64,000 nucleotides of DNA from positions 1 to 64,000 of IMG/VR virus record IMGVR_UViG_3300048592_000616; one strand, 5' to 3'. The notes below the pieces were generated by a model that worked only from the letters and a program-made list of their open reading frames with translations, was not told where the DNA came from and did not search any database. Positions 1 through 64,000 of this stretch are shown one piece after another. The position numbers and the translations under genes were made by a program. Position 1 is the first letter of the stretch; every line of letters starts with the position of its first letter. The DNA is from a virus.

Positions 1-231
1 CTATACCAGTACAACTACACCGGGCCGCGGTTCAGCAATGACCACGCCGTGACAATGCGCTCCATATGGAGCAACAGCATGGCCCGCCGCGCTGGGTTTG
101 TGCCCGTTGCTATCGCCGTTGACATCAACGCGCCGGACCCGCAATTGACCGATGACAGTTTGCCGCTTCAGCGCTTGCGTATCCCCGCCGGGTGCGCGGC
201 GTATGTGCTGGAGCATGAGCTGGAGAGTTAG
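1..231 (+). CDS. 3' end of an unidentified gene (truncated by window edge)
   Basis: Frame 1 is open from the first base and stops at TAG 229-231, giving 76 residues of a C-terminus (begins LYQYNYTGPRF, ends VLEHELES). The piece resembles the end of a beta-rich structural protein, but I do not recognise a family. It precedes a gene-free gap with an intrinsic terminator, so it probably closes the upstream late (tail) operon. The N-terminus lies outside the window. Confidence 0.6.
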   Translation, partial: LYQYNYTGPRFSNDHAVTMRSIWSNSMARRAGFVPVAIAVDINAPDPQLTDDSLPLQRLRIPAGCAAYVLEHELES

Positions 232-360
232 CCATCATCCCGGCGACCGTCAAACCGCCGGAGTTGGGCGCCGCTGTTTCGGCGGCGTATCGGGTGCATA
301 CCAATTGTTGTGATCGAGAAAGGGGTCTGGACAACCCCGAAACAAAACCCGTAACGAGAC

Positions 361-402
361 GGGGGCGGGCTGGGTGCTAAGGCCCGCCCCCCCAGTTTTT
401 TT
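361..402 (+). terminator. Strong intrinsic terminator directly before the next gene
   Basis: GGGGGCGGGC (361-370) pairs with GCCCGCCCCCC (382-392) and is followed by a run of seven T (395-401). The ribosome binding site GGAGAT begins at the end of the T-run and the next ATG is at 415, so no promoter fits between terminator and gene. The stretch 232-360 upstream has only short hairpins and no clear promoter. Confidence 0.85.
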
Positions 403-414
403 GGAGATGTAATC

Positions 415-996
415 ATGTCTATAGCTTGGCATTTTGTGGGCGAAACACTGAGAGACGGGCGGCCAATCCCGCCTGATGGCGAATGGCTGGAGCATGACGG
501 CGACCTCGTGCTGTGCGAGTCCGGCTTGCACGCCAGCGAGCGCATCATCGACGCGTTGAAATACGCGCCGGGCGGGACCGTCTGCCGGGTGGAACTCGAT
601 GGTGAAATACTGAAAGACGACGACAAGGTTGTTGCCCGCCGCCGCCGCGTTTTGTGGCGCGTTGACGGCGAGGAAGTTTTACAGGCATTTTCCCGGCGCG
701 TGGCGTTGGACGTGGCGCACCTGTGGGATATGCCCGACGTTGTGCGGCAATACCTCGAAACGGGCGACGAATCAAAACGGTCCGCCGCATGGGCCGCCGC
801 ACGGTCCGCCGCACGGTCCGCCGCACGGGACGCCGCATGGGACGCCGCACGGGACGCCGCACGGGCCGCCGCATGGGCCGCCGCATGGGCCGCCGCATGG
901 GCCGCCGCAGGGGACGCCGCATGGGCCGCCGCATGGGACAAATGCAACACATGGCTTGAGGAAATGGTTGAGGCAGAGAAGGAGATGCAATCATGA
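415..996 (+). CDS. Phage protein with Ala/Trp/Arg/Asp tandem-repeat tail
   Basis: 193 aa. The N-terminal ~120 residues (start MSIAWHFVG, then GLHAS, APGGTVCRVE) look like a small conserved domain often seen in phage accessory proteins with similar repeat tails. Residues ~123-174 are a four-residue repeat (AAWA/AARS/AARD/AAWD) predicted to form a long amphipathic helix, encoded by 13 tandem 12-bp units at 781-936. SD GGAG lies at 403-406. Function unknown. It is the first gene behind the terminator at 361-402 and its stop overlaps the next ATG (ATGA). Confidence 0.75.
   Translation: MSIAWHFVGETLRDGRPIPPDGEWLEHDGDLVLCESGLHASERIIDALKYAPGGTVCRVELDGEILKDDDKVVARRRRVLWRVDGEEVLQAFSRRVALDVAHLWDMPDVVRQYLETGDESKRSAAWAAARSAARSAARDAAWDAARDAARAAAWAAAWAAAWAAAGDAAWAAAWDKCNTWLEEMVEAEKEMQS
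781..936 (+). repeat. 12-bp tandem repeat, 13 units, inside a coding region
   Basis: Thirteen consecutive 12-mers of the form NNCGCCGCAYGG, with only the first two bases and one Y position varying. The array is a multiple of three, so unit gain or loss keeps the frame and changes only the helix length. Several other frames on both strands are open across it as a by-product. Confidence 0.95.
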
Positions 997-1151
997 GCGA
1001 CAACCGCCCCCTAACTTGGTACTACTGGCGCCCCGGCGCGGAAGACAAGTGGTGCTCTTGGCTTGAGACCGACGCGCCGCCCCTGTTTGCGCTGTACGAC
1101 GAGCGGCCGTTGCATGACATCATCCTGAAGCAGATAGCGAAGGAGTGCTAA
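993..1151 (+). CDS. Small hypothetical protein (52 aa)
   Basis: Begins MSDNRPLTWYYWRPG and ends QIAKEC. The ATG overlaps the stop of the preceding gene (ATGA) and the SD GGAG (981-984) is well placed. The stop codon abuts the next GTG start. The tight coupling on both sides supports a real gene. No family recognised. Confidence 0.7.
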   Translation: MSDNRPLTWYYWRPGAEDKWCSWLETDAPPLFALYDERPLHDIILKQIAKEC

Positions 1152-1877
1152 GTGGATCGACAAACCTTTGACGCAATGGAACCCAACGCCCGCGCAATGG
1201 TCCAGCATCTTATCGACGCCAGCGATGGCGGTTTGGCGTTGGACGATGTGCCGGACGAGGTGGCGCTGGTCAGTCTGCGCGAACCGACGGAGGCCGAGAA
1301 GGAGTACGGGGCACAGTTGGTCGGCCGTCTGAGAGAGCCTGAAACGTCTGGCCCGCCTCGCTCGAAGCAACGGCCGTTGCGCTCGGCACTGGCGGCCGTC
1401 CAGCACGACATCTGGGCGCACTGGATGCGCTACCTGTTCAGCGTCAGCAACAGGGGAGACGATGGATCGGTGCTGATCCCGGCCGACAAGGTGGAACGCT
1501 GGGAACGCCAGATGTACACCGACTACGATGATCTATCCGAGGAGGAACAGGCCAGCGATCTCGAGCAGGCCGACAAGGTCCTGAGCGTATTCGACGTTGT
1601 GGCCTACGACGCACCTGAATACATGAAAGGGCCGGAATGGGATGAGTGGCTGGAGGATAGCGCGCGCACCTTGGTCGGCGAGGATAAAAGGTGGGGACTA
1701 ATGTCGTCACGCGGCGCGTGCAAGCTGGTCAGCTGGGTCACTATTGCCGACTTGCTGACCCGGCTGCCGGAAGGCGAGCCGTTTGTATTCACCGTCACGG
1801 ATCGGCCGTTGGTCACGTTTGAGCTTGAGCGGCTGGCGCGTCGTGAGGCGCGGTTGGCAAGGGAGGCATATGGCTGA
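1152..1877 (+). CDS. Conserved phage protein with HWMRYL / LSEEEQ-type domain
   Basis: 241 aa, GTG start immediately after the previous stop. Residues ~85-150 carry the pattern HWMRYLFS ... VERWERQM ... YDDLSEEEQASD ... ADKVL, which recurs in many phage and bacterial small proteins of unknown role and is reminiscent of RyR-type PYxxLxExEK modules. The N-terminus also has REPTEAEKEYG. It overlaps csf1 by 8 bp, so it is cotranslated with the CRISPR-like genes, but nothing in the sequence shows it is part of that complex. Confidence 0.7.
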   Translation: MDRQTFDAMEPNARAMVQHLIDASDGGLALDDVPDEVALVSLREPTEAEKEYGAQLVGRLREPETSGPPRSKQRPLRSALAAVQHDIWAHWMRYLFSVSNRGDDGSVLIPADKVERWERQMYTDYDDLSEEEQASDLEQADKVLSVFDVVAYDAPEYMKGPEWDEWLEDSARTLVGEDKRWGLMSSRGACKLVSWVTIADLLTRLPEGEPFVFTVTDRPLVTFELERLARREARLAREAYG

Positions 1878-2559
1878 GCAAACTTACCTGACACGTTACT
1901 TCGACCACCATCTGGGCGGCTCTCTGCCAACGGCAACCGGCGGTCTCCTAAGCGCATGTGCGGTCTGCGGCTTGGATACGGCCGACGATCTGGATGTTAA
2001 CAAGGTGTTACGGCCGACATTCACTGATCGCGATTTGCTGCGCGCGCCGGAGAGCCGGGTATGCTGCCAGTCATGCAGCGCTTACTTCGATCATCAGGAG
2101 CTTCGCCGCGAAAACTGGTGGCTGGCGGCCAAGCATGCCGAAACAATAAGCCGCAAGGCAATTCGACCGTACATCGACCGACTCCTGGCCGAACCGCTGC
2201 CGGAGTCCGGCTACTTTCTGGTGACAACTGCCAAGCGTAAGCATATCGGCTTGCGCGCGCCGCTGAACGTCGCCGGGAACCGCCATTTGAAAGTGCAGTT
2301 TGAGCTAGCCACGCTGGAGATCGACGCGTCGCGTTGGAGCTTGCTAACTGCCGCCTGTGACACCTTGCGTCGCCATCACACTTGGCAGGAAATAACCGGC
2401 GACGGCTACCAGTCCTGGCGGCTGGCCAAATGGCAAGACGCCATTGACGAGTTCGCCGCCGCACGCGATGCCATCCGGCCGTTTTTACGCACGCCATACC
2501 TGGACTTGGTGCAATTCTGTGGCGATCTCGCCGCAAAGGAAGAAGAGGATGCCGACTAA
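1870..2559 (+). CDS. csf1: Type IV CRISPR Csf1-like large-subunit (Cas8-like) zinc-finger protein
   Basis: 229 aa; ATG at 1870 chosen for the SD AAGGGAGG just upstream. Features seen: an N-terminal CAVCG, a second CCQSC about 40 residues later forming a four-Cys zinc finger, TFTDRDLLRAPES between them, then LRRENWW and FLVTTAKRKHIGLRAPLN. This matches my recollection of the Csf1 family layout (CxxC, tF.D..l..a.S, CxxC, WL, KH..R.p.N). Csf1 is the large-subunit-like component of type IV effector complexes. The next three genes have the sizes and motifs of Cas11, Csf2 and Csf3 in the type IV-B order, which strongly supports the call. It overlaps the cas11-like gene by 11 bp. Confidence 0.85.
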   Translation: MAEQTYLTRYFDHHLGGSLPTATGGLLSACAVCGLDTADDLDVNKVLRPTFTDRDLLRAPESRVCCQSCSAYFDHQELRRENWWLAAKHAETISRKAIRPYIDRLLAEPLPESGYFLVTTAKRKHIGLRAPLNVAGNRHLKVQFELATLEIDASRWSLLTAACDTLRRHHTWQEITGDGYQSWRLAKWQDAIDEFAAARDAIRPFLRTPYLDLVQFCGDLAAKEEEDAD

Positions 2560-2971
2560 AGAAGAGTTGACCGTTATCGCCGGTGGGGCGATGGCTGATG
2601 AGTATTATGAGACATGGCTGCTGCTGGTCATTGTCTGGCGCAACATTTGGCGCAATTCGCGCACCGACTGGTCGCGCTACCGGTTGCGCGTCTGGGACAT
2701 GTTCAGTGATCGCGTGCGGTTGTCCGCGCGCATGGGGCGGGGGGTAGACGGTTTCATCTCCGAGATATGCGGCCACTTTCATATCAACGCGCTGGGCGTG
2801 AACAACGATGAGCGCGCGGCCGTCCAGAAACTGCTGGCCCTGCCCGTCGATGACCACCGGCGGATGATGAACCATCTACGAAACAATGCGCCGGTGGTCA
2901 TCGCGTTCCTGCGAATTTATCGTGACGCCGTGCGCGCCGAACTTGAAGGAGAGAGCAATGAAAAAGCGTAA
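2549..2971 (+). CDS. cas11: Cas11-like small subunit of type IV complex
   Basis: 140 aa, predicted almost entirely helical (YYETWLLLVIVWRN, RVRLSARMGRGVDGF, ALPVDDHRRMMNHL), with no catalytic motif. Small subunits diverge too far for a family match by eye, so the assignment rests on size, helical character and its slot between csf1 and csf2, as described for type IV-B loci. SD AAGGAAGAAGAG precedes ATG 2549. It overlaps both neighbours, which implies translational coupling and fixed stoichiometry. Small subunits line the inner face of the Cas7 filament. Confidence 0.65.
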   Translation: MPTKEELTVIAGGAMADEYYETWLLLVIVWRNIWRNSRTDWSRYRLRVWDMFSDRVRLSARMGRGVDGFISEICGHFHINALGVNNDERAAVQKLLALPVDDHRRMMNHLRNNAPVVIAFLRIYRDAVRAELEGESNEKA

Positions 2972-3902
2972 CATCATCCGTATTGCCGGTATTGCCACGC
3001 TGTCCGAGCCGCTTATCCACGGCGGCGAACGCAGCGGCGGCACCGTCACCGAGTTTCGCCGTGAAAAAGTCCGCGTAGACGGCGCGTTTGAGTACCTGCC
3101 GGTCTACTCCGGCAATGCCGTGGCCGGTCTGACGCGCGACAACTGCGCCTTCTGGTGCCTGGACCAGTTGCCGAACTTCAGTAAGTTCACCGATCTTCGC
3201 GCGTTCGACTTGCTCACCGGCGGCGGCCATCTAACGGCCGCCAAGGGAGACAAGTACGTCAACCTGTTTGAAGAAGCCGAGCTGCGTGAGATGTTCCCGG
3301 TCATCTCGCTGTTCGGCGGTAGCATCGGTAACCGCATTCTCGGCGGCCGTCTCGACTTCGCTAACTGGGTACCAATCTGTCAGGAGTGGCGCGACTACCT
3401 GCCGGAAGATATCCGGCCGCGGGCCGACGGCGTGTATATGTCCGACTTGTTGCAGGTGCTCAATTGGACGCGGCGCGACGACAAAAAGAACCGCGCCATG
3501 CAGGACCTGATCGACGCCGACACGCTGGCAGACTGGCAGCGTGAGACCGGCGAGCGCACCGAAAACGACGAGGCCGAGACAAGCGGCACGGCGATGTCCA
3601 TGCGCTATGGCTATGAAGCGCTGGCCACCGGCACGGAGTTGTATGTCGAGATGACCTTGCGCAACCCGTCTGATGTGGAACTCGGCGTGTTCTTCGGTGG
3701 TCTGACGTACTTCTACGAACGGCCGAAGATCGGCGGTCGCGGTAGTCGCGGTTGCGGCCGGGTCAGGCTGGACTTGCGCCAGTACAAAGTCACCGGCCCG
3801 GCGCAAATCGAAGAACCGATGGCTATCGGCGCTATGGAAGCGGCCGCCGCGCACTTGGCCGCGCATGAGGTGCAAATTCTGGAGGCGTTCAAGTCACTAT
3901 GA
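2958..3902 (+). CDS. csf2: Type IV CRISPR Csf2-like Cas7-family backbone protein
   Basis: 314 aa, ATG 2958 behind GAAGGAGAG. The N-terminus has the RAMP/Cas7 beginning IRIAGIATLSEPLIHGG. It is followed by FRREKVRV, LPVYSGNAVAGLTRD (the SGNA..G..RD signature of Csf2/Csm3-type Cas7) and, near the C-terminus, a glycine-rich loop IGGRGSRGCGRV typical of RAMP folds. Cas7 subunits polymerise along a guide RNA. No nuclease Asp of the Csm3 type could be assigned by eye. Length agrees with the Csf2 family (~300-350 aa). csf3 starts inside its stop (4-bp overlap). Confidence 0.88.
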   Translation: MKKRNIIRIAGIATLSEPLIHGGERSGGTVTEFRREKVRVDGAFEYLPVYSGNAVAGLTRDNCAFWCLDQLPNFSKFTDLRAFDLLTGGGHLTAAKGDKYVNLFEEAELREMFPVISLFGGSIGNRILGGRLDFANWVPICQEWRDYLPEDIRPRADGVYMSDLLQVLNWTRRDDKKNRAMQDLIDADTLADWQRETGERTENDEAETSGTAMSMRYGYEALATGTELYVEMTLRNPSDVELGVFFGGLTYFYERPKIGGRGSRGCGRVRLDLRQYKVTGPAQIEEPMAIGAMEAAAAHLAAHEVQILEAFKSL

Positions 3903-4732
3903 ACCACTATGAGCCGTTACGTGTCGTCGCCGAACTGCGCAGCCAGGTGATGGTGGAGCGATGGCCGATGCTGGACGCCGTCATGGCCGCCACGGTGATT
4001 GACGACGGCCAGTCACGCGAACGCGCCCGACAAGCGCGCCGGTACTACTTCTATCTCAAGAACTGCCGCAAACACGGCCGTCAGGAAACCGACGACTGGT
4101 ACCGGAAGAGCGAGAAATATGGTTATATCCCGGAGCCGGTCTGGAACGGCCACTTTCTGCCGCTTGGCGTCTTCGGTCACGGCCTGGAACACGGCGTCTG
4201 GACTTACCGCTGCTCCACGGCCACGCCGGTTGGTGACTATGAGCTGGACACCGTCCACTTCACCAAGCGCATCGACTGGCTTGGTGCGGTGGACTACGTT
4301 CAGGCCGCCGACCGGAAGATAAACATCGGCAAAGGCGCGTTCGTATCGCAGTACATACCGTATCAGACCGTCGCCGTGGAGGCGCTGGAATGGCACATCT
4401 TCGGCGTGGCCGAGGAAGTGGGGGCCATCCTTGACGCTGCGCTGAGCATCGGCAAGAAACGGAGGCGCGGTTACGGGGTCATCAAGCGCTGGCACATCGA
4501 ACAGGCGGCCGACGACGAGTCGGTGTTCACGCGCGACGGCTACCTCGCCCGGCCGGTGCCGGTGGACCTGCTCGATGAGATGCACATTACCGGCGACTTC
4601 GAAAAGGAATTCTGCGGCTTTCGGCCGCCGTATTGGCAATATAAAAACATTCGCACCTGCGCCGTGCGCGGCCGGAGGCAAGACCATGCGTTGGATGAAG
4701 CGCGATCTCAGACCGGTCGCCAACCTGTATAA
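3899..4732 (+). CDS. csf3: Type IV CRISPR Csf3-like Cas5-family protein
   Basis: 277 aa. Starts NHYEPLRVVAELRSQV and soon has LDAVMAA, the usual opening of Cas5-type RAMPs; a glycine-rich loop GKKRRRGYGVIKRW lies around residues 182-195; FRPPYWQYKNIRTCAV lies near the C-terminus, like the conserved PPYW...C ending I associate with Csf3. The last ~15 residues are an extension encoded over the start of the next gene. Cas5-type subunits cap the 5' handle of the guide RNA. No Cas6/Csf5 gene was found nearby, so guide processing is unexplained. Confidence 0.85.
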   Translation: MNHYEPLRVVAELRSQVMVERWPMLDAVMAATVIDDGQSRERARQARRYYFYLKNCRKHGRQETDDWYRKSEKYGYIPEPVWNGHFLPLGVFGHGLEHGVWTYRCSTATPVGDYELDTVHFTKRIDWLGAVDYVQAADRKINIGKGAFVSQYIPYQTVAVEALEWHIFGVAEEVGAILDAALSIGKKRRRGYGVIKRWHIEQAADDESVFTRDGYLARPVPVDLLDEMHITGDFEKEFCGFRPPYWQYKNIRTCAVRGRRQDHALDEARSQTGRQPV

Positions 4733-5384
4733 CGACAAGACGGTAGATCACTTCATTGCCGTCAAACACGCCTGGGCGTGGCAGGCTGTTCGACATCTGC
4801 GGCCGTCACCACGGGTTCTAGAGACAAATGCCGGGTATGGTTGGCTAACAGTAACCTACGGCACGGCCGGAGCGCGGGTGACAGCAATAGACCGCGATGC
4901 TGCCGCAGTCGAGTGTTTGCGCATTAACACAACCGGTTTGGAGACCGTTTGCATCCACGGCGACAACAAGCTTATTGCCGAGCGGCCGCTGGGACCGTTT
5001 GACATCATCGATATCGACGCCACCGCCTCACCGCAACCAATGCTGGATGCGGTTCTCCACCACTACCGGCCGCCAATTCTATTTGTTACCTTCGGCGATG
5101 TGTTGCACTTTCGCCTCAATCGCGGCACCGAACTCAAGTCCGGGTTGGCGCGATATGGCGATACGTGGCGGAACCATCAGCATGAGTTAACACGTGGTGC
5201 ACAGAACTTCGGTGAAGTCATCGGGTTTAATTACATTCGCAGCGCTTGGCCGGATGCCATTTTGTCGGCCTGCCACATCTGGCCGATGACCGGATCGACG
5301 CGGTTGGCCGTTACGCTTGGTACCGATCTTAAGCTGATGACCGTGGATGAGGCGGTTGTGTGGAGCATGGTGCAGCAACAATGA
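4686..5384 (+). CDS. Trm1-like SAM-dependent nucleic-acid methyltransferase
   Basis: 232 aa; ATG 4686 has GGAGG seven bases upstream, inside the csf3 reading frame (47-bp overlap). A Rossmann SAM motif ETNAGYGWLTVTY (residues ~40-52) is followed by VTAIDRD and then FDIIDIDATASPQPMLDAV. The latter parallels the Trm1 (tRNA guanine-26 dimethyltransferase) motif fDvIDlDPfGSp, but with ATA in place of PFG. LFVTFGDVL matches the following Trm1 strand. Likely an RNA or DNA base methyltransferase. The substituted catalytic motif makes substrate and activity uncertain. Cotranslated with the Csf genes upstream and the transglycosylase downstream. Confidence 0.7.
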   Translation: MRWMKRDLRPVANLYNDKTVDHFIAVKHAWAWQAVRHLRPSPRVLETNAGYGWLTVTYGTAGARVTAIDRDAAAVECLRINTTGLETVCIHGDNKLIAERPLGPFDIIDIDATASPQPMLDAVLHHYRPPILFVTFGDVLHFRLNRGTELKSGLARYGDTWRNHQHELTRGAQNFGEVIGFNYIRSAWPDAILSACHIWPMTGSTRLAVTLGTDLKLMTVDEAVVWSMVQQQ

Positions 5385-6088
5385 TCTACGTGACCCCAGT
5401 GCCACGCGAGCTGCGCGGCCGTCTGACATCTCTGTGCCGCCTCTACGCCTACCCGGCCGAACCGGAAGCCCCGCCCCCGGATGGCTTTGCTATCCTCGAC
5501 AGCGGCGCTTTCGGCCTATCCCAGCGCGGCGAGAAGATGACGCCGCGCTGGATGCGTGGTTTGGCCGAGCACTACCGTCGTCACGGCGGCGAGCGAGTCG
5601 TCTGTATCGCGCCGGACGTGTTCTTGGACCCGGCCGCGACGGTGGCGAACTGGCACTGGTGGCAAAAAGAGCCCGTTGTGACCGTCGCGCCGGTGATCCA
5701 GTTCCGGCACAAGCGCAAGCTGGACGTATACACCGCTATCCAACAAGCCAAAGCCTATGCTCCCGCCCGTCCACCGTTCGTCGCCATATCTAACCCCGGC
5801 CTGCGCGCCGTCGAATGCCGCGACCTGATGCCGGTCATCTGCGCGCAAGTCAGAGCCATCACCGGCGCGAAGTGGCTCCACAACCTCGGCGCGGGCTGGG
5901 ACATGGCCGATATCCACGCCTGGCGCAACCTCGGCTGCTTTGATTCCATCGACTCCATTGCTTACTACACGGCCGCACAAGACGGCATTGACTGGTCCGC
6001 CCGGGGAGCGACCACCTGGCCGGAGCGGGCGGCGCACAATGCATTAGCGGCACAACCAGTTTCCGAAACTGGTCATCAAACCTATTGA
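5381..6088 (+). CDS. TGT/DpdA-like transglycosylase (base-exchange enzyme)
   Basis: 235 aa, ATGA overlap with the methyltransferase. Motifs in order: ILDSGAFGLSQ (the DSGGF active-site loop of queuine tRNA-ribosyltransferases), CIAPDVFLDPAATVANW (like APDvigd...T..n), WLHNLGAGWDMADIHAWRNLG, and FDSIDSIAYY holding the candidate nucleophile Asp. It is much shorter than bacterial TGT (~370 aa) and lacks the CxCxxC zinc site, as in compact phage DpdA-type proteins that put 7-deazaguanines into DNA. No queC/D/E or folE genes were seen in the window, so the base would have to come from the host. It ends the Csf operon. Confidence 0.7.
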   Translation: MIYVTPVPRELRGRLTSLCRLYAYPAEPEAPPPDGFAILDSGAFGLSQRGEKMTPRWMRGLAEHYRRHGGERVVCIAPDVFLDPAATVANWHWWQKEPVVTVAPVIQFRHKRKLDVYTAIQQAKAYAPARPPFVAISNPGLRAVECRDLMPVICAQVRAITGAKWLHNLGAGWDMADIHAWRNLGCFDSIDSIAYYTAAQDGIDWSARGATTWPERAAHNALAAQPVSETGHQTY

Positions 6089-6121
6089 CACTGTACACAC
6101 GGTGGTGTATACTGTGTGTAC
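6085..6121 (+). promoter_or_regulatory. Sigma70-type promoter with an overlapping palindromic operator
   Basis: TTGACA (6085-6090), 17-bp spacer, TATACT (6108-6113). A perfect inverted repeat GTACACAC (6093-6100) / GTGTGTAC (6114-6121) brackets the spacer and -10, so a dimeric repressor would block polymerase. The -35 box lies across the stop codon of the preceding gene. Confidence 0.8.
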
Positions 6122-6165
6122 GGTTAAGCAATCGAGCATGACCGAAGCAAGATAGGAGACACGAA

Positions 6166-6390
6166 ATGCAGGTATACGAGGTTACTTTCAAAGCGAATGA
6201 AGATGGACTCGGCCCGACGCTGAATCTGAAGCTTGATTACGACAAGGGCGAGTGGATGGAGCCGGTTGACACCGACGACGACGGCAATGAAGTATACGCT
6301 ATTTACAGCATATACAGCATTGACCAATTGCTCGACAATGCGCCGAATGTCATCAAGTACATCATCCACGATGAAATAGATGAGGCGTAA
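6166..6390 (+). CDS. Small acidic hypothetical protein (74 aa)
   Basis: Starts MQVYEVTFKANEDG and has an acidic middle (DTDDDGNEVY). SD ATAGGAGAC precedes the ATG. First gene after the operator-controlled promoter at 6085. No family recognised. The short acidic character would suit a DNA-mimic or inhibitor, but that is speculation. Confidence 0.65.
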   Translation: MQVYEVTFKANEDGLGPTLNLKLDYDKGEWMEPVDTDDDGNEVYAIYSIYSIDQLLDNAPNVIKYIIHDEIDEA

Positions 6391-6403
6391 CAGGAGAAAC
6401 GAA

Positions 6404-6637
6404 ATGGCAAGCAGCGTTTATATTCGAAAAGTTACACAAGGAAAACCGGCCAACCAAACGCTGGTATCGGCCGTTTGTGTCGAAGACGGCGTGGCGGTTG
6501 CACAGTGGTCCTACATCAAGAACGGCAATGGCGGCTTTATCAACGAGCCGCAAGATTTGGTCGGTGCGAGTTTGTCTGAAATTCTCAAGTGTGGCTACCA
6601 TCGAGACATGAGCCTCGCGTTCGAGGACTGGGGCTAA
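6404..6637 (+). CDS. Small hypothetical protein (77 aa)
   Basis: ATG 6404 chosen over an earlier in-frame ATG because CAGGAGAAAC is placed correctly before it. Starts MASSVYIRKVTQG and ends LAFEDWG; probably a compact beta-rich fold. The stop TAA overlaps the next ATG by one base. Confidence 0.65.
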   Translation: MASSVYIRKVTQGKPANQTLVSAVCVEDGVAVAQWSYIKNGNGGFINEPQDLVGASLSEILKCGYHRDMSLAFEDWG

Positions 6638-7020
6638 TGGCCCGACCCGACCGATTTTCCATTAGCCTCGGCGCTGACCACGAGCAGCGCCGAGGCGCTT
6701 TGAACGACCTGGCGGCCGATATGCAAGCCATCGGCCGCAACGGGGTGCCGAGCGTCTCGGCGCTCATCTCTGCGCTGGCCGACGCCTACAGCGACCGGCC
6801 GGAGTTGGTGGCGGCCGGGCTGATAGCGCTGCTTGAAGCGGCGCGCGATCCGGCCGAGCGCGACACAGACGGTAACGTTATCCGCGTCCGGTTGTGGCCG
6901 GACCCGGAACGCGAAGACGGCTGGGTCTACGGCGACCCAACAGACTACGACCCGCGCCAAGTGGCGGCGATACGGCCGCCGTATGGCGTGGACTACTATG
7001 ATGAGGATGAAGAAGAATGA
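6637..7020 (+). CDS. Hypothetical protein (127 aa), acidic C-terminus
   Basis: Starts MARPDRFSISLGADHEQRRGALNDLAADMQAIGRNG, a polar helical N-terminus like small DNA-binding or helical-bundle proteins; ends VDYYDEDEEE. Translationally coupled to the preceding gene (TAATG). No known family by eye. Confidence 0.65.
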   Translation: MARPDRFSISLGADHEQRRGALNDLAADMQAIGRNGVPSVSALISALADAYSDRPELVAAGLIALLEAARDPAERDTDGNVIRVRLWPDPEREDGWVYGDPTDYDPRQVAAIRPPYGVDYYDEDEEE

Positions 7021-7084
7021 CCGGCCCATGTGCGGCCGTGGCCTCGACCGGGCCTGGCGAGTGGCCTCATCAGAACACCCGTGC

Positions 7085-7211
7085 TATAATTCTGGTCAAT
7101 AACAAAGCGTCCTGGCGAGTGCGTCAACACTCCCAGGACATGGCGACTGGTATCAGCAGTCACGGAATAGAGTCTAACCGACGCCTCCGCGACTGGCAAC
7201 CGTGGAGGCGT
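7085..7211 (+). promoter_or_regulatory. Structured leader of the GIY-YIG gene: -10 box and two hairpins, one covering the SD
   Basis: TATAAT at 7085-7090 has no good -35. A first hairpin (GTCCTGG 7109-7115 / CCAGGAC 7133-7139) and a second (ACGCCTCC 7181-7188 / GGAGGCGT 7204-7211) follow. The right arm of the second contains the Shine-Dalgarno GGAGG of the ATG at 7215, so the stem would hide it. Confidence 0.6.
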
Positions 7212-7214
7212 TTC

Positions 7215-7625
7215 ATGTTTTACATTTATGGGTTACGCGAGAAAGGCAGTGATGAGTATCGGTACGTTGGGTCTACGGTCGATATGCAGCGTCGGTGGTG
7301 GGGTCACATCCGAGGCATCGAGAACCCAGAAACGTCCGGGAACCCGCCGCTGTACGAGTGGCTGGGTGGACTATACGGCTTTGAGATGGACTGCCTGGAA
7401 GAAGTCGCCGAAGATCGGCGTGCCAAAGAAGAACGGTGGATCAATAAGCTCCGCGGTGAAGGTCACCGACTATTCAACATCCGGTCCGCGGCCGTTATGG
7501 TGATCGGCATAGCAGATATGTCGAACGAAACCAAGAGGGGTGTCGTCGCGCAGTACCTGGATAAGTTTGGTGACGACCACGATGGGCCTTGGATGAAAGA
7601 GGCCAAATGGGTTTACATCGTCTAA
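7215..7625 (+). CDS. GIY-YIG family endonuclease
   Basis: 136 aa. N-terminus MFYIYGLREKGSDEYRYVGSTVDMQRRWWGH matches the GIY-YIG core (hhYhhG...YVGST...R...H); the EERWINKLR helix supplies a Glu. The C-terminal part is not recognised. An upstream in-frame ATG at 7017 would give 202 aa and overlaps the previous stop, but the domain begins exactly at 7215, which has a strong SD and a structured leader, so I chose 7215. Likely a free-standing homing-type or repair nuclease. Confidence 0.75.
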   Translation: MFYIYGLREKGSDEYRYVGSTVDMQRRWWGHIRGIENPETSGNPPLYEWLGGLYGFEMDCLEEVAEDRRAKEERWINKLRGEGHRLFNIRSAAVMVIGIADMSNETKRGVVAQYLDKFGDDHDGPWMKEAKWVYIV

Positions 7626-7708
7626 ACCTATACTTGCTCAAATATCCATTATAATAAGTATGACTATCCAAGCAGGGGTGGCTTATCCCCCGCCCTATGG
7701 AGATGACA

Positions 7709-8044
7709 ATGATTCCTGAAAACGATGATGCACCCGACTTTTCGTTTTACGAGATATACAGGCTCGTGTTTGAGCGGCGCAACGCCGCTCACTCTATACC
7801 CGGTGAGATGTATGTCCTGGGCACGTGCCTAGAGGATGCAATGGATCGCTTCAATGCGTATGCCGACCACCGAACGATCAGCACTTGGCGCGGCGAGGTG
7901 GTTGTTATTAGCAGCGTTGGTCGCCTTGGTGACATTGAGGTCATGCACACGCTGGAGACGACGGCCGAAGACGACGCCGCGGATCGACTCCATCCATCCC
8001 CTGCCCGGCCTGCGCCGAAAGGGTCCGCGGTCAGGTCGGGCTAG
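7709..8044 (+). CDS. Hypothetical protein (111 aa) with a 3' end grown from a zinc-ribbon remnant
   Basis: ATG 7709 has GGAG at 7699-7702. The body (FYEIYRLVFERRNAAHSIPGEMYVLG) looks like a small globular protein. The last ~20 residues (LHPSPARPAPKG) are encoded out of frame over DNA that, in another frame, reads SIPCPACAE, a copy of the start of the zinc-ribbon gene at 8514, so this C-terminus is probably a recent read-through product. Confidence 0.6.
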   Translation: MIPENDDAPDFSFYEIYRLVFERRNAAHSIPGEMYVLGTCLEDAMDRFNAYADHRTISTWRGEVVVISSVGRLGDIEVMHTLETTAEDDAADRLHPSPARPAPKGSAVRSG

Positions 8045-8158
8045 TAATTCGCGTCAACCGCAAGACCGACACCGGCGCGGCCGCAGCGGCATCTACGTCT
8101 GCGACGAGGACATCGCGGGCTGGGCCTTCCTACCTGCGCACATCCCGCCACAAGGAGA
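7993..8158 (+). pseudogene. Degraded duplicate of the downstream zinc-ribbon gene
   Basis: Frame 1 at 7993 reads SIPCPACAERVRGQV then VIRVNRKTDTG, against SIPCPACAESGRGHT and VVRVNRKTGTE in the intact gene at 8514-8750. The copy has no start codon in frame and after ~28 codons only a different frame continues sensibly (IYVCDEDIAGWAF), so it looks frameshifted. A tandem duplication followed by decay explains it. Assembly error is the alternative. Confidence 0.5.
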
Positions 8159-8161
8159 AGC

Positions 8162-8362
8162 ATGAACAATAACTTGCCGGAAATGGTTGGAACCTTTTTT
8201 GTCAACGTGGCGATCATCGGCCTATTGACGGTGCTTCTGTCTGCATTTGCGTGGGGCGTGGTCAACCACCCTGTCCCCACAGCAATTGTCGTAATTGCGG
8301 CGGCCGCGCTCTGGGCGATGATCATTGCCTTTACCCGGCCGCCGAACGATCCAATGATATGA
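8162..8362 (+). CDS. Small membrane protein (66 aa, two TM helices)
   Basis: SD AAGGAGAAGC before ATG 8162. Two hydrophobic stretches, residues ~9-30 (VGTFFVNVAIIGLLTVLLSA) and ~37-55, separated by NHP, consistent with an inner-membrane hairpin. Function unknown. Small phage membrane proteins are often holin-like or exclusion proteins, but nothing here decides. Confidence 0.6.
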   Translation: MNNNLPEMVGTFFVNVAIIGLLTVLLSAFAWGVVNHPVPTAIVVIAAAALWAMIIAFTRPPNDPMI

Positions 8363-8517
8363 GCACCCCCGTCCCCGCCCCGGCCTGCGCCGACAGCAAC
8401 GCGGCCGCGCCTGCCCCGTCGGGCGCTAGGAGCATCGCTGCCCACACGGAATATACCCGACGTTCGCGACCGAGGAACAGGCGCGACCGTGCCCACAGTA
8501 TACCGGAGAAGTTATGA
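8359..8517 (+). CDS. Doubtful small ORF (52 aa)
   Basis: ATGA overlap with the preceding gene, starts MSTPVPAPACADSNAA. It is low complexity and Arg-rich at the C-terminus; the PACAD stretch faintly echoes the PCPACAE of the zinc-ribbon genes, so it may be a third decayed copy. Kept only because it bridges two coupled genes. Confidence 0.3.
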   Translation: MSTPVPAPACADSNAAAPAPSGARSIAAHTEYTRRSRPRNRRDRAHSIPEKL

Positions 8518-8750
8518 ACACCCAACCGACCCCCACCCTATCCATCCCCTGCCCGGCCTGCGCCGAGAGCGGCCGCGGGCACACCCTGCTCGTCGTCCGC
8601 GTCAACCGCAAGACGGGCACCGAATTCCTGGCCTGCCCGGAGTGGCCGGAGTGCACATATACTCAGCCGATCCCGGAGAGCGTCCTCATGCGCCTCGCCG
8701 GGCAGCCGACGCTGTTCGACACGGCCGCGCCCCAAGGAGAGACCTCATGA
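8514..8750 (+). CDS. Topoisomerase-type zinc-ribbon protein (78 aa)
   Basis: Contains CPAC near residue 13 and, after ~28 residues, FLACPEWPECTY: a four-Cys zinc ribbon like the repeats at the C-terminus of bacterial topoisomerase I (CPxC...F..Cs.yP.C). Such stand-alone ribbons bind single-stranded DNA. SD GGAGAAG before the ATG. The stop overlaps the next ATG. Confidence 0.7.
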   Translation: MNTQPTPTLSIPCPACAESGRGHTLLVVRVNRKTGTEFLACPEWPECTYTQPIPESVLMRLAGQPTLFDTAAPQGETS

Positions 8751-8944
8751 GCGCCGCCCCCGGCCCCTCAGAGCGAGTCCTGGAGACCGACCGCTGGATC
8801 ATCGACCGGGAAAGCGACGGAACGTATACAGTCGTCGATATGCACGGCCGGTCGGTGCTGACCGGCATCCCGACGATCGAGGACGCCTACGCCGAAACCG
8901 GGCACCCGGCACCGGACGACACCCAGCCGGAGCAAACCCCATGA
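8747..8944 (+). CDS. Small hypothetical protein (65 aa)
   Basis: Starts MSAAPGPSERVLETDRWIIDRESDGTY, with a beta-hairpin-like middle (TVVDMHGRSVLTG). SD AAGGAGAG lies before ATG 8747. Overlaps genes on both sides by 4 bp (ATGA). No family recognised. Confidence 0.6.
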   Translation: MSAAPGPSERVLETDRWIIDRESDGTYTVVDMHGRSVLTGIPTIEDAYAETGHPAPDDTQPEQTP

Positions 8945-9291
8945 ATGACGACGATAACATCCAGCCCGGCTGCGGCTGCCGCTATGGGCTGATCAGTCTG
9001 CTCATGTTCGCGGCCGCCTTTGGGTTCCTGCTGTTGCTCATCAACGTCGGCCGCGCCGTCTACCCCACCCTCGCGCCGGAGCATCGCAATACGTTCATCT
9101 GGGCGTTCCTGGCCGGGTTGCTCATCTTTGGCGTGGTCAGCGGGGTATCAAAGATCTACGCCGGGCACATGGGTTCAGCCAACGGCAAACAGGTTGTAGC
9201 CGGGCTGGAAGGCGACGGCCGCTCCTGCATCAAGACAGTCATCGGCATCGTCGTGGTCCTGGCGCTCGTGGCGGCCGCGGTGCTGATATGA
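8941..9291 (+). CDS. Membrane protein (116 aa, three TM helices)
   Basis: Hydrophobic segments near residues 16-36 (GLISLLMFAAAFGFLLLLI), 50-68 (IWAFLAGLLIFGVVSGV) and 99-116 (VIGIVVVLALVAAAVLI), with a CGC motif before the first. Unknown role; possible holin-like or envelope-modifying protein. Confidence 0.6.
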   Translation: MNDDDNIQPGCGCRYGLISLLMFAAAFGFLLLLINVGRAVYPTLAPEHRNTFIWAFLAGLLIFGVVSGVSKIYAGHMGSANGKQVVAGLEGDGRSCIKTVIGIVVVLALVAAAVLI

Positions 9292-9317
9292 CGACAAGCA
9301 GATAACGAGGTTAAAAC

Positions 9318-10493
9318 ATGAAACAAGTAATTGCGACGGAACGAGTTCCGATCAAGCTGTGGCTTGATGACATGGAGGAAGGCGCATTGGCGCAGGCGAG
9401 GAACCTTGCCAACCTGCCGTTTGCCTTCAAGCATATTGCTATCATGCCGGACAGCCACCAGGGGTATGGTATGCCCATTGGCGGCGTTCTGGCGACGCAG
9501 CACTACATCGTCCCCAATGCTGTCGGGGTAGACATCGGCTGCGGCATGTGCGCCGTCAGGACGAACCTGGACCATGTGGAGCGAGACTCGCTTAAGGCTG
9601 TCATGGGGCGCGTGAGGCAGACGGTGCCGGTCGGGTTCAACTCGCACGAGACGGTCCAAAGCATCCCGCTGGAACCGACCGGCAAAGTCAGCGACCTCGT
9701 TCAGCGCCTGTGGGATCAGGCCCTATTCCAGGCCGGGACGCTCGGCGGCGGCAACCACTTCATTGAGTTCCAGGCCGGATCGGACGGCTACGTGTGGATC
9801 ATGATCCATAGTGGATCGCGCGGACTCGGCTTCAAAACGGCCGGGCACTACGCCAAGCTGGCCGAGGAGACCAACACGCGGTACTTCTCATCGGTTGATC
9901 CTAAGCAGGGGTTGTCATTCCTGCCGTTCGACGACGCGGCCGGTCGGCAGTACTTCGAGGACATGAAGTTCTGCACAGAGTACGCCTACCACAACCGCCG
10001 TCTGATGCTGGACAGAATTCAGGAGGCGCTTGCCGAAGTCGTGCCGTCAGTTACGTTCTCGCCGGAGATAAACCTGCCGCACAACTACGCCGCCTTTGAG
10101 AACCACTTCGGGCAGAACGTTATCGTTCATCGGAAGGGCGCGACGCAGGCCAAGGCGGGCCAGGTCGGCATCATCCCCGGCTCACAGGGTTCCGCGTCGT
10201 ACATCGTCGTTGGCAAGGGTAACCCTGACAGCTTTGAGTCCTGTTCGCACGGCGCGGGCCGCCGCATGGGGCGCAACGTGGCGCGAAAGACCTTGGACTT
10301 TGAGGGCGAGACCGAGCGGTTGAATGAGATGGGCGTGCTACACGCCATTCGCGGCGTTGGCGATCTGGATGAGGCCCCCGGTGCATACAAGGACATCGAG
10401 ACGGTGATGCTTAACCAAGAGGACCTGGTCGAGCGCTCGGTTCGGTTGGTGCCGCTGGGCGTCATCAAGAGTTCGGACGGTGGTTATGACTGA
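9318..10493 (+). CDS. rtcB: RtcB-family RNA-splicing ligase
   Basis: 391 aa, full length for the compact RtcB group. Seen: IMPDSHQGYGMPIGGV (~44-58), VGVDIGCGM (metal site), GGGNHFIEF, SGSRGLG, LPHNYAAFE, and SHGAGRRMGR around residue 310, the region of the histidine that is guanylylated in RtcB. The enzyme joins 2',3'-cyclic phosphate or 3'-phosphate RNA ends to 5'-OH using GTP and Mn2+. In a phage it could repair tRNAs cut by host anticodon nucleases. No tRNA gene or archease partner was seen. SD weak (GAGGTTAAAAC). Confidence 0.92.
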   Translation: MKQVIATERVPIKLWLDDMEEGALAQARNLANLPFAFKHIAIMPDSHQGYGMPIGGVLATQHYIVPNAVGVDIGCGMCAVRTNLDHVERDSLKAVMGRVRQTVPVGFNSHETVQSIPLEPTGKVSDLVQRLWDQALFQAGTLGGGNHFIEFQAGSDGYVWIMIHSGSRGLGFKTAGHYAKLAEETNTRYFSSVDPKQGLSFLPFDDAAGRQYFEDMKFCTEYAYHNRRLMLDRIQEALAEVVPSVTFSPEINLPHNYAAFENHFGQNVIVHRKGATQAKAGQVGIIPGSQGSASYIVVGKGNPDSFESCSHGAGRRMGRNVARKTLDFEGETERLNEMGVLHAIRGVGDLDEAPGAYKDIETVMLNQEDLVERSVRLVPLGVIKSSDGGYD

Positions 10494-11337
10494 CACACCG
10501 GCCGCACAAAGCCGCCAGCTGCGCGAGGTGCGGGTGAGCGTTGACGGCCGTGACGTCGGCATCATCCACCCCACCGACGTCACGATAACGCCACTGCCGG
10601 TGCAGTTCGACGCGGACGTTGCTGACGGTCTTCGGCCGTTCGAGGCGGCCGCGCCGATCTTGGAACCCGTATCGTTTTCAGTGACCAGCCAGATGACGGA
10701 CAAAACGGCTCGCGTGCTGTTTGGTCAAAAGGAGCACAACCCCGTGACTGACTTTATCGACATCACCAACCCGACCGCACTGCAGGCTCACAAAGACGAC
10801 TGGGTCTGCGACGAATACGACCGGCTCTCCGAAGACGTATACGACGCCTATATGGACTCGTTGATCGCCCATATCAGCTACGTCCGCGAGGCTGGGTTGC
10901 GACTGCGCGTGCCCGATCTTCTTTTGCAAGGGCACGATCAAAGCAAGTTCAGCGGCCGAGAGTTCTATGGCTACGCCATGCACTTTCAAGGCGGTGGCGC
11001 ACCGGCCGCGTTCGCGCGGGCATGGCTGCATCACATCCATCACAACCCGCATCATTGGCAGCATTGGCTGTTTGCCGACGGGTTCACGCCGAAAGGCAGC
11101 GACGTCGAGAACGGCGCTGTGCCGATGCCGGGCATGTATGCGCTGGAAATGGTGGCCGACTGGTTGGGCGCTGGCCGGACGTATACGGGATCGTGGGACA
11201 TGACCGAGTGGCTGGAGGTGAACGTGCCGCGCATTCGCGTTCACAGCGCCACGGCCGTTTACCTGGCCAGGATATTGAACGACCTCGGTTACCGTGTGGA
11301 CCCGGCCGCCTTTGGGTCCGCCCTCAAGCAAGGGTAG
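10486..11337 (+). CDS. DUF5662-like protein with an extra N-terminal domain
   Basis: 283 aa, ATG overlapping the rtcB end. Residues ~105-283 carry YVREAGLRLR, LLQGHDQSKFS.REFYGYAMHF, AWLHHIHHNPHHWQHW, MPGMYALEMVADWLGAG and W..VNVPRIRVH, the His/Asp-rich pattern of DUF5662 proteins (phage and bacterial, HD-like metal site suspected). Residues 1-90 are a separate beta-rich piece (LREVRVSVDGRDVG) not usual in that family. Coupling to rtcB hints at an RNA or nucleotide role, but that is inference. Confidence 0.75.
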   Translation: MTDTPAAQSRQLREVRVSVDGRDVGIIHPTDVTITPLPVQFDADVADGLRPFEAAAPILEPVSFSVTSQMTDKTARVLFGQKEHNPVTDFIDITNPTALQAHKDDWVCDEYDRLSEDVYDAYMDSLIAHISYVREAGLRLRVPDLLLQGHDQSKFSGREFYGYAMHFQGGGAPAAFARAWLHHIHHNPHHWQHWLFADGFTPKGSDVENGAVPMPGMYALEMVADWLGAGRTYTGSWDMTEWLEVNVPRIRVHSATAVYLARILNDLGYRVDPAAFGSALKQG

Positions 11338-11340
11338 TCA

Positions 11341-11853
11341 ATGGGACGCTTTTTATTTGCCCTGGTCGGTTGCGTGGGTTTGCTGCTTATTGCGGCTAGT
11401 TCCGTTATCGCCATGCCCGCCGACCCGCCGCCCCCGCCGCCCGCGCGGCCGCCGGGGCTGTTCATCACCGTCTACGACTGGTCGCTGGGCGGCATCAATT
11501 GCAATGAGGACTGCGGGCAGACCTCGCTGACGACGACCGGGCCGGAGTTGTTCGGGTGGACGGCCGCTTGCCCCGTCGCGTGGTTAGGGCACATCAACAC
11601 GACCGTCGTGACGATCTGGGGCCAGGAATACTGGTGTATTGATGCGTTCGGCGACGAAGTCAACCAGCGGCTGACGACGGTCAACGGCCGCCGGGTGTAT
11701 CGCATCGACATCGCCGACAGCCCGCCAGCCGCGCACCCGTGGAACCAGGAGTGGGTGCCGTGGGGCGACTGGTCGAAGGAGTGGCGGCCGATGGCTGAAT
11801 TCAACGAAATTCGCGAAGCGCGACGGGCGGCGACGGCCGTCCTGGGAGACTGA
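11341..11853 (+). CDS. Secreted protein, possible 3D/RlpA-like barrel
   Basis: 170 aa. Signal peptide residues 1-24 (LFALVGCVGLLLIAASSVIA), then a Pro-rich linker PPPPPPARPP and a domain with FITVYDWSLGG, CNEDCG, ACPVAWLGH and EYWCIDAFGD. The C.D.FG pattern resembles small double-psi barrel (3D domain) peptidoglycan-binding or lytic proteins. Assignment tentative. It may act in the periplasm or cell wall at lysis. Confidence 0.5.
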   Translation: MGRFLFALVGCVGLLLIAASSVIAMPADPPPPPPARPPGLFITVYDWSLGGINCNEDCGQTSLTTTGPELFGWTAACPVAWLGHINTTVVTIWGQEYWCIDAFGDEVNQRLTTVNGRRVYRIDIADSPPAAHPWNQEWVPWGDWSKEWRPMAEFNEIREARRAATAVLGD

Positions 11854-11859
11854 ACCGGG

Positions 11860-12093
11860 ATGACGGCTCCCGCATTCCCCGACCAGCCGCCGCCCGTGGG
11901 CGAGAGCGACGTGGTCCTGCCAGTGGTGGTGGCCGCGCTGACAGCCCGCGCCGAACAGGGGCGCGTCAAGTACGGCACCTACCTGCGGGTCCGCAACGGC
12001 CGCGACCCGTTGATCGACGCCTGGCAAGAAGCGGCCGACCTGCTGATGTACCTGACCCAGGCCATCATGGAGCGCGACGGTTCGCTGCCGTGA
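11860..12093 (+). CDS. MazG-like nucleotide pyrophosphohydrolase-type protein (77 aa)
   Basis: Residues ~30-70 read RAEQGRVKYGTYLRVRNGRDPLIDAWQEAADLLMYLTQAI, matching the common phage single-helix-bundle family (R...G..KYG..L...NGRDpL.DayqEalDl.mYl.qai) related to MazG/dUTPase-like NTP pyrophosphohydrolases. The EAADL motif supplies metal ligands. It would clean up or bias nucleotide pools during replication. Confidence 0.65.
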   Translation: MTAPAFPDQPPPVGESDVVLPVVVAALTARAEQGRVKYGTYLRVRNGRDPLIDAWQEAADLLMYLTQAIMERDGSLP

Positions 12094-12142
12094 CAACGAC
12101 GACGCTTTGCGCTATCGTTGCGGCCACACGGAGGTAGACGCG

Positions 12143-12715
12143 ATGAGACTCAAACTGGTTGGAGTTGCTTTGATGATGTTGGCTGTGCTGGCCGCGTGCG
12201 GCGGCGCGGCCGATGGCGAGGCGTCGGCCGTGGCCACGGTGCCGCCAACGGTTACCGCGCGGCCGACGCCGACCGCGACGCCCGTGCGGCTGCCGGAGAC
12301 GGCCGACGCGCTATGCCGGTGGATCGGCAACCAAATTCTGGTAGAGCCTGACCGGCTGACCGAGTGCGCGGTGGATGACGAACGTGCTTCCAGCGCCTGG
12401 CTGCGGATCGCTTATCGCATGGATCGCGGCGCGATGGACCGGGCGGCGCTGCTGACGGCGGCCGAGGTGTCCGAAATTCTGCACACCCTGACCGAGGTCG
12501 GATACCAGGACTATGCCCGCGTCGAGATCGTCGCCACCTACCCCACCAAGGACAAGTTCGGCAACACCGAGGAGACGGCCGCCTTCCGGGCCGACTGGGC
12601 ACTCTCGACGCTGGACAAAGTGAACTGGGCGGGCATCGACTTCCCGGCGCTGCTGGACCTATCGTCGCCGCCGCGCCTGGAGATGTCTGACGCCTTCGCG
12701 GCCGCCATCCGCTGA
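12143..12715 (+). CDS. Predicted lipoprotein (190 aa)
   Basis: ATG 12143 with GGAGG ten bases upstream. N-terminal signal MRLKLVGVALMMLAVLAACGG has a lipobox LAAC, then a Thr/Pro-rich tether and a globular domain (TADALCRWIGNQILVEPDRL) containing two Cys. Exported and anchored. Possible superinfection-exclusion (moron) protein, but this is inferred only from being a phage-encoded lipoprotein. Confidence 0.65.
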   Translation: MRLKLVGVALMMLAVLAACGGAADGEASAVATVPPTVTARPTPTATPVRLPETADALCRWIGNQILVEPDRLTECAVDDERASSAWLRIAYRMDRGAMDRAALLTAAEVSEILHTLTEVGYQDYARVEIVATYPTKDKFGNTEETAAFRADWALSTLDKVNWAGIDFPALLDLSSPPRLEMSDAFAAAIR

Positions 12716-12812
12716 CCCGACTCCCCCCACCCTGCCCCAGGCCGTTTCGCTGTCGCTGAAAATTAGAACATATGTACGCTGCCGGTTTGGCGGCCCGGCC
12801 GCGTTGCGCATC

Positions 12813-12842
12813 GTTGCCACCAGTTTCCACCAGTTGGTTGAC
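12813..12842 (+). repeat. 10-bp direct repeats running into a -35 box
   Basis: GTTGCCACCA, GTTTCCACCA and GTTGGTTGAC follow each other with exact 10-bp period; the last contains the -35 TTGAC of the promoter at 12838. A divergent member of the GGTTSC-N4-GGTTGC family found in other intergenic regions. Confidence 0.7.
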
Positions 12843-12893
12843 AGGCCGTCGCGTTATATGTTATGATGTGGTCATACCAAACGAACAGGGCAG
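12838..12893 (+). promoter_or_regulatory. Promoter of the shared TATGAT-N4-KCATAC class
   Basis: TTGACA 12838-12843, spacer 18, TATGAT 12862-12867, then N4, TCATAC, CAAACGAAC. The -10 forms half of an inverted repeat with TCATAC. Drives the 12929-14075 operon. The upstream stretch 12716-12812 holds no gene I can support. Confidence 0.8.
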
Positions 12894-12928
12894 CGCCCCG
12901 CTAGGGCCGAAAGGCAAGGAGACCTGAG

Positions 12929-13171
12929 ATGCAAAACCCAACCGTAGCTTCTGACTTGAGCCGAACCAACGCCGAGCTAACCGTCCGCGCCATGCGGCAC
13001 GCCTCCCCGATGGTCAGCCCGCGAGTATTCGCGGAGGGCAACGAGGAGGACACTTACCGGGTGGACGTGATAGGGTACATGAGCACGACCGGTCACCATA
13101 GCATCGCCATGTGGGCGAAGGGCTTCACCACCGCCCTGGAGATCGCGGCGACGGACATGGTGGCGAAATGA
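12929..13171 (+). CDS. Small hypothetical protein (80 aa)
   Basis: SD AAGGAGACC before ATG. Starts MQNPTVASDLSRTNAELTVRAMRHASP and ends AATDMVAK; the middle (YRVDVIGYMSTTGHHSIAMWA) suggests a small alpha/beta fold. First gene of the operon from the 12838 promoter. Its stop overlaps the next ATG. Confidence 0.65.
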   Translation: MQNPTVASDLSRTNAELTVRAMRHASPMVSPRVFAEGNEEDTYRVDVIGYMSTTGHHSIAMWAKGFTTALEIAATDMVAK

Positions 13172-13413
13172 GCCAGCTATTGCACGAGGTCGAGCGGGTC
13201 TTTGCCCGCGTGGTCAACAAGGAGATCGGCGGCGGCAACATCGAGGTCTCGATGAACGGCCTGGCCGACGGCCGGATGCAGGTCTGCATATGCGGCCCGC
13301 TGGCCGACGTAGAGGCGGCCGCGCCGGTGCTGGCCGAGACGGGGCTGGCGCTCCTCGACGAGACCGTATTCCCCGACGATCCCGAATTCAAGTACATGCG
13401 CTGGGCTAAGTAG
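13168..13413 (+). CDS. Small hypothetical protein (81 aa)
   Basis: Starts MSQLLHEVERVFARVVNKEIGGG and shows a beta-alpha-beta pattern with VCICGPLADVEAAAPVL. ATGA overlap with the previous gene. No family recognised. Confidence 0.65.
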   Translation: MSQLLHEVERVFARVVNKEIGGGNIEVSMNGLADGRMQVCICGPLADVEAAAPVLAETGLALLDETVFPDDPEFKYMRWAK

Positions 13414-13437
13414 GGACCGGCGCGCAAAGGAGACACC

Positions 13438-13695
13438 GTGAGCAGCATTGATCGATACATCGAGGTTTGGAAGGACGGCGACCCGGAGGATACCACCGAG
13501 TGGCTGGTGCTGCTGATGCAAGGCGGCCAGCTGCCGGAGCCGCCGGATGCAGTCGATGTGCTGGGCACCTTCCCCACCCTCAATGAGGCCCGCGCCTTCG
13601 CCGGGCGCGAGGCGGCCGAGCGTGGGCTGGAGGTATTCGAGGAGGACTTGGGCGGCGGGTATCCCCCGGCCGCGTGGGAGGCGCGGCCGTCATGA
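13438..13695 (+). CDS. Small hypothetical protein (85 aa), GTG start
   Basis: SD AAAGGAGAC before GTG 13438. Starts MSSIDRYIEVWKDGDPEDTTEWLVLLMQ; LGTFPTLNEARAFAGREA resembles the helix after a short sheet in phage accessory proteins that handle small signals. Function unknown. Confidence 0.65.
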   Translation: MSSIDRYIEVWKDGDPEDTTEWLVLLMQGGQLPEPPDAVDVLGTFPTLNEARAFAGREAAERGLEVFEEDLGGGYPPAAWEARPS

Positions 13696-14075
13696 GTCTT
13701 TGCGACTTCCACCAGTGCGACCTGTGTATCTATGTGTCCCCAGCGGGCATTGAGTGCCACGTGGCGGCCGATCGGCGGGTGCAAGAGATAGGACCGGAGC
13801 CGCCCCTGCCCAGCCTGACGGCCGATGACCACGAGTGGGCCGAGTGGCGTCGCCTTTTCCACAAGTACGCCAATGAGATATTCTCGGGCGAGACCCAGCC
13901 CATCGGCGGTCCGCGCGACGGGGAACACCGCACCTTCCAGACGTGGGCCGACTTGCTGGCCTATGTGGGCGACGTGGCGGCCGATGGGTACCGCGTGCCG
14001 GACTGGGTGGTTGGGACTATCCAGAGGGAGGTGGGCAATTCGCCGCAAGCCGCACCGGCCGATAAAATACCCTAG
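13692..14075 (+). CDS. Hypothetical protein (127 aa) with clustered Cys/His
   Basis: Starts MSLCDFHQCDLCIYVSPAGIECH: four Cys and two His within 25 residues, a probable zinc knuckle. The rest is Trp-rich and helical (DDHEWAEWRRLFHKYANEIF). ATGA overlap with the previous gene. Last gene of this operon, followed by a hairpin at 14095. Confidence 0.6.
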   Translation: MSLCDFHQCDLCIYVSPAGIECHVAADRRVQEIGPEPPLPSLTADDHEWAEWRRLFHKYANEIFSGETQPIGGPRDGEHRTFQTWADLLAYVGDVAADGYRVPDWVVGTIQREVGNSPQAAPADKIP

Positions 14076-14094
14076 CAGACTACTAACTCAAGGC

Positions 14095-14126
14095 CAGAAG
14101 GGCGAGACCGATGTCTCGCCTTTCTG
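14095..14126 (+). terminator. Hairpin at end of operon
   Basis: CAGAAGGGCGAGAC (14095-14108) pairs with GTCTCGCCTTTCTG (14113-14126) with one G-T pair and a 4-nt loop. There is no long U tract after it, so termination may be partial. On the opposite strand it could also act. Confidence 0.6.
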
Positions 14127-14251
14127 CATCCAGGTCGCGGTTGGGATGTATGACTTTCCGCAACAACCCGACCCTGTGTAATTTTGGCCCGTTTTTTACA
14201 ATGACCACCGCGGCCGTTGTAGCCGAATACACTGCCTGCCCGGTTTGCGTC

Positions 14252-14410
14252 TTGACGGGGCGCGGGCTTTGCGGTAGTGTATCGGAGGACTAACCAAGCA
14301 AGGCTTGGCATGGCCAGGCAAGGCGGGGCCAGGCCTGGCGGGGCGAGGCCCGGCCTGGCGAGGCCCGGCATGGCAGGGAAAAAGGGGACGGCTTTCTGCC
14401 GTCCCCTTTT
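14252..14410 (+). ncRNA. Candidate small RNA made of NNGGC repeats
   Basis: Promoter-like TTGACG (14252-14257), 17-bp spacer and TAGTGT (14275-14280) face a repeat array (14300-14374) that ends directly at an intrinsic terminator (14379-14410). A transcript would be roughly 120-130 nt. GGAGG at 14284 has no start codon at useful distance and no ORF fits, so an RNA product is more likely than a peptide. Confidence 0.4.
14300..14374. repeat. Pentanucleotide NNGGC array, 15 units
   Basis: Fifteen consecutive 5-mers all end in GGC: AAGGC, TTGGC, ATGGC, CAGGC, AAGGC, GGGGC and so on to ATGGC. Only the first two bases vary. Period 5 is not coding, and neither strand has a plausible gene through it. 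Confidence 0.95.
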
Positions 14411-14416
14411 CGTTTC
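14379..14416. terminator. Bidirectional intrinsic terminator
   Basis: AAAAAGGGGACGGC (14379-14392), loop TTTCT, GCCGTCCCCTTTT (14398-14410). A/T tracts on both sides allow termination of rightward transcripts and of the minus-strand gene whose stop codon lies at 14417. Confidence 0.9.
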
Positions 14417-17400
14417 TCACTCCGCGCAGGTGATGACCTGGCGGCGGTTGTCCGGCCGCTGGCCCGGCGCGTGGGCCTCGCTGATCTCGCTGCGCTGGCC
14501 GTCGGCCTTCGTCCAGGTCACCAGCCCGTACATCCGCGAGAAGGTCCACGTCTCCTCGACGCGGCCGTTGGGCAGCAGCCACTGCAAGAGGATGCAGTCC
14601 CCAACGAATATCCCATTGACCATCATTGCCTTCTGCGCGGCCGCCAGGCGGATCGTTGACGGCTGGCGGCGCTCCTCGGTCGTTTGGCAGTCGGCGATCC
14701 GCTGCCAGCGCACGAGCGGGTTACGCGGGAACGTCTCCCCCACGGCCATCCGGCGCGGTGCCCAGACGCTGCCATAGACCCCCGGCGCGCCATAGAGCGT
14801 GTACATCATCCCGCCGCCCGGCGACGTGTCGCGGCCGCGATAGATGGCCTTGTCGTCCGCGCCGAAATGCTCCCACTCGGCCGATAGCTCGTTGCCCTTC
14901 GTCAGGTAGTACCAGCCCGGCCGGTGCGGGTCGCGCTGGGTCTGGTGGCGCGCCTGGCTGCCGCTGCTGTGGCGCACCTCGAAGAGCGGCCCACGGCCGT
15001 CCGGGCCGAGCATCCCGGTCATGTAGGGCAGGAGGTCGATCTTGGTCGGGTCGGGTGGCTGCGGCTCCGGCTTCGGCGGCTGAGGCTTGGGTGGCGTCGG
15101 CGTTGGCGTCGGTGGTTTCGGCGCGGGCAGCGCGTCCTCCGGCCCGACGACGCGGACGGCGTCCCACTCCCCCACCGGCGCGTAGTAGACCAGCGTCTCC
15201 CCGGCCCGGCCGCCCGCGCGGCGGTAGGCATAGCTCACGCCGTCGATGACCTCGCGCTGCTCATCGGAGAGCGGATAGAGACCGTCCTCCAGCATCGCCG
15301 CCTGCAAAGCGAAGGTCGGCGTGTTGGCGATCCCCGGCGCGGCCGTGCCCAGCCGCCACATTGTCTCGGCCAGCGTCGGCGGCCTCGGCTCCGGCACGCC
15401 GCGCGGGATGAGGTACGCGGCCAGGTCGTCCGCCGTGCCGTTGAAGCGGTTCAGGTCGATCCGGGCGCTTGACGCGCCATAGCTCGGCCCGTGGCCGTCG
15501 TTGGCGTACTGCCAGAAGGTCCAGCCCCGGCCGCTGGCCCACGGCTCCGGCACGAGCGGCCGCGTGCCCTTGGTCCAGTTGGCGATCCATAGGTCGAAGG
15601 CCGCGCCCCATTTCGGCGCGCCCAGGGCCGAGCGCCAGTAGCTGTAGTTGGTATAGAGGATCGGCAGCCGGTCGATACCCATCTCGTCGAGGCGTACTTG
15701 CAGGCGCTCCAGGAACTCCAACACAAACGCCGCCCGCTCGGTCACGGTCAGGCCGTTGAAGTTCCCGTCCTCCAGGTCCAGCACCGGCGGTAGGTCGCAG
15801 CCGTGCCGCTCGATGACGGCCGCGAACGTCTCCACCTGCTCCTTGGGCGGATCGAAGAAGTGCAGGTAGTGGTAGAAGCCATAGGGTAGCCCGGCCGCCA
15901 TCGCCGCCGGGGCATACTCGTCCACCCGCTCGTCCTGGTGCTTGCCATACGACGCGCGGATGAAGGCGAAGTCAACCTTGGCGGCCGCCTTGCCAAAGTC
16001 CATCGCCCCCTGCCACTTGGAGACGTCGATCCCGATGACCTCGCCGCCCGGCTCCGGCTTCGGCGGTTCGGGCTTCGGCGGTTCCGGCGCGGGCGGTTCG
16101 GGTTCGGTGACGGCCGCGCGCAGGGACCAGCCGTCCAGGAAGAAATTGTTGGAAATGCCCCACTCGGCCGACATGTGGACGGCCAGCTTGAGCGGCCCGC
16201 CGCCGTGGGTGAAGGCGGTCGATATCTCGCGGTAGACCGGCCCGGTCGCGGCCGCAGGCCAGATGTCCAGCGGCCCGGCGACGGCCTGGTCGTTGACCTT
16301 GAGCGTATAGCGCGCCGAGTTGGTCTCCACCCGGTAGTCGCGCTTCTTGTCCGTCATGCGGTAGAAGTCCAGCCAGCCGCGCCACGTGAACACGTACCGA
16401 CCAGCCGGTAGGTCGGGGAACTCCTGGACCAGGCGCGCCCAGAACGGTCGCCCGCCCGCGAACAGCTTGTAACACCACTGCCCATCGCGGATGAACCGCG
16501 CCGCCTCGTCGGCCGGTAGCTGCGCGGCCGACTTGTGGACGCCCTCCGGCTCGCCATACGCCTGGCCGGAGATCGGCGACTTGCCCGTATTCCAGGCGAA
16601 GCGCCAGCCGCGCGGCTGCTGGCTGGACTGGCTGATGTCGTCCCAGCCGCCCTCAAAGCCGGGGTTGGCGAGTAGCTCGGCCGTGCCCGGCGTGGGTGGC
16701 TTCGGCGGGTCCACCGGCGACGGCGTTGGCGCGTTGTCTTTGATGCGGTCCAGCAGGGCAACCTCGACGGCCGTGCCGGAGATGTCCCACTCCTTCCACA
16801 CGCCCACGCTCCCCACCGTAAACACGGCCGCGCCGACCACATAGTCATCCTCGCGGATGCGCCGGTCATACCAGGCCAGCATGTCGGCGTACTTCTGTGG
16901 GTCCAGACCCATCGCCCGCCATGACCCCACCGGCGCGCCCTTCGGCGTCACCGAGGCCACATCGTCACACCCGGCCTCGGTGATGATGAGCTGCGTGTCC
17001 CCCAGTCCGGCCGGGGCCAACACCGTGTCCCACACGTAGCGATAGCGCAGGGCAGCCCAGCCCCAGGGATAAGAGCGGTCAGGGCGGCCGTGCCACACAT
17101 CGGCCGTCAGGTTGCCGTTGGCGTCCACCTGTTTCCAGCCTACCCCATAGTCGGCCTCGTAGCCCATGTACTCGTGGAGGGCGATGTAGTGGCCGTTGTC
17201 GCGGGCGTGGCGAACGGCCGGGAGCAGATGAGGCCAGATGTCCATGCTTGGCGTGCCCACGGCGAAGCTGAAGTTGGCCCGCTTCTTGCCGATGGACTCA
17301 TACAGCTTCATCATCTCGATGCAGTAGGCGCTGTACCAGGCCGCCTCATTCGCGTTGTCCGGGGGTATCTCGTTGTCATCCTCCCACACGTCAATGCGCG

Positions 17401-17701
17401 GGTTGGCGGTGTAGCGGTTGACCCGCGGCCGGTTAGCCCCGGCGTAGATGTCGGTCTGCGCCGCGAACCGCACCGCGGCCGCGGCCTTCGGCGTCTCGCC
17501 GCGGTGCATCAGCGCCTTCCAGTCGGTCAACCCCAGGGCGTCGTCCTGCTGGTCCAGCTTGCCGACAACGAGCGGACCGGCCGGGACAGACGATGACGCC
17601 CCCAGCCCCATCGGGTCGAACTTGTAGAGCACCGGCCCGGCCCCGATCCACTTTGCCAGACCGGGCGAACCGATAAAGTGCGGCCCCAGCTTACTTGACA
17701 T
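14417..17701 (-). CDS. Giant chimeric endolysin: GH-A-like glycosidase + lectin-like domain + GH25 lysozyme
   Basis: 1094 aa. Start ATG at 17701 (MSSKLGPHFIG) preferred because GGGAGG lies just upstream; an 11-residue longer GTG form is possible. Domains: ~1-335 a TIM-barrel-like glycosidase (DVWEDDNE, LHEYMGYE, ITEAGCDD near 237); ~345-530 a jelly-roll carbohydrate-binding-like domain (NPGFEGGWD ... LAVHMSAEWG); Pro-Glu/Lys linker; ~550-760 GH25 lysozyme (GIDVSKWQG, FAFIRASYG, YHYLHF, PPVLDLED with the catalytic DxE, ILYTNYSYW); second Pro-rich linker; ~870-1094 a Trp-rich C-terminal domain, possibly wall-binding. No signal peptide is evident. Cleaves peptidoglycan between MurNAc and GlcNAc. 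The only clear minus-strand gene. Confidence 0.88.
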   Translation of the reverse strand: MSSKLGPHFIGSPGLAKWIGAGPVLYKFDPMGLGASSSVPAGPLVVGKLDQQDDALGLTDWKALMHRGETPKAAAAVRFAAQTDIYAGANRPRVNRYTANPRIDVWEDDNEIPPDNANEAAWYSAYCIEMMKLYESIGKKRANFSFAVGTPSMDIWPHLLPAVRHARDNGHYIALHEYMGYEADYGVGWKQVDANGNLTADVWHGRPDRSYPWGWAALRYRYVWDTVLAPAGLGDTQLIITEAGCDDVASVTPKGAPVGSWRAMGLDPQKYADMLAWYDRRIREDDYVVGAAVFTVGSVGVWKEWDISGTAVEVALLDRIKDNAPTPSPVDPPKPPTPGTAELLANPGFEGGWDDISQSSQQPRGWRFAWNTGKSPISGQAYGEPEGVHKSAAQLPADEAARFIRDGQWCYKLFAGGRPFWARLVQEFPDLPAGRYVFTWRGWLDFYRMTDKKRDYRVETNSARYTLKVNDQAVAGPLDIWPAAATGPVYREISTAFTHGGGPLKLAVHMSAEWGISNNFFLDGWSLRAAVTEPEPPAPEPPKPEPPKPEPGGEVIGIDVSKWQGAMDFGKAAAKVDFAFIRASYGKHQDERVDEYAPAAMAAGLPYGFYHYLHFFDPPKEQVETFAAVIERHGCDLPPVLDLEDGNFNGLTVTERAAFVLEFLERLQVRLDEMGIDRLPILYTNYSYWRSALGAPKWGAAFDLWIANWTKGTRPLVPEPWASGRGWTFWQYANDGHGPSYGASSARIDLNRFNGTADDLAAYLIPRGVPEPRPPTLAETMWRLGTAAPGIANTPTFALQAAMLEDGLYPLSDEQREVIDGVSYAYRRAGGRAGETLVYYAPVGEWDAVRVVGPEDALPAPKPPTPTPTPPKPQPPKPEPQPPDPTKIDLLPYMTGMLGPDGRGPLFEVRHSSGSQARHQTQRDPHRPGWYYLTKGNELSAEWEHFGADDKAIYRGRDTSPGGGMMYTLYGAPGVYGSVWAPRRMAVGETFPRNPLVRWQRIADCQTTEERRQPSTIRLAAAQKAMMVNGIFVGDCILLQWLLPNGRVEETWTFSRMYGLVTWTKADGQRSEISEAHAPGQRPDNRRQVITCAE

Positions 17702-17816
17702 GGCATCCTCCCACGGCCGCTGCGAGGCGGCCACTGTCTCCCCCTGCTCCCGTCGTCAATTCCCGTCTGTCGCTCGAATTCATGACATCCACCTCCGGCC
17801 GATATTGTATCACAAC

Positions 17817-17852
17817 GGTTGCGGATGGTTGCGAAGTCGGCCGGTTGGTTGC
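17817..17852 (+). repeat. 36-bp phased element, long form
   Basis: GGTTGC at 17817, 17827 and 17847, all in 10-bp register, with AGTCGGCCGGT in the gap. The same architecture occurs at 44379-44414 with 29 of 36 positions identical. Looks like a multi-site binding element on one face of the helix. Confidence 0.8.
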
Positions 17853-17908
17853 GGATTTGGGCAGCGGCCGCCCGGCACATGAACCTTACCTATACGAAGG
17901 AACAGACC

Positions 17909-17924
17909 GCAACCGGCGCGAACC
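17909..17924 (-). repeat. Phased GGTT element, inverted copy
   Basis: GCAACC-GGCG-CGAACC, that is GGTTCG-N4-GGTTGC on the minus strand. It faces the plus-oriented copy at 17936. Confidence 0.65.
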
Positions 17925-17935
17925 GGGAAGTTGAT

Positions 17936-17951
17936 GGTTGCAGTTGGTTGA
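17936..17951 (+). repeat. Phased GGTT element overlapping a -35 box
   Basis: GGTTGC-AGTT-GGTTGA; the second half contains the first bases of the -35 TTGACA (17948-17953). Identical to the copy at 42148-42163. Confidence 0.8.
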
Positions 17952-17994
17952 CAAGGGGTGCAGGTTATGGTATGATACTGTCATACTAAACGAC
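17948..17994 (+). promoter_or_regulatory. Promoter of the shared TATGAT-N4-KCATAC class, best copy
   Basis: TTGACA 17948-17953, spacer 17, TATGAT 17971-17976. GTATGA (17970-17975) and TCATAC (17981-17986) form a perfect inverted repeat around the start region; TAAACGAC follows. Drives 18021 onward. Confidence 0.85.
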
Positions 17995-18020
17995 AGGCAC
18001 CCGCCCTAAAGGAGACCGAG

Positions 18021-18368
18021 ATGAGCCAGTTTTTCTACACCATAGCTTCCTACCGCAGCGTTGATGAGTTGAGCGGCCGTGAGGCGGCGCAGATCGCCGA
18101 TGAGAATTGCACCGACTGCCACGGCGAAGGCCGGTACTACCAGGACGGCGACTGGGTGCCGTGGGGCAACGGCTGGGACAAGACCCCCGATGGCTACTGC
18201 ATCTGCGGGTGTGTCGCCGAGGCATGGGAGACCATGGCCGCGGAACTGAGCGAATTCGAGGACACCTGCGACGATGACGGCCCGTGGTCGCCGCGGATGC
18301 TGTACCTGATGGAGCGGTACGGTGATGAGGAGCAGCAGGCGGCCGCCCGCGCCCTGCTGACCGCGTAG
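18021..18368 (+). CDS. Cys-rich zinc-knuckle protein (115 aa)
   Basis: SD AAAGGAGACC before ATG. CTDCHGEGRYY and CICGC give two pairs of Cys arranged like a DnaJ-type zinc knuckle (CxxCxG ... CxC). The rest is acidic and helical (FEDTCDDDGPW, YGDEEQQAAARALL). First gene of the operon; likely a small DNA- or protein-binding factor. Confidence 0.65.
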   Translation: MSQFFYTIASYRSVDELSGREAAQIADENCTDCHGEGRYYQDGDWVPWGNGWDKTPDGYCICGCVAEAWETMAAELSEFEDTCDDDGPWSPRMLYLMERYGDEEQQAAARALLTA

Positions 18369-18375
18369 CAGTTTC

Positions 18376-18399
18376 GGGGCGGCCCCTGCGGACCGCCCC
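18376..18399 (+). terminator. GC-rich hairpin after the zinc-knuckle gene
   Basis: GGGGCGG (18376-18382) pairs with CCGCCCC (18393-18399). There is no T-run, so it may be a pausing or processing hairpin rather than a full terminator. Confidence 0.4.
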
Positions 18400-18452
18400 A
18401 CCCTATCAACCCAGCGGCCGCGGGCGGCCGCACAACAACAACGGAGGCAACG

Positions 18453-18674
18453 ATGGTTTTCAAGTATTGGTTCGACTTTGTAGTGACCGATGAGAACGGC
18501 GAGGAGTACGCCGCCTTGTTCCCGGTTGACATTGAGGCGTCTTCGGCGACGATGGCCGAGGCCCAGATGGCCGCCCTGTGGCGACATCACCTGTTGCCCG
18601 TGCTCCCGTCCGGCCGCGTGGGCGGCGGCTACTATCGCGAGGGCGAGTTGCCGGAGGGGTTCGAAGATGACTAG
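18453..18674 (+). CDS. Small hypothetical protein (73 aa), possible antitoxin-like partner
   Basis: SD ACGGAGGC before ATG 18453. Starts MVFKYWFDFVVTDENGEEYAALFPVDIEASSATMAEAQ; a three-strand then helix pattern loosely like HicB N-terminal domains, but without its DNA-binding tail. It overlaps the HicA-like gene by 8 bp, which is the main reason to consider a toxin-antitoxin pair. Confidence 0.5.
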   Translation: MVFKYWFDFVVTDENGEEYAALFPVDIEASSATMAEAQMAALWRHHLLPVLPSGRVGGGYYREGELPEGFEDD

Positions 18675-18921
18675 GGCAACCGAGTGGCGCGAGTGCAAGG
18701 ACGACCGCGACTGGGTGACCGTCGCCAAGCGCAAGGGGTACGAGGTCCGGTCGGGCAAGGGATCGCATACGTGCCTGGAGGTTAACGGCCGAAGCATCCC
18801 TGTTCCCAAAGGCGAGACGCGCAAGGGGACCAAGTCGTCTATCCTGCGGTCGCTGGCCGCAGCGGGGGCGATGGTCTTCGCCGGGTTCCTGGTGTTTACG
18901 ATGCTGGCCACGGTCGCGTGA
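18667..18921 (+). CDS. HicA-like protein with C-terminal membrane anchor (84 aa)
   Basis: VAKRKGYEVRSGKGSHTCLEV ... SIPVPKGETRKGTKSSILRSL matches the HicA mRNA-interferase fold (GSH motif with the active His, then P......k.gt..sIlr). Residues ~66-84 (AGAMVFAGFLVFTMLATVA) are an added transmembrane helix, unusual for HicA. It could be a membrane-tethered RNase or an inactive dsRNA-binding derivative. Ends before a terminator. Confidence 0.6.
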   Translation: MTRATEWRECKDDRDWVTVAKRKGYEVRSGKGSHTCLEVNGRSIPVPKGETRKGTKSSILRSLAAAGAMVFAGFLVFTMLATVA

Positions 18922-18935
18922 CCGAGGCATGAGAG

Positions 18936-18961
18936 AAGCCGCTCCAACGAGCGGCTTTTTT
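18936..18961 (+). terminator. Intrinsic terminator
   Basis: AAGCCGCT (18936-18943), short loop, AGCGGCTT (18950-18957), then a T tract. Ends the 18021-18921 operon. Confidence 0.88.
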
Positions 18962-18972
18962 GTTGGCCGTTA

Positions 18973-19002
18973 TTGACAGTTGTTAAGGCGTGCCGTTATA
19001 AT
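18973..19002 (+). promoter_or_regulatory. Sigma70-type promoter
   Basis: TTGACA 18973-18978, spacer 18, TATAAT 18997-19002. Near-consensus, just downstream of the terminator at 18936. Reads into the RHH / membrane / FtsK-like operon. Confidence 0.85.
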
Positions 19003-19051
19003 TCCAAGTGGGTGTGGTGTAAGCGGCCGCCCGGCCGCGGAGGGTAGAGAA

Positions 19052-19255
19052 TTGGATAACGACGCAGCAGACGACGTAGACGACGGCCGTATGGTGACGG
19101 TCAGCATTTCGGTGGATCAGTCGCTGGTGGACGCTCTGGACGACGAGAAGCGCCGCCAGGACCGTTCGCGCTCGTGGATCGTGCGTCAGGCCATCGCGCA
19201 GTATCTCGAGAAGCAACAGAGCCGCCGAGCGCCGGAGGGTCCGCGCCATGCGTAA
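19052..19255 (+). CDS. Ribbon-helix-helix (CopG-type) regulator, 67 aa
   Basis: TTG start at 19052 behind GCGGAGGG; ATG 19091 is an alternative. MVTVSISVDQSLVDALDDEKRRQDRSRSWIVRQAIAQYLEKQ is a classical RHH: one beta strand, two helices with SRSWIVRQAI. Likely autoregulates its own operon. Overlaps the next gene by 8 bp. Confidence 0.75.
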   Translation: MDNDAADDVDDGRMVTVSISVDQSLVDALDDEKRRQDRSRSWIVRQAIAQYLEKQQSRRAPEGPRHA

Positions 19256-19628
19256 GGACGGCACGCTCCTACTGGTCTTGTTGGCCCTGGCGCTGGCCGG
19301 GCTGGGGATGATGAGCTTCTCGGCCCGCGGCGCGGCGCAGGACAGCTACACCTACGAGTCGCTCCCCAAGTCCGGCTACCAGATGGTCATAACCTCGCGC
19401 ACGACCGCGGCGGCCGATGACGGCGGCGGTCGCCTGTTGCTGTTGGGCGTGGGGCTGATGGCGTCGGTCGTCGTGTTTCTCGGCGGCTCGCTGTTGGCGA
19501 TGAACGGCGGGGCGAAGGTCTTGAAGGAGTTTCGGCTGACGCGCCGCGCCCAGCGCCGGTCGTCCCGCGCCCCGGCCGCGCCCGGTCGCCTGCCCGCCCT
19601 GCCGTCGCTGTACGAGGACACACCATGA
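19248..19628 (+). CDS. Membrane protein with two TM helices (126 aa)
   Basis: N-terminal hydrophobic helix (LLLVLLALALAGLGMM, ~6-22), a short exported loop with SYTYESLPKSGYQM, a second helix (LLLLGVGLMASVVVFLGGSLLAM, ~63-86) and a basic cytoplasmic tail (RLTRRAQRRSSR). Coupled to the ATPase downstream; may be its membrane partner. Confidence 0.6.
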   Translation: MRKDGTLLLVLLALALAGLGMMSFSARGAAQDSYTYESLPKSGYQMVITSRTTAAADDGGGRLLLLGVGLMASVVVFLGGSLLAMNGGAKVLKEFRLTRRAQRRSSRAPAAPGRLPALPSLYEDTP

Positions 19629-21250
19629 CGCGCAGCCGCCTCCTCGCGCTACTGACGTTGTTGGCGCTGTTGGGCGTCGGCTGCGGCGGCGCGGCGACAA
19701 CCACTCCCGGCCAACAGCCGCCGATGGTCTTCTACTCCGACCAGGCGGCCGTCGATGCCCAGGCGACGCTGGCGGTCTACGCTTTCCAGGTGACGGCCGT
19801 CGCCCAGGCCACCCAGGAGGCCCAGCAGCGGGCCGTGGAGGCGACCAGGGCTGTCCAGCAGGCAACGGCCGACGCGCAGGCCATCGCGGCCCAACAAGCC
19901 ACCGCCCAGGCCGTCCAGGCCACGTCTACGGCGCAGTCTATGGCGATGGTCGCCACGGCGACGGCCGATGCGCTGTCGGCGCAGGCCACGGTGCAGGCGC
20001 TGACCATCGACGCCACGCGACAGTCGGCGGCCATCGTGGCCACGGCGTCGGCCGAGCAGCGCGCCGCCGATGCCGAGCAGCAGCTGGTGGCGGCCGAGAT
20101 GGCGCGCCTCCAGGTCGAGCAGCAGGCCCGGCAGGCGGCCGTTGAGCGGGCGCGCATGCTGAACCAGATGTTGCCCTGGGGCATTGCGGCGACGGTGCTG
20201 GCGATGCTGGCCGTCGTGGGCGCGGTGCTGTGGCGGATCATCACCCAGGCCCGGCCGCAGCAGGCGGGCGATATGTGGCTGGCCTATGTGGACGGACGCC
20301 CGCACGTCATCGACGTCACGCCGTCGGCCGGGCGGCTGAGTTCGCCCCGCCCGCAGCTCCCGGCGACGACGGGGACCGACAACGACGCCGAGGCGGTGCC
20401 GCTGCTGCGGCCGTCGCGCGGTCATGCCATGTTCGCCGGGCCGACGGGATCGGGCAAGTCCACGGCCATGCGCTACTTCCTGGAGCCGCGGCCGCACGTG
20501 GTCGTCATCGACCCGCACAGTATGCCCGGCGACTGGCCCGGCGCGACGGTGATCGGCGCGGGCCGGAACTTCGACCAGATACAGGGCTACATGCAGTCGA
20601 TGCAGTCGCTGCTGGCCGACCGCTATGAGCAACGCGCCGAGGGCGTGCGCGACTTTGAGAGTATCACCGTCGCCGTGGACGAGATGCCCGCCATCGTGGC
20701 CGCGCTCGGCCGGTCCATCGAGGACATGTGGAAGGAGTGGCTGCGCGAGGGGCGCAAGGTGGGCCTGGACCTGCTCATCTCCACCCAGTCCCTGCGCGTC
20801 AAGACGCTGGGCATTGAGGGCGAGGGCGACCTGCGCGAAAATTTCGCGCTTGTGCTGGCCCTGGGGCAGACGGCGCTACGCGAGTTCCCGGCCCAGGCCC
20901 AGGGGATGCGCTGGCCCGCCGTGATGTACACCCCGCAAAGCGGCCCGCGCCCGGTCATCATCCCGCAAATGCCGGAGACGGCCGTCTCGGTCGCCAACGG
21001 TAACGGCCACACCCGCCCGCCCGTCCGCGAGTGGCCGGTGATCTTGCCCGCCCCGACCAACGACCCCAACAACGTCACGCCGGAAATGCGTCGGCAGATC
21101 GTCCGGCTGGGCCAGATGGGCCACTCCATCTCGGCCATCCAGCGCGCCGTCTTCCCGACCTACTCCAGCAGCGGCGGCCATGCCTTTGCCCGCATCAAGG
21201 ACATCCTGCAGGCCGAAGGCGTTCTGGAGCCGTCCTCGTCGGCCGACTGA
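19625..21250 (+). CDS. Membrane-tethered FtsK/TraB-like ATPase with lipoprotein signal
   Basis: 541 aa. Residues 1-20 form a lipoprotein-type signal ending LGVGC. ~30-175 is a long Ala/Gln/Thr coiled coil; ~180-202 a TM helix (WGIAATVLAMLAVVGAVLWRI). The ATPase domain has Walker A AGPTGSGKSTAM (~275), VVVIDPH, a Walker B-like ITVAVDEMPAI and ISTQS. The last ~60 residues resemble the FtsK gamma-type winged helix (RRQIVRLGQMGHSISAIQRAVF ... ARIKDILQ). FtsK-like TraB proteins move dsDNA in segregation or conjugation. A lipobox on this family is unusual. Confidence 0.75.
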   Translation: MTRSRLLALLTLLALLGVGCGGAATTTPGQQPPMVFYSDQAAVDAQATLAVYAFQVTAVAQATQEAQQRAVEATRAVQQATADAQAIAAQQATAQAVQATSTAQSMAMVATATADALSAQATVQALTIDATRQSAAIVATASAEQRAADAEQQLVAAEMARLQVEQQARQAAVERARMLNQMLPWGIAATVLAMLAVVGAVLWRIITQARPQQAGDMWLAYVDGRPHVIDVTPSAGRLSSPRPQLPATTGTDNDAEAVPLLRPSRGHAMFAGPTGSGKSTAMRYFLEPRPHVVVIDPHSMPGDWPGATVIGAGRNFDQIQGYMQSMQSLLADRYEQRAEGVRDFESITVAVDEMPAIVAALGRSIEDMWKEWLREGRKVGLDLLISTQSLRVKTLGIEGEGDLRENFALVLALGQTALREFPAQAQGMRWPAVMYTPQSGPRPVIIPQMPETAVSVANGNGHTRPPVREWPVILPAPTNDPNNVTPEMRRQIVRLGQMGHSISAIQRAVFPTYSSSGGHAFARIKDILQAEGVLEPSSSAD

Positions 21251-21271
21251 CCTTATTTCTCGGCCAGGGGG

Positions 21272-21300
21272 TTGACCTGACGGCTGAACTACTGTAGTAT
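21272..21300 (+). promoter_or_regulatory. Promoter
   Basis: TTGACC 21272-21277, spacer 17, TAGTAT 21295-21300. Precedes the 21355 gene. Confidence 0.65.
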
Positions 21301-21354
21301 GCTTATATCGTACTGATAGCAAGGCGAGACAAACGACACAGGAGAACAACACCT

Positions 21355-21696
21355 ATGAGTAGCTATTACACCCGCGCCACGAAGCGCGGACGCGGCACCG
21401 GGCCGACGGCCCGAACGACGATCAGCGGCGACGCGGCAGACTTCCTCTTCCTGCTGCTTTACAGCCGCGGGCTAAACAGCGTGTCCGGCGGCGTGCAGCT
21501 CGTCATGGACGACCTGCTGCAGGGCAACGCGGACGCGCAGCGATACTATGACGCCGCCGAGGCCATGGTCGCCAACGCGGTCGAGATGTGGGCGGCCGAG
21601 AACGGCGGCGAGGAACCGGACCGCAGCCAGCTGTGGCGCTTCATCTCCGACAACCTGGATCGGGTGATGACGTCGGTCAAGGAGACGGCCGACTGA
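21355..21696 (+). CDS. Hypothetical helical protein (113 aa)
   Basis: SD ACAGGAGAAC before ATG. Basic N-terminus (TRATKRGRGTGP), then helices (DFLFLLLYSRGLNSV, YYDAAEAMVANAVEMWAAENGG). Its position between the ATPase and parA suggests a maintenance role, but no motif shows it. Confidence 0.6.
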   Translation: MSSYYTRATKRGRGTGPTARTTISGDAADFLFLLLYSRGLNSVSGGVQLVMDDLLQGNADAQRYYDAAEAMVANAVEMWAAENGGEEPDRSQLWRFISDNLDRVMTSVKETAD

Positions 21697-21792
21697 CCCC
21701 GACTCCCACCCCGACTCAAGTCCGACCCGACCCCGACCCCGACTCCGACTGGCCCGACCCCGGCCAACGGCCGTCGGGGTCGGGGTCTTTTT
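21697..21792 (+). terminator. CCCGAC-rich repeat ending in an intrinsic terminator
   Basis: 21697-21760 is low complexity built on CCCCGACTCC/CCCGAC units. CCCGACCCCG (21753-21762) then pairs with CGGGGTCGGG (21775-21784), followed by a T tract 21788-21792. Likely a strong terminator before parA. Confidence 0.75.
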
Positions 21793-21806
21793 GTTATAGC
21801 AGCCCA

Positions 21807-21880
21807 TTGACACGCCAAGTTTGCCCTGCTACCATAAGACTGAACTCACGTGCGCCCACTGTGCGCACAATGTGTATACA
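21807..21880 (+). promoter_or_regulatory. parA promoter with nested palindromes (operator or parS candidate)
   Basis: TTGACA 21807-21812, spacer 17, TACCAT 21830-21835. Downstream lie TGTGCGCACA (21860-21869) and TGTATACA (21873-21880), both perfect palindromes separated by ATG, and then GTGTGTGTGCAC. RHH partners of small ParA proteins bind such repeats to autoregulate and to form the partition complex. Confidence 0.65.
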
Positions 21881-21918
21881 ATGTGTGTGTGCACTCACTA
21901 CCAAGACGGAGGCAACAA

Positions 21919-22728
21919 GTGAAGGTTAAGATCATTGCAGTGACCAATAACAAAGGTGGCGTCGGTAAATCGACGACGGCCGGGAATGTCGCGGCTGCTC
22001 TCTCCGAGCGGGGGCCGACGCTCATCGTCGATCTTGATCCGCAGGGCAACATGAGTGACTTCTTCGGGGTCAGGGATCGCGTTGGGGATCGGTGCGTCAG
22101 CCGGTTACTGTTGGGACAGGCAACATTGCGGGAAAGCGTTGTCTCGCTGGATCGGCCGGAGGATGGACTAAACCGGCCGCGCCTGTTTCTGCTACCGGCT
22201 AGTGCGGACCTGGAGGAGGCCGGTGAGTCGTTGATCCTCGCGGACTATCAGGCCGCGCGACGCCCCGGCAGTAGAGCGGTCCCGCTAAAGAACTGTCTGA
22301 GCCACTGGTTGGCATCGGCCACGGACGTTTTTCAGTACATCGTCATTGACTGCCCGCCGAAGCTCGACGTGTTGAAAGCGGCCGTTTACCACTTCGCCCA
22401 AGCGTTGGTGGTTCCTACCAAGCCTGACCATTTGAGCATGGTTGGCGTCCGGCAACACACCGAGGACCTGGAGCGTTATCGCGCCGATGGAGCCACGGCT
22501 CGTCTTCGCTACATCTTGCCGACGATGGTTCAGCCGCGGCAAGTCATGGACCGGCAGATGCTGATCGAGTTGATCTCGGTCTACGGTCGGGATCGCATTG
22601 CCGCCCCTATCCCCCTGGCCGTCGCCGTCAAGGAGAGCAGCGGCAGCGGTGGACGCACGATATTCGAGTATCAACCGGATCACGCAGCCGCCAAGGCGTA
22701 TAAGCACCTGGCCGGGAGACTTGCCTGA
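21919..22728 (+). CDS. parA: ParA-type partition ATPase
   Basis: 269 aa. GTG 21919 chosen over earlier starts: GGAGG lies at 21908 and the protein then starts MKVKIIAVTNNKGGVGKSTTAGN, the canonical ParA N-terminus with deviant Walker A at residues 12-19. LIVDLDPQGNMSDF and FQYIVIDCPPKLDVL are the next motifs. No N-terminal HTH domain, so a small type Ib ParA whose partner is an RHH protein. Implies low-copy extrachromosomal maintenance. Confidence 0.93.
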   Translation: MKVKIIAVTNNKGGVGKSTTAGNVAAALSERGPTLIVDLDPQGNMSDFFGVRDRVGDRCVSRLLLGQATLRESVVSLDRPEDGLNRPRLFLLPASADLEEAGESLILADYQAARRPGSRAVPLKNCLSHWLASATDVFQYIVIDCPPKLDVLKAAVYHFAQALVVPTKPDHLSMVGVRQHTEDLERYRADGATARLRYILPTMVQPRQVMDRQMLIELISVYGRDRIAAPIPLAVAVKESSGSGGRTIFEYQPDHAAAKAYKHLAGRLA

Positions 22729-23042
22729 TGGATAACCTCTTAGACCAACTCGATAACACCAAGCCAACATCTAGGCAGTTTGACAAGACCGTCTCGACAG
22801 CCAGCGCCACGGCCGTAAAAGCGGCCGTCGGCAGCAAAGGTGCCACCGAAAAGCGAAAGACGATCTATCTCGCCCCGGAGGTGCAGGAATACATCCAGCA
22901 AACGGCTGACGATCTGGGCATTGGCGTGATGGCTTGCTATCGCTTTCTTTTGGTTCTCGGCCTTGAGGCTGTCCAGAATGGGCGGCGGCCGGAAGTGGTA
23001 TCCGTCTCTTCTCGACTGACGACCGACGACTGGCGGCCGTAG
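22728..23042 (+). CDS. ParG-like ribbon-helix-helix partition partner (104 aa)
   Basis: TGATG overlap with parA. Flexible N-terminus (DNTKPTSRQFDKTVSTAS) and an RHH-like core KRKTIYLAPEVQEYIQQTADDLGIGVMACYRFLLVLGLE. This layout (mobile N-tail plus RHH) is that of ParG-type centromere-binding proteins, whose tail stimulates ParA. Followed by a terminator. Confidence 0.75.
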   Translation: MDNLLDQLDNTKPTSRQFDKTVSTASATAVKAAVGSKGATEKRKTIYLAPEVQEYIQQTADDLGIGVMACYRFLLVLGLEAVQNGRRPEVVSVSSRLTTDDWRP

Positions 23043-23048
23043 ACAAGC

Positions 23049-23076
23049 AAAAGGGCCACCTCGCGGTGGCCCTTTT
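23049..23076 (+). terminator. Intrinsic terminator after the partition pair
   Basis: AAAAGGGCCACC (23049-23060), loop TCGC, GGTGGCCCTTTT (23065-23076). Perfect 12-bp stem with A and T tracts on each side, so it can work both ways. 23077-23330 downstream has an AACGAACGAAC leader motif (23104-23114) with GACGGAGG but no ORF after it, and a TATCAT at 23231. Confidence 0.9.
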
Positions 23077-23330
23077 GGTGGGGCCGGGCGACCCCACTAT
23101 ACCAACGAACGAACCTTTAGCCGACGGAGGCAGAAGATTCAGGACCACTATACCAGACATCCCCCACCCCCGCCAACCGCATATCATGAGTGCCGCATGA
23201 GTTAAACATTAGCGGCGGGTTATTTTCTGCTATCATGCGGGTCAACGACGATCACACGCTGGAACTTTGTGAAACCGATGGCAACCGAACGGAGGGAAAC
23301 CGATTTGGACAACAAAGGTGAAAGTAAGTT

Positions 23331-23549
23331 ATGGGCCTACAAGGAGTTTCGGTCCCGACGCAACAGCGTGGCCAGTTAGGGGCGAACTGTCGGGAGGCAT
23401 GTTGTTTGGAGACGCTCCAAACGATCTTGACCGCGAGGGAGTTAACGGGGCTGATCGAGCGCCGGGAAAAGACCGCCCAGCTGCAGGCGGCGGTCCTGGC
23501 TGCAAGGGAACGTTTATCGGACGAGTTTGAGAAGTATCGTTTGAACTGA
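23331..23549 (+). CDS. Small coiled-coil protein, start uncertain (up to 72 aa)
   Basis: Only the C-terminal ~45 residues look convincing (LETLQTILTARELTGLIERREKTAQLQ ... RLSDEFEKYRLN, helical heptads). A TTG at 23406 with GGGAGG eight bases upstream would give 47 aa and is my preferred start; the ATG at 23331 lacks an SD. A separate 24-codon TTG ORF (23305-23379) sits behind GGAGGG and could be a leader peptide. Confidence 0.45.
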   Translation: MGLQGVSVPTQQRGQLGANCREACCLETLQTILTARELTGLIERREKTAQLQAAVLAARERLSDEFEKYRLN

Positions 23550-23601
23550 GCCGGGGCGGGAGGGAAGCCCACCTTGGCGACAGTGAAAGCAGGGGGTATC
23601 A

Positions 23602-24306
23602 ATGAAGGTTCTGATCGTGGACTCCAACGCGGAGTTCGCAAAGATGGTGGCGGCCGGATTACAGATGTTCGGCCACACGGCCGACGTGGCCCTGACCGCC
23701 GATGAAGCACTGACGCACTTAGCCTCCCTCGAATATTCAATGGTCGTCGTCGGCCTCCCATCGGCCGCCGCGTTTCTCCGCAAGGCCAAGCAGGTCGATG
23801 TCACGTTGTCGGCCGTTGTGTTGGGCCTGTCGCCCAGCGTGGCCGACGTGGTCGAGGTCCTGCGCGGCGGACCCAACGCCCTGGCCATCGACTACATCGT
23901 CAAGCCCGAGCCGCACCTGATCCGGCGCGTGGCTGAGGACATCGACGCCTACTTCACGCGGCTCCATGTGGGCGAGCTGATGGTAGACCGGAAGCTGCGG
24001 CGCGCGTACTGGGCCGGGGAAGAGCTGCAACTGTCGCCGGTCGAGCACGCCATCCTGACCACCTTCGCGATGAAGCCCTGGCAGGACATCACCTACGAGG
24101 AGCTGGCGCAGGCCGTTTACGAGAAGCCCGTCGCCCACGGCCGGGCCATGCGGATGTTGCGCGCGCCGCTTTCCCGGCTCCGCACCAAGCTCTCGGCTGC
24201 GGCCGGGCGGGATGTCATCATCTACGGCTACAACGACGGCAACCGCTTGATCCCGTCATCGCCGCTGTACAAGACGGCGACGGCCGTCACCGACCCAGCC
24301 CCTTAA
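23602..24306 (+). CDS. OmpR-like transcription factor with a degenerate receiver domain
   Basis: 234 aa. Residues 1-115 have the receiver fold (MKVLIVDSNAEFAKMVAAGLQ ... YIVKP with the conserved Lys), but the strand that should carry the phospho-acceptor Asp reads MVVVGLPS, so Asp is replaced by Gly, and the acidic pair at the start is reduced to one Asp. Residues ~118-225 match a winged-helix Trans_reg_C domain (LQLSPVEHAILTTFAM, ITYEELAQAVY, RMLRAPLSRLRTKL). Probably a phosphorylation-independent phage regulator. Confidence 0.75.
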   Translation: MKVLIVDSNAEFAKMVAAGLQMFGHTADVALTADEALTHLASLEYSMVVVGLPSAAAFLRKAKQVDVTLSAVVLGLSPSVADVVEVLRGGPNALAIDYIVKPEPHLIRRVAEDIDAYFTRLHVGELMVDRKLRRAYWAGEELQLSPVEHAILTTFAMKPWQDITYEELAQAVYEKPVAHGRAMRMLRAPLSRLRTKLSAAAGRDVIIYGYNDGNRLIPSSPLYKTATAVTDPAP

Positions 24307-24340
24307 CCAGCGCCCGGACCAGCACCGGGCGCTGGTCTTT
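24307..24340 (+). terminator. Intrinsic terminator
   Basis: CCAGCGCCCGG (24307-24317) / CCGGGCGCTGG (24325-24335), then TCTTT. Ends the regulator gene. Confidence 0.85.
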
Positions 24341-24352
24341 CACCGCTCCCTA

Positions 24353-24381
24353 TTGACATTTGACGTTGGCCGTATTATCAT
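24353..24381 (+). promoter_or_regulatory. Promoter
   Basis: TTGACA 24353-24358, spacer 17, TATCAT 24376-24381. A phased GGTT element starts 11 bp after the -10. Confidence 0.75.
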
Positions 24382-24392
24382 GCGTTTCTGCC

Positions 24393-24408
24393 GGTTCCTG
24401 ATGGTTGC
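24393..24408 (+). repeat. Phased GGTT element
   Basis: GGTTCC-TGAT-GGTTGC, 10-bp register. It lies just downstream of a -10 box, where a bound protein would block initiation. Confidence 0.75.
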
Positions 24409-24490
24409 TAAACCAACACCAGGGATCGACGGGCGGGACCCACAGTAATTGACCTGTTGTTTCAGCATCACTTCCTCGACGGCCCGCTAA

Positions 24491-24534
24491 TAACAATTGT
24501 TAGTGCTTGACAAAAGGCCGCTGCGATGTATGAT
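24491..24534 (+). promoter_or_regulatory. Palindrome plus promoter
   Basis: TAACAATTGTTA (24491-24502) is a perfect 12-bp palindrome four bases before the -35 TTGACA (24507-24512); -10 TATGAT at 24529-24534, spacer 16. Palindrome placement fits an activator or repressor operator. Confidence 0.7.
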
Positions 24535-24550
24535 GATGTAGCAAAGAAAA

Positions 24551-24584
24551 ACCCGCTGGTCTGGAAAACAGGCGGGTCTCTTTT
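24551..24584 (+). terminator. Hairpin with T tract in the leader (possible attenuator)
   Basis: ACCCGCTG (24551-24558) pairs with CAGGCGGGT (24569-24577) with one bulge, followed by CTCTTTT. It lies 17 bp after the promoter -10 and before the initiator gene. Confidence 0.6.
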
Positions 24585-24657
24585 GCGAAAACTATAACCG
24601 GGTGCCGGAGGGTTTCACGTTCCTGGCAGCCCGTTGTTGGACGTTGCGAGAATGATA

Positions 24658-24705
24658 GCATGCGGCGTCCTCTCTGTCAAGCAATTTCTTAAGGAGACGC
24701 CATGC
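24658..24705 (+). promoter_or_regulatory. Hairpin enclosing the initiator start codon
   Basis: GCAT-gc-GGCGTC (24658-24669) pairs with GACGCC-ATGC (24696-24705), which includes the ATG at 24702. The SD AAGGAG sits in the 26-nt loop. Folding would limit translation of the replication initiator. Confidence 0.45.
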
Positions 24706-25937
24706 GCGACGACGGTACAACTACCTTTGTTCGGATGCCCGACAGCTTCGGGTTCACCCAGGTTCCCAACCCAACCGTATACGACGGCCGCCTGCCCTTC
24801 GAGGCGCTGGGCCTGCTGACGCTGCTTCTAGCGAAGTGCGAGCTGGCCGCCAACCGCGGCGGCCGGTGGGAGATACGCAACCGGCACCTGTACGCGATCT
24901 GCAAGGAGCGCAGCGGCTGGGGCCGGGAGAAGACCGACAAGCTGCTGGCGACCTTGACCCGGCTCGGCTACCTGGTCAGCGAGTGCCACCGCGACGGCGG
25001 CCGCTTCGCCTGGACGCGGACGCTCTACAGTTGCCCGATCCTCAACGTCGAGTACATGGCGACGGCCGAGGGCGCGGCGTTTCGCCAGGAGGTCGTCGGC
25101 CGTCACGGCACGGCCAAGGTGGCGCTGCTGGAGGATATCGCCACCGCATACGGCAAACCCGTAGACGGTGGGGACGCCACCATATACGGCTCCACCGGGT
25201 ACGGTGAACCAGTAGATATAACACAGACTCTTAATAACACAGATGATCATATACGCGCGCGCGAGGAAGCGACCGAAGACGCCGCGCCCGAACAAACCGA
25301 ACCGGCCCGACCGGCGGCCGCCTCCAAACCCGAACAAACCGAAGAAGTCGAACAAACCGAACCCGTCTTCACGGCCGAGATGGCCTACCTCGTCAACGCT
25401 TTGGTGGATGTGACCGGCCTGCGGGCGCGGACGGCGCGGGGCGGGTGGACGCGAGCCTTCGAGGAGAGCCACGTCCCGCTGGCCCGCGAGCTGGCGGCCG
25501 CCGGGGTGACGCCCGACCAGGTGCGGGCGTGGTACGGCGATCCGGCCGGGTACTGGTACGCCGGGGACTGGCGCAGCCACGACCGGCTCGGCAAGCCGGT
25601 GCAGCCGCGGCACTGGCAGATCGAGGAGACCTACGGCCGGGCGGAGACGTGGACGGCGGCCGAGGCGAGGCCGGAGCTGGCGCAGCGCCCGCGCGGCGAG
25701 AGCGAGGGCGCGACCCAGTGGGAGCAGGTCTACAACGGCCTGCGGCGCTACGGGTTCCGCAAGTATAGCCAGTGGCGCGACGGCCTCGATGAACGGGCAC
25801 AGCGGGCCGTCTCGGCCATCGGCGGGAGCAACCTGGCGGAGACGCCGGAGAAGGAGATGAACCCGGCCGGGTACAACACCGCCCGCCGGCGGTTCCTGGA
25901 CTTGTACAACGGCGGCACCCTGGCCGCTGCGGACTGA
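24702..25937 (+). CDS. Phage replication initiator / winged-helix protein
   Basis: 411 aa. N-terminal residues ~20-115 look like a wHTH: LPFEALGLLTLLLAKCEL, RNRHLYAICKERSGWGREKTDKLLATLTRLGYLVSECHRDGG. An acidic PEQTE repeat linker spans ~195-235. The C-terminal part is helical (VNALVDVTGLRARTA ... VTPDQVRAWYGDPAGYWY). This layout, directly before dnaB, is typical of DnaA-independent phage initiators or helicase loaders. SD AAGGAGACG. Confidence 0.7.
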   Translation: MRDDGTTTFVRMPDSFGFTQVPNPTVYDGRLPFEALGLLTLLLAKCELAANRGGRWEIRNRHLYAICKERSGWGREKTDKLLATLTRLGYLVSECHRDGGRFAWTRTLYSCPILNVEYMATAEGAAFRQEVVGRHGTAKVALLEDIATAYGKPVDGGDATIYGSTGYGEPVDITQTLNNTDDHIRAREEATEDAAPEQTEPARPAAASKPEQTEEVEQTEPVFTAEMAYLVNALVDVTGLRARTARGGWTRAFEESHVPLARELAAAGVTPDQVRAWYGDPAGYWYAGDWRSHDRLGKPVQPRHWQIEETYGRAETWTAAEARPELAQRPRGESEGATQWEQVYNGLRRYGFRKYSQWRDGLDERAQRAVSAIGGSNLAETPEKEMNPAGYNTARRRFLDLYNGGTLAAAD

Positions 25938-25975
25938 ACGAACGAACATAGGCAACGACGGAGGCAACGAAACTC

Positions 25976-27364
25976 ATGGCAGGATACAACGGACACGGCG
26001 CGGCGACGGCCGCTATGCCGGTCATTGAAGACAAACTCCCCCCGCACAACCTCGACGCCGAGGCGGCCGTGCTGGGATCGATCCTGATCGACCCCGACTG
26101 CCTGCTGGAGCTGACCCCCTTCTTGCGGCCGGAGGACTTTTACCGGATGGCCCACCGCTGGGTGTATGAGGCCCTGGTGGCGATGGCCGAGCGTGGCGAG
26201 CCGGTGGACTTTCTGACGATCGCATCAGAGATGACCCGGCGTGGGCAGTTGGCGGAGATCGGCGGTGAACCGGCGCTGATCCAGATGATCAACGAGGTGC
26301 CCACGTCGGTCAATGCCGAGCACTACGGCCGTCTGGTGGCCGATGCCGGGCAGCGTCGCCGGATGATCGACGCCGCCGGGCGCGTGGCCAAGCTGGCCTA
26401 CGACGAAGACCTGCCGGTGGATGAGATGGTGTCGCGGGCCGAGGCGGCCGTCTTCGCCGCTTCGGCCGGGCTGGCCTATGAGACGGTCCAGACGGCCGCT
26501 ATGGCGATGGGCCATCTGTACGATGTGACGATGGAGCGTCACGCCAACCCCGACCGCCTGGTGGGCCTGCCGACCGGGCTGCTCGACCTGGACCGGATAT
26601 TAGGCGGGTTCAAGCGGTCGGACATGATCACCCTGGCGGCGCGGCCGGGCATGGGCAAGACCGCGCTGGCGCTGGGGACGGCGCTGCACACCGCCCACCG
26701 GCTGGGCAAGCGCGTGGCGCTGTTTAACCTGGAGATGTCGGCCGAACAACTGACGCGGCGGTTGGTGGCGATGGAGGCTGACCTGCCGTATGGCGACATC
26801 GAGAAGGGGCATCTGGGACCGGCCGAGATGGAGCGGTTCACGCGGGCCGTCGGCGAGCTGTCACGGGACCGGCTGTGGATCGACGCCACGTCGGGGCTGT
26901 CGCTGCCGCAGATCGCCTCGCGTTGCCGCCGCCTGTACGCCGAGTACGGACTGGACCTGATCATCATCGACTACATCGGCCTGATCCAGACCGCGACCGG
27001 CGAAAAGTTCTTCTCGTCCAACGACCGCATCTCAGCCATCTCCCAGGGAGTCAAGCGGCTGGCGAGCGAGTTGGATACCCCGGTGCTGGCCCTGTCGCAG
27101 CTCAACCGCGGGGTGGAGGCGCGCAGTGACAAGCGGCCGATGCTGGCCGACCTGCGCGACAGTGGCGCTATCGAGCAGGACAGTGACGTCGTGATCTTCA
27201 TCTACCGCGACGACTACTACAACCCGGAGACCAGCGACCGGCCGAACGTGGCCGAGATCATCGTCGCCAAGCACCGCAACGGCCAGACCGGCGACGCCGA
27301 AGCGTTCTGGCACGCCCCGCGCGCCGCGTTTAAGAACCTGGAAAAGCGCGGCATCACGCTGTGA
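25976..27364 (+). CDS. dnaB: Replicative DNA helicase DnaB
   Basis: 462 aa, full length. N-terminal domain PPHNLDAEAAVLGSILID; linker; RecA-like core with Walker A AARPGMGKTALAL (~222-232), FNLEMSAEQL, LIIIDYIGLI (Walker B, ~328), LSQLNRGVE, LADLRDSGAIEQDSDVVIF and an arginine-finger region near the end (KHRNGQTG). Hexameric 5'-3' helicase at the phage fork. SD CGGAGGC, with leader motif AACGAACGAACATAGG upstream. Confidence 0.97.
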   Translation: MAGYNGHGAATAAMPVIEDKLPPHNLDAEAAVLGSILIDPDCLLELTPFLRPEDFYRMAHRWVYEALVAMAERGEPVDFLTIASEMTRRGQLAEIGGEPALIQMINEVPTSVNAEHYGRLVADAGQRRRMIDAAGRVAKLAYDEDLPVDEMVSRAEAAVFAASAGLAYETVQTAAMAMGHLYDVTMERHANPDRLVGLPTGLLDLDRILGGFKRSDMITLAARPGMGKTALALGTALHTAHRLGKRVALFNLEMSAEQLTRRLVAMEADLPYGDIEKGHLGPAEMERFTRAVGELSRDRLWIDATSGLSLPQIASRCRRLYAEYGLDLIIIDYIGLIQTATGEKFFSSNDRISAISQGVKRLASELDTPVLALSQLNRGVEARSDKRPMLADLRDSGAIEQDSDVVIFIYRDDYYNPETSDRPNVAEIIVAKHRNGQTGDAEAFWHAPRAAFKNLEKRGITL

Positions 27365-27378
27365 TCGCGGATTGGGGA

Positions 27379-27408
27379 TTGACGGCCAGTTTACATGTGT
27401 GGTATGAT
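27379..27408 (+). promoter_or_regulatory. Promoter, divergent member of the TATGAT class
   Basis: TTGACG 27379-27384, spacer 18, TATGAT 27403-27408; the following ACGGTAACAC departs from the usual KCATAC. The ATG of the next gene is at 27420, only ~5 nt after the expected transcription start. Confidence 0.75.
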
Positions 27409-27419
27409 ACGGTAACACT

Positions 27420-27686
27420 ATGACGACAGCCAAGCAGCTCCCTACTCGCGAATCCACGCCGACCGGCCGGTATCTGAAGGCCCAGCGGATGGTGTTGATC
27501 CAGATCGACGCCCTGCGCGACGACGTGCGCCGGACGTTCCCGTGGGACCCGCAGGCGGTCGGGTATAGCGAGGCGTACACCGCCAAGCTGGGCGCGTCGT
27601 TGGAGCGGCTGGAAGCGCAGATCGCCGAGATGCGCATGAAGCTGATGGCATTTGAGAATTCACAACACGACGGAGGCAAGCAGTGA
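27420..27686 (+). CDS. Hypothetical helical protein (88 aa), near-leaderless
   Basis: Starts MTTAKQLPTRESTPTGRYLKAQRM; the C-terminal half is a helix (LGASLERLEAQIAEMRMKLMAFEN). No SD before ATG 27420 and almost no 5' leader from the promoter at 27379. Its stop overlaps the next start. Confidence 0.65.
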   Translation: MTTAKQLPTRESTPTGRYLKAQRMVLIQIDALRDDVRRTFPWDPQAVGYSEAYTAKLGASLERLEAQIAEMRMKLMAFENSQHDGGKQ

Positions 27687-28900
27687 GTACATTTTTGTTG
27701 GACCAGTTAGCCGAGAGAGCGGCCGCTGAGGCAGCCGCGGCCCACGAGGCACTTCTGGCGGAACGCGCGGCCAAGCGCGAGGCGGCGGCCGAGCACATCG
27801 ACACGTTGATCCCTGATGAGGTTCTCGCCGGGCTGGAGATCGAGGAGGACGGTACGTACTGGCGCTCGGATCGCGGCGGGGCGCAGACGGCCGACCTTGA
27901 CAAGCTGGTGTTGCGGCTGCGGCCGAACACCTGGCGCAAGGAGATCGGCGAGTTGCCGTGGCTGTACCTGTGGGCGACGGAGGACGGCGGCGAGTCACCG
28001 AGCGTGTATCTGTCCAACGTGCAGCCCGGCGACCGTTACAGCGCCAAGCGACTGCGGCTGACCAATGCCGACCAGTGGGCCAACGACGCCGACCTGGCCG
28101 ACATCGTGGCGGCCGTGTACGCAGTGTACAACGACAGGGTGGCCCGGCACGACGCCCAGGCCGAGAAGGAGCGTCAGCAGGCCATCGCCAGCGCCCGGCG
28201 CACGCTCGAGACCAAAGCCACGTGGGATTGGCGCGGGGTACGGTACGACGCCTTGAAAGGGCTGAACCGGCTGAAGGAAGTGGACCCGGACCGGGCGGCC
28301 GAATATGATGCCGACTATGCCGCGTTCATCGAGTGGGCGGACAAGGCGCAGGCCGAGGAAGAAGCCGAAGCGGCCAAAAAGCGCGCCGCCTGGGACGTGT
28401 ACAAAGAGGCGTATGCCAAGTGGGACGCGGAAAAGACCGCGGTGCTCGATGAGTACGCCCGGGCGCTGCAAGCGGTGGCCGAGAAGTACAACCGGGAGTA
28501 CAAGGTGTGGACGCTGGAGTACGGCGTGGTCGCGACCGACGATGACCTCGAAGAATTCATCACCACGGACAAAGTCAGAGTGACCGACGCCGAGGGCGCG
28601 CCCCTGACGGCCGACACGGTGTGGCATGTTCTTCACTACGGCACGATCTTGGATCGTCGCTTCGCGCACCCGGTCAGTCTGGATGGCCCCGAAATTCGCC
28701 AGAGCCGCGACGGCTACCATCCGACAGTTGACATCTCGCCGTTGTCTTGGGTTCGGGTCTCGGTCTTGCCGACTGATGAGGCGGCCGCCTCAGCGGATAT
28801 CCAGGACATCCCGCGCCCGGACGTGTCGCCGGAGCCGGTGAACCCGGACGGCCAGACGCAAAGCGAACTCGACTACAGCATGGCAGCGAACCGCTATTAG
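27683..28900 (+). CDS. Large coiled-coil hypothetical protein (405 aa)
   Basis: GTG start behind ACGGAGGC. Residues 1-40 and ~150-265 are Ala/Glu/Lys-rich coiled coils (EAAAAHEALLAERAAKREAAAE; KAQAEEEAEAAKKRAAWD). A globular segment ~45-130 contains TYWRSDRGG and LPWLYLWATEDGG, and the C-terminal part is Pro-rich. Not a known enzyme by eye. Its place after dnaB suggests a replication or recombination scaffold. Confidence 0.65.
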   Translation: MSTFLLDQLAERAAAEAAAAHEALLAERAAKREAAAEHIDTLIPDEVLAGLEIEEDGTYWRSDRGGAQTADLDKLVLRLRPNTWRKEIGELPWLYLWATEDGGESPSVYLSNVQPGDRYSAKRLRLTNADQWANDADLADIVAAVYAVYNDRVARHDAQAEKERQQAIASARRTLETKATWDWRGVRYDALKGLNRLKEVDPDRAAEYDADYAAFIEWADKAQAEEEAEAAKKRAAWDVYKEAYAKWDAEKTAVLDEYARALQAVAEKYNREYKVWTLEYGVVATDDDLEEFITTDKVRVTDAEGAPLTADTVWHVLHYGTILDRRFAHPVSLDGPEIRQSRDGYHPTVDISPLSWVRVSVLPTDEAAASADIQDIPRPDVSPEPVNPDGQTQSELDYSMAANRY

Positions 28901-28920
28901 GCATCGGCCCAACGCGCAAG

Positions 28921-28954
28921 CCAAGGAAGCCGCCGACTCCAGCGGCTTCCTTGG
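28921..28954 (+). terminator. Strong hairpin after the coiled-coil gene
   Basis: CCAAGGAAGCCGC (28921-28933) pairs perfectly with GCGGCTTCCTTGG (28942-28954). No T tract follows, so it may stabilise the 3' end as much as terminate. Confidence 0.65.
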
Positions 28955-28986
28955 CCCCACAAACCAACGACGGAGGTTAACCCATC

Positions 28987-29172
28987 ATGTTCCAGATCAC
29001 TCACACCATCACCGTGACATTCGCCCGGCGAACCGGCCGGGGCAAGTCGGTCTATGTCTTTGACGGCCGCGGCGCGCAGGCGACCTACGGCATGAGCCGC
29101 GACGTGCGGCGTCGCTACGCCCTGAACTGCCACGGCGGCCGCGGCCCGGTGTTCACGTTTCGCTACTATTGA
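28987..29172 (+). CDS. Small basic hypothetical protein (61 aa)
   Basis: SD GACGGAGG before ATG. MFQITHTITVTFARRTGRGKSVYVF ... SRDVRRRYALNCHGGRG: beta-rich, basic, possible nucleic-acid binder. Confidence 0.55.
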   Translation: MFQITHTITVTFARRTGRGKSVYVFDGRGAQATYGMSRDVRRRYALNCHGGRGPVFTFRYY

Positions 29173-29175
29173 TCG

Positions 29176-29205
29176 TTGACAACCGGCCTGTTTTTATGGC
29201 ACTAT
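29176..29205 (+). promoter_or_regulatory. Promoter
   Basis: TTGACA 29176-29181, spacer 18, CACTAT 29200-29205; followed by AACCAACCGCAACGAACG, the common leader motif. Confidence 0.65.
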
Positions 29206-29261
29206 GTAGGAACCAACCGCAACGAACGACAACCCAAATTCACCCAGGAGGTTAGCATGTC

Positions 29262-29513
29262 ATGTCCGCGCAATCACTATTCATTCTGAGGATCAACAAG
29301 TCCACGGGACTCGGCACGGCCGTGTGCCTCGACGGCCCCAAGTACACCCTGTCCTTCCCGGCCGCCCTGGCGCTGCTGGGCCATCTCCGCGACGAAGCAG
29401 CCATCCGTTGCAGCCTGTTCACCGACACGGACGAAACCTTCGTGATCGAGCAGCTCAACAACTACGGCGGCCTGCTGGAAGATGCGTCAGCCATGATCGA
29501 GGTGGGGCAATGA
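29262..29513 (+). CDS. Hypothetical protein (83 aa)
   Basis: ATG 29262, ten bases after AGGAGG. An earlier out-of-frame ATG at 29257 opens a 10-codon ORF (ends 29289) that overlaps the start and could tune translation. The protein is MSAQSLFILRINKSTGLGTAVCLDG, a small alpha/beta fold, function unknown. Confidence 0.65.
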   Translation: MSAQSLFILRINKSTGLGTAVCLDGPKYTLSFPAALALLGHLRDEAAIRCSLFTDTDETFVIEQLNNYGGLLEDASAMIEVGQ

Positions 29514-29695
29514 CCACTTCAACCGCCAAGCAAGCCCTGTTGGAGGCCGTGGCCGAGGCGATCCAGAACGCTTTGACGGCCGTCGAGCTGCAGGAGATCA
29601 TGGACGGCCCGGTGTGGTACGGCGACGCCATTCGCCACTCGCTGGAGTCGGTCGAGGCGGCCGTGGCCGCCTATGTGGAGGCCGCCCATGCCTAA
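29510..29695 (+). CDS. Small helical hypothetical protein (61 aa)
   Basis: ATGA overlap with the previous gene. MTTSTAKQALLEAVAEAIQNALTAVELQEI then VEAAVAAYVEAAHA; wholly helical. Confidence 0.6.
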   Translation: MTTSTAKQALLEAVAEAIQNALTAVELQEIMDGPVWYGDAIRHSLESVEAAVAAYVEAAHA

Positions 29696-30011
29696 CCACG
29701 AGCTGCACACCGGTTTGCTGTTCCTGGCCGAGGATAAGGCCACACCGACGGCCGCGGACAAGGCGCGGGCGGCCTGCGTGGCGTTTGTCGCCAAGTACGG
29801 CACGCAACCGGCGCTGGTCCAGATGCACCCGGCGCAAGCGGCCGAGATCGCCGACGGCTCCGTTTTTTTGGAAAGCGCGGTTCCTGACGGTTGCAACGTG
29901 CCGGTCGAAGGATCGCCCCGCGTGGCCTATCGGGACTATGTGCTGGTCATCGGCCCGGTGCCGGGCAAGACCCAGATCGACTATCAAAACACACATGGGG
30001 AGGTTCGCTGA
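29688..30011 (+). CDS. Hypothetical protein (107 aa)
   Basis: Overlaps the previous gene by 8 bp. MPNHELHTGLLFLAED ... AACVAFVAKYGTQPALVQMHPAQAAEIADG: an alpha/beta domain with a conserved-looking VQMHPAQ. Its stop overlaps the next ATG by one base. Confidence 0.65.
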   Translation: MPNHELHTGLLFLAEDKATPTAADKARAACVAFVAKYGTQPALVQMHPAQAAEIADGSVFLESAVPDGCNVPVEGSPRVAYRDYVLVIGPVPGKTQIDYQNTHGEVR

Positions 30012-30736
30012 TGCAAACAGTGATGATCGACGGCCGCGGTGTGCGGCACTACATCGAGAACGGCCGGGCGCTGTGCGGCAAGATCGCCGACCACCTGGCC
30101 GAGTGCAACCCGGAGCGCTACGGCCGTCTGTGCGAGGCGTGCGCCGCCGTCATCGACGACGGGGGCAACGCGGCCGACTACGACTACGGCCGTGTGCCGA
30201 GCCGCAACGGCAACGGCCGCGTCTGGGTCGGCGGCAACGTGGCTAACGCCAAGGTGAGGCTGGCAGACAACGACCCGACGCAGAACTTCCGCACAGTGTA
30301 CGCGCGCGAGGCTCGCGATCTGATGCCCCACCTGGAGCACCCGGAGACGGGGCATCGCTACACGTTTTGCAGTCGTCCGGCCGGGGATGAGGCCAACGCC
30401 GCCCTTGGCATTTACTGCGACATCTGCCTCGCCAAGGCGGCCGCGTACTGGCAGACCCTGACGCCGTTTGACGAGATCGAGGCGGGGAGCATCGTGCGCT
30501 GGAACGGAAGCGTTAAGGGCTTCGTCTCGCACCGCGACGGCGAGGTCTTTTTGACCACCGACGCGGGCGTTGAGAAGCGGATAGCGTCGCCGGTGGCCGA
30601 GCGTGCGGCGCTGCTGCTGGGCCCCGAAGTCGTCGATGCTATCGCCCTGCGCGCTCTGGCCGATGCGCCGCAGATGGTCAACCGGTTGCTGGTGGAGATG
30701 GGCCACTCGGCGGCCGTTCCCGTGGAGGCCGAGTGA
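30011..30736 (+). CDS. Hypothetical zinc-binding protein (241 aa)
   Basis: Several Cys clusters: ALCGKIADHLAEC, LCEAC, FCSRPA, YCDICLAKAA, which form one or two treble-clef-like zinc sites. The C-terminal domain ~155-205 (IEAGSIVRWNGSVKGFVSHRDGEVFLTTDAG) resembles a small beta-barrel. Likely nucleic-acid binding. Coupled to neighbours on both sides. Confidence 0.6.
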   Translation: MQTVMIDGRGVRHYIENGRALCGKIADHLAECNPERYGRLCEACAAVIDDGGNAADYDYGRVPSRNGNGRVWVGGNVANAKVRLADNDPTQNFRTVYAREARDLMPHLEHPETGHRYTFCSRPAGDEANAALGIYCDICLAKAAAYWQTLTPFDEIEAGSIVRWNGSVKGFVSHRDGEVFLTTDAGVEKRIASPVAERAALLLGPEVVDAIALRALADAPQMVNRLLVEMGHSAAVPVEAE

Positions 30737-30966
30737 TGGCCGCGCCCACCAACTACCAGCTTCTGTGGGCGGCCACGAATGCCGTGACCGCCCTGCGCCA
30801 CACGGACCCCAAGACGGCCGCGTTCGGGGCGGCCGTGGATGCGGCGCAGACCGCGGTTCGCGAGATGGACGACTTCGCGGCCGAAGATGACAACGAGTAC
30901 CTGCGGGTGACGGCCTATCGGCTGCGCAAGGTCATCGACGAGATCGCCCAGGGGGTGACCGCGTGA
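30736..30966 (+). CDS. Small helical hypothetical protein (76 aa)
   Basis: TGATG overlap with the previous gene. MAAPTNYQLLWAATNAVTALRH ... AYRLRKVIDEIAQGVTA. No motif; overlaps the methyltransferase start by 4 bp. Confidence 0.6.
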   Translation: MAAPTNYQLLWAATNAVTALRHTDPKTAAFGAAVDAAQTAVREMDDFAAEDDNEYLRVTAYRLRKVIDEIAQGVTA

Positions 30967-31793
30967 AGCGGCTCCCCACGGCCGGACAAGGCACCATCTG
31001 GCACGGCGACTGTCTGGACCTGCTGCGCCATGTGCCGGGCGGCAGCGTCTCGTTGATTTGCACCAGCCCGCCGTATCCTAAGATGAAGGGCTTCGACCTT
31101 GACGGGGAGCAGTGGCTGGATTGGTTCGTCGGCTGGGCCGACACGGCCGTCGCCGCGATGAAGCCCAACGGGGTCTTTGTGCTGAACATTTGGTTCGGCC
31201 GGGAAGACGACGGCTTCGCCGGGTCAGGGATGTTCGAGATTCCGCGCCTGGCCGAGTCGTTGGGGTTGCGCTTGCTGGACACCTACATTTATGCCAAGCC
31301 CAACCCGGCTCCGAACGGGCCATTGACTTACTGCGACCCGCCGGGGTGGGAACCGATCTGGGTGTTCACCAATGCCCGCGATCCGCGCGACGTGACGTTC
31401 AACCCTTACCGCAAGGCATATGCGGCCAAGTCGCTGCGGGCCAACGGTGCGGTGTATACGACGCGTTCCCAGTCGGCCGATGCCCATCCGAAGGGCGCGC
31501 GGCAGACAACGCTAATGACCATGAGCAAGAGCGCCGACCAGAACCGGCCGAAGGCCAAGGGTATCAGCTTCCCGCGCGATCTGCCGCGCCGGTTCATCGG
31601 CCAGTATACAAACCCCGGTGAGTTGGTTCTGGACCCGTTTGCCGGAGTAGGGACCACCGTGCGCGTCGCGGTAGAGATGGGGCGCGCCGGTCTGGGTATT
31701 GAGATCGACGAAGACGAGGCGGCCAAGGCCCGCGAGTGGATCGCGGAGCCAATGCAGGGTTCGTTGCTGAAGAAGGTACCTGATGTTCATTGA
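30963..31793 (+). CDS. DNA N4/N6 methyltransferase (beta-class order)
   Basis: 276 aa, GTG start. Motif IV TSPPYP near residue 36 comes first, then a target-recognition stretch, and motif I DPFAGVGTT near 224 comes last, the order IV-TRD-I of beta-class methyltransferases. GLGIEIDEDEA follows as motif II. It methylates A-N6 or C-N4 in DNA, plausibly to protect phage DNA. No classical restriction partner is adjacent. Overlaps the next gene by 11 bp. Confidence 0.88.
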   Translation: MKRLPTAGQGTIWHGDCLDLLRHVPGGSVSLICTSPPYPKMKGFDLDGEQWLDWFVGWADTAVAAMKPNGVFVLNIWFGREDDGFAGSGMFEIPRLAESLGLRLLDTYIYAKPNPAPNGPLTYCDPPGWEPIWVFTNARDPRDVTFNPYRKAYAAKSLRANGAVYTTRSQSADAHPKGARQTTLMTMSKSADQNRPKAKGISFPRDLPRRFIGQYTNPGELVLDPFAGVGTTVRVAVEMGRAGLGIEIDEDEAAKAREWIAEPMQGSLLKKVPDVH

Positions 31794-32892
31794 CGACGCC
31801 GAACTGGAACGGGAGTATCACCCGGCCGCCCAGCTACTCCCGATGATGGAAGGTGATGATTACGCCGCTTTCCGCGACGATATCAACGCCCACGGCCTGT
31901 TGGAACCGATCTGGCTTTCCGAGGACGGCCGTATCCTAGACGGCCGCAACCGGCATCGCGCTTGCCTCGACCTGGGCATCGCGCCCGTCTTCCGCACATA
32001 CACCGGCGACAGTCCGACGGCCTTTGCCCTCAGCCTCAACGCGCACCGGCGACACCTGACGGCCAGCCAACGCGCAGTGCTGGCTGTCGCGGCCCTGCCG
32101 GGGCTGGAGGCTGACGCGAAGGCACGCCAATCCCACGGCCGTACCGCGCCCGGCCGAACGCTCCCGGCAATCTTGCCGGAAGCGTTCCCTGACGGCGGCG
32201 AGGCCCGCGAGCAGGCAGCGGCCATAGTGGGGGCAAGCGCTCGCTATGTCAGCGACGCCAAGCGCCTGGCGGCAGAAGCGCCGGACCTGCTGGAAAGCGT
32301 GCGCGTTGGGGGCATGACGATCCCCCAGGCCAAGCGCGAACTGGTGGCCCGCGAACGCCGCGACGCCCCGCCGCTGCCGACGGACAAGTACCGCGTTCTC
32401 TACGCCGACCCGCCCTGGAGCTATGGCAACAGCGGCATCATTGGCGACACCGACCATTACGGGCGCGTCGGCCGTCATTACCCGTCGATGACCATCGCGG
32501 AGCTGTGCGCCCTGCCGATCCGCGACATGGTCGAAGACAACGCGGTACTCTTTATGTGGGTGACGTCGCCGCTCCTGGCCGAGTGCTTTGAGGTCATCCG
32601 CGCCTGGGGCTTCACCTACAAGACCTCGTTCGTCTGGGACAAGGTGCGGCACAACTTCGGCCACTACAACAGCGTCCGCCACGAGCTGCTGCTGGTGTGC
32701 ACCCGCGGCAGTTGCACGCCGGACGCCCCGACGCTCTACGACAGCGTCCAGACCATCGAGCGCTCCGACGTCCACAGTGAAAAGCCGGAGGCGTTCCGGG
32801 AGATCATCGACGCCCTGTATCCCCACGGCCGTCGCCTGGAGTTATTCGCCCGGCGCGACGCCGCGGGCTGGGAGACCTGGGGTAATGAGTAA
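31783..32892 (+). CDS. ParB-like domain fused to MT-A70 adenine methyltransferase
   Basis: 369 aa. Residues 1-170 are a ParB-N type domain (AAFRDDINAHGLLEPIWLSEDGRILDGRNRHRACLDLG, the GRNRH box) with an HTH-like helix region (IVGASARYVSDAKRLA). ~195-360 is MT-A70: YRVLYADPPWSYG with the catalytic DPPW, YPSMTIAEL, LFMWVTSPLL, WGFTYKTSFVWDK. N6-adenine methylation of DNA or RNA guided by the ParB-like CTPase/DNA-binding part is the likely role. Confidence 0.88.
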   Translation: MFIDDAELEREYHPAAQLLPMMEGDDYAAFRDDINAHGLLEPIWLSEDGRILDGRNRHRACLDLGIAPVFRTYTGDSPTAFALSLNAHRRHLTASQRAVLAVAALPGLEADAKARQSHGRTAPGRTLPAILPEAFPDGGEAREQAAAIVGASARYVSDAKRLAAEAPDLLESVRVGGMTIPQAKRELVARERRDAPPLPTDKYRVLYADPPWSYGNSGIIGDTDHYGRVGRHYPSMTIAELCALPIRDMVEDNAVLFMWVTSPLLAECFEVIRAWGFTYKTSFVWDKVRHNFGHYNSVRHELLLVCTRGSCTPDAPTLYDSVQTIERSDVHSEKPEAFREIIDALYPHGRRLELFARRDAAGWETWGNE

Positions 32893-33367
32893 CGCACAGG
32901 CGCTGGCCGCCAGCCGCGCAGCCTACAACAACGGCTACTACGCCGACAAGCTCCAGCAGGGGCTGGAGTTTCAGGATGTCGTCACGGCCGCCCTGTACCA
33001 GCGCGGGATCGTCGTCGTGGGCTATGCCAGCCGCCGCTACCAGCGCGAGAAGGGCGAGAACATGCTGGGGGCGGAGATCAAGCGCGACGGTCGCTTTCGG
33101 GAGACCGGCAACCTGTACTTCGAGACGGCCGAGAAGTCACACCCCGACAACCCGCGCTATGTGCCGTCCGGCTGCTACCGCGAGGACAACTCGTGGTTGT
33201 ACGTGATCGGCGACGAGCGGACGGTCTACATCTTCCCGACCGCCTACCTGGTCAAGCTGCTGCCGCGCTACAAGTCGGTCAAGACCCCGACCTCGCTGGG
33301 GCACCTGATGCCCATTGAGGAGGCCGAGAAATACTGCATCCGGCGCATTGACCTGGACGCCGACTGA
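32885..33367 (+). CDS. Putative PD-(D/E)XK nuclease-like protein (160 aa)
   Basis: ATG 32885 overlaps the MT-A70 gene. LEFQDVVTAALYQRG ... ENMLGAEIKRDGRFRETGNLYFETAEKSH fits an alpha, then beta-E-x-K core (GAEIKRD with acidic and Lys residues), followed by VIGDERTVYIFP. Fold assignment is by pattern only. Next to two methyltransferases it could be a phage-encoded restriction-type or recombination nuclease. Confidence 0.55.
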   Translation: MSNAQALAASRAAYNNGYYADKLQQGLEFQDVVTAALYQRGIVVVGYASRRYQREKGENMLGAEIKRDGRFRETGNLYFETAEKSHPDNPRYVPSGCYREDNSWLYVIGDERTVYIFPTAYLVKLLPRYKSVKTPTSLGHLMPIEEAEKYCIRRIDLDAD

Positions 33368-33383
33368 TGTTTTTGCCCCGGCC

Positions 33384-33399
33384 GGTTCCGAACGGTTGC
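33384..33399 (+). repeat. Phased GGTT element
   Basis: GGTTCC-GAAC-GGTTGC in the gap after the nuclease gene; preceded by TTTTTGCCC and followed by GAAGCGAACG, as at 51771. The leader motif AACGAACGAACATAG follows at 33432. Confidence 0.75.
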
Positions 33400-33464
33400 G
33401 GCCGGGGGTAGATGAAGCGAACGATGAACACAACGAACGAACATAGCCAACAAGGAGACATTCG

Positions 33465-33614
33465 ATGAACGTATCATGGATCGTAGCGGGCGTGGCCCTG
33501 GGGGCCATCCTATTTGTAACCCTGGGGGTCAGTGGGGCCGTGGCCGCGGCCGTGCTCATCGTGGGGATCGGCTTCGTCGCCGCCCAGGCGACGGGGGAGG
33601 GGGACCATGTTTGA
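33465..33614 (+). CDS. Tiny membrane protein (49 aa)
   Basis: SD CAAGGAGAC before ATG. MNVSWIVAGVALGAILFVTLGVSGAVAAAVLIVGIGFVAA: hydrophobic almost throughout, one long or two short TM helices, then an acidic tail TGEGDHV. Overlaps the next gene by 8 bp. Confidence 0.6.
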   Translation: MNVSWIVAGVALGAILFVTLGVSGAVAAAVLIVGIGFVAAQATGEGDHV

Positions 33615-33801
33615 GTTTCTATTCTTGGTCGCCAAGATCGGCGCGCTGGGCACGGCCGCGGCGTTCGTCGCCTCGTTCGCGCTCGACATTATCAACGGCG
33701 ACTGGGGCCGCCGCATGATGGAGGTGGTGCTGACGTTGGGCGCGCTGACGGCCGTGTGCGCGGCCGGGATGGTGTTGACGGTCGCACTGGAGGCCGGATG
33801 A
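33607..33801 (+). CDS. Small membrane protein (64 aa, two TM helices)
   Basis: MFEFLFLVAKIGALGTAAAFVASFAL and EVVLTLGALTAVCAAGMVLTVAL are separated by NGDWGRR. The pair with the 49-aa protein resembles holin/antiholin-size proteins, but this is only size and topology. Confidence 0.6.
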   Translation: MFEFLFLVAKIGALGTAAAFVASFALDIINGDWGRRMMEVVLTLGALTAVCAAGMVLTVALEAG

Positions 33802-34262
33802 ACGGTATAACCCCGGTCGCACCCCCGCCCCGGTTTGAATGGGACCTGATGTCGCCCTACGATGCGGCCGATGCCGCGTACTACCAGCGGTACATCGTCC
33901 CGATGGACGCGATGGGCAAGCCCCGGCCGCGCGTCACCTCGCGCGGGACGTACCACACCGACCGATACACTCGCTGGCGGGCTGAGTTCGAGCACCACTT
34001 TGGGCCGATGACCGTCGAGCCGCCGTGGGCGCTGCGCGCGGTGGTCGTGCGCCGAATGCCCAAGTCGTGGAGCAAGAAGAAGCGGGCCGAGATGGACGGC
34101 ACGCCCTGCCAGACCACACCCGACGCCGACAACGCGGCCGGGGCGATCATGGACGTGCTGTTCGGCCAGGACAACTCGGTCGTCTTCCTGGAGGTGATCA
34201 AATTGTGGGGCGAGGAAGCCTACATGGACGTTGAGGTCTGGCACGTCGGGGCGCACCATTGA
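33798..34262 (+). CDS. rusA: RusA-type Holliday junction resolvase
   Basis: 154 aa. GKPRPRVTSRGTYHTDRYTRWRAEF, then RMPKSWSKKKRAEMDG and TPDADNAAGAIMDVLFGQDN: the Asp cluster (DADN..., D...) and lysines of RusA. Dimeric metal-dependent endonuclease that cuts branched DNA; in phages it debranches concatemers before packaging. ATGA overlap with the gene before. Confidence 0.88.
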   Translation: MNGITPVAPPPRFEWDLMSPYDAADAAYYQRYIVPMDAMGKPRPRVTSRGTYHTDRYTRWRAEFEHHFGPMTVEPPWALRAVVVRRMPKSWSKKKRAEMDGTPCQTTPDADNAAGAIMDVLFGQDNSVVFLEVIKLWGEEAYMDVEVWHVGAHH

Positions 34263-34630
34263 ACACCTGGGGGGTCCTGAATCAACTGCGCCACGGCCGC
34301 ATTCAACAACGACCCATCGACGGCTTTCACTACACCGCCGCCAGCGGCACGGTCGTGCCGGATGAGAGCGTGTTCGCGGCCGTCGGCGCGGGATATGCGG
34401 ACATCAGTCCCGACCTGCGCTGGGTGTCCATGACCGTCGCCGGGGAGAACTACTGGCTGGAGAACGGCCCGGCCGACATGGTCGGCACCTGCGAGTGCCC
34501 GTGTCACGTCGAGCCGCGTGTGGCGCAGCTCTACCCGGTGGACATGCAACGCGCCGGATCGCGGTTGACCCTGGTATGCGGGGTGTGTCGCGTGGCGCTC
34601 AAAGAAGAGGAGCGCCGCCGTGTCCAGTAA
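34259..34630 (+). CDS. Hypothetical zinc-finger protein (123 aa), TTG start
   Basis: TTG 34259 overlaps the rusA stop. C-terminal CECPCHVEP and LVCGVCRVALKEEE give a CxCxC...CxxC zinc site. The N-terminus (WGVLNQLRHGRIQQRPIDGFHYT) is unassigned. Confidence 0.6.
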   Translation: MNTWGVLNQLRHGRIQQRPIDGFHYTAASGTVVPDESVFAAVGAGYADISPDLRWVSMTVAGENYWLENGPADMVGTCECPCHVEPRVAQLYPVDMQRAGSRLTLVCGVCRVALKEEERRRVQ

Positions 34631-34850
34631 GCGCCGGTTGCGCCGCCGCTCCTGCGAGGGCAAGAAGGCTTACGCGACGGCCGTCGAAGCCGAGGCGGCC
34701 GCCAAGCGACTGCGGGGCGCGTTCTGGACATCGCGCTATCGGTCATACAAGTGCCAGTTCTGCGGCCGGTGGCACGCCGGTCGCGCCTCGAACAAGGACT
34801 ACCAGGCTATGCGCGCCGACCAGGCCAACCGGGCCAAGCGCAACGGTTAG
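34620..34850 (+). CDS. Basic zinc-finger protein (76 aa), GTG start
   Basis: Very basic N-terminus (SSKRRLRRRSCEGKKAY); SYKCQFCGRWHAGR completes a C...CxxC..H site. A common phage small-protein type that likely binds nucleic acid. Overlaps its upstream neighbour by 11 bp. Confidence 0.65.
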   Translation: MSSKRRLRRRSCEGKKAYATAVEAEAAAKRLRGAFWTSRYRSYKCQFCGRWHAGRASNKDYQAMRADQANRAKRNG

Positions 34851-34886
34851 CAAGCCCTATTGGCGACTGACAAGGAAGAAGGTAAA

Positions 34887-35336
34887 ATGGATCGCGATAT
34901 GCAACCAACAGGAACCGCCGACAACAGCAGCGACGCGCCGAGGATGCACCGAACGACCGAGCGCGTGTGGCGCTACATCTGCAAGTTCGCCACGGCCTAT
35001 CACGGGCGAGTGCCGACGTTGCGGCGCATCGCCGCGGCCGTGGGGCTGGCGTCGACCAACACCGCACATGTTCACATGCAGAAGCTGGTCAAGTTGGGGT
35101 TGTTGGGGAAGGACGATGTGGGCTACTACATCGAGGGCGCGGTGGTGCTGTTGCCGCCGCCGCACGGTGGGGAGACATGGGCCGACATCGTGGAGACACA
35201 TCTGGACTGGGAAGACCTGGCTAACCGGCTCGAGGCGCTGGAGGCACGGGTCACGGCCGACGCCGAGGCGCGCCGCAAGGACGCCGAGATGCTCCCGTTC
35301 ATCACGGCCGCGACGCCGTTGCCGGGGGTGAACTGA
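34887..35336 (+). CDS. LexA-type winged-helix DNA-binding protein (149 aa)
   Basis: ATG 34887 behind GGAAGAAGG; a longer TTG start (34860) is possible. ERVWRYICKFATAYHGRVPTLRRIAAAVGLASTNTAHVHMQKLVKLGLL matches the LexA N-terminal wHTH (yi..y....gypPt.rei...lgl.s.s.v..hl..L...G.i). No protease domain; the C-terminus is a coiled coil (LANRLEALEARVTADAEARRK). Probably a late or middle regulator located before the packaging genes. Confidence 0.7.
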   Translation: MDRDMQPTGTADNSSDAPRMHRTTERVWRYICKFATAYHGRVPTLRRIAAAVGLASTNTAHVHMQKLVKLGLLGKDDVGYYIEGAVVLLPPPHGGETWADIVETHLDWEDLANRLEALEARVTADAEARRKDAEMLPFITAATPLPGVN

Positions 35337-35857
35337 TGTCCATTGACTGGAGGGTGCGGACGCTGGGCGAATACGTCGCCACAACCGGATACGACCGTTG
35401 CAAGACCTGCGGCCAGTGGGTCTATAACTCGGCGCGCCAGGTACACGACAAGAATTGTCAGATCGTCTTCGACGCCTGGGGCACGCCGGAGGAGATGTTG
35501 GCCCTGTGGCGCGCCGACCCGACGATAACCGTTGCCACGCTGATGGTCCCGATCCCCGGCGTCGCGCCGAGCTACATGGTCAGCCGCCTGCACTACGCGG
35601 GCATGGAGAGACACGAGCTGGCGAATCGGTACGGCGGGGCGTTCTACGTCAAGGGTCGCCCCCGGAAGAAGGCCAGGAAGAGGGACCCCAACACCTGCAA
35701 GCGGTGCGAGGTGTTGTTGTCAGTCACCGGCCGGGCCGACGGCCGCAAGGACTTGTGCCCGATGTGCGCCGAAGAGATCGGGACGTCGCGCTGGAAGGAA
35801 GCGCCCGCCAAGACCCGCGCCGGTAGGACAAAGCGTCAGGCGGAGACGGCCGGATGA
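35336..35857 (+). CDS. Double zinc-finger protein (173 aa)
   Basis: RCKTCGQWVYNSARQVHDKNC (C2HC-like) near the N-terminus and CKRCEVLLSVTG ... LCPMC near the C-terminus; HTH-like VATLMVPIPGVAPSYMVSRLHYAGM in between, and a basic linker RPRKKARKRD. Likely a DNA-binding regulator. Overlaps the LexA-type gene by one base. Confidence 0.65.
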   Translation: MSIDWRVRTLGEYVATTGYDRCKTCGQWVYNSARQVHDKNCQIVFDAWGTPEEMLALWRADPTITVATLMVPIPGVAPSYMVSRLHYAGMERHELANRYGGAFYVKGRPRKKARKRDPNTCKRCEVLLSVTGRADGRKDLCPMCAEEIGTSRWKEAPAKTRAGRTKRQAETAG

Positions 35858-35881
35858 CCAACGACGGGCAGCGGGGTGACT

Positions 35882-35979
35882 TTGTAGCACAAATGTTCGG
35901 CAGTGCTATAATGGGCCTACCTCCTGTGGATGTATGGGGCGGCCGTTCTCTTCCCTCCGTGACGGCCGCCCCGTCTTTT
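35882..35979 (+). ncRNA. Candidate short RNA: promoter directly followed by terminator
   Basis: TTGTAG (35882) and TATAAT (35907-35912, spacer 19), then a hairpin GGGGCGGCCGT (35936-35946) / ACGGCCGCCCC (35962-35972) with a T-rich tail. A transcript of ~60 nt would contain no ORF. It may be a small regulatory RNA or an attenuated leader of the packaging operon. Confidence 0.45.
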
Positions 35980-35982
35980 TTC
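35936..35982 (+). terminator. Intrinsic terminator
   Basis: 11-bp perfect GC stem with loop of ~15 nt, then GTCTTTTTTCTT. Separates the regulatory genes from the terminase region. Confidence 0.9.
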
Positions 35983-36142
35983 TTCAGCCCACGCCAACCA
36001 GACGCACAGCAGAACATATGTCTATTCGTATAGCCATTGGACACTATGCTTTGTTGGCGTTCAACAAGACCAAGAAAAAACCAAACGAAGGTCAGTGAAT
36101 TTTGGAGGAAGGTAGATGATCACGGAGGGCAGCGGTACTAGC

Positions 36143-36210
36143 GGGGGTAAGCAGTGTAACCGGCGCGGCGACGTCATGTAGGGGACGACCGGCCGGTAAG
36201 GGGGGTAAGC
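36143..36210 (+). repeat. GGGGGTAAGC direct repeat, candidate packaging site
   Basis: Exact 10-bp copies at 36143-36152 and 36201-36210, 58 bp apart, immediately upstream of the small terminase gene. The second copy may also serve as the SD region of ATG 36215. Confidence 0.45.
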
Positions 36211-36214
36211 CACG

Positions 36215-36931
36215 ATGGCGACATTGACGAAGGAAGAACAGGCGCGTATTGAAGCCGAGGCTGAGAAGCTGGCAATGGCGACGACGCTGGCGACGGCCGA
36301 CGATCTCCAGGCGGCCGTCGATTCATGGGTGACGACGCTGAGCGGTGGGGCCAAGCGTCGCTCGACGTTGTTGGCTGTGGCGGCCGGTGAGGTCAACGGG
36401 CAGTCGCGCAACGAGATATTCAGCCGCAAGGACGTGGTCAACATCCGCACCTTCTACCATGCCGACAAGGGGTACTTCAACGACCCGGAGTTTCGGCTGG
36501 CGCTGGAGGTGGTCACGCGGCTGTACCGGCGCTGGGAGGCGTTGGAGACAACGCGCTTCCTGGCCGAGCGGCAGGCGGCGTTCCGCGAGAAGACCTTCAA
36601 GACGGCCGACAAGATGCTGGAGCGGGCGCAAGAGATGTTGGAGTTCCCGCTGCGGCGGACGGAGAAGTCCGAAGACGGTCAGACCGTCATCATCCAACCG
36701 GCCGCCTGGAACCTCGGCAACGTGCCCGGCCTGGTCACGACGGCCGACAAGGTGGGCCGTCTCGCGCTGGGGATGGAGGGCGAACGCGCGGCCGTAGACC
36801 TGACATGGGCCGAAGCGCTGCCGGACGGGATCACCGTCGAGGAGGCCGAGGAGGCCAAGCGGCAGTTTGCCAAGCTGCTGGCGGCGCAGTCGCTGCGTGC
36901 GGCCGACGAAGGCGACGAGGACAGCGAGTAA
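36215..36931 (+). CDS. Probable small terminase subunit
   Basis: 238 aa, helical. GAKRRSTLLAVAAGEVNGQSRNEIFSRKDVVNIRTFYHADKGYFNDPEFRLALEVVTRLYRRWEAL: the region around GQSRNEIFSRKDVVNIRTFY reads as a helix-turn-helix and is followed by long helices (TRFLAERQAAFREKTFKTADKMLERAQEML) suited to an oligomeric ring. The acidic C-terminus may contact the large subunit. Assignment by layout and location upstream of TerL; no sequence signature is decisive. Confidence 0.6.
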   Translation: MATLTKEEQARIEAEAEKLAMATTLATADDLQAAVDSWVTTLSGGAKRRSTLLAVAAGEVNGQSRNEIFSRKDVVNIRTFYHADKGYFNDPEFRLALEVVTRLYRRWEALETTRFLAERQAAFREKTFKTADKMLERAQEMLEFPLRRTEKSEDGQTVIIQPAAWNLGNVPGLVTTADKVGRLALGMEGERAAVDLTWAEALPDGITVEEAEEAKRQFAKLLAAQSLRAADEGDEDSE

Positions 36932-36932
36932 G

Positions 36933-37028
36933 ATGGTCAAGTCGGTCTCAGCGCGCTTACCTGCATTGAAAGACCCACATTTGCGACTATTTCGCAAATA
37001 CGGCCGTTTCGTGATGGAAAAATGGTGA
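36933..37028 (+). CDS. Micro-ORF (31 aa) containing a perfect palindrome
   Basis: MVKSVSARLPALKDPHLRLFRKYGRFVMEKW, basic and amphipathic; the ATG is one base after the terS stop codon and its own stop is one base before the next ATG, so it fits an operon. ATTTGCGA (36979-36986) and TCGCAAAT (36992-36999) form an inverted repeat inside it. No SD beyond the end of the preceding gene. Confidence 0.4.
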   Translation: MVKSVSARLPALKDPHLRLFRKYGRFVMEKW

Positions 37029-37029
37029 G

Positions 37030-37275
37030 ATGACCGTCCGCTACAACCGCAACCAGCGCCGATGGTGGGCCGACGACGGCCGGTGGACCGTCTGGGAGAA
37101 CCGACGGCCGATCGAGGGCGGCATGGGCGGGTACACGGCCGTGGACTACGTGAATAACGATGTGTGGCGCGGGCTACTGACGCTGGGCGAGGCCCTGGTG
37201 ACGGTCGCCCCGGCCGACGACGTGCAAGCGGCGCTGGCTTTGACATTCCCCAAGGAGACAGAGAGCGATGGATGA
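37030..37275 (+). CDS. Hypothetical protein (81 aa)
   Basis: MTVRYNRNQRRWWADDGRWTVWENRRPIEGG, Trp/Arg-rich N-terminus; the rest is alpha/beta. Overlaps the next gene by 8 bp. Function unknown. Confidence 0.6.
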   Translation: MTVRYNRNQRRWWADDGRWTVWENRRPIEGGMGGYTAVDYVNNDVWRGLLTLGEALVTVAPADDVQAALALTFPKETESDG

Positions 37276-37639
37276 CAGTGCGCAGTTTGAGTACGACGTG
37301 GTGTGGCAGTTGGCCGAGCTGAACCGCCGACTGAACGCCGATCTGCAACGGGAGCGCGTCCGGCGCATCGCGGCCGAGACGGTGCTGGCGCAGAACGGCA
37401 TCGAGATCGCCCGCATCCGCTACGGCGGTGAGGAGGTCGAACACGGCGACCCGGTGACGGTCGTCGCCGTGGAGCGGGAGAGCGACGGGGCCGACGACCG
37501 GCCGCTGCCGGAGGCGCAGTACGAGACGGCCGACGGCGACGGGTACACCGAGGCGATCAACCGGGGTGACGTGGACCCCACGTGGCCGGGTGCGCCCGCC
37601 TTCCTCGAAGAGCTGAAGCGGGCCGGGGTGGTGTGGTGA
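37268..37639 (+). CDS. Hypothetical coiled-coil protein (123 aa)
   Basis: SD AAGGAGACAG before ATG. Helical N-terminus (FEYDVVWQLAELNRRLNADLQRERVRRIAAETVLAQNG), then a charged, variable C-terminal half. Overlaps the next ATG by one base. Confidence 0.6.
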   Translation: MDDSAQFEYDVVWQLAELNRRLNADLQRERVRRIAAETVLAQNGIEIARIRYGGEEVEHGDPVTVVAVERESDGADDRPLPEAQYETADGDGYTEAINRGDVDPTWPGAPAFLEELKRAGVVW

Positions 37640-37785
37640 TGGGCAAGAATGGACATGATAGCAAAATTCCAGTGCCGCCAAGCCCAAACACGACAGAGAT
37701 AAGGACCGGCGGGGCGGTTGGTTGGGAGCTGGCCGTGCTGGTTGCCGTGGCGCTAATGGTGTTGAAGATGCTGGGGGCGTGGTGA
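37639..37785 (+). CDS. Small single-TM protein (48 aa)
   Basis: Polar N-terminus (MGKNGHDSKIPVPPSPNT) and one TM helix at the C-terminus (GWELAVLVAVALMVLKML). Start and stop both overlap neighbours, supporting expression. Confidence 0.55.
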   Translation: MGKNGHDSKIPVPPSPNTTEIRTGGAVGWELAVLVAVALMVLKMLGAW

Positions 37786-38411
37786 TGGGTGGCGGCGACA
37801 TGGTCAGCGGCGCGCCCGCGGCCGTCAACGGCGGCCTCATTGTCGGCCGGGAGCTGCGCGAGTTGGTCATGGAGGCCATCGACCTGGCGATACCCACTCA
37901 GAAGCGGACCAACAACGTGCCCTCGTGGGGGCTGGGACCGGCCGGGTACGACGTGCGGTTGCGGCAGTTGATGGTGCGGCAGTTCGCCCTCGCCGACCCC
38001 GGCGAGGCGGCCGATCCGCAGCTCATCGACCCGATGGACGACAGCCAGGGACCGTACATCTCGCTGCCCATCGGCGTCGCCAAAGACGGCCGCGACTACG
38101 TGATCATCAGCCCCCGCGCGGCCGTGTATGCCGAGACGGTCGAGGCGTTCGACATCCCCGACGACGTGCTCGTCCTGCCGGTCGGCAAGTCCACCTACAC
38201 CCGGCACGGGCTGGCGCTGCTGGCGACGCCGTTTGAACCGGGCTGGCGCGGCTGGCCGCGGGTGACACTGGTCAACACCACCGACCGGCCGATCAAGTAT
38301 TACCTCGGCGGCGGCGGGATGCAGTGTCTGTTCTTCCGCGTCCCCGGCGCGACGGCCTACGACGGCCGTTATCAGGATCAGCAACCGACCCAGGATGGCC
38401 GAAGCGCGTAA
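37785..38411 (+). CDS. dcd: dCTP deaminase / dUTPase-family enzyme
   Basis: 208 aa; ATG 37785 (GTG 37782 also in frame). WGLGPAGYDVRL, LVLPVGKSTYTRHGLALLATPFEPGWRGWPRVTLVNTTDRPIKYYLGGGGMQCLFFRV matches dCTP deaminase (GKSs.aR.G......pf.PGw.G..tl.l.N....pi....G..iqql.F). Makes dUTP from dCTP to feed thymidylate synthesis. Overlaps the terminase start by 17 bp. Confidence 0.85.
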   Translation: MGGGDMVSGAPAAVNGGLIVGRELRELVMEAIDLAIPTQKRTNNVPSWGLGPAGYDVRLRQLMVRQFALADPGEAADPQLIDPMDDSQGPYISLPIGVAKDGRDYVIISPRAAVYAETVEAFDIPDDVLVLPVGKSTYTRHGLALLATPFEPGWRGWPRVTLVNTTDRPIKYYLGGGGMQCLFFRVPGATAYDGRYQDQQPTQDGRSA

Positions 38412-41175
38412 CTTGCTGGACCCCGCGGCGTGGAAGGATCGAGCGGCCTACGACCGCTGGATGGCCGAGGCGCGCGCCGATGCCGCGGCGTTGAAGTCCA
38501 CCGGCTGGCGACCGGCGGCCGACAACTGGCGCAAGCGCATCCCGGCCATCTTCGCGCCGTATCTGTGGCACCCGTTCTCCGATCCCCACATCGAGCTGTG
38601 GGACTGGGCGGCGGCCGTTGAGCGCGACACGTCCCCGCGGCCGTTCGTGGCCATCTGGCCACGGGGTAGGGGCAAGTGCCTGGACGGAGATACTCCGATA
38701 CAAATGGCCGACGGGCAGCGAGTCCCCATCCGGGACGTCCAGGTGGGAGATCGCGTCGTATCATGGGACGCGGCCGCGGGAGACTTTGCGCCACGGCCCG
38801 TCACCCGGAAATGGGATAGCGGCAGCAAGCCATGCATTCGCGTGAAAACGACGACGCGCGAGATTACGCTTACTCCGGCGCATCGAGTGCTTACTTTCAA
38901 CGGATGGAAAACGGCCGGGGAGCTTGAGCCCGGGGATCGCATTGCCTCACCAAGGAGGATACCGCTTGAGCGGGCGGCGGCGCGACCGATTGAGGAAGCC
39001 AAGCTGCTGGCCTATATGATCGCCGAGGGTGGCTGCGGGCCAAATGCCGGCACTCCACTTTTTACAAATTTTGACGAGCCGGTCGTGGAAGACTCTAAGC
39101 GATGCGCGGCGGCCGTTGGGCTTACCGTGAACGACAGGGCGCGACAGGGGCATTACAGCCTGACGAATGGTGGTTTGCAATGGACGAAAGATCAAGGGAT
39201 CGCGGGACATCTGGCATTGACGAAGCGCGTCCCTCAGTGGGTATTCGGGCAGCCGGAAGCGCATCGCTGGGCCTTCTTATCGGCCATGATGGATACCGAT
39301 GGCTGGTTCTCCTGTGACCGTGGCGGGATTACCCTCGCTAACGAGGGACTTATTGATGACCTGCGGACGATATTTCTATCGGTCGGCATTTACGGGAACG
39401 TTATATTTAAGAAGAACGACTTCGCCAGCGCGTGGCAGTTTGAGATGGATCAGGAGTGCCTGTCGCTTGCCCTTCACAAAATGGTGATGATAAACAAGAC
39501 CGGTCGGTTGAGGGAGGTGCTCAAAACCAATCGCTATAGCTTGATCGATACATACCCCAAAGAGATACTCCGAAACTTACCGAAGGGGATGAATCGCGCG
39601 TTGCGAAATAAGTATGGGCTGCGGGCGACGACGTCGTACGCCGTAACGCGGCCGAAACTGCGGCGGGCCATCAAAGCCTTCCCTCTTGATCGGTGGGTTC
39701 AACTTGAGAGCCAGCCTATATTTTGGGACGCGGTCTCGTCAATCGAGGAGGCCGGAACCCGGCCGACTTATGATATCGAGGTGGCCGGTACTCACAACAT
39801 GATCAGCGGCGGGCTGATCACTCATAACAGCACGGCGGCCGAAATGGTCACGGTGGACTGGGGTGGCCGGGGGGCGCGACGGTACATCCTATACTGCAGC
39901 GAGACGCAGGACCAGGCCGACAAACACATCGCCACCATCCAGCGCATGCTCGAGCGCGAGGCGGCCGAAGCGTACCCCAACTCCGTCGGGCGGCCGCGCA
40001 TCGGCAAGCACGGCAGCAAGACGTGGCGGCGCGAGGTGATGACCACAGTCTCAGGGTTCACGGTCGAGGCCATCGGTCTCGACAAAGCCGTTCGGGGACA
40101 GAAGATCGACTGGGCGCGACCGGACGGGATCATCCTCGACGACGTGGACGCCCGGCACGACACCGAGAACGCCGTCCGCAAGAAGATCGAGACGATCACC
40201 GGCAGCATCCTCCCGGCCGGTGCGTCCAACTGCGCGGTGCTGTTCGTGCAGAACCTCATTCATGAGAACAGCATCGCCCACATGCTCAGCAAGCGGCCGG
40301 GCACGCCCGGCGCGGCCGACTTTTTGGCCAACCGCATCATCAGCGGCCCCCACCCGGCGATGGAAGGGTTGCAGTACGAGTACCAGGCCGACGCCGAGGA
40401 AGGGCGGCACTGGGTGATCACGGCCGGTCGCTCGCTGTGGCGCGGGTTCGATGTGGCCGTGTGCCAGGAGGAGATCAACCGCGCCGGGCCGACATCGTTT
40501 GAGTTGGAGAGCCAGCACGAGGTCGATACGGCCGATCCGCAGGCGCTGCTGACGCCGGAGCAGCTCGACGCGACGCGGGTGTTCACCCAGCCCGACCTGG
40601 CGCGCATCGTCATCGGCGTGGACCCATCGGGCGGCACCGGCCAAGTCGGCATCGTCGGAGTGGGAACGGCCGTGCTGGGCAAGGTGACGCACGGGTACAC
40701 CGTCGCCGACAACTCGACTCCGGCGGGGACGGGATCGGCCGAGTGGGCGGCGGCCGTGTTGCGGCTGTACTACGCCCTCGGGGCCGACGCCGTCGTCGTC
40801 GAGACGAACTTCGGCGGCGACATGGCGGCCGAGAACATCCGCGCCGTCCGGTTGACCGGGCCGGACGGGGAGCTGCTCGTGGATGGGAAAGACGTGGCTA
40901 TCGTCCAGGTGTGGGCCAGCCGGGGCAAGGAAGTCCGGGCGCAACCCGTGGCCACGCTGTTCCAGCTCGGCAAGGCCCACCACGTCGGCCACTACCCGGA
41001 GCTGCAGAAACAGTGGACGCGCTGGGTGCCGGGGACCAAGCCCAGCCCGGACCGGATGGACGCCGAGGTGTGGGGGTATACGTACCTCATGCTGGGCGAA
41101 GGGATCAAGGGGAGCGGCGAACGGCCGACGGCCAGCAAGGGGCGCGTCGTCAGGGCCGAAGACCTGTTTGGGTAA
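38395..41175 (+). CDS. terL: Large terminase subunit (TerL) interrupted by an in-frame intein
   Basis: 926-aa precursor. N-extein residues 1-94 end in WPRGRGK; C-extein begins STAAEM at 479, so splicing rebuilds the Walker A loop GRGKST. Downstream: ILYCSETQDQADKH, Walker B-like GIILDDVDAR, then an RNase H-type nuclease start IVIGVDPSGG and VVVETNFGG. The mature enzyme would be 542 aa, normal for TerL. It packages and cuts phage DNA at the portal. Without splicing the ATPase loop is broken, so packaging depends on intein removal. Confidence 0.93.
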   Translation: MAEARNLLDPAAWKDRAAYDRWMAEARADAAALKSTGWRPAADNWRKRIPAIFAPYLWHPFSDPHIELWDWAAAVERDTSPRPFVAIWPRGRGKCLDGDTPIQMADGQRVPIRDVQVGDRVVSWDAAAGDFAPRPVTRKWDSGSKPCIRVKTTTREITLTPAHRVLTFNGWKTAGELEPGDRIASPRRIPLERAAARPIEEAKLLAYMIAEGGCGPNAGTPLFTNFDEPVVEDSKRCAAAVGLTVNDRARQGHYSLTNGGLQWTKDQGIAGHLALTKRVPQWVFGQPEAHRWAFLSAMMDTDGWFSCDRGGITLANEGLIDDLRTIFLSVGIYGNVIFKKNDFASAWQFEMDQECLSLALHKMVMINKTGRLREVLKTNRYSLIDTYPKEILRNLPKGMNRALRNKYGLRATTSYAVTRPKLRRAIKAFPLDRWVQLESQPIFWDAVSSIEEAGTRPTYDIEVAGTHNMISGGLITHNSTAAEMVTVDWGGRGARRYILYCSETQDQADKHIATIQRMLEREAAEAYPNSVGRPRIGKHGSKTWRREVMTTVSGFTVEAIGLDKAVRGQKIDWARPDGIILDDVDARHDTENAVRKKIETITGSILPAGASNCAVLFVQNLIHENSIAHMLSKRPGTPGAADFLANRIISGPHPAMEGLQYEYQADAEEGRHWVITAGRSLWRGFDVAVCQEEINRAGPTSFELESQHEVDTADPQALLTPEQLDATRVFTQPDLARIVIGVDPSGGTGQVGIVGVGTAVLGKVTHGYTVADNSTPAGTGSAEWAAAVLRLYYALGADAVVVETNFGGDMAAENIRAVRLTGPDGELLVDGKDVAIVQVWASRGKEVRAQPVATLFQLGKAHHVGHYPELQKQWTRWVPGTKPSPDRMDAEVWGYTYLMLGEGIKGSGERPTASKGRVVRAEDLFG
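38677..39828 (+). mobile_element. Intein with LAGLIDADG (DOD) homing endonuclease
   Basis: 384 aa, residues 95-478 of the precursor. Begins Cys (CLDGDTPIQMADG, block A), has TLTPAHRVLTF (block B TxxH), two endonuclease dodecapeptides LLAYMIAEGG and FLSAMMDTDGWF, block F TYDIEVAGTHNMISGG and ends LITHN before Ser+1. All splicing residues (Cys1, His, terminal HN, Ser+1) are present, as are acidic residues in both dodecapeptides (E and D), so splicing and homing both look intact. Confidence 0.93.
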
Positions 41176-41179
41176 ACCA

Positions 41180-41365
41180 ATGACGAAGACAACGGAAACA
41201 GACCTTTACAACGAAGCACTCGCGGCCGCGGACCGGCTGCGGGCATTCATACAGGACCGATACGCCACGAAGTCAGTGACCCGGAAGAGCGCGGCCGAAC
41301 TGCGCGATCTCATCCGGGCAGTCGATGCACTCCTGGCGGTCCTACCGGATGACCAGCAGCAGTGA
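41180..41365 (+). CDS. Small helical hypothetical protein (61 aa)
   Basis: MTKTTETDLYNEALAAADRLRAFIQDRYATKSVTRKSAAELRDLIRAVDALLAVLPDDQQQ, an acidic helical bundle. Starts 4 nt after terL. Confidence 0.6.
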   Translation: MTKTTETDLYNEALAAADRLRAFIQDRYATKSVTRKSAAELRDLIRAVDALLAVLPDDQQQ

Positions 41366-41594
41366 TGACATCTTCGGCGGCAACCGCGCGCCGGTCGCGG
41401 TTACCCACGGCAAGCCCGCGGCCGCGCGGCCGCCGCGCAAACCGGCCACCCGCGAGGAGAAGCTGGAGAAGTTCCTGCGGCGCATCGCTGGGTTGCAACC
41501 CGGCCGGTACGTCATCGTGATCACCGTTTCAGCCACGGGCCTCCAGGACTGGAGCGTACAAGAAACAGGCAAAGTAGAAGGAGACAACATCTGA
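41349..41594 (+). CDS. Small hypothetical protein (81 aa)
   Basis: MTSSSDDIFGGNRAPVAVTHGKPAAARPPRKP, disordered and basic N-terminus, then a helix (EEKLEKFLRRIAGL) and a strand pair (RYVIVITVSATGLQDW). Overlaps the previous gene by 17 bp. Confidence 0.55.
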   Translation: MTSSSDDIFGGNRAPVAVTHGKPAAARPPRKPATREEKLEKFLRRIAGLQPGRYVIVITVSATGLQDWSVQETGKVEGDNI

Positions 41595-41953
41595 TGGCAG
41601 AAGGAACCGTGAAACTTATCAAAGACAGCGCCGGGCTGCGGACGGCCGGGGGGCGCGTGCTCCTCGACAGCGACGGACTGCATACGGCCGGGTTCCGGCT
41701 CGACCGTATGCTGGGGGAGGGTCCGTTCCCGCTCCCGGTGCGGGATGTGGTCGTCAAGGACATCTGGCCGGAGACGCGCCGGATCGTCTTCTGGGCGACG
41801 CAACCGGCGCTGGAGACCATCCGCGCCCGCGAGTTCGGCCGCCTGCGGCCGTGGGACCCGGAAGTGACCAGCCTGTGGGGTCTGGACGTATCGCCACTGT
41901 ACGACTTCGACGCGGTGGCCGACTACATCCAGCGCCTGGAAGACGGAGAGTAA
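41594..41953 (+). CDS. Hypothetical protein (119 aa)
   Basis: SD AAGGAGACAAC before ATG; starts MAEGTVKLIKDSAGLRTAGGRVLLDSDGLHTAGFRL, a beta-rich repeat (AGLRTAGG/GLHTAGF), then IVFWATQPALETIRAREFG. No family recognised. Confidence 0.6.
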   Translation: MAEGTVKLIKDSAGLRTAGGRVLLDSDGLHTAGFRLDRMLGEGPFPLPVRDVVVKDIWPETRRIVFWATQPALETIRAREFGRLRPWDPEVTSLWGLDVSPLYDFDAVADYIQRLEDGE

Positions 41954-41956
41954 CCA

Positions 41957-42163
41957 ATGGCATCAAGAGTCAAACCAAGCAAGAAGCGCAAGACCCCGCG
42001 GCCGACCCGCCCGCCGCCACCACGTCCGACCCCGCGCCCGACGACCCGCCCGCCGCCTAGCGCCGCCCCACACTGTATTACCATTGTATTACCCGCCGAC
42101 GGCCGCTTATACGGCCGTCGGCGGGTTGCGTTTGGGGCAGGGCGGCCGGTTGCAGTTGGTTGA
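41957..42163 (+). CDS. Doubtful Pro/Arg-rich ORF (68 aa)
   Basis: MASRVKPSKKRKTPRPTRPPPPRPTPRPTTRPPP then unrelated residues. The frame reads through a perfect terminator-like hairpin (42092-42125) and ends inside the phased element of the next promoter, so at least the 3' third is unlikely to be functional. A short basic peptide is possible. Confidence 0.3.
   Translation: MASRVKPSKKRKTPRPTRPPPPRPTPRPTTRPPPSAAPHCITIVLPADGRLYGRRRVAFGAGRPVAVG
42092..42125 (+). terminator. Perfect 14-bp hairpin
   Basis: CCCGCCGACGGCCG (42092-42105) / CGGCCGTCGGCGGG (42112-42125), 6-nt loop, followed by TTGCGTTT. Likely ends the terminase operon. Confidence 0.7.
42148..42163 (+). repeat. Phased GGTT element overlapping a -35 box
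   Basis: GGTTGC-AGTT-GGTTGA, identical to 17936-17951. The second half runs into TTGACG of the promoter. Confidence 0.8.
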
Positions 42164-42208
42164 CGGTTTGCGCGTTACGTGATATGATACGGGCATACTT
42201 AACGAACG
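42160..42208 (+). promoter_or_regulatory. Promoter of the shared TATGAT-N4-KCATAC class
   Basis: TTGACG 42160-42165, spacer 17, TATGAT 42183-42188, ACGG, GCATAC, TTAACGAACG. Drives 42235-43607. Confidence 0.85.
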
Positions 42209-42234
42209 GCCGGGCGGCCGACTGGAGATAACCG

Positions 42235-42621
42235 ATGGCGAAGAAAACCTACACGATCCCTTTCCAAAACGGCACAACCCGCGTTGTGACCATGAGCGCC
42301 GTGGTTGGCGACGAGGTCTTTGGGGTGCACCGCAGCATCGACCGCAAGAAGGGCTGGACCCTGACACACCTACCGACCGGCCTCAAGCTGGCCTACCTCG
42401 ATCTCAAGCGGACGGCCGTGGGCTGTGCGGAGAACCTGCTCCAGGAAGTGCCGGACGTGGACTGGTCGCTGGCCGACGGAGACGAGATGGTCGGTCGATA
42501 CGGCCGTGACTTGAACGGCGCGGCCTACATCGTGAAGTGCTGGGAGGACGGCCGGATAACGGAGCCGATCACCGTCAAGCAGGCCAAGACCTGGGCCGAG
42601 AACCGGAACCCGCTGGGGTAG
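42235..42621 (+). CDS. Hypothetical protein (128 aa)
   Basis: MAKKTYTIPFQNGTTRVVTMSAVVGDEVFGVHRSI ... GWTLTHLPTGLKLAYLDLKRTAVGCAENLLQ; alpha/beta, SD TGGAGATAACC. The TLTHLPTG..LA pattern is seen in phage accessory proteins of unknown role. Confidence 0.65.
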   Translation: MAKKTYTIPFQNGTTRVVTMSAVVGDEVFGVHRSIDRKKGWTLTHLPTGLKLAYLDLKRTAVGCAENLLQEVPDVDWSLADGDEMVGRYGRDLNGAAYIVKCWEDGRITEPITVKQAKTWAENRNPLG

Positions 42622-42656
42622 CAAGTTAGTTCATAATAACCCATAAGGAGATACCG

Positions 42657-43607
42657 ATGAGTGACCTAGACTTTTTCAATGATGCGGCCGTAGACCCGGC
42701 CTTGTACGAAGCGGAGAAGGCCGTGCGCGTGTCCTTCCCGACGATCAGCTGGCAGGGGCAGCACGGCAGCCCCATCGTGGGCACGTGGGCGCTCGACGAC
42801 AACGGCGGGGAGTTGCCCGGCCCGTTCTGGCGACGGGAGAAGGTCCAGTTTGGCGGCAACCCCAACAGCCCGTATGTGGACGCGATGCTGACCGAGCGCC
42901 TGCGCTGCTGCGTCCTGGGATTCCGGCAGCGGTGGTCGGCGACCGACCCCAACGGCACGGTCCACTGCTACCCCGACGCCACGCCGCCCAACCAGCGGCC
43001 GCAGGGACGGCCGCAGAGTCACCTGCAAGTGGCCGTGACCATGCCCGGCGACCCGACGGCCGTCTATGCCCTCGGCCTGAACGGCCCCAGCAAGACTAAG
43101 CCGTTCCTCAATGAGAACGACGGGGCGGAGAACGCCATGCCGCTCGGTGTGTGGCCTCGCCTGCGCCGCTATGCGGCGGCCGCCAGTGAGCAGCAGGGCC
43201 AGCGCATCCCGGCGCTGTGCACGTGGTGGATCGACCTCGTGCCTCACCGGGCCGCGGCCGGATCGCCCCGCGCCGGGGAGTTCATCTACGTCACCGAGGG
43301 CACCACGAAGGTCGCCCACATGCTGCCCTACGTGGCCGACCTGCGCACCGACCGCGACAAGGGCGGCGATGCCAACGACGGCACGGTCCACCACCCGCGC
43401 ACGCGCTTTGTCGGCCGTGACTTGTTCACCGAGTATCAGCGCATCTACAAGGCGACGATCCGCGACTGGGCGGCCGAGTGGGATACGGCGTACACGGCCG
43501 AGCCGGAGGAAGACGGCGGCCCCTACCCGCCCGCCCCGGCCGCGTCCGGTCCCAGCCCTGCCGGACGACGGCCGTCGCCGCCGGAGCCGCCCGACGACTG
43601 GCTGTAG
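42657..43607 (+). CDS. Hypothetical protein (316 aa), possible ssDNA-binding protein
   Basis: SD AAGGAGATACC. The core (PTISWQGQHGSPIVGTWALDD ... VQFGGNPNSPYVDAMLTERLRCCVLGFRQRW; EFIYVTEGTTKVAHMLPYVADL) is unassigned; the C-terminus is a Pro-rich linker ending in acidic PPDDWL. An acidic-hydrophobic tip on a disordered tail is what SSB-type proteins use to recruit partners, but no OB fold can be proven by eye. Confidence 0.55.
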   Translation: MSDLDFFNDAAVDPALYEAEKAVRVSFPTISWQGQHGSPIVGTWALDDNGGELPGPFWRREKVQFGGNPNSPYVDAMLTERLRCCVLGFRQRWSATDPNGTVHCYPDATPPNQRPQGRPQSHLQVAVTMPGDPTAVYALGLNGPSKTKPFLNENDGAENAMPLGVWPRLRRYAAAASEQQGQRIPALCTWWIDLVPHRAAAGSPRAGEFIYVTEGTTKVAHMLPYVADLRTDRDKGGDANDGTVHHPRTRFVGRDLFTEYQRIYKATIRDWAAEWDTAYTAEPEEDGGPYPPAPAASGPSPAGRRPSPPEPPDDWL

Positions 43608-43636
43608 GCAGTAAACCCGGCCGCCCGGCCCCCGCC

Positions 43637-43686
43637 AAACAGCAACATTTTGTAGACCAATTTATGAGATGTTGCTGTTTTTGTGT
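43637..43686 (+). terminator. Intrinsic terminator overlapping the next promoter
   Basis: AAACAGCAACAT (43637-43648) / ATGTTGCTGTTT (43669-43680), then a T-rich tail. The T tract lies about where a -35 would be for the -10 at 43697, so termination and initiation are closely packed. Confidence 0.85.
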
Positions 43687-43690
43687 CGTT

Positions 43691-43724
43691 ATGTGGTATG
43701 ATATGTGCATACTAAACGAACGGG
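43691..43724 (+). promoter_or_regulatory. Promoter core of the shared TATGAT-N4-KCATAC class
   Basis: TATGAT 43697-43702, ATGT, GCATAC, TAAACGAACG; GTATG/CATAC inverted repeat. No good -35 and no phased GGTT element upstream, so it probably needs an activator. Confidence 0.7.
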
Positions 43725-43758
43725 CACGGACCCGAAATTCAGACGGAGGTTAACTCTC

Positions 43759-44277
43759 ATGGCAACCAGATCATACGTCATCTTCCACAATGCGGCCGAA
43801 GGGTTCTACACCGGCGCGTACATCCACTGGAGCGGCGCGCCGTTGCCGGGGGACTGGGTGGGCGGCATCCTGCAGGACCACTATCAGGACCCGGCCAAAA
43901 TTCGCAAGGCCATCGCCCTGGGGTCATGCAGCATCCTGGCGGCCGATCCCGGCGACGAGGCCCACCCCTTCGAGGCGGCCAACGACTACGCGGATCGTGG
44001 GGTCAGCACGTACTACCGCCGCGACCGGGGGGATGCGTGGGACCACACGGCCCCGCAGTGGTCGGGCGACTTGTACCCGATGCTGAACACGGCCTTGGAG
44101 GGGATGGGCTGCGAGTACGTCTACCTGTGGACGGACCGGGGCGATGGCCCGCAGTGGTACTGGGCGGCGCTGTGCTGGGGCGACGTGTACGATGCGGAGT
44201 CGGTGCTGGACTGGGAGCCGCTCGGTCCGCACCTGGCGGCCGTCATTGCCGAAGAGGCGGCGCGGGACCAGATGTAA
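43759..44277 (+). CDS. Hypothetical protein (172 aa)
   Basis: SD GACGGAGGTTAAC. MATRSYVIFHNAAEGFYTGAYIHWSGAPLPGDWVGGILQDHYQD ... AADPGDEAHPFEAANDYADRGVSTYYRRDRG. Trp/Tyr-rich; the opening (YVIFHNAAEGFYTG.YIHWSG) is like a family of small phage or bacterial proteins I cannot name. Monocistronic between two terminators. Confidence 0.65.
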   Translation: MATRSYVIFHNAAEGFYTGAYIHWSGAPLPGDWVGGILQDHYQDPAKIRKAIALGSCSILAADPGDEAHPFEAANDYADRGVSTYYRRDRGDAWDHTAPQWSGDLYPMLNTALEGMGCEYVYLWTDRGDGPQWYWAALCWGDVYDAESVLDWEPLGPHLAAVIAEEAARDQM

Positions 44278-44335
44278 CCCCCACCGCCCCCGGCGGCCGC
44301 CTGGAGAACGGCCGCCGGGGGCGCACCCCGTCAAT

Positions 44336-44370
44336 TTGTTGAATCATTGGATCAATGCTATAATTGATCC
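44336..44370 (+). promoter_or_regulatory. Head-operon promoter inside a palindromic operator
   Basis: TTGTTG 44336-44341, spacer 17, TATAAT 44359-44364. GGATCAAT (44349-44356) and ATTGATCC (44363-44370) form a perfect inverted repeat across the -10. Confidence 0.8.
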
Positions 44371-44378
44371 CGTCGCAA

Positions 44379-44414
44379 GGTTCCGAACGGTTGCAGAGTC
44401 GGCCGGTCGGTTCC
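44379..44414 (+). repeat. 36-bp phased element, long form
   Basis: GGTTCC at 44379, GGTTGC at 44389, GGTTCC at 44409, all in 10-bp register. Conserved with 17817-17852. Lies in the leader between the head promoter and the terminator at 44476. Confidence 0.8.
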
Positions 44415-44475
44415 CCAGACGGTAACTGAATCATTTCGCCGGGCCATCATACCCGGCCGACGCCAGGACCACAGA

Positions 44476-44511
44476 AACACGGCACACCCTCAAGGTGTGC
44501 CGTGTTTTTTG
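44476..44511 (+). terminator. Strong intrinsic terminator just before the head operon
   Basis: AACACGGCACACC (44476-44488), loop CTCAA, GGTGTGCCGTGTT (44494-44506), then TTTT. The capsid ORF starts 35 bp later and no promoter is visible in between, so capsid transcription must read through. Confidence 0.92.
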
Positions 44512-44545
44512 TTTCCGGGTGAGCGAAGGGAACAGGGGGAAGTGA

Positions 44546-46873
44546 ATGAGTAGCAAGCAGAAGTTTCGCGAAGTCGTCGATGACGGCGTTTCGCTGCTTG
44601 AACAGACGGCCGATCGGCCGGGCCGACGCATTCGGGCTATCGGCGCGGTCGCGGACGTCGTCAACCGTAACGGGCGGCGCTATTCCTCAAGTGTACTCCG
44701 GGAGGCGGTCGAGCGGGCGCAAGCCAAGCTGAGCCGCTCCCTCGGTCACGGGAATGCACTCCTCGGTGAGGCCGACCATCCGCAAGACAACCGGCCGCGT
44801 GTACTGCTGACTGTGGTGAAGTGGGAGGACATTCAGTTCAACGAGACGACCCGTCAAGTTGAACTGGAGGGCCGTCTCATCGAGTCCAGCGCAGGCCGCG
44901 ATCTCTTGGCTTTGATGGATGCGGAGCTTTACCCCGGCGTGTCGCTGCGCGGCTACGGGACCAGTGACTGGGTAGACGGGGACGACGGCGCGCTCGTCGA
45001 GGAAGTGACTTGGCTGGAGTTGACCGGGTTTGACCTGGTCTTCGAGCAGAGTTTCCCCGAGGCGGCCGTGACGGTCCTGGAGCAGTCCGAAGAGAAAAAC
45101 CAAGACGAGATCGAGGAAGGGGAGTCCAACATGGAAAAGAATGTGCAAGACCCGGTGGCCGAGCAGGCCGCCGCAGTTCCGGTCGTTCAGGATACGGAAC
45201 TGGCTCGGAAGATGACCGAGACGATGGAAAAGGCCCAGGCGGCCGAGAAGGCCCAGGCTGACGCTGAGAAGGCGCTGGCTGAGGCGAAGGCCCGCGAGGC
45301 CAAGCTGGCCGAGGAGAAGGCGGCGCTGGAAGCGGTGCGCGCTGAACTGGAGAAGGCGCAGCGCGAGCGCGAGATCGCCGAGGCGATCACCGAGGCCACG
45401 GCCAAGCTGCCGTATAGCCAGGCCATTAACGGCCGACTGACCGAAGCGGTGAAGGCCGCGCAGCCGCAGACGGCCGAGGCCGTGGCGGCCCTGGTCGAGG
45501 CCAAGCGCGCCGAGTACGACGCTATCGTCGCCGCGGCCCGCGTGACGGCGCAGGGCGGCATCGCCGTTCTGGGTCCGGTGTTTGAGCGCGAGACGGGTCA
45601 GCCGGAGTTCGCTGTGCCCGCCTACCAGCTGCAGGAGCAGATGGTCGCCCGCGGCCGTGCTGCCAAGCGCAACCTGGCGCAGGATGCGACGCGCGGCGGC
45701 CTGATGGCCCGCCAGATGCTGGAGTCGTTCGACAAGGCGTACCGCACGCAGTTGATCCAGGAGTCCAATGACCTGCGCCAGTGGCAGGAAGCGGAGTCCA
45801 CGACCGATCTGAACCTGCCCTACTCGGTGATGCGGACCATCATCCCCGAGGTGTACGCCGAACTGGTGGCCGCCAACGTCTTCGACGTGGCCACCATCGA
45901 GAACAGCCCGGCGCGGCTGTACTTCGAGAACTACGCCGCCGAGTCCGGCGCGGCCCCGGCCATCGTGGACGAGGTTGTGACGGCCGCTTTGGGTGGCTGG
46001 GTTGCCCTGGCCAACAAGCGCATTCGCCCCGGCACGGTGGTCCTGACCAACTCCGGCGCGACGGTGACCTACGTCGAGAACACCGACTACGTGGTGGACT
46101 ACGCCAACGGCCGTCTGTACGCGCTGACCGGCGGGGCCATCACCAACTCGCAGTCGCTGAAGATCGACTACACCTACGAGAAGGTGCGCGGCGGCGAGGG
46201 CGCGGGCATCCAGCGCGGCAAGGGCCAACTGTCCTTCCAGACCATCGAGACGGCCGCCGACCGGCTGGCCGCTCTGGTCAACGACGAGGCGATGACCTTC
46301 GCCCGAACGCAGCTGGGCTGGGACGCGATGACGCGGACCATGGCGATGCTGACCCGCGAAATTCGCGAGTACATCGACCAGGGCATGATCCGTCTGGCCG
46401 TGGCCAACGCCATTGTCTCCGGCAACTCCGGCGGCACGTGGACGGCCTCGGGCGCGGACTACGGCGATCTGGTCGAGAAGCTGGGCACGGCCAAGGTGGC
46501 GGTCGAGAACGACTTCTACATGCCCGCCTACTTCCTGATGAGCAAGACCAACGCCGACCGCCTGTCCAACTGGACCGGCCTGACCCGCGACGGTTTCCCC
46601 GACGCGGTGCTGGGCGCGGCCGGTTTCGCCAACATGCAGATCAAGGGCCTGCCGGTGTTCTCCAGCGTCCACATGCCGGACAGCGTGATCGTTGTCGGCC
46701 ACCCGGAACTGGTGCAGCACCGCGTGCTGGCCTCCAAGCCGCTGCATCTGGAAGGTCCGTTCCAGGGCTATTCCAGCGGCAACGTGACCGCGGCCAAGGA
46801 ATGGTACGCGGAAGAGTACAACGCCACCGTGAGCCTGATCCCCAACAAGGGCGGGTTCGTCAAGGTCGCGTAG
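44546..46873 (+). CDS. Prohead protease - scaffold - major capsid fusion protein
   Basis: 775 aa in a single frame. Residues 1-190: T4-gp21-like (S80) prohead protease with GEADHP (His ~77), YPGVSLRGYG (Ser ~133) and LTGFDLVFEQSFP. ~195-310: acidic then long coiled coil (EKAQAEKALAEAKAREAKLAEEKAAL), scaffold-like. ~335-775: HK97-fold-like major capsid (RTIIPEVYAELVAANVFDVATI; AMLTREIREYIDQGM; AYFLMSKTNADRL; LPVFSSVHMPDSVIVVGHPEL). The protease probably frees itself and the scaffold during assembly. SD GGGGGAAG. Confidence 0.85.
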   Translation: MSSKQKFREVVDDGVSLLEQTADRPGRRIRAIGAVADVVNRNGRRYSSSVLREAVERAQAKLSRSLGHGNALLGEADHPQDNRPRVLLTVVKWEDIQFNETTRQVELEGRLIESSAGRDLLALMDAELYPGVSLRGYGTSDWVDGDDGALVEEVTWLELTGFDLVFEQSFPEAAVTVLEQSEEKNQDEIEEGESNMEKNVQDPVAEQAAAVPVVQDTELARKMTETMEKAQAAEKAQADAEKALAEAKAREAKLAEEKAALEAVRAELEKAQREREIAEAITEATAKLPYSQAINGRLTEAVKAAQPQTAEAVAALVEAKRAEYDAIVAAARVTAQGGIAVLGPVFERETGQPEFAVPAYQLQEQMVARGRAAKRNLAQDATRGGLMARQMLESFDKAYRTQLIQESNDLRQWQEAESTTDLNLPYSVMRTIIPEVYAELVAANVFDVATIENSPARLYFENYAAESGAAPAIVDEVVTAALGGWVALANKRIRPGTVVLTNSGATVTYVENTDYVVDYANGRLYALTGGAITNSQSLKIDYTYEKVRGGEGAGIQRGKGQLSFQTIETAADRLAALVNDEAMTFARTQLGWDAMTRTMAMLTREIREYIDQGMIRLAVANAIVSGNSGGTWTASGADYGDLVEKLGTAKVAVENDFYMPAYFLMSKTNADRLSNWTGLTRDGFPDAVLGAAGFANMQIKGLPVFSSVHMPDSVIVVGHPELVQHRVLASKPLHLEGPFQGYSSGNVTAAKEWYAEEYNATVSLIPNKGGFVKVA

Positions 46874-46949
46874 TCTCGCCTCTGACATCTGATCGCCCGG
46901 CGGCCGGTTGCACACCGATCGGCCGCCGGGTTTGGAGAGTCCAACCACC

Positions 46950-47360
46950 ATGCAATATGTGACCGTAACCAACCCGACCGATGGCCTGCTGATGCTGGCC
47001 GGGGCGTATCTGTTCCCCGGCGAGTCGCGGGCGGTGCATCCGGCGCTGGCCGCGCAGGCCCTCGCCGACAGCCCCGCCCTGGTCATCGTGGACGCGGAAC
47101 CATCTCTGGCTGGGGAGCCGGAAGACACTGACGGCGACAAGACGGCCGATGACAAGACGACCGACGACGAGACGGCCGACGACGAGACGGCCGACGACGA
47201 GACGGCCGACGACGAGACGGCCGACGAGAACGCGCCGGAGTTGACGGCGCTGGCGTCGCTGTCGAAGGCGGAGCTGGTCGTGCTGGCCGAGGAAAAGGGT
47301 CTCGAGGTCGGCCGGGCCACGAAGTCGGAGATCATCGAACTGATCGAAGCGGCCGAGTAA
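46950..47360 (+). CDS. Linker/SAP-like protein with a tandem-repeat hinge (136 aa)
   Basis: N-terminus MQYVTVTNPTDGLLMLAGAYLFPGESRAV (small beta domain). The middle is an acidic repeat of DETAD units coded by a 15-bp tandem repeat. The C-terminus LSKAELVVLAEEKGLEVGRATKSEIIELIE is a SAP/HeH-like helix pair seen after capsid genes in many phages. Likely a head-decoration or connector-region protein. Confidence 0.65.
   Translation: MQYVTVTNPTDGLLMLAGAYLFPGESRAVHPALAAQALADSPALVIVDAEPSLAGEPEDTDGDKTADDKTTDDETADDETADDETADDETADENAPELTALASLSKAELVVLAEEKGLEVGRATKSEIIELIEAAE
47161..47220 (+). repeat. 15-bp tandem repeat (4 perfect units)
   Basis: CCGACGACGAGACGG repeated four times without change, encoding acidic five-residue units. 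Identical copies suggest recent expansion. Confidence 0.95.
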
Positions 47361-47372
47361 GCAGGTCTCTCT

Positions 47373-48026
47373 ATGACGACCCTGACGGCATTGACAGCGC
47401 AGTTGGCGGCGAGTGTCCCGGCGAAGGGCGGGGTGCCGACGACGGCGCAATACGAGCAGGCGATCAAGGATGCGGCGGCCGATCTGGGCCGCCGCTGTCC
47501 GCGTCGGCTGGTCGGCGTGCTGTCCGTTGTGCCCGGCACGGCGACGTATGCCCTACCGGCCGGGTTCCGCAAGATGATCCGGCTCGACCGCCTGACGGGC
47601 GGCACGGTCCGGCGCGACGCCTCCGGGATGCTGGTGCCGTTCTCGATGTCCTTCACCGAGGATACGGTGATCGACAACGGGCAGATCACGTTCTTCCCGA
47701 CGCCGCAATACACGCTGGATCGCCAGTTCATCTACATGGCCGGGTTCCCGTATGACGGCGGCAGCGACGCCTTTCTCGGCCTGCCCGACGACTACGAGGG
47801 CGCGCTGATGCTCAAGGCGCAGGCGGTGCTGCTGCGGCAGATGGGCAACGGCTCGGCCGGTGGCTTCGCCTACCAGATCGGCGACGTGCGGGTGGACAAG
47901 AAGGACGCGGGGTCGTCCTACAGCACCCAGGCGGCGACGGCCGAGGATGCGTACCTGGCGGCCGTGGCGGCCATCAACGGCAAGGTCGGCGTGCGCGGCG
48001 ACTACCGGCCCGAGGAGTACCTATGA
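47373..48026 (+). CDS. Head-tail adaptor (gp6-like)
   Basis: 217 aa. Helical start (LTALTAQLAASVPAKGGVPTTAQYEQAIKDAAADLGRRCPRR), a middle beta-barrel-like part (ITFFPTPQYTLDRQFIYMAGFPYD) and a helical end. Order after the capsid gene and this alpha-beta-alpha layout fit head completion proteins. Overlaps the next gene by 4 bp. Confidence 0.6.
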   Translation: MTTLTALTAQLAASVPAKGGVPTTAQYEQAIKDAAADLGRRCPRRLVGVLSVVPGTATYALPAGFRKMIRLDRLTGGTVRRDASGMLVPFSMSFTEDTVIDNGQITFFPTPQYTLDRQFIYMAGFPYDGGSDAFLGLPDDYEGALMLKAQAVLLRQMGNGSAGGFAYQIGDVRVDKKDAGSSYSTQAATAEDAYLAAVAAINGKVGVRGDYRPEEYL

Positions 48027-48346
48027 CGCTGACGGCGCAGGACCTGGCGACCATTGCCGACGATGTGGCCGCCATCGTCGATGAGTACGGCTTCATGGCC
48101 GTCTCGCGGCGCGGCGGGGTGACGATGCCCGCCCAGAAGGTGCGCGTGGCACTCTCCGGCCCCGGCGGCCGCAAGGAGGGCGCGTACACCCAGCAGGCGA
48201 TGGCCCAGGCGACCATTGTCGGCGCGGCCGGTCTGGACATTCAGGTGGACGACGTCTGGCTGATCAACGACGCGCGCTATCGGGTGGTATTGGTCCACCC
48301 GGATCGGCGCGCCTTCGTCCAGGCGCAGGCGGAGCTGGAGCAGTAG
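48023..48346 (+). CDS. Head-tail connector/stopper-like protein (107 aa)
   Basis: Helix (DLATIADDVAAIVDEYGF) then beta-rich (TMPAQKVRVALSGPGG; GLDIQVDDVWLINDARYRVVLVHP), similar to small beta-barrel stopper proteins. ATGA overlap with the previous gene. Confidence 0.55.
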   Translation: MTLTAQDLATIADDVAAIVDEYGFMAVSRRGGVTMPAQKVRVALSGPGGRKEGAYTQQAMAQATIVGAAGLDIQVDDVWLINDARYRVVLVHPDRRAFVQAQAELEQ

Positions 48347-48348
48347 CA

Positions 48349-49749
48349 ATGGCGAGCATGCTGGATCGCATTCGCAAGGTGCTGGTCAGTGGCGAGTCGG
48401 TCCCGCCCAACACCAGCCGGGAGATCAGCCCGCCCCACCGGCCGTCGTCGCTCTACGAGCAGTTCGCGGCGGCGCAGGGCCGCACGGCCGTGATCCGCGA
48501 GTGCCGCGAGATGTACCAGACCGACCCGCGCGCCAAGGCGGCGCTGACGGCCCTGGCGCGGGATGTGGTCAATAGCGGCTTCGGCATCACCGTGACCGAA
48601 GGCCCGCGCGCCGAAGAGGCGCAGCAGATAGCCATCGACACGATCCGTCGCCTGCGACTGGAGCGGGAGCTGGCCCGGTGGATACGGATGACGGCCAAGG
48701 AGGGCGATACGTATCTGGAGTTGGGCATCAGCCGCGACGCGGAGATCGTCGAGATCACGCGCAAGCCGACGCTGCAGATGGTCCGTCTTAGTGATGAGTT
48801 CGACCGCTTCCCTGACCCGCTGCAGGCGTTCGCCTGGGGCGACACGATGACTATCGCCGTCGGCCGTGTGCCCGACGATGCCGTTGTGTTCCCGCAGTTT
48901 CTCATCGTCCACGCCCGCTGGGACCATGACACCAACAGCCGCTACGGGTCGCCGGAATTCGAGTCAGCGCTGGGCGCGTGGAAGCGGGTGCGCGAGGGCG
49001 AGCGGGACGTGGCCGTGCGCCGCAAGACGCGGGCCGGGGTGCGTTACCAGCACTCGCTCATCGGCGCGTCACTTGAAGAGGTGGAAGCCTACAAGGAAGC
49101 GAACCGCGACGTGCTGGACGCGCCGTTCGCGGCCGTGGCCGACTATTTCAACAATTTCGACGGCGGCATTAAGGTCATCGAGGGTGACGCCCGGCTGGGG
49201 GAGATGGGCGACATCGAGCACCATTTGCAGACGTGGTCGGCCGCGTCGTCGGTGCCGCTGGAGCTGCTGGCCTACGGCGCGAGTTTGAACCGCGACGTGC
49301 TCGGCGACAAGCGCGAGCAGTACGCCGAAACCCTGGCGCAAATACGCGAGTGGGCAGCCGATGAACTCATTCTGCCGATCATCGAGCGGCAATGGCTGCT
49401 GGCGGGCATTCTGCCGGAGAGCTACACGTACAGCGTCAACTGGCCGCAGAAGGACACCATGACGCCGGAACAGTGGAAGGCGCTGGCCGAGGCGACGCAG
49501 GCGATGCTGTTCTCCGGTTGGTCATGGGAGGCCATCTGGGCCGCCGTCTCGCGGTATCTGCCGCCGACGATGACCCTGGAGGCCCTGCGCGGCGAGTTGC
49601 CGGCCACCCCCGCCCCTGATGCCGACCCGGCCGATGATGACGCGGCCGACATAGAAGCGACGGCCGAGGCGATGCGGCTGGCTCACCGGGACACGACCGA
49701 TGCGGTCAACGCGCTTGTGACGCGGCTGGGGGAGGCGTTCGGTGTTTAA
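48349..49749 (+). CDS. Portal protein
   Basis: 466 aa. YQTDPRAKAALTALARDVVNSGFGITV, RWIRMTAKEGDTYLELG, FPQFLIVHARWDHDTNSRYGSPEFESALGAWKRVR, AASSVPLELLAYGASLNRDVLGDKREQYAETLAQI: the typical portal progression from clip to wing to C-terminal helices. The dodecameric ring is the DNA entry gate. It lies downstream of the capsid gene rather than directly after terminase, an unusual order. Overlaps the MuF gene by 8 bp. Confidence 0.85.
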   Translation: MASMLDRIRKVLVSGESVPPNTSREISPPHRPSSLYEQFAAAQGRTAVIRECREMYQTDPRAKAALTALARDVVNSGFGITVTEGPRAEEAQQIAIDTIRRLRLERELARWIRMTAKEGDTYLELGISRDAEIVEITRKPTLQMVRLSDEFDRFPDPLQAFAWGDTMTIAVGRVPDDAVVFPQFLIVHARWDHDTNSRYGSPEFESALGAWKRVREGERDVAVRRKTRAGVRYQHSLIGASLEEVEAYKEANRDVLDAPFAAVADYFNNFDGGIKVIEGDARLGEMGDIEHHLQTWSAASSVPLELLAYGASLNRDVLGDKREQYAETLAQIREWAADELILPIIERQWLLAGILPESYTYSVNWPQKDTMTPEQWKALAEATQAMLFSGWSWEAIWAAVSRYLPPTMTLEALRGELPATPAPDADPADDDAADIEATAEAMRLAHRDTTDAVNALVTRLGEAFGV

Positions 49750-50734
49750 CACGGCCGTCAGCCCCATCTCTGCCCACGGCGGCCCGGCCACGCGCCGGGC
49801 GCTGGCGCTGTATCTCGAGGATGCGGCCGCTGTGGAGCGTCGTCTGGCGGTGGACGCGGTGTTGCCGCGCTTCGAGAAGCAGGTTGCCCGATGGTTCATG
49901 GCCCAGGGCCGGACCGTCGTCAAGGCGCTGTCTACGATGGCCGACCGCTTTGACCGCAACGCGGCCGAGGTGGCCGCCATGCGCGGTGTCCTCGACGAGC
50001 AGGCCGGGTCAGACGTTCGGCCGCTACGGGAGGACCTGAGTCCGGCCGAGTGGGAGTTCCTGCTGGCGCAAGCGATGTTCGAGGACTATCCCGACTGGCT
50101 GGCCTGGCCGGACAACACGCAGCCCCCGCCCGGCAGCCCATCGGCGCTGAGCGCCATTCTGGTGGGCTTCATGGCCGCCGCGTTTTTGTCGGGGGCGGAG
50201 TCGGTAGTCATCGGCTCGCCGATAGCGCAGATCGACACGCGGTTTGGCTTCGGCTCGGACGACGCGCAGGCGTACGCCCGCAACCGGGCGGCCGCGCGGG
50301 TGACGGGCATTAACGAGACGACGCGGGCTGAGCTGAACCGGATGATCGCCACGGCCGTTCGCGAGGGCGCGGACTGGAAGAAGCTGGGCAAGCAGATCGA
50401 GGGTAAGTTCGCCGACTTCGCCGGGCCGCCGCTGTTCCCGTCCAAAAAGTTCCGCAGCCGCGCCCAGGCCGTCGCCGCCTACGAGATCGGCGACGCCTAC
50501 GAGGGTGGCCAGTGGGCGCGCATTGAACGGCAGCGCGCCCTGGGCGATGCGTTCGAGAAGAAGTGGCTTAATGCCGGGGACGGCAAGGTTCGCCCGGCGC
50601 ATGTGGTCAACGGCCGGGCCGACTGGGTGCCGATGGACAACGCCTTTCCGGGCGACGGGGCCATGCGGCCGCCGACGGACCCCGGATGCCGCTGTACGCT
50701 GATCTGGCGACGGGTGGTCGCCGGGGCGGGGTAA
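49742..50734 (+). CDS. MuF-like head morphogenesis protein
   Basis: 330 aa, GTG start. A mid-region TRAELNRMIATAVREGADWKKLGKQIEGKFADFAG ... RAQAVAAYEIGDAYEGGQW and a C-terminus RPAHVVNGRADWVPMDNAFPGDGAMRPPTDPGCRCTLIWRR match SPP1 gp7/Mu gpF (H..ng..v..d..F........P.dp.CRC). A minor capsid protein attached to the portal, often injected with DNA. Confidence 0.88.
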   Translation: MFNTAVSPISAHGGPATRRALALYLEDAAAVERRLAVDAVLPRFEKQVARWFMAQGRTVVKALSTMADRFDRNAAEVAAMRGVLDEQAGSDVRPLREDLSPAEWEFLLAQAMFEDYPDWLAWPDNTQPPPGSPSALSAILVGFMAAAFLSGAESVVIGSPIAQIDTRFGFGSDDAQAYARNRAAARVTGINETTRAELNRMIATAVREGADWKKLGKQIEGKFADFAGPPLFPSKKFRSRAQAVAAYEIGDAYEGGQWARIERQRALGDAFEKKWLNAGDGKVRPAHVVNGRADWVPMDNAFPGDGAMRPPTDPGCRCTLIWRRVVAGAG

Positions 50735-50736
50735 CG

Positions 50737-50967
50737 ATGTCGGTGACGATCATGATCGACGACCAGTACGCAACTGTTCACCGCCTGGAGTGGTCCGGCC
50801 CGCCGATACTGCGGGCGCTGTTGCAGGCTACGACGGCCGACGCCGGATGCTTTGAGGGCCGCAGCGACGCCGACCGCGCCGCGGCCGATGATGCGGTGCT
50901 GTACTTCCAGACGATGGGCTTTGAGGCGTCGGTCGTCACCGAGGAGGACATCCCGTGGCTAAATTAG
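50737..50967 (+). CDS. Small hypothetical protein (76 aa)
   Basis: MSVTIMIDDQYATVHRLEWSGPPILRALLQATTADAGCFEG ... MGFEASVVTEEDIPWLN; alpha/beta. Overlaps the next gene by 13 bp. Virion-region accessory protein, role unknown. Confidence 0.6.
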   Translation: MSVTIMIDDQYATVHRLEWSGPPILRALLQATTADAGCFEGRSDADRAAADDAVLYFQTMGFEASVVTEEDIPWLN

Positions 50968-51347
50968 GCAACGGTGGCGTAACCATCGAGTGGACGAAGA
51001 CGCCGGAGATGGCGGCCGCGAAGGCGCGGCGCATCGGCGAGGCGATGAAGACCGGGGCCTACCGGGCGATGGTTGACATGGCGCGCGAGTCGGAAGCGTG
51101 GATGAAGGAGAACCGCTCCTGGAACGACATCACCGGCGATGCGCGCAAGGGTCTTATTGCCGCCGCGGACCGGATCGGGGACACGACGACGCTTCTGGTC
51201 ATGGGGCACCAGGTGAGTTACGGCATCTATCTGGAGAAGGCCCACGGCGGCCGGTATGCCGTCATCGTTCCGGCCGTTTACTGGACCATCCCGCGCTTGC
51301 AGGACAAGTTGGCGGGTGAGTTGCGGAGGGCGCTGGGTGGCATCTAA
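50955..51347 (+). CDS. HK97 gp10-like tail completion protein
   Basis: 130 aa, GTG start. TGAYRAMVDMARESEAWMKENRSWNDITGDARKGLIA ... VSYGIYLEKAHGGRYAVIVPAVYWTIPRLQDKLAGELRRAL fits gp10 family (helix, W....G.ar..l, YA.yvE.G..y..l.pa). Joins head and tail. Confidence 0.75.
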   Translation: MAKLGNGGVTIEWTKTPEMAAAKARRIGEAMKTGAYRAMVDMARESEAWMKENRSWNDITGDARKGLIAAADRIGDTTTLLVMGHQVSYGIYLEKAHGGRYAVIVPAVYWTIPRLQDKLAGELRRALGGI

Positions 51348-51756
51348 CGCTGACCGGATCGCCGATGTGCTGCGGGCCGATGTGGACCTGACGGCGCTGC
51401 TGGACGGCGGGATACACCGCAAGTCGGAGATCACGCGCCAGAACGCGGCCGACGCCTTTGATGACTTCGGTCAGATCAAGGGGACGGCGCTGGTGAAGTC
51501 GGATGGGGAGTTCCCCGCTGGACCCGGCGGCCGGGCGGCCGTGGAGGGGGTCTCGGTCTATTTGTACCACCGGGACAACCTCGACCTGCTGGGAACGGCG
51601 CTGGAGCGGGTGCTCGCGCTGGTGGACCGGACGCAGATCGTCGGGGCCTTCTTCGAGGCCCGCACGTCGTATGTGTCCGGCGAGTTGGAAGACCAGGCGC
51701 TGGGCTGCCCGATGCGCCAGGTGCGGTTTGACGTCACGAAGTCAAGGTGGCGCTAA
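51337..51756 (+). CDS. Tail terminator-like protein
   Basis: 139 aa, GTG 51337 behind GGAGGG. ADRIADVLRADVDLTALLDGGIHRKSEITRQNAADAF ... VSVYLYHRDNLDLLGTALERVLALVDRTQI: order and the helix/strand pattern of tail terminator proteins that cap the tail tube. Overlaps gp10-like gene by 11 bp. Confidence 0.6.
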   Translation: MASNADRIADVLRADVDLTALLDGGIHRKSEITRQNAADAFDDFGQIKGTALVKSDGEFPAGPGGRAAVEGVSVYLYHRDNLDLLGTALERVLALVDRTQIVGAFFEARTSYVSGELEDQALGCPMRQVRFDVTKSRWR

Positions 51757-51770
51757 TTTTTGCCCGGCGC

Positions 51771-51786
51771 GGTTGCAGACGGTTGC
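51771..51786 (+). repeat. Phased GGTT element
   Basis: GGTTGC-AGAC-GGTTGC directly after the tail terminator stop, flanked by TTTTTGCCC and GAGCGAACG as at 33384. No -10 box is evident in the 40 bp that follow, so it may act on RNA or as a DNA-binding site within the late operon. Confidence 0.75.
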
Positions 51787-51817
51787 GGCGGGTGAGTAGA
51801 GCGAACGGGAGAACGAT

Positions 51818-52153
51818 ATGGCAAGGACAGCGGTAACAGTGGAATTGATGCCCACGGCCGGGGGCGCGGCGACGTATACGGCCGCCAACGCTGACGGTCA
51901 CAAGGCGGTCTGGTCGAAGGACCTATTTTTGCACGTGAAGGCACCGCAGAACCGGGCGATCACCATCTTGACGCCGGGGATGGTCGATGGGTTGGCTATC
52001 GCCGACCGCGTCGCCACGCCGGTCCCGGTCGGGGGTGAGTTGTTCATCCCGCTGGGGCGGTCGGCGTATGTCCAGGCAGACGGCTACGTCTACTGGGACT
52101 ACGACGCGGTGACCTCGACGACGGTGGCTGTGCAGCGGCTGGGAGTCGGCTAA
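51818..52153 (+). CDS. Virion beta-rich protein (111 aa)
   Basis: MARTAVTVELMPTAGGAATYTAANADGHKAVWSKDLFLHVKAPQNRAITILTPG ... PVPVGGELFIPLGRSAYVQADGYVYWDYD. Beta sandwich-like, probably a head-decoration or tail-associated structural protein. SD ACGGGAGAACG. Confidence 0.55.
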   Translation: MARTAVTVELMPTAGGAATYTAANADGHKAVWSKDLFLHVKAPQNRAITILTPGMVDGLAIADRVATPVPVGGELFIPLGRSAYVQADGYVYWDYDAVTSTTVAVQRLGVG

Positions 52154-52611
52154 TGGCTGGCAAGAAGCAAGACAAAGACACGGTGTTGGTGCGCGCGGCC
52201 GTGGGGCCGTGGGTCCGCATGGTCGGCGAGTACGAGTTTTCGGAGGCGACGGGCTGGGTGCAGGCGGTTGACCTGGAGACAGCGGCCAACCTGCTGACCT
52301 ACCCGACGCCGAACTACTTTCTGGCGGAGCGGCCGTCGGCAGCCATCCGGCAGCGGATCGCCGACATCCTGGGCATCGGGGTGGACAACATTGTCTGGCC
52401 CGCCGGGGGCGGTGAGGCCGAGACGAAGGCGGAGCCGCTTCTGCGAGACATCGTCGGTGAGCGTGAGGCCGAGTTCGCGGCGCTGGGAGTGACGTCGGTT
52501 CCCGCGCTGGCGGCGTTGGACGAGGAAGGGATCGAGCGGTTGGCGACCGGCAGCGGGGCCAGCCGGGAAGAGGTCAAGGGCTGGGTCGCGGAGGCGGCCG
52601 GTCAATTATAG
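52153..52611 (+). CDS. Hypothetical virion-region protein with HhH-like tail (152 aa)
   Basis: TAATG overlap with its neighbour. The N-terminus (VLVRAAVGPWVRMVGEYEFSEATGWVQAVD) is a small beta domain. The C-terminus FAALGVTSVPALAALDEEGIERLATGSGASREEVKGWVAEA resembles a helix-hairpin-helix repeat of the type l..lGv.s...la.ls...l..l. Role unclear. Confidence 0.55.
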   Translation: MAGKKQDKDTVLVRAAVGPWVRMVGEYEFSEATGWVQAVDLETAANLLTYPTPNYFLAERPSAAIRQRIADILGIGVDNIVWPAGGGEAETKAEPLLRDIVGEREAEFAALGVTSVPALAALDEEGIERLATGSGASREEVKGWVAEAAGQL

Positions 52612-52650
52612 ACAGTCGCCACAGAGCGATGGGGAAAAGGGAGTTGAATC

Positions 52651-53181
52651 ATGGCAAATGCAGCGTACGGTAGTTTTGTGTTCGGTCTGCGTGACCTCAA
52701 GGTCACCAACCTGGCCGGGACCTTGCAGGAGGACCTGCTGGGCGGTCAGGAGTTGAGCTTCAAGCCGGAGTTCCGCGGCGGGGAGCAGTATGGCGATGAC
52801 CGTCTGTTGTCGGTCATCTCGTTCATCGTTGGCGGCACGGCCGATGTCACGGCCGGAGCGCTGTCCAGCGCGGCCATGGCGATCATGTTCGGCCGGACGT
52901 TGACCGTGGGCGGAACGTCGCCGAACGAGACCACGACGATGAAGCTGAGCGCGGGCGACAACATGCCCTACTTCAAGTTGTACGGCCAAAGCGTCAGCGA
53001 GAACGGGGACGGCCTGCATGTCCTGCTGGCGAAGTGCAAGGTGATGAGCGGTGGGGCGGTGGAGCTGCGCGAGAACGGCTTCTACTCCCCGTCGTTCTCC
53101 CTGCGCGTGGTGGACGACGGCACCAACGGCGTGGCCCGCATCATCCAGAACGAGACGGCGACGACGCTGCCGACCAGCTAG
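52651..53181 (+). CDS. Major tail (tube) protein
   Basis: 176 aa. FVFGLRDLKVTNLAGTLQEDLLGGQELSFKPEFRGGEQYGDDRLLSVISFIVGGTADVTAGALSSAAMAIMFG: a tail-tube layout with a strand-rich core and a hairpin-forming middle; followed by DGLHVLLAKCKVMSGGAVELRENGFYSPSFSLRVV. Position immediately before the frameshifted chaperone and tape measure agrees. Confidence 0.75.
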   Translation: MANAAYGSFVFGLRDLKVTNLAGTLQEDLLGGQELSFKPEFRGGEQYGDDRLLSVISFIVGGTADVTAGALSSAAMAIMFGRTLTVGGTSPNETTTMKLSAGDNMPYFKLYGQSVSENGDGLHVLLAKCKVMSGGAVELRENGFYSPSFSLRVVDDGTNGVARIIQNETATTLPTS

Positions 53182-53235
53182 TGTAACCGGACCCTGCGCC
53201 TGCGAGGGCGCGGGGTCGGGCCAAAGGGAGCATCT

Positions 53236-53688
53236 ATGTCCGAACGACTGGAAGCGGCCAGGGCGGCCCTGTTCAAGGAGATGGAGGTCCACTTCGGGTC
53301 GATCCTGATCCGGCAGGTGGACCTCCACGACCTGTTGCTGACGGGCGGCATCCCCGTGCCGCTCATCGCGGAGGTGGACGGCAAGTTCAAGGACCTGGCC
53401 GACGACGAGCAACGCCTGACGCCGGAGGCGATCCAGAAGGTCATGCCTTATCTGGATCGGGTGGTCATTGCGGCCGTCGTCGATCCACCGATCACCCAGC
53501 ACGGCGGCGAGGACAGCCTGCCGGTCAACGTCTTCTTCGCCACGGAGAAGCTCATCATTGCCGCCGCAGCGACGCCGGGGTCGTCGCTGGGACCTTTTCG
53601 TACGGGACAGCAAGAACCTGCTGGAACTGCACTGGCTGGCGACGACGTATCACCAGCGGCCGAGCCAGATACTGGGGATCACCAATAG
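53236..53688 (+). CDS. Tail assembly chaperone, upstream frame (gpG-like)
   Basis: 150 aa in the unshifted frame: LEAARAALFKEMEVHFGSILIRQVDLHDLLLTGGIPVPLIAEVDGKF ... FFATEKLIIAAAATPGSSLGPF, after which the frame continues as low-complexity sequence. It sits between tail tube and tape measure, where chaperone pairs are made by programmed frameshifting. Binds the tape measure during tail assembly. Confidence 0.75.
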   Translation: MSERLEAARAALFKEMEVHFGSILIRQVDLHDLLLTGGIPVPLIAEVDGKFKDLADDEQRLTPEAIQKVMPYLDRVVIAAVVDPPITQHGGEDSLPVNVFFATEKLIIAAAATPGSSLGPFRTGQQEPAGTALAGDDVSPAAEPDTGDHQ

Positions 53689-53851
53689 CTGGGAGGCGTA
53701 CCAGTTGGACTATGTGACGCTCATCACCGCCCAACGCGCCGCCCAGGAGGCGCGGGAGACCCCGCCGTCCGTGGCCGACAAGCGGCCGGGCGAGACGCTG
53801 CCTGACGGCCGCAAAGTCGGCAGTTGGCGCATGTTGGCCGGAGGCGACTAA
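53236..53851 (+). CDS. Tail assembly chaperone, frameshifted product (gpGT-like)
   Basis: A second frame opens at the end of the conserved part and reads RDSKNLLELHWLATTYHQRPSQILGITNSWEAYQLDYVTLITAQRAAQEARE ... GSWRMLAGGD, clearly protein-like, with no start codon of its own. Joining the frames needs a +1 (or -2) shift near 53593-53599, where CCU UUU C could let the P-site tRNA slip. Most tail chaperones use -1, so this is the less common type. A sequencing indel is the alternative. Confidence 0.65.
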
Positions 53852-53856
53852 CCACC

Positions 53857-56800
53857 ATGACGACAGTCATCGAAGTTGACGGCAAAATTCGCCTAGACTC
53901 CAGCGACGTCGAGAAGGGCGCGAAGAAGGCCGAGAAGTCGCTGCTGAACATCGGCAAGGTCGCCAACCCCAACCTGGCGGCGCTGGGCCTGACCGTCGGC
54001 AGCGTCGGTCTGGCGCTGGGCACGGTCGCCAAGGCGGCCGAGATGGCCTACTCGACCATCAAAGAGGGCGCGGCGCTGGAGCTGGCCCGCAGCCGCTTCG
54101 ACAACCTGACGGCCAGCATCGGCACCACGGCCGACTCGCTGTTGGGTAAATTGCGCGAGGCGACCGGGGGCATGATCTCCGATGCCGAGTTGATCGCCTC
54201 GGCGACCGACATGATGAACCTCGGCTTCGCCAAGACCGAGGACCAGGCGGTGAGACTGACGTCCGTCGCGGGTCAGCTGGGCTGGAACATGCAACAGCTA
54301 ACGCTGACGCTCGCCAACCAGTCCACCATGCGCCTGGATGCCTTGGGGCTGTCGGTCGAGGAGGTCACCGGCCGCTTCAAGGAGCTAAAGGCTTCGGGGA
54401 TGGCCGCGCAGGACGCCTTCCAGATGGCGGTCATCGAGGCCGGTGAGAAGAAGCTGGAACTGCTGGGCAGCGCGGCCGAGACGTCGGCCGGCAAGTTGCA
54501 AAAGTTCGAGGCGGGCTGGGCCAACTCGACCAACGCCATGAAGATCGCGGCCGTGCAGTTGGCCGACAACATCGGACTGATCGAGTCATTGAGCAATGTC
54601 ACGTCGGGCCTGGCGCGTTCCACCGGGTTTTCCGATGAGCTGGACCGGGCGCTCCAGAACCGCATCATCACCCTCGAACGCTATGAGGAGCTTCGCAACA
54701 CGTCGCGGGGGTCGAACATTAACCACCGCACCGGCGAGATCATCGACGTCGGCGCGTTTGACCAGCTAGACCTGCTGTACAAGCTGAAAGAGGCGCTCGA
54801 CAACGCGGCCATCAGCCGCGAGCGCTACAACGAACTCGTCGAGGCCAGCGCGACGGCCGAGGGCTACAAGGCGGCCCAGCTCGAGGTCGATACGCTGATC
54901 ATCTTGAAGGCCGCGCTGGACGAGGCGGCCATCAGTCAGGAGCGGTACAACGAACTGGTGCTAATGGCCCAGGGGGGCAACACCGAAGGCGCGACCCGGC
55001 AGCTCGAACTCCAAACGCAGATCAACAAGCTGTACGAGAACGGCGCTATCTCCCTGGCCGCCTACATCCGCATGACGGCCGGTCTAAAAACCAACACGGC
55101 CGCCGTCGCCGCAGAGGTCAGCGGCTACACGTCGCAGCTTCGCGGCAACGCCGAGGAGATGGCGCACCTGGGCGGGGAGACCCACAAAGCGGCCGGTGAG
55201 ATATGGGACTGGCGCGAGTACGTCGGGCAGACGGCCGAAGAGACCCGCGCCTTTGAGGCGGCCCTGGCCGACGCCGCTTTCGCCCAGGAGGTCGTCGCCG
55301 CCCGCGCCCGCATGGCCGCCGAGGCCGTCACCGCGCTGTCGGTCGCCTTCAACTCCATTTCGGCCGACTACATGAATGACCTGCCCGGCGCAGACGACCC
55401 GCTCGTCACGCCGGAGCGGCAGGTGTCCTTCGTCGTCGCCGGGCCGACCAACGACCAGACAGCGCTCCTCCAGGAGTACCAAGACCTGTATGACAAGGCG
55501 GCCGACAAGGTCCGCGACCTGACCAACGGGATCGGCACCTTCGGGATGGAGCAGGACAAGGTCAACGATGCCCTCGAAGAGGCCAACGCCGAGATGGCCT
55601 ACTACGGCGGGCTGATGGAGCCGCTGCGCTCCATCCCGACCGAGGTCGGCACGGCGCAGCAGGGCATGACGGTCAACGTCAACGCGGCGCGGACGGCGCT
55701 CTTCGAGCAGGCGCAGGCGGCCGGGGCCAACGCCCCGGCGCTGGTAGCGCTTGGCGTCGCCACGGGGCAGATGACCGAGGCCCAGGGCGAGGCGGCGCTC
55801 AAGGCGGCCGCACTGTTCGCCCGCATCCAGGAGCTAGGCGTCCTCATTGCCGGGGGCATGTCCATCGACGTGGCGATGAACCTGCTGGACTCGTTTATTG
55901 CCCAGATGAACGGTGAGTTCATCCCCACGACCGGCGACATCCCGCCCGCCATGGCCGACGCCAAGGAGGCCGTGGGCGAGTTTGGGGACTCGGCCAACGA
56001 CGCCGAGGAGGACACGCGCGGCCTCAAGGAAGCCGTCGATGAGTACAACGGCACCGAGGCCACGGCCTACCTCTACCTGGACGACGACAAAGCCTGGACC
56101 GACCTCGATACGCTCAACGCGGCGCTGGAGGCTTACGGTCACTCCAGCTATACCGCTTACCTGGACACAGTGGTCAACCCGCCGAACAACAATGGCGGCG
56201 GCGGGGGCGGCGGTGGGGGTGGGACCGGCGACGATCCCGACCCGGTCCGCGACGACCGCAGCGTCGGCGGCGGCAAGGGGGGTGCCAAGTCGCCCATCGC
56301 GCAGTACCGGGAGCTAGGGCGGGCGCTGGGCGCGGCGATGGTTGGCGGGATCGAGCGGGAGTTGGTGGACGGGCAGAACACCGTCGCCAAGCAGATCGTG
56401 GCCCTGGGTAACAGCGCCAGTCGCTTGTTCAACAGCTTCATGAGCGCCATGCCGGACCTGTCGCCGGATATCGACAAGGCGTCCGACGCTTTGCAGACGG
56501 CCGTGGACGCCCTCGCGCCGTTCTGGAGCGATACGGTCATCGACAACATCAATGACATGGACCCGGCGCAGGCGGCCGAGGCGCTGCGTAACCTGCGGGC
56601 GCGCAGCGTCTACCAGAACAACCCGGAGGCCAAGCGACGACTGGAGGAGGCGATCCGGCTGGCCGACGAGCGCAACCGCCTGGAGGCCGAGTACGCCGAA
56701 CAGCAGAAGAAAATTCTCGAATACCAGGAGCGCCAAGCGCAGCTTTCCTTCCTGCAAACGCAGCTGGAGCTATTGCAACTCATCCGGGACAACGGCCTGG

Positions 56801-57171
56801 ACGCCAACATCCTGGCCGGGTTGACGCTGGGCCTCGACGCCGACATGGATAGCCTGATGGCGGTCATGATGGAGGTCATGCAGTCCATCATCGGCGCGGC
56901 CGAGGAGGAGCTTGGTATCCACTCGCCATCCACCGTCTTCGCGGAGATCGGGCACCAGATGATGGCCGGGCTGGAGAAGGGCATCCGGGGCGGCGGCGAC
57001 ATGGCCTCGATGTTCCTGGGCAAGGACCTGTACCGCAGCGCCGACATGCTGCGCGCGGCGGTCGCCAACAACTACAACAACCGCAACCTCTATATCTACG
57101 GTGGCGTGAGCGTGCATCGCGACACGCCGTTCAGTTCGTTCATTGAGGAGTTATACGGGGTGTCACAATGA
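53857..57171 (+). CDS. Tail tape measure protein
   Basis: 1104 aa; ATG 53857 (MTTVIEVDGKIRLDSSDVEKGAKKAEKSLLNI). Opening helix bundle followed by LARSRFDNLTASIGTTADSLLGKLREATGGMISDAELIASATDMM, the usual tape-measure N-domain; long helical central part; a Gly10-like hinge at ~775-785 with Asn/Gly; C-terminal LGIHSPSTVFAEIGHQMMAGLEKGI, the signature ending of tape measures. About 1100 aa would set a tail of roughly 165 nm at 0.15 nm per residue (inference). Confidence 0.93.
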   Translation: MTTVIEVDGKIRLDSSDVEKGAKKAEKSLLNIGKVANPNLAALGLTVGSVGLALGTVAKAAEMAYSTIKEGAALELARSRFDNLTASIGTTADSLLGKLREATGGMISDAELIASATDMMNLGFAKTEDQAVRLTSVAGQLGWNMQQLTLTLANQSTMRLDALGLSVEEVTGRFKELKASGMAAQDAFQMAVIEAGEKKLELLGSAAETSAGKLQKFEAGWANSTNAMKIAAVQLADNIGLIESLSNVTSGLARSTGFSDELDRALQNRIITLERYEELRNTSRGSNINHRTGEIIDVGAFDQLDLLYKLKEALDNAAISRERYNELVEASATAEGYKAAQLEVDTLIILKAALDEAAISQERYNELVLMAQGGNTEGATRQLELQTQINKLYENGAISLAAYIRMTAGLKTNTAAVAAEVSGYTSQLRGNAEEMAHLGGETHKAAGEIWDWREYVGQTAEETRAFEAALADAAFAQEVVAARARMAAEAVTALSVAFNSISADYMNDLPGADDPLVTPERQVSFVVAGPTNDQTALLQEYQDLYDKAADKVRDLTNGIGTFGMEQDKVNDALEEANAEMAYYGGLMEPLRSIPTEVGTAQQGMTVNVNAARTALFEQAQAAGANAPALVALGVATGQMTEAQGEAALKAAALFARIQELGVLIAGGMSIDVAMNLLDSFIAQMNGEFIPTTGDIPPAMADAKEAVGEFGDSANDAEEDTRGLKEAVDEYNGTEATAYLYLDDDKAWTDLDTLNAALEAYGHSSYTAYLDTVVNPPNNNGGGGGGGGGGTGDDPDPVRDDRSVGGGKGGAKSPIAQYRELGRALGAAMVGGIERELVDGQNTVAKQIVALGNSASRLFNSFMSAMPDLSPDIDKASDALQTAVDALAPFWSDTVIDNINDMDPAQAAEALRNLRARSVYQNNPEAKRRLEEAIRLADERNRLEAEYAEQQKKILEYQERQAQLSFLQTQLELLQLIRDNGLDANILAGLTLGLDADMDSLMAVMMEVMQSIIGAAEEELGIHSPSTVFAEIGHQMMAGLEKGIRGGGDMASMFLGKDLYRSADMLRAAVANNYNNRNLYIYGGVSVHRDTPFSSFIEELYGVSQ

Positions 57172-59159
57172 AGATCGTGAGTTTCGGCGGGTTGGCTTTG
57201 AATAACGCCACCTACACCGCCAGTTTCCCCACCTCCTACCAGCAGCCCGGCCGCGAGGTGGCCTATGCCAGCCGCCACGGCCGCCCGCCCATCGCCACGG
57301 CCATCAACTACACCGTGTTTGCGCTGCCGCCGCTGGAGGTCGCCATTGACGGCGTGGGGGTCGATGTGGACGCGGCGCGCCGGGCGCTGTTCGCGGCGTT
57401 TGACACGCGGCGCGAGGCGCGGGCGCTGGTCATCTCCGACGATAACGGCAGCAACGAGCGGTTCCTGATGTGCATCTGCCGCCAGCCGGATCAGGTCATG
57501 GGCAAGGGTGCGTTCTCTTTCGCGTTCTCCCTCCTGGCGGCCGAGGAGCAGGAGTTCGCCAGCGTCCAGGAGACGGTGGATACCTGGAACCTGACCGCCA
57601 GCGGCCAGACGCGGATGCTGACCGTCACCGGCGACCTGGACACCGACCCGATCTACGAGATCACCCCCACGACCGCCAAGAGCGGCAGCAACCTCACCGA
57701 GCGCCAGTTCGCGGCCGTGCGCTGGTATGGCACGGCGACGAAGGGCTGGCCGGTGGACATCACCAACGCCTCGTTCGACACGGCAGCGCTGGTGACGGCG
57801 GGCAAGGTGTCAGCCGCGAGCAACATCACGGTGTTCGTCAACGGCGTTGAGGTGCGACGCTGGATCGTCGGCTTTAACACGACCACGACGAAGGTCTGGG
57901 TCAACCTCGACTTCGAGGCCGGTCGCCAGAACCGGCTGTCCGGCTGGGACGGGGAGGCCGAGCGACCGCTCTCGTCCGGGGACGAGCCGACGTCGCTGAT
58001 CTTGCGCGAGAGCATCGACCAGTGGCCGGAGACCGGCATCCTGATGATCGGCACCGAGCTATTCACCTATAAAGGCCGCGACCCAGGCCGCGCCACGCTG
58101 CTCGGCGTAGCGCGGGCGCGGCACGGCAGCACGGCCGGGGCGCACTCCAGCGGCGCGTCCTGTATCGCGATCCAGAACAACATCATCATTGCCTATGGCC
58201 CGGGGACGACCAACAAGACCGAGTTCACCGAGGACACGATCCCGCTCGGCAACGGGTACTACAGCTACGACGCGCGCAAGCCGATGATCGACCTCACCGC
58301 CAGCAGCAATGCGTCGTGGAAGTGGACGACCTTCGGTGAGGCATCCAACCCGCGCGCGGCGGAGTGGGACAATGTCTTGACGACCTTTGGGCATTCGCTA
58401 TTTAGTGACCCGACGTCCGGCACCCTGGTGTCGCCTTTCGAGAACATCGGTATCCGCATTGACGACGACGAGTTAAGCGGCATCTCGCGCTGGACCATGC
58501 CCCTGGCACGGCCGGTCATCTCCTTTGGCGTGGTTGGCGTGGGGAAGATAATGCGATCGCTAGGGCGCTCCCAGACCCCAGCCGACTACTGGGGGATCAA
58601 CTTCGTAACTGCGGACAGCACCGGTTCGGAGCGCACGGCGTTCTCGCTGCCGCAGCCGACCGTACCAGAGGGGGGACCTATCGACGCGGGCGCGGGTAGT
58701 ATCACCCTGGTCAAGAACTACAGCGGGACGACCACGCCGCTCTCCCCACACGAGGCCGGGCGCACGCTGTCCCTCAAGGCGTTTGGCCGGGGCGCGATGT
58801 CCATCTACTTGTCCGAGGTAAGGGTCGGCTTCGGCAACGGCGCGAATGACGACATGACCGTCACCCTGTACCCGCCCGCCACGATGTATGACGCCAACAC
58901 CCAACTGACCAACGTCACGACCGGCGAAACGCTGACTATCCGGCTGCCGATGGAGCCCGGCAAGACGCTGGTCATAGACACCCAGCGGTACACCGTGACG
59001 TATGACAACGGCGGGACGAACCAGTATCAGGCCGTCCGGCGCAATAGCGCGCGCCCTGAATGGCTGCGACTCGTGCCGGGGACGAATTTGCTACGGGTGA
59101 CAGAGCCGGGCCTGACGGGCCTGACACTGACCACCCGCTGGCGAGAGGTATACCGCTAA
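57168..59159 (+). CDS. Distal tail / baseplate protein (Dit-like)
   Basis: 663 aa, ATG overlapping the tape-measure stop. MKIVSFGGLALNNATYTASFPTSYQQPGREVAYASRHGRPPIA is the N-terminal pattern of distal tail proteins; central beta domains (SGQTRMLTVTGDLDTDPIYEITPT) with repeated sandwich features; GIGIRIDD- and carbohydrate-binding-like C-terminal half (SLKAFGRGAMSIYLSEV). Forms the hub where side fibres attach. Confidence 0.75.
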   Translation: MKIVSFGGLALNNATYTASFPTSYQQPGREVAYASRHGRPPIATAINYTVFALPPLEVAIDGVGVDVDAARRALFAAFDTRREARALVISDDNGSNERFLMCICRQPDQVMGKGAFSFAFSLLAAEEQEFASVQETVDTWNLTASGQTRMLTVTGDLDTDPIYEITPTTAKSGSNLTERQFAAVRWYGTATKGWPVDITNASFDTAALVTAGKVSAASNITVFVNGVEVRRWIVGFNTTTTKVWVNLDFEAGRQNRLSGWDGEAERPLSSGDEPTSLILRESIDQWPETGILMIGTELFTYKGRDPGRATLLGVARARHGSTAGAHSSGASCIAIQNNIIIAYGPGTTNKTEFTEDTIPLGNGYYSYDARKPMIDLTASSNASWKWTTFGEASNPRAAEWDNVLTTFGHSLFSDPTSGTLVSPFENIGIRIDDDELSGISRWTMPLARPVISFGVVGVGKIMRSLGRSQTPADYWGINFVTADSTGSERTAFSLPQPTVPEGGPIDAGAGSITLVKNYSGTTTPLSPHEAGRTLSLKAFGRGAMSIYLSEVRVGFGNGANDDMTVTLYPPATMYDANTQLTNVTTGETLTIRLPMEPGKTLVIDTQRYTVTYDNGGTNQYQAVRRNSARPEWLRLVPGTNLLRVTEPGLTGLTLTTRWREVYR

Positions 59160-59720
59160 GTGGAAACCATCACTTTATTCCCCACGGCCAGCGCTCATGA
59201 CGCCCGCGAGATAGGTACCGGCGTGGTGTCGGTGAGCGACACCGAACTCATTCTAACCTCGGGTCTGCATTGGTCCGGTCTGTGGGTTGACGCGACGGCC
59301 TATGCGAGCGACCTGCCCGGCAAGGTAACGGCGGCCACGTTGCATTACTACCCCAGGGGCACCGGGTATGACACACCCAACTTGACATGGTATGGGGAGG
59401 CTGCGAACTCTGCCGCAGTCTTTACCACGGCCGACTATAACATCAGCAGCCGCACGCCGACTGCGGCCAGCGCATCCGATGTGGGATCAAGTGTGGGAGG
59501 TGGGAAGCGCAGCATCGACATAACAAGCATTGTCCAAGAGATCACGTCGCTGCCGGGGTGGAGTGGGCCAATTGCCCTGCAAGGCGATTGTGCTGGCGGC
59601 GTCAACTTGCGCATCTATGCCCACGACAACGGTTCAAGTATCTGGAGTGTGGAGATCGAATACCAGAGCGGCAATTTGGCCGCCCTTATGAGCGCCGACC
59701 GGCGCAGGAGAGTGCAATAG
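59160..59720 (+). CDS. Beta-sandwich tail protein (DNRLRE-like, 186 aa)
   Basis: GTG start abutting the previous stop. ITLFPTASAHDAREIGTG ... GLWVDATAYASDLPGKVTAATLHYYPRG ... SIDITSIVQEITSLPGWSGPIALQGDCAGGVNLRIYAHDNGSSIWSVEIEYQ follows the DNRLRE-type module (a..D.y........n.g....l.v.........a.L.ly, dvt..V..W, s.Ea....P.l.v.y). Likely host-surface or decoration binding. Confidence 0.65.
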   Translation: METITLFPTASAHDAREIGTGVVSVSDTELILTSGLHWSGLWVDATAYASDLPGKVTAATLHYYPRGTGYDTPNLTWYGEAANSAAVFTTADYNISSRTPTAASASDVGSSVGGGKRSIDITSIVQEITSLPGWSGPIALQGDCAGGVNLRIYAHDNGSSIWSVEIEYQSGNLAALMSADRRRRVQ

Positions 59721-60568
59721 TGACTCAGTACTTGAGTTCAACTTCCGGCAGTATCGTCATGGGGCCGTTCCAAAGCATCACCGACGGATCGCTCATGACC
59801 GGGCTGGCCGGGAGCATCACTGTCTACCGCATCACACCAAACGGGCGAGTGGCGCGAGACAGCACTGGCACCATCACCCACCTCGGAGGCGCATGGTACA
59901 ACGTGCCGCTGTCGAGCGTAGACCTCACCCGAAGCCCCGCAAACTCCCTGAACGTGACGTTCTCGGCCGTCGCAACCGGGGCGGCCCCGGTCTGGCATGA
60001 ATGCTTGCTGTTCACCTCGGATTGGCATGCTGCGATGTTCGGCGGCTCTCGCCTCAAAACGGAGCTTGCCTCCATCGCCTGGGACGGACCGCTGGTTCCC
60101 GACTACATAGTGAACCTCGTAAACGCGTTTGACGGCGTGACCGGCTACGACTTTCCCGGCAGCTCTATCGATGCCAACGTGTACCAGATCAACTACAACA
60201 CCTCTGCCGCGCAGAACTTGCGCAAAGCCTACGACGGTGCGACCGGCTACGCCCACCCGTTCAACACATACCCGGCCAACGTCACGTCGATCAACGGATC
60301 GGCGACGGCCGCGGCTGTCCTGCGGCGGGCCAACGAAGCGCCAGTTATCAGCGTGGTCGCGGCGGGGTCCCCGACCTCGACGGCGTTCCCGGTCTCTCTC
60401 GGCGGCACCTATGGCACCGGTGCGCTCATCGGCCGAATCGTTTACTTTACGACCGGCGCGCGCACGGGGTGTTCGCAGGTCATCTCGGCGTCCACCTCGA
60501 CGCTCATCACCCTGGCGTCGGCGCTGCCCGGCGCGCCCGGTGTAGGTGACGCCTTCATCATCGTCTAA
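59720..60568 (+). CDS. Tail-associated protein (282 aa), beta-rich
   Basis: GTG overlaps the previous stop. TQYLSSTSGSIVMGPFQSITDGSLMTGLAGSITVYRITPNGRVARDSTGTITHLGGAWYNVPLSSVD ... CLLFTSDWHAAMFG: pattern of phage upper-collar or fibre adaptor modules with ITDG.. and GI....GGWY..... The C-terminus GRIVYFTTGARTGCSQVISASTSTLITLASALPGAPGVGDAFIIV looks like a small cap domain. Confidence 0.6.
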   Translation: MTQYLSSTSGSIVMGPFQSITDGSLMTGLAGSITVYRITPNGRVARDSTGTITHLGGAWYNVPLSSVDLTRSPANSLNVTFSAVATGAAPVWHECLLFTSDWHAAMFGGSRLKTELASIAWDGPLVPDYIVNLVNAFDGVTGYDFPGSSIDANVYQINYNTSAAQNLRKAYDGATGYAHPFNTYPANVTSINGSATAAAVLRRANEAPVISVVAAGSPTSTAFPVSLGGTYGTGALIGRIVYFTTGARTGCSQVISASTSTLITLASALPGAPGVGDAFIIV

Positions 60569-61734
60569 TGGCCGACCTACTGTACATCCGTCGTCGCCGA
60601 ATCGGTGGGGTGACGGAATTCCCCAAGGACTACCTCATCGTCCTGCCGCGGCCGGTCACGCCGATCTACGGCAGGGAGATCAGCGACCGCCGGGTGGGCC
60701 TGGCACCGATCCGCACCCTTATCGGCGACGCCAATTCCGGGACATTGCTGGGGGAGATCGCCGCCGACTTGCAGCACGTCTCTTGGCTGATCAGCCGTCA
60801 CGGCGACGCGGAGTTCGTTCTGCCGTCCAACGACCCCGCTGTGCGCTCCGGCCTTATCCAGCCCGGCCGCCGGATCGCGCTGGAGATCGACAACGGCCTG
60901 CCGGTATGGGGCGGGGTGATCGACGTACCCACCGACAACGACGGGCTAACGACGACTTGGCGGGCCTATGAGTCCAGCTACTTGCTGCGCTCTCGCTACA
61001 CCGGCCGCCACGTCAAGTTCGCCAAGGTGACGGCGGGCGGCGTGGTCAGCGCGCTCATGACGGCCGCCAATGCGGGCGCGCTGTCCGGGATCGTGCTGAT
61101 CGTCCATGACAGCGGCGAGACGACGATCACCCAGGAGTACCACCTGGAGGCGCTCTACGACGTATTCGAGCGGGACATCTGGCCGCTGCTGGAGTTCCGC
61201 ATGACGCCGGTCGTCACCGACTCGATCTCGTTCATCATGGAGGTCGGGGTGCGGATCGGCCGCGACGTTTCCGGGCGCGTGGCGCTGGTGCAGGGGGTCA
61301 ACACCGACCGGCCGAAGGTCACGACCCAGGGGCCGATCATCAACCACCTCACCTACGCGGCCGGGGACGGGGCATGGGACCCGTCGGCCAACGACGCTCG
61401 CGCCGTGGTCACCGTCTTGGACGACAGGAGCATCAAACGCTATGGCCTGCGCCAGGGTGTCCATATCGCCAGCGTCAACGACGCGCCGACGTTGGAGAAA
61501 ATGGCGACGGCAGACCTGGCCGAGATGCGCGAACCTTACCGGGCTATCTCGCTTAGTGCGCTTAACCTGCCACCGGCAACCTTCGGTGACTACCAGGTCG
61601 GCGACACGGTGAGTGTCGAGTTATTCGGCGAGTATGGGATGGGCGGCGGCGATGACAGGACCGCCCGTGTGTTGGGACGAGAGTTTCGGCCGGCCGACGG
61701 TGTCTGCCGCCTGATCCTCGCCAACAACCGATAG
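60568..61734 (+). CDS. Gp37-like tail baseplate protein
   Basis: 388 aa. GLAPIRTLIGDANSGTLLGEIAADLQHVSWLISRHGDAEFVLPSNDPAVRSGLIQPGRRIALEIDNGLPVWGGVIDVP: siphovirus Gp37-like domain (W....g.gsf.l.l.......ll.pG..i.i......w.G.i). ~110-300 helical/beta with HDSGETTITQEYHLEALYDVFERDIWPLLEFRM. Baseplate hub component. Overlaps previous gene by one base. Confidence 0.75.
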   Translation: MADLLYIRRRRIGGVTEFPKDYLIVLPRPVTPIYGREISDRRVGLAPIRTLIGDANSGTLLGEIAADLQHVSWLISRHGDAEFVLPSNDPAVRSGLIQPGRRIALEIDNGLPVWGGVIDVPTDNDGLTTTWRAYESSYLLRSRYTGRHVKFAKVTAGGVVSALMTAANAGALSGIVLIVHDSGETTITQEYHLEALYDVFERDIWPLLEFRMTPVVTDSISFIMEVGVRIGRDVSGRVALVQGVNTDRPKVTTQGPIINHLTYAAGDGAWDPSANDARAVVTVLDDRSIKRYGLRQGVHIASVNDAPTLEKMATADLAEMREPYRAISLSALNLPPATFGDYQVGDTVSVELFGEYGMGGGDDRTARVLGREFRPADGVCRLILANNR

Positions 61735-61744
61735 GGAGCTACAC

Positions 61745-61975
61745 ATGAATGCACGAGGATCAAGGCGGATCGACCGGGTGGCGATCCCGGACAACATCAT
61801 CGACCAAATGGAAACGCTCAAGCGCCAGGTGGCCGAGCTACGTCGGCGCACCATCACCCCGCCCAGCACGACGCCGACCGTCCGGCGCACGGCCGAGGAC
61901 GGTCGGGTATTCCAACTGCAAAGCATAGAGCTACGCGGCCGTTCGCACTACTTCTGGTCGGAGGTGAGCGAGTGA
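61745..61975 (+). CDS. Small tail protein (76 aa)
   Basis: MNARGSRRIDRVAIPDNIIDQMETLKRQVAELRRRTITPP: a short coiled coil that could trimerise, then RVFQLQSIELRGRSHYFWSEV. Its stop overlaps the fibre gene start (GTGA). Probably a fibre anchor. Confidence 0.6.
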   Translation: MNARGSRRIDRVAIPDNIIDQMETLKRQVAELRRRTITPPSTTPTVRRTAEDGRVFQLQSIELRGRSHYFWSEVSE

Positions 61976-64000
61976 CAACTTACTACGTCAACGCCGGACC
62001 CAGCGGTAACAACAGCAACGACGGCCGGTCCTCCGGGTCACCCTGGAAGACGCTGAGTAAGGCGGCAAGCTCCATCAGCAACGGCGATACCGTCAAGATC
62101 GCACCGGGCACCTACTCCGAACGCCTGACAATCCGCACCCCGAACTCGACTTGGGAGCACGACGGCACTGCCGGGACGGTCTATATCGAGGGCGGCTATA
62201 CCAACACGACCGCCTGGAGGAACAACAACCAGACCTACCGGCCGGACCAAGGCAGCTGGGGGACGGGCACATGGAACGCCGGTGGATACCAAAACCTCGT
62301 GAACATCGAGGCCAGCGGGGTGACGCTCAACGGCAAGACCAAGTACGGCATTGTCATTAGATATGCGCCGGGCGAGGGGCTTCAGACAACGTTGGACGGC
62401 CACGACGCGATCATCAAGTTCGTACACGTGGACTACTGCTACGGCGGCGGCTGGCGCATCTTCAGTAATGACACCTTGGTCGAAGATTGCGCCTGTACGC
62501 GGTGCGGCCTGCAGTTGTTTGACCCGGATTCCCTCGCCGTCGGACCGGCGGGCGTCCCCGTTGCGTTTCTGGTGGCCCAAACCGACATCAATCACAGAAC
62601 CGAGCGGGTTACCGTGCGTCGCGTCATTTCCCAATGCAACTGGGGGGAGGGTATCGCGGCGGGCTTCGGCTCAATAGATGTCGTCGTCGAGTCCTGCGAG
62701 AGTTCCACGAACTACCATCTGGCCTTCTATGCCAACTGCGGCCGTGACGCCACCTTTCGGAACAACATCGCCTGGTGGGACGCCGCCGCATCCGACTTTA
62801 CGGGATCCAGCGGTGATACCGCAGACGGGTTCGTGTTTGGCGATGAGAGCAAGCGGCTGGCTAGCAGCGACCTGCCCTCCTTATCCGCAAGGTATTACAA
62901 CAACATCGCCATCGGGGTTCGTCGCGGTTTTCAGATACGAAACAACGGCAGCAACTACAGAACGCAGGTCGACGGTTTGTACTTCGGGTTCAACACCATT
63001 ATTGCCACCGCCGACGCCAAATTCGCCATTGACCTTGGAGGCGCACCCCCCAACGCCAACCCGAAGGCGCTCATCGAAAACAACGTCATCGAGGTGCTGG
63101 GGGGCGCGGTGACGGCGAAGGGGACGGACAAATACACCTTCCGCAACAACGTTTGGCGTAGCACCCCGCCGTCCTCGGCAAGAGGGGCGGGCGATGTCTA
63201 CGCTAACCCTCGGCTAACCAACCCCAACTTCACCTTGCCCGCCACGAATTGCAACAAGAAGGGGGCATCCTTCACGCCGGTCAGCATCCGTAACAGCATC
63301 CAGTTCGCCCAGTTGCAATCCACTAGCCCGGCGATCAACAAAGCCGCGTCCGGGTCGGCCGGGGGCGTCACCCCGCCATCCGTGACGACTGACATCTCCG
63401 GCGCGGCGCGCGGCGCGGCGCGGGACTGTGGCGCGTGGGAGTTCGGCGGGACGCCTACCGACCCGGGCGACGAGTTGACCGCCAACTTCTCGCAGTCGGC
63501 CACATCGGGCGAGGTGCCGCTGACGGTCAACTTCGTGGATACCAGCGTCAGCACCGGCACCAAGACCGCCTGGTTGTGGGACTTCGGGAACGGCGCGACA
63601 TCGACCGTGCAGAACCCGACCTACGTCTATAGCACGCCGGGGGTCTACACGCCGAGCCTGACGGTCTACGACAACAACGGCCTGCAGGCGACCAAGACGG
63701 GATCGCCGATCACCGTCATCCCGGCCACGGAACCGCCCAGCGGCGGCGGGAGCGGCGGCGTGGCGGCCGCGCGGGCGACGACGCGCACCTCGACCGGCAG
63801 CCAGACGATCACCGGCCTGGGCACCAAGACGCCGCTGGCGCTGCTGTTCATCTTATCCGGCGCGCCGACGGTGGGCACGCAGGCCGATAACGCGCACCTG
63901 TGTATCGGCGTGTGGACGCCCGCCGCGCAGTACGCCCAAGTCATTGGCGGTCGCGACAACGTGGCGGCCATCGACGACCGCAGCGGCCACGTCGTCGGCA
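61972..64000 (+). CDS. Beta-helix tail fibre/spike with PKD domain (runs off the window)
   Basis: GTG 61972 opens a frame with no stop to the window end (676 codons). Residues 1-45 (YYVNAGPSGNNSNDGRSSGSPWKTLSKAASSISNGDTVKIAPGTYSE) are the classic start of right-handed parallel beta-helix proteins, followed by many N-rich rungs (VVESCESSTNYHLAFYANCGRDATFRNNIAWWD). ~500-585 is a PKD domain (FSQSATSGEVPLTVNFVDTS ... AWLWDFGNGATS ... YVYSTPGVYTPSLTVYD). A Gly-rich hinge leads to a new beta domain (RTSTGSQTITGLGTKTPLALLFI). Likely receptor-binding or glycan-degrading. Confidence 0.82.
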   Translation, partial: MTTYYVNAGPSGNNSNDGRSSGSPWKTLSKAASSISNGDTVKIAPGTYSERLTIRTPNSTWEHDGTAGTVYIEGGYTNTTAWRNNNQTYRPDQGSWGTGTWNAGGYQNLVNIEASGVTLNGKTKYGIVIRYAPGEGLQTTLDGHDAIIKFVHVDYCYGGGWRIFSNDTLVEDCACTRCGLQLFDPDSLAVGPAGVPVAFLVAQTDINHRTERVTVRRVISQCNWGEGIAAGFGSIDVVVESCESSTNYHLAFYANCGRDATFRNNIAWWDAAASDFTGSSGDTADGFVFGDESKRLASSDLPSLSARYYNNIAIGVRRGFQIRNNGSNYRTQVDGLYFGFNTIIATADAKFAIDLGGAPPNANPKALIENNVIEVLGGAVTAKGTDKYTFRNNVWRSTPPSSARGAGDVYANPRLTNPNFTLPATNCNKKGASFTPVSIRNSIQFAQLQSTSPAINKAASGSAGGVTPPSVTTDISGAARGAARDCGAWEFGGTPTDPGDELTANFSQSATSGEVPLTVNFVDTSVSTGTKTAWLWDFGNGATSTVQNPTYVYSTPGVYTPSLTVYDNNGLQATKTGSPITVIPATEPPSGGGSGGVAAARATTRTSTGSQTITGLGTKTPLALLFILSGAPTVGTQADNAHLCIGVWTPAAQYAQVIGGRDNVAAIDDRSGHVVG

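What the first reader, a model, noticed from the sequence alone, without database searches (positions are those of the whole stretch)
14252..14410. NNGGC pentamer array framed by promoter and terminator: possible repeat RNA
Fifteen 5-bp units ending in GGC lie exactly between a promoter-like pair and a strong terminator, so the locus has the form of an RNA gene whose body is a period-5 repeat. GCC-rich strands could sponge a host factor, anneal to SD-like GGC tracts or act as a protein decoy.
Basis: partly seen in the sequence, partly recalled or inferred. Interest (0 to 1): 0.65.

Follow-up and report, generated by a model that had tools for sequence, protein, structure and literature searches.

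The report
Orphan VIPR guide RNA targeting vipr
The NNGGC array is almost certainly a guide RNA of the recently described VIPR system (a phage-borne relative of CRISPR), carried by a phage with no visible VIPR protein, and decoding it with the published reading rule points at the VIPR protein gene of rival phages, so it may be a guide-only counter-weapon.

Summary
The array is real: fifteen perfect NNGGC units (14300-14374, +); the next-best period-5 GGC run in the window is 3. The flanking promoter is weak; the 3' hairpin is strong. Degenerate NNGGC arrays are a widespread phage feature, embedded sense-strand beside one gene family that a profile search identifies as Vipr (PDB 36pp, E=3.6e-43; Csm3/Cas7-like fold). 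So the window array is a VIPR guide RNA (vrRNA), a system described in a 2026 preprint (PMC13142463). What the preprint text does not describe is this arrangement: the 73-kb contig has no Vipr detectable at E<=10, i.e. an orphan guide. Decoded with the published 1-nt-skip rule, its 15 dinucleotides best match the conserved N-terminal codons of vipr genes (23-25 of 30 letters, sense strand, in frame; 0 of 200,000 unit permutations score as well against a vipr-site profile). Its tail resembles those of VIPR loci L255/L266, whose vipr it also matches. Most likely it is loaded into a rival's Vipr and silences the rival's vipr gene. Not shown: transcription, loading, an exact target, absence of Vipr from the unsampled genome.

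The parts
14300..14374 (+). vrRNA guide body: 15 NNGGC units; NN = AA TT AT CA AA GG CA CT GG GA CC CT GA CC AT
   Evidence: Read directly; only array in the contig; 9-16 such units define vrRNAs (PMC13142463)
14375..14413 (+). vrRNA 3' tail: AGGG, then 13-bp hairpin 14380-14392/14398-14410 (loop TTTCT); may double as intrinsic terminator between convergent genes
   Evidence: Fold dG -25, z -5.1; closely similar anatomy in L255 and L266 vrRNA tails, with both-side changes at 4 of 10 pairs over 6 tails
14252..14280 (+). candidate promoter TTGACG-17-TAGTGT, weak (8/12); alternative -10 TACAAT at 14197-14202
   Evidence: not distinguishable from chance
14096..14125 (+). terminator-like hairpin GGCGAGAC-CGAT-GTCTCGCC-TTTCT ending the upstream operon, so the array probably has its own promoter
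   Evidence: Read directly; not called by the consensus scan
14417..17734 (-). convergent gene, 1105 aa with a GH25-lysozyme-like stretch; array lies in the intergenic gap before it
   Evidence: ORF list; GH25 assignment from sequence motif only
2961..3902 (+). type IV CRISPR Cas7 (Csf2) homolog; the phage's own RAMP protein, considered and judged unlikely as partner of the array
   Evidence: PADLOC typeIV_Cas7 2.8e-57; NCBIfam Csf2 5e-18; PDB 7jhy Csf2 4e-13
3899..4732 (+). type IV CRISPR Cas5 (Csf3) homolog
   Evidence: PADLOC typeIV_Cas5 8e-36; NCBIfam Csf3 4e-12

Best explanation
The locus encodes an orphan VIPR guide RNA (vrRNA) of about 110 nt: 15 NNGGC units followed by a hairpin tail. 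Each GGC would be held by one Vipr (RAMP) subunit and each NN would read two target bases, skipping one. Decoded that way the guide reads [KN][FL][IM][HQ][KN]G[HQ]LG[DE]PL[DE]P[IM], which resembles the conserved N-terminal codons of vipr genes (LLMHNG-LADPLDP). Because the phage shows no vipr gene, the guide most likely enters a Vipr supplied by a competitor in the same cell (its tail resembles that of clades L255/L266) and directs it to repress the competitor's own vipr gene. Shown here by sequence: array, tail similarity, association of such arrays with Vipr, match to vipr. Taken from the preprint: loading, skip rule, repression. Inferred: expression, hijacking, and absence of Vipr from the unsampled part of the genome.
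For: Degenerate arrays and Vipr co-occur: 91 with / 37 without versus 3/113 for monotonous arrays, Fisher p=2.5e-32; same strand as vipr 134:2; arrays start a few nt after the stop codon. The family is Vipr: PDB 36pp_D E=3.6e-43 over the full length; AlphaFold pLDDT 92, Foldseek top hits Csm3/Cas7. The NN spectrum of 3,500 units correlates best with codon positions 1-2 (r=0.54; other frames -0.28 to 0.23), as the skip rule predicts. Window guide: 24/30 against vipr in 2.1 Mb of array loci, reached by 2/1600 permutations, and about 3.5% of permutation top hits lie in vipr sense frame; only skip 1 gives it. Profile of 32 vipr sites not selected with the guide-derived pattern: 29.2 bits versus permuted mean -21, sd 9.9, max 19.2, 0/200,000; best other natural array -3.5. 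In 12 vipr loci fetched by protein homology, that site is the best match in 11 and ties in the twelfth. Tail similarity to L255/L266. No Vipr in the contig at E<=10.
Against: No exact target was found: the best match is 25/30 (24/26 over units 3-15), while the preprint reports mostly perfect natural targets among its top matches; unbiased 8- and 10-unit exact scans of IMG/VR found no better target, and 25/30 is near the chance maximum for a blind scan of a collection that size. The target site was picked post hoc as the best match. The contig is a linear fragment of unknown completeness, so a vipr gene could lie outside it. No transcription data; the promoter is weak. Across 26 other vipr-less loci only one other array (L067, p=0.007) hints at a vipr target, about what chance allows, so anti-vipr targeting is not a general property of orphan arrays. 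The tail comparison rests on tails chosen by eye.
Confidence: 0.6

Rival explanations
1. An ordinary vrRNA of a complete VIPR system: the phage's own vipr gene lies in the part of the genome missing from the 73-kb fragment, and the guide arms it against other VIPR phages.
For: Contig is linear with unknown completeness; the closest relative of its Csf2 gene, contig G001, carries its own vipr plus arrays; the preprint reports vrRNAs that target other VIPR systems.
Against: Arrays normally sit within a few hundred nt of vipr; here 14 kb upstream and 59 kb downstream hold none. A single isolated array far from vipr would be unusual.
Confidence: 0.25
2. A relic: the phage lost vipr and the array is a decaying leftover with no current function.
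For: No vipr, one array only, weak promoter.
Against: 15 of 15 GGC triplets are intact (45 of 45 letters), and tail and decoded target are in good order; decay should have broken some.
Confidence: 0.1
3. The phage's own type IV-like Cas7/Cas5 pair (Csf2 2961-3902, Csf3 3899-4732) uses the NNGGC RNA as guide.
For: They are RAMP proteins without a CRISPR array nearby.
Against: Skermania phage SPI1 has a homologous Csf2 but no GGY array; in G001 the arrays sit at vipr, not at Csf2; the tail is like those of Vipr loci.
Confidence: 0.04
4. One reading: a repeat RNA that sponges a host factor, anneals to SD-like tracts or acts as a protein decoy.
For: It is probably a structured small RNA; GGC triplets are the constant part.
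Against: Does not explain the strict link with Vipr, the codon-like NN spectrum, or the match to vipr.
Confidence: 0.02
5. Neutral or slippage-driven microsatellite.
For: Period-5 GGC repeats do arise as microsatellites in bacterial genomes.
Against: Those are monotonous (mostly 1-4 NN types); this one has 9 NN types in 15 units, as in phage vrRNAs.
Confidence: 0.01

Closest known systems
VIPR (Viral Interference Programmable Repeat) vrRNA, e.g. Escherichia phage SUSP1 (PMC13142463, bioRxiv 2026, doi 10.64898/2026.04.26.720920)
   Same: 9-16 GGY/NN units, about 100 nt, structured 3' tail, phage-borne, target readable with the 1-nt-skip rule; targeting of other VIPR systems is reported there
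   Different: No vipr or vap gene seen in the contig; single isolated array; decoded target is the vipr gene itself at its most conserved N-terminal codons; GGC only (no GGU); tail is a plain hairpin like L255/L266, not compared with the SUSP1 pseudoknot
Racr, RNA-based anti-CRISPRs (solitary repeat units; PMC10651486)
   Same: Phage-encoded non-coding RNA that resembles the guide of an RNA-guided system and would be taken up by the enemy's proteins
   Different: Racrs mimic the CRISPR repeat and block the system; this RNA carries a complete programmed guide that appears to aim at the effector's own gene; unrelated system; not tested experimentally
Phage-borne mini-CRISPR arrays without cas genes (from own knowledge, not searched here)
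   Same: Orphan guides that rely on an effector provided by the cell or a rival
   Different: CRISPR repeats and contiguous spacers versus GGC scaffold and noncontiguous dinucleotides

Membership tests
VIPR vrRNA | 9-16 tandem GGY/NN (YNNGG) units with constant GGY and hypervariable NN | tested here: met
   15 perfect NNGGC units, 9 NN types
VIPR vrRNA | Structured 3' tail after the repeat tract | tested here: met
   13-bp hairpin, z -5.1; both-side changes with L255/L266 tails, 93% of cells paired versus 40-67% when slid
VIPR vrRNA | Encoded beside a vipr (RAMP) gene | tested here: not met
   No Vipr in the 73-kb contig at E<=10; contig may be incomplete. The preprint does mention vrRNA-bearing satellites, but whether they lack vipr is not stated in the text read
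VIPR vrRNA | Expressed as a ~100-nt small RNA | not testable with these tools
   Predicted length about 110 nt (14300-14413); no RNA data
VIPR vrRNA | Co-purifies with Vipr | not testable with these tools
   Needs biochemistry
VIPR vrRNA | NN dinucleotides specify a mobile-element target under the 1-nt-skip rule | tested here: inconclusive
   Best target vipr N-terminus 23-25/30, 0/200,000 permutations on a site profile, only skip 1; no perfect target found
Vipr protein (family A, phrog_4652-like) in related loci | RAMP fold homologous to SUSP1 Vipr | tested here: met
   36pp_D E=3.6e-43 full length; Csm3/Cas7 by Foldseek
CRISPR array | Direct repeats of 20-50 nt with unique spacers | tested here: not met
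   No such repeats in 1-20000
Microsatellite | Near-identical units | tested here: not met
   NN positions are hypervariable

The most novel reading that the evidence does not exclude
A guide-only anti-VIPR element: a phage that carries no Vipr encodes a complete vrRNA whose tail fits a rival clade's Vipr and whose code is tuned to the most conserved N-terminal codons of that clade's vipr gene (with the skipped base at the wobble position), so that the rival's own effector is turned to shut off its own gene.
Probability: 0.45. Interest if true: 0.82.

Novelty: new variant of a known kind. Interest (0 to 1): 0.66.

Why it matters
It would show that RNA-guided phage warfare has a counter-layer made of RNA alone: an orphan guide that disarms the enemy's guide system by reprogramming it against itself. 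It also gives independent support for the VIPR code: the NN spectrum of some 3,500 units from over 100 viral loci follows codon positions 1-2, and VIPR loci are common in uncultivated phages and in named mycobacteriophages, Gordonia phages and a cyanophage, where the genes are listed as hypothetical proteins.

Tried and rejected
Sponge, decoy or SD-annealing RNA: no support. Microsatellite: rejected by NN diversity and by the contrast with bacterial genomes. Translated repeat peptide: not pursued; the arrays lie between genes. Two-tier G-quadruplex (GG every 5 nt): does not explain the invariant C; not pursued. Rfam: only a sub-threshold match to STnc380 (23.9 versus gathering 60 bits), driven by the hairpin; rejected. 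A direct paper search for the pentamer found nothing. Relatives of the neighbouring lysin gene: none in IMG/VR. Skip-rule self-test on 185 other arrays against held loci: no targets above chance under any skip, as expected if targets are elsewhere. Guide pattern with <=3 mismatches in 794 bacterial genomes: one hit (L327), not in vipr, at chance level. An alignment-based search for more vipr loci failed because no stretch was conserved enough.

Full report
1. Observation. The window is part of an uncultivated virus record of 73,423 bases, 65% GC. At 14300-14374 (+) there are fifteen consecutive perfect NNGGC units; every other GGC period-5 run in the window is 3 units or shorter, and no second GGY/NN array exists in the contig. 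Downstream lies a 13-bp hairpin (14380-14410) that folds at -25 kcal/mol. Upstream, a hairpin at 14096-14125 closes the preceding operon; a convergent gene occupies 17734-14417.

2. The same kind of array elsewhere. 108 of those 120 loci carry degenerate arrays (NN nearly uniform), in genomes from 39 to 76% GC. The scan of bacterial genomes, run with ten exact units, also hit its limit, but there only 7 of 120 loci are degenerate and the rest are monotonous microsatellites; among viral loci with at least 10 units, 81 are degenerate and 4 monotonous. These are the first rows of each scan, not random samples.

3. The partner gene. Degenerate arrays often start a few nucleotides after the stop codon of a same-strand gene. 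One family of ~190-220 aa dominates (phrog_4652-like, unknown function in PHROGs). A profile of it finds the family in 85 of the 120 viral loci; the association with degenerate versus monotonous arrays is 91/37 versus 3/113 (p=2.5e-32) and the array is on the gene's strand in 134 of 136 comparisons. Among 50,697 named phages the protein hits and the array hits fall on nearly the same set for this branch of the family: mycobacteriophages, Gordonia phages and cyanophage Cy-LDV1. AlphaFold gives a confident model (pLDDT 92) whose best PDB matches are Csm3/Cas7 RAMP proteins, and the profile matches 'SUSP1 Vipr protein' 36pp_D at 3.6e-43 over its full length.

4. What is known. Vipr and its guide are described in PMC13142463: vrRNAs of 9-16 GGY/NN units with a 3' tail, loaded into Vipr, bind dsDNA by the NN dinucleotides with one skipped base per unit, the skip usually at the codon wobble position, and repress competing phages; [quoted passage not shown] The window array fits the RNA definition. 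In my data the NN spectrum of about 3,500 units correlates with codon positions 1-2 (r=0.54) and not with other frames (-0.28 to 0.23), an independent sign that the published rule holds in uncultivated phages.

5. The window guide is an orphan. No Vipr is found in the contig with PHROG or own profiles, to E=10. Of 30 viral contigs with an array and no nearby vipr (a few of these arrays are monotonous), only 3 have vipr elsewhere; some are long (105, 48, 41, 38 and 37.5 kb), so guide-only contigs are not rare, although all may be fragments.

6. The target. Decoded with skip 1 the guide is AAx TTx ATx CAx AAx GGx CAx CTx GGx GAx CCx CTx GAx CCx ATx. Scanned against all held loci, the top three matches and four of the best five with vipr in the locus are the same site in vipr genes: codons of (L)(L)MHNG-LADPLDP. 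Statistics: 24/30 in 2.1 Mb of array loci is reached by 2 of 1600 unit permutations, and only about 3.5% of permutation top hits lie in vipr in that frame; against vipr genes, skips 0, 2 and 3 give 17-20. A relaxed pattern, built from the guide and the vipr motif together, found 14 IMG/VR stretches, all in vipr, in frame, up to 25/30; this scan is partly circular and only shows specificity. Twelve further vipr loci were fetched by protein homology: in eleven the site is the best match in the whole 3.5 kb and in the twelfth it ties; these loci are homologous, so they are not twelve independent tests. A position profile of 32 such sites, none chosen with the guide-derived pattern, gives the guide 29.2 bits; 200,000 permutations reach at most 19.2 and the best other natural array -3.5. 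Because the site was found as the best match, roughly a thousand possible windows per gene should be allowed for; the result survives that (z about 5). No perfect target was found, so the true target is probably an unsampled vipr of this clade, if the reading is right.

7. The tail. L255 (three arrays) and L266 (two arrays) have tails of the same build as the window: (A)RGGG, purine run plus GGG as 5' arm, complementary CCCYYYY as 3' arm (aligned). Over the six tails, 93% of stem cells pair versus 40-67% when slid, with changes on both sides at four of ten pairs. L255's vipr matches guide units 2-12 with 21 of 22 letters. So the clade whose tail the guide resembles is also one whose vipr it matches, which is what a hijacking guide needs. 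The tails were picked by eye, so this is supportive rather than a test.

8. Mechanism and rivals. I commit to: orphan vrRNA, loaded into a rival's Vipr, repressing the rival's vipr. Shown: anatomy, family, absence in the contig, match to vipr. From the preprint: loading and repression. Inferred: expression and hijack. The main rival is that the phage has its own vipr outside the fragment; in that case the guide is an ordinary VIPR-versus-VIPR weapon. The phage's own type IV-like Csf2/Csf3 pair is an unlikely partner: Skermania phage SPI1 has such a Csf2 and no array, and in contig G001, which has both systems, the arrays sit at vipr.

9. Verdict. The RNA identity is close to certain (about 0.93, on sequence grounds); targeting of vipr is likely (about 0.75); guide-only hijack is plausible (about 0.45-0.6). 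New variant of a known, very recently described kind.

Noticed in passing
window 2961-4732 (+): The phage encodes type IV CRISPR Cas7 (Csf2) and Cas5 (Csf3) homologs, overlapping by 4 nt, with no CRISPR array found in the first 20 kb. The nearest relative (L267, 63% identity) is on a 100-kb viral contig that also has a VIPR system.
   Followed up: partly
L329 (LittleE), L328, L332, L115, L027, L012: within 90 nt downstream of arrays: Nine vrRNA arrays in six loci are followed by tRNA-like minihelices (short acceptor-like stem plus GGTTCGANTCC T-arm), versus 1 in matched random places. This suggests maturation by tRNA-processing enzymes; not mentioned in the main text of the VIPR preprint.
   Followed up: partly
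L249 2846-3097 (Mycobacterium phage BobaPhett 37845-38096): The annotated gene 51 of BobaPhett lies wholly inside a vrRNA array and is probably not a protein gene; gene 52 next to it is vipr, listed as hypothetical protein.
   Followed up: yes
L333 (Escherichia phage wV8, 58566-62105): GenBank already marks repeat_region DR_4 on both sides of gene 95, which is vipr: repeats beside the vrRNAs of this Felixounavirus were annotated as plain direct repeats.
   Followed up: no
L252 (Gordonia phage Ecliptus) and L329 (LittleE): VIPR cassettes sit between tail-chaperone or tail genes and the tape-measure gene, in a structural operon: a moron-like insertion of the whole module.
   Followed up: no
L249 2908-3080 and many other loci: In multi-array loci the arrays follow each other with a one-base phase slip (GGCAGGC) every 9-13 units, e.g. 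exactly 59 nt apart in BobaPhett; probably the staggered or overlapping vrRNA architecture.
   Followed up: no
L334-L339: vipr homologs lie on large plasmids of Azospirillum and Bradyrhizobium, at least two of the six with a clear GGY array close by.
   Followed up: partly
L067 around 652 (-, reverse-complement coordinates): A second vipr-less contig whose 9-unit array matches a vipr gene (L070, antisense) at 16 of 18 letters, p=0.007 before correction for 33 tests.
   Followed up: partly
window 9318-10493 (+): The phage carries an RtcB RNA ligase.
   Followed up: no
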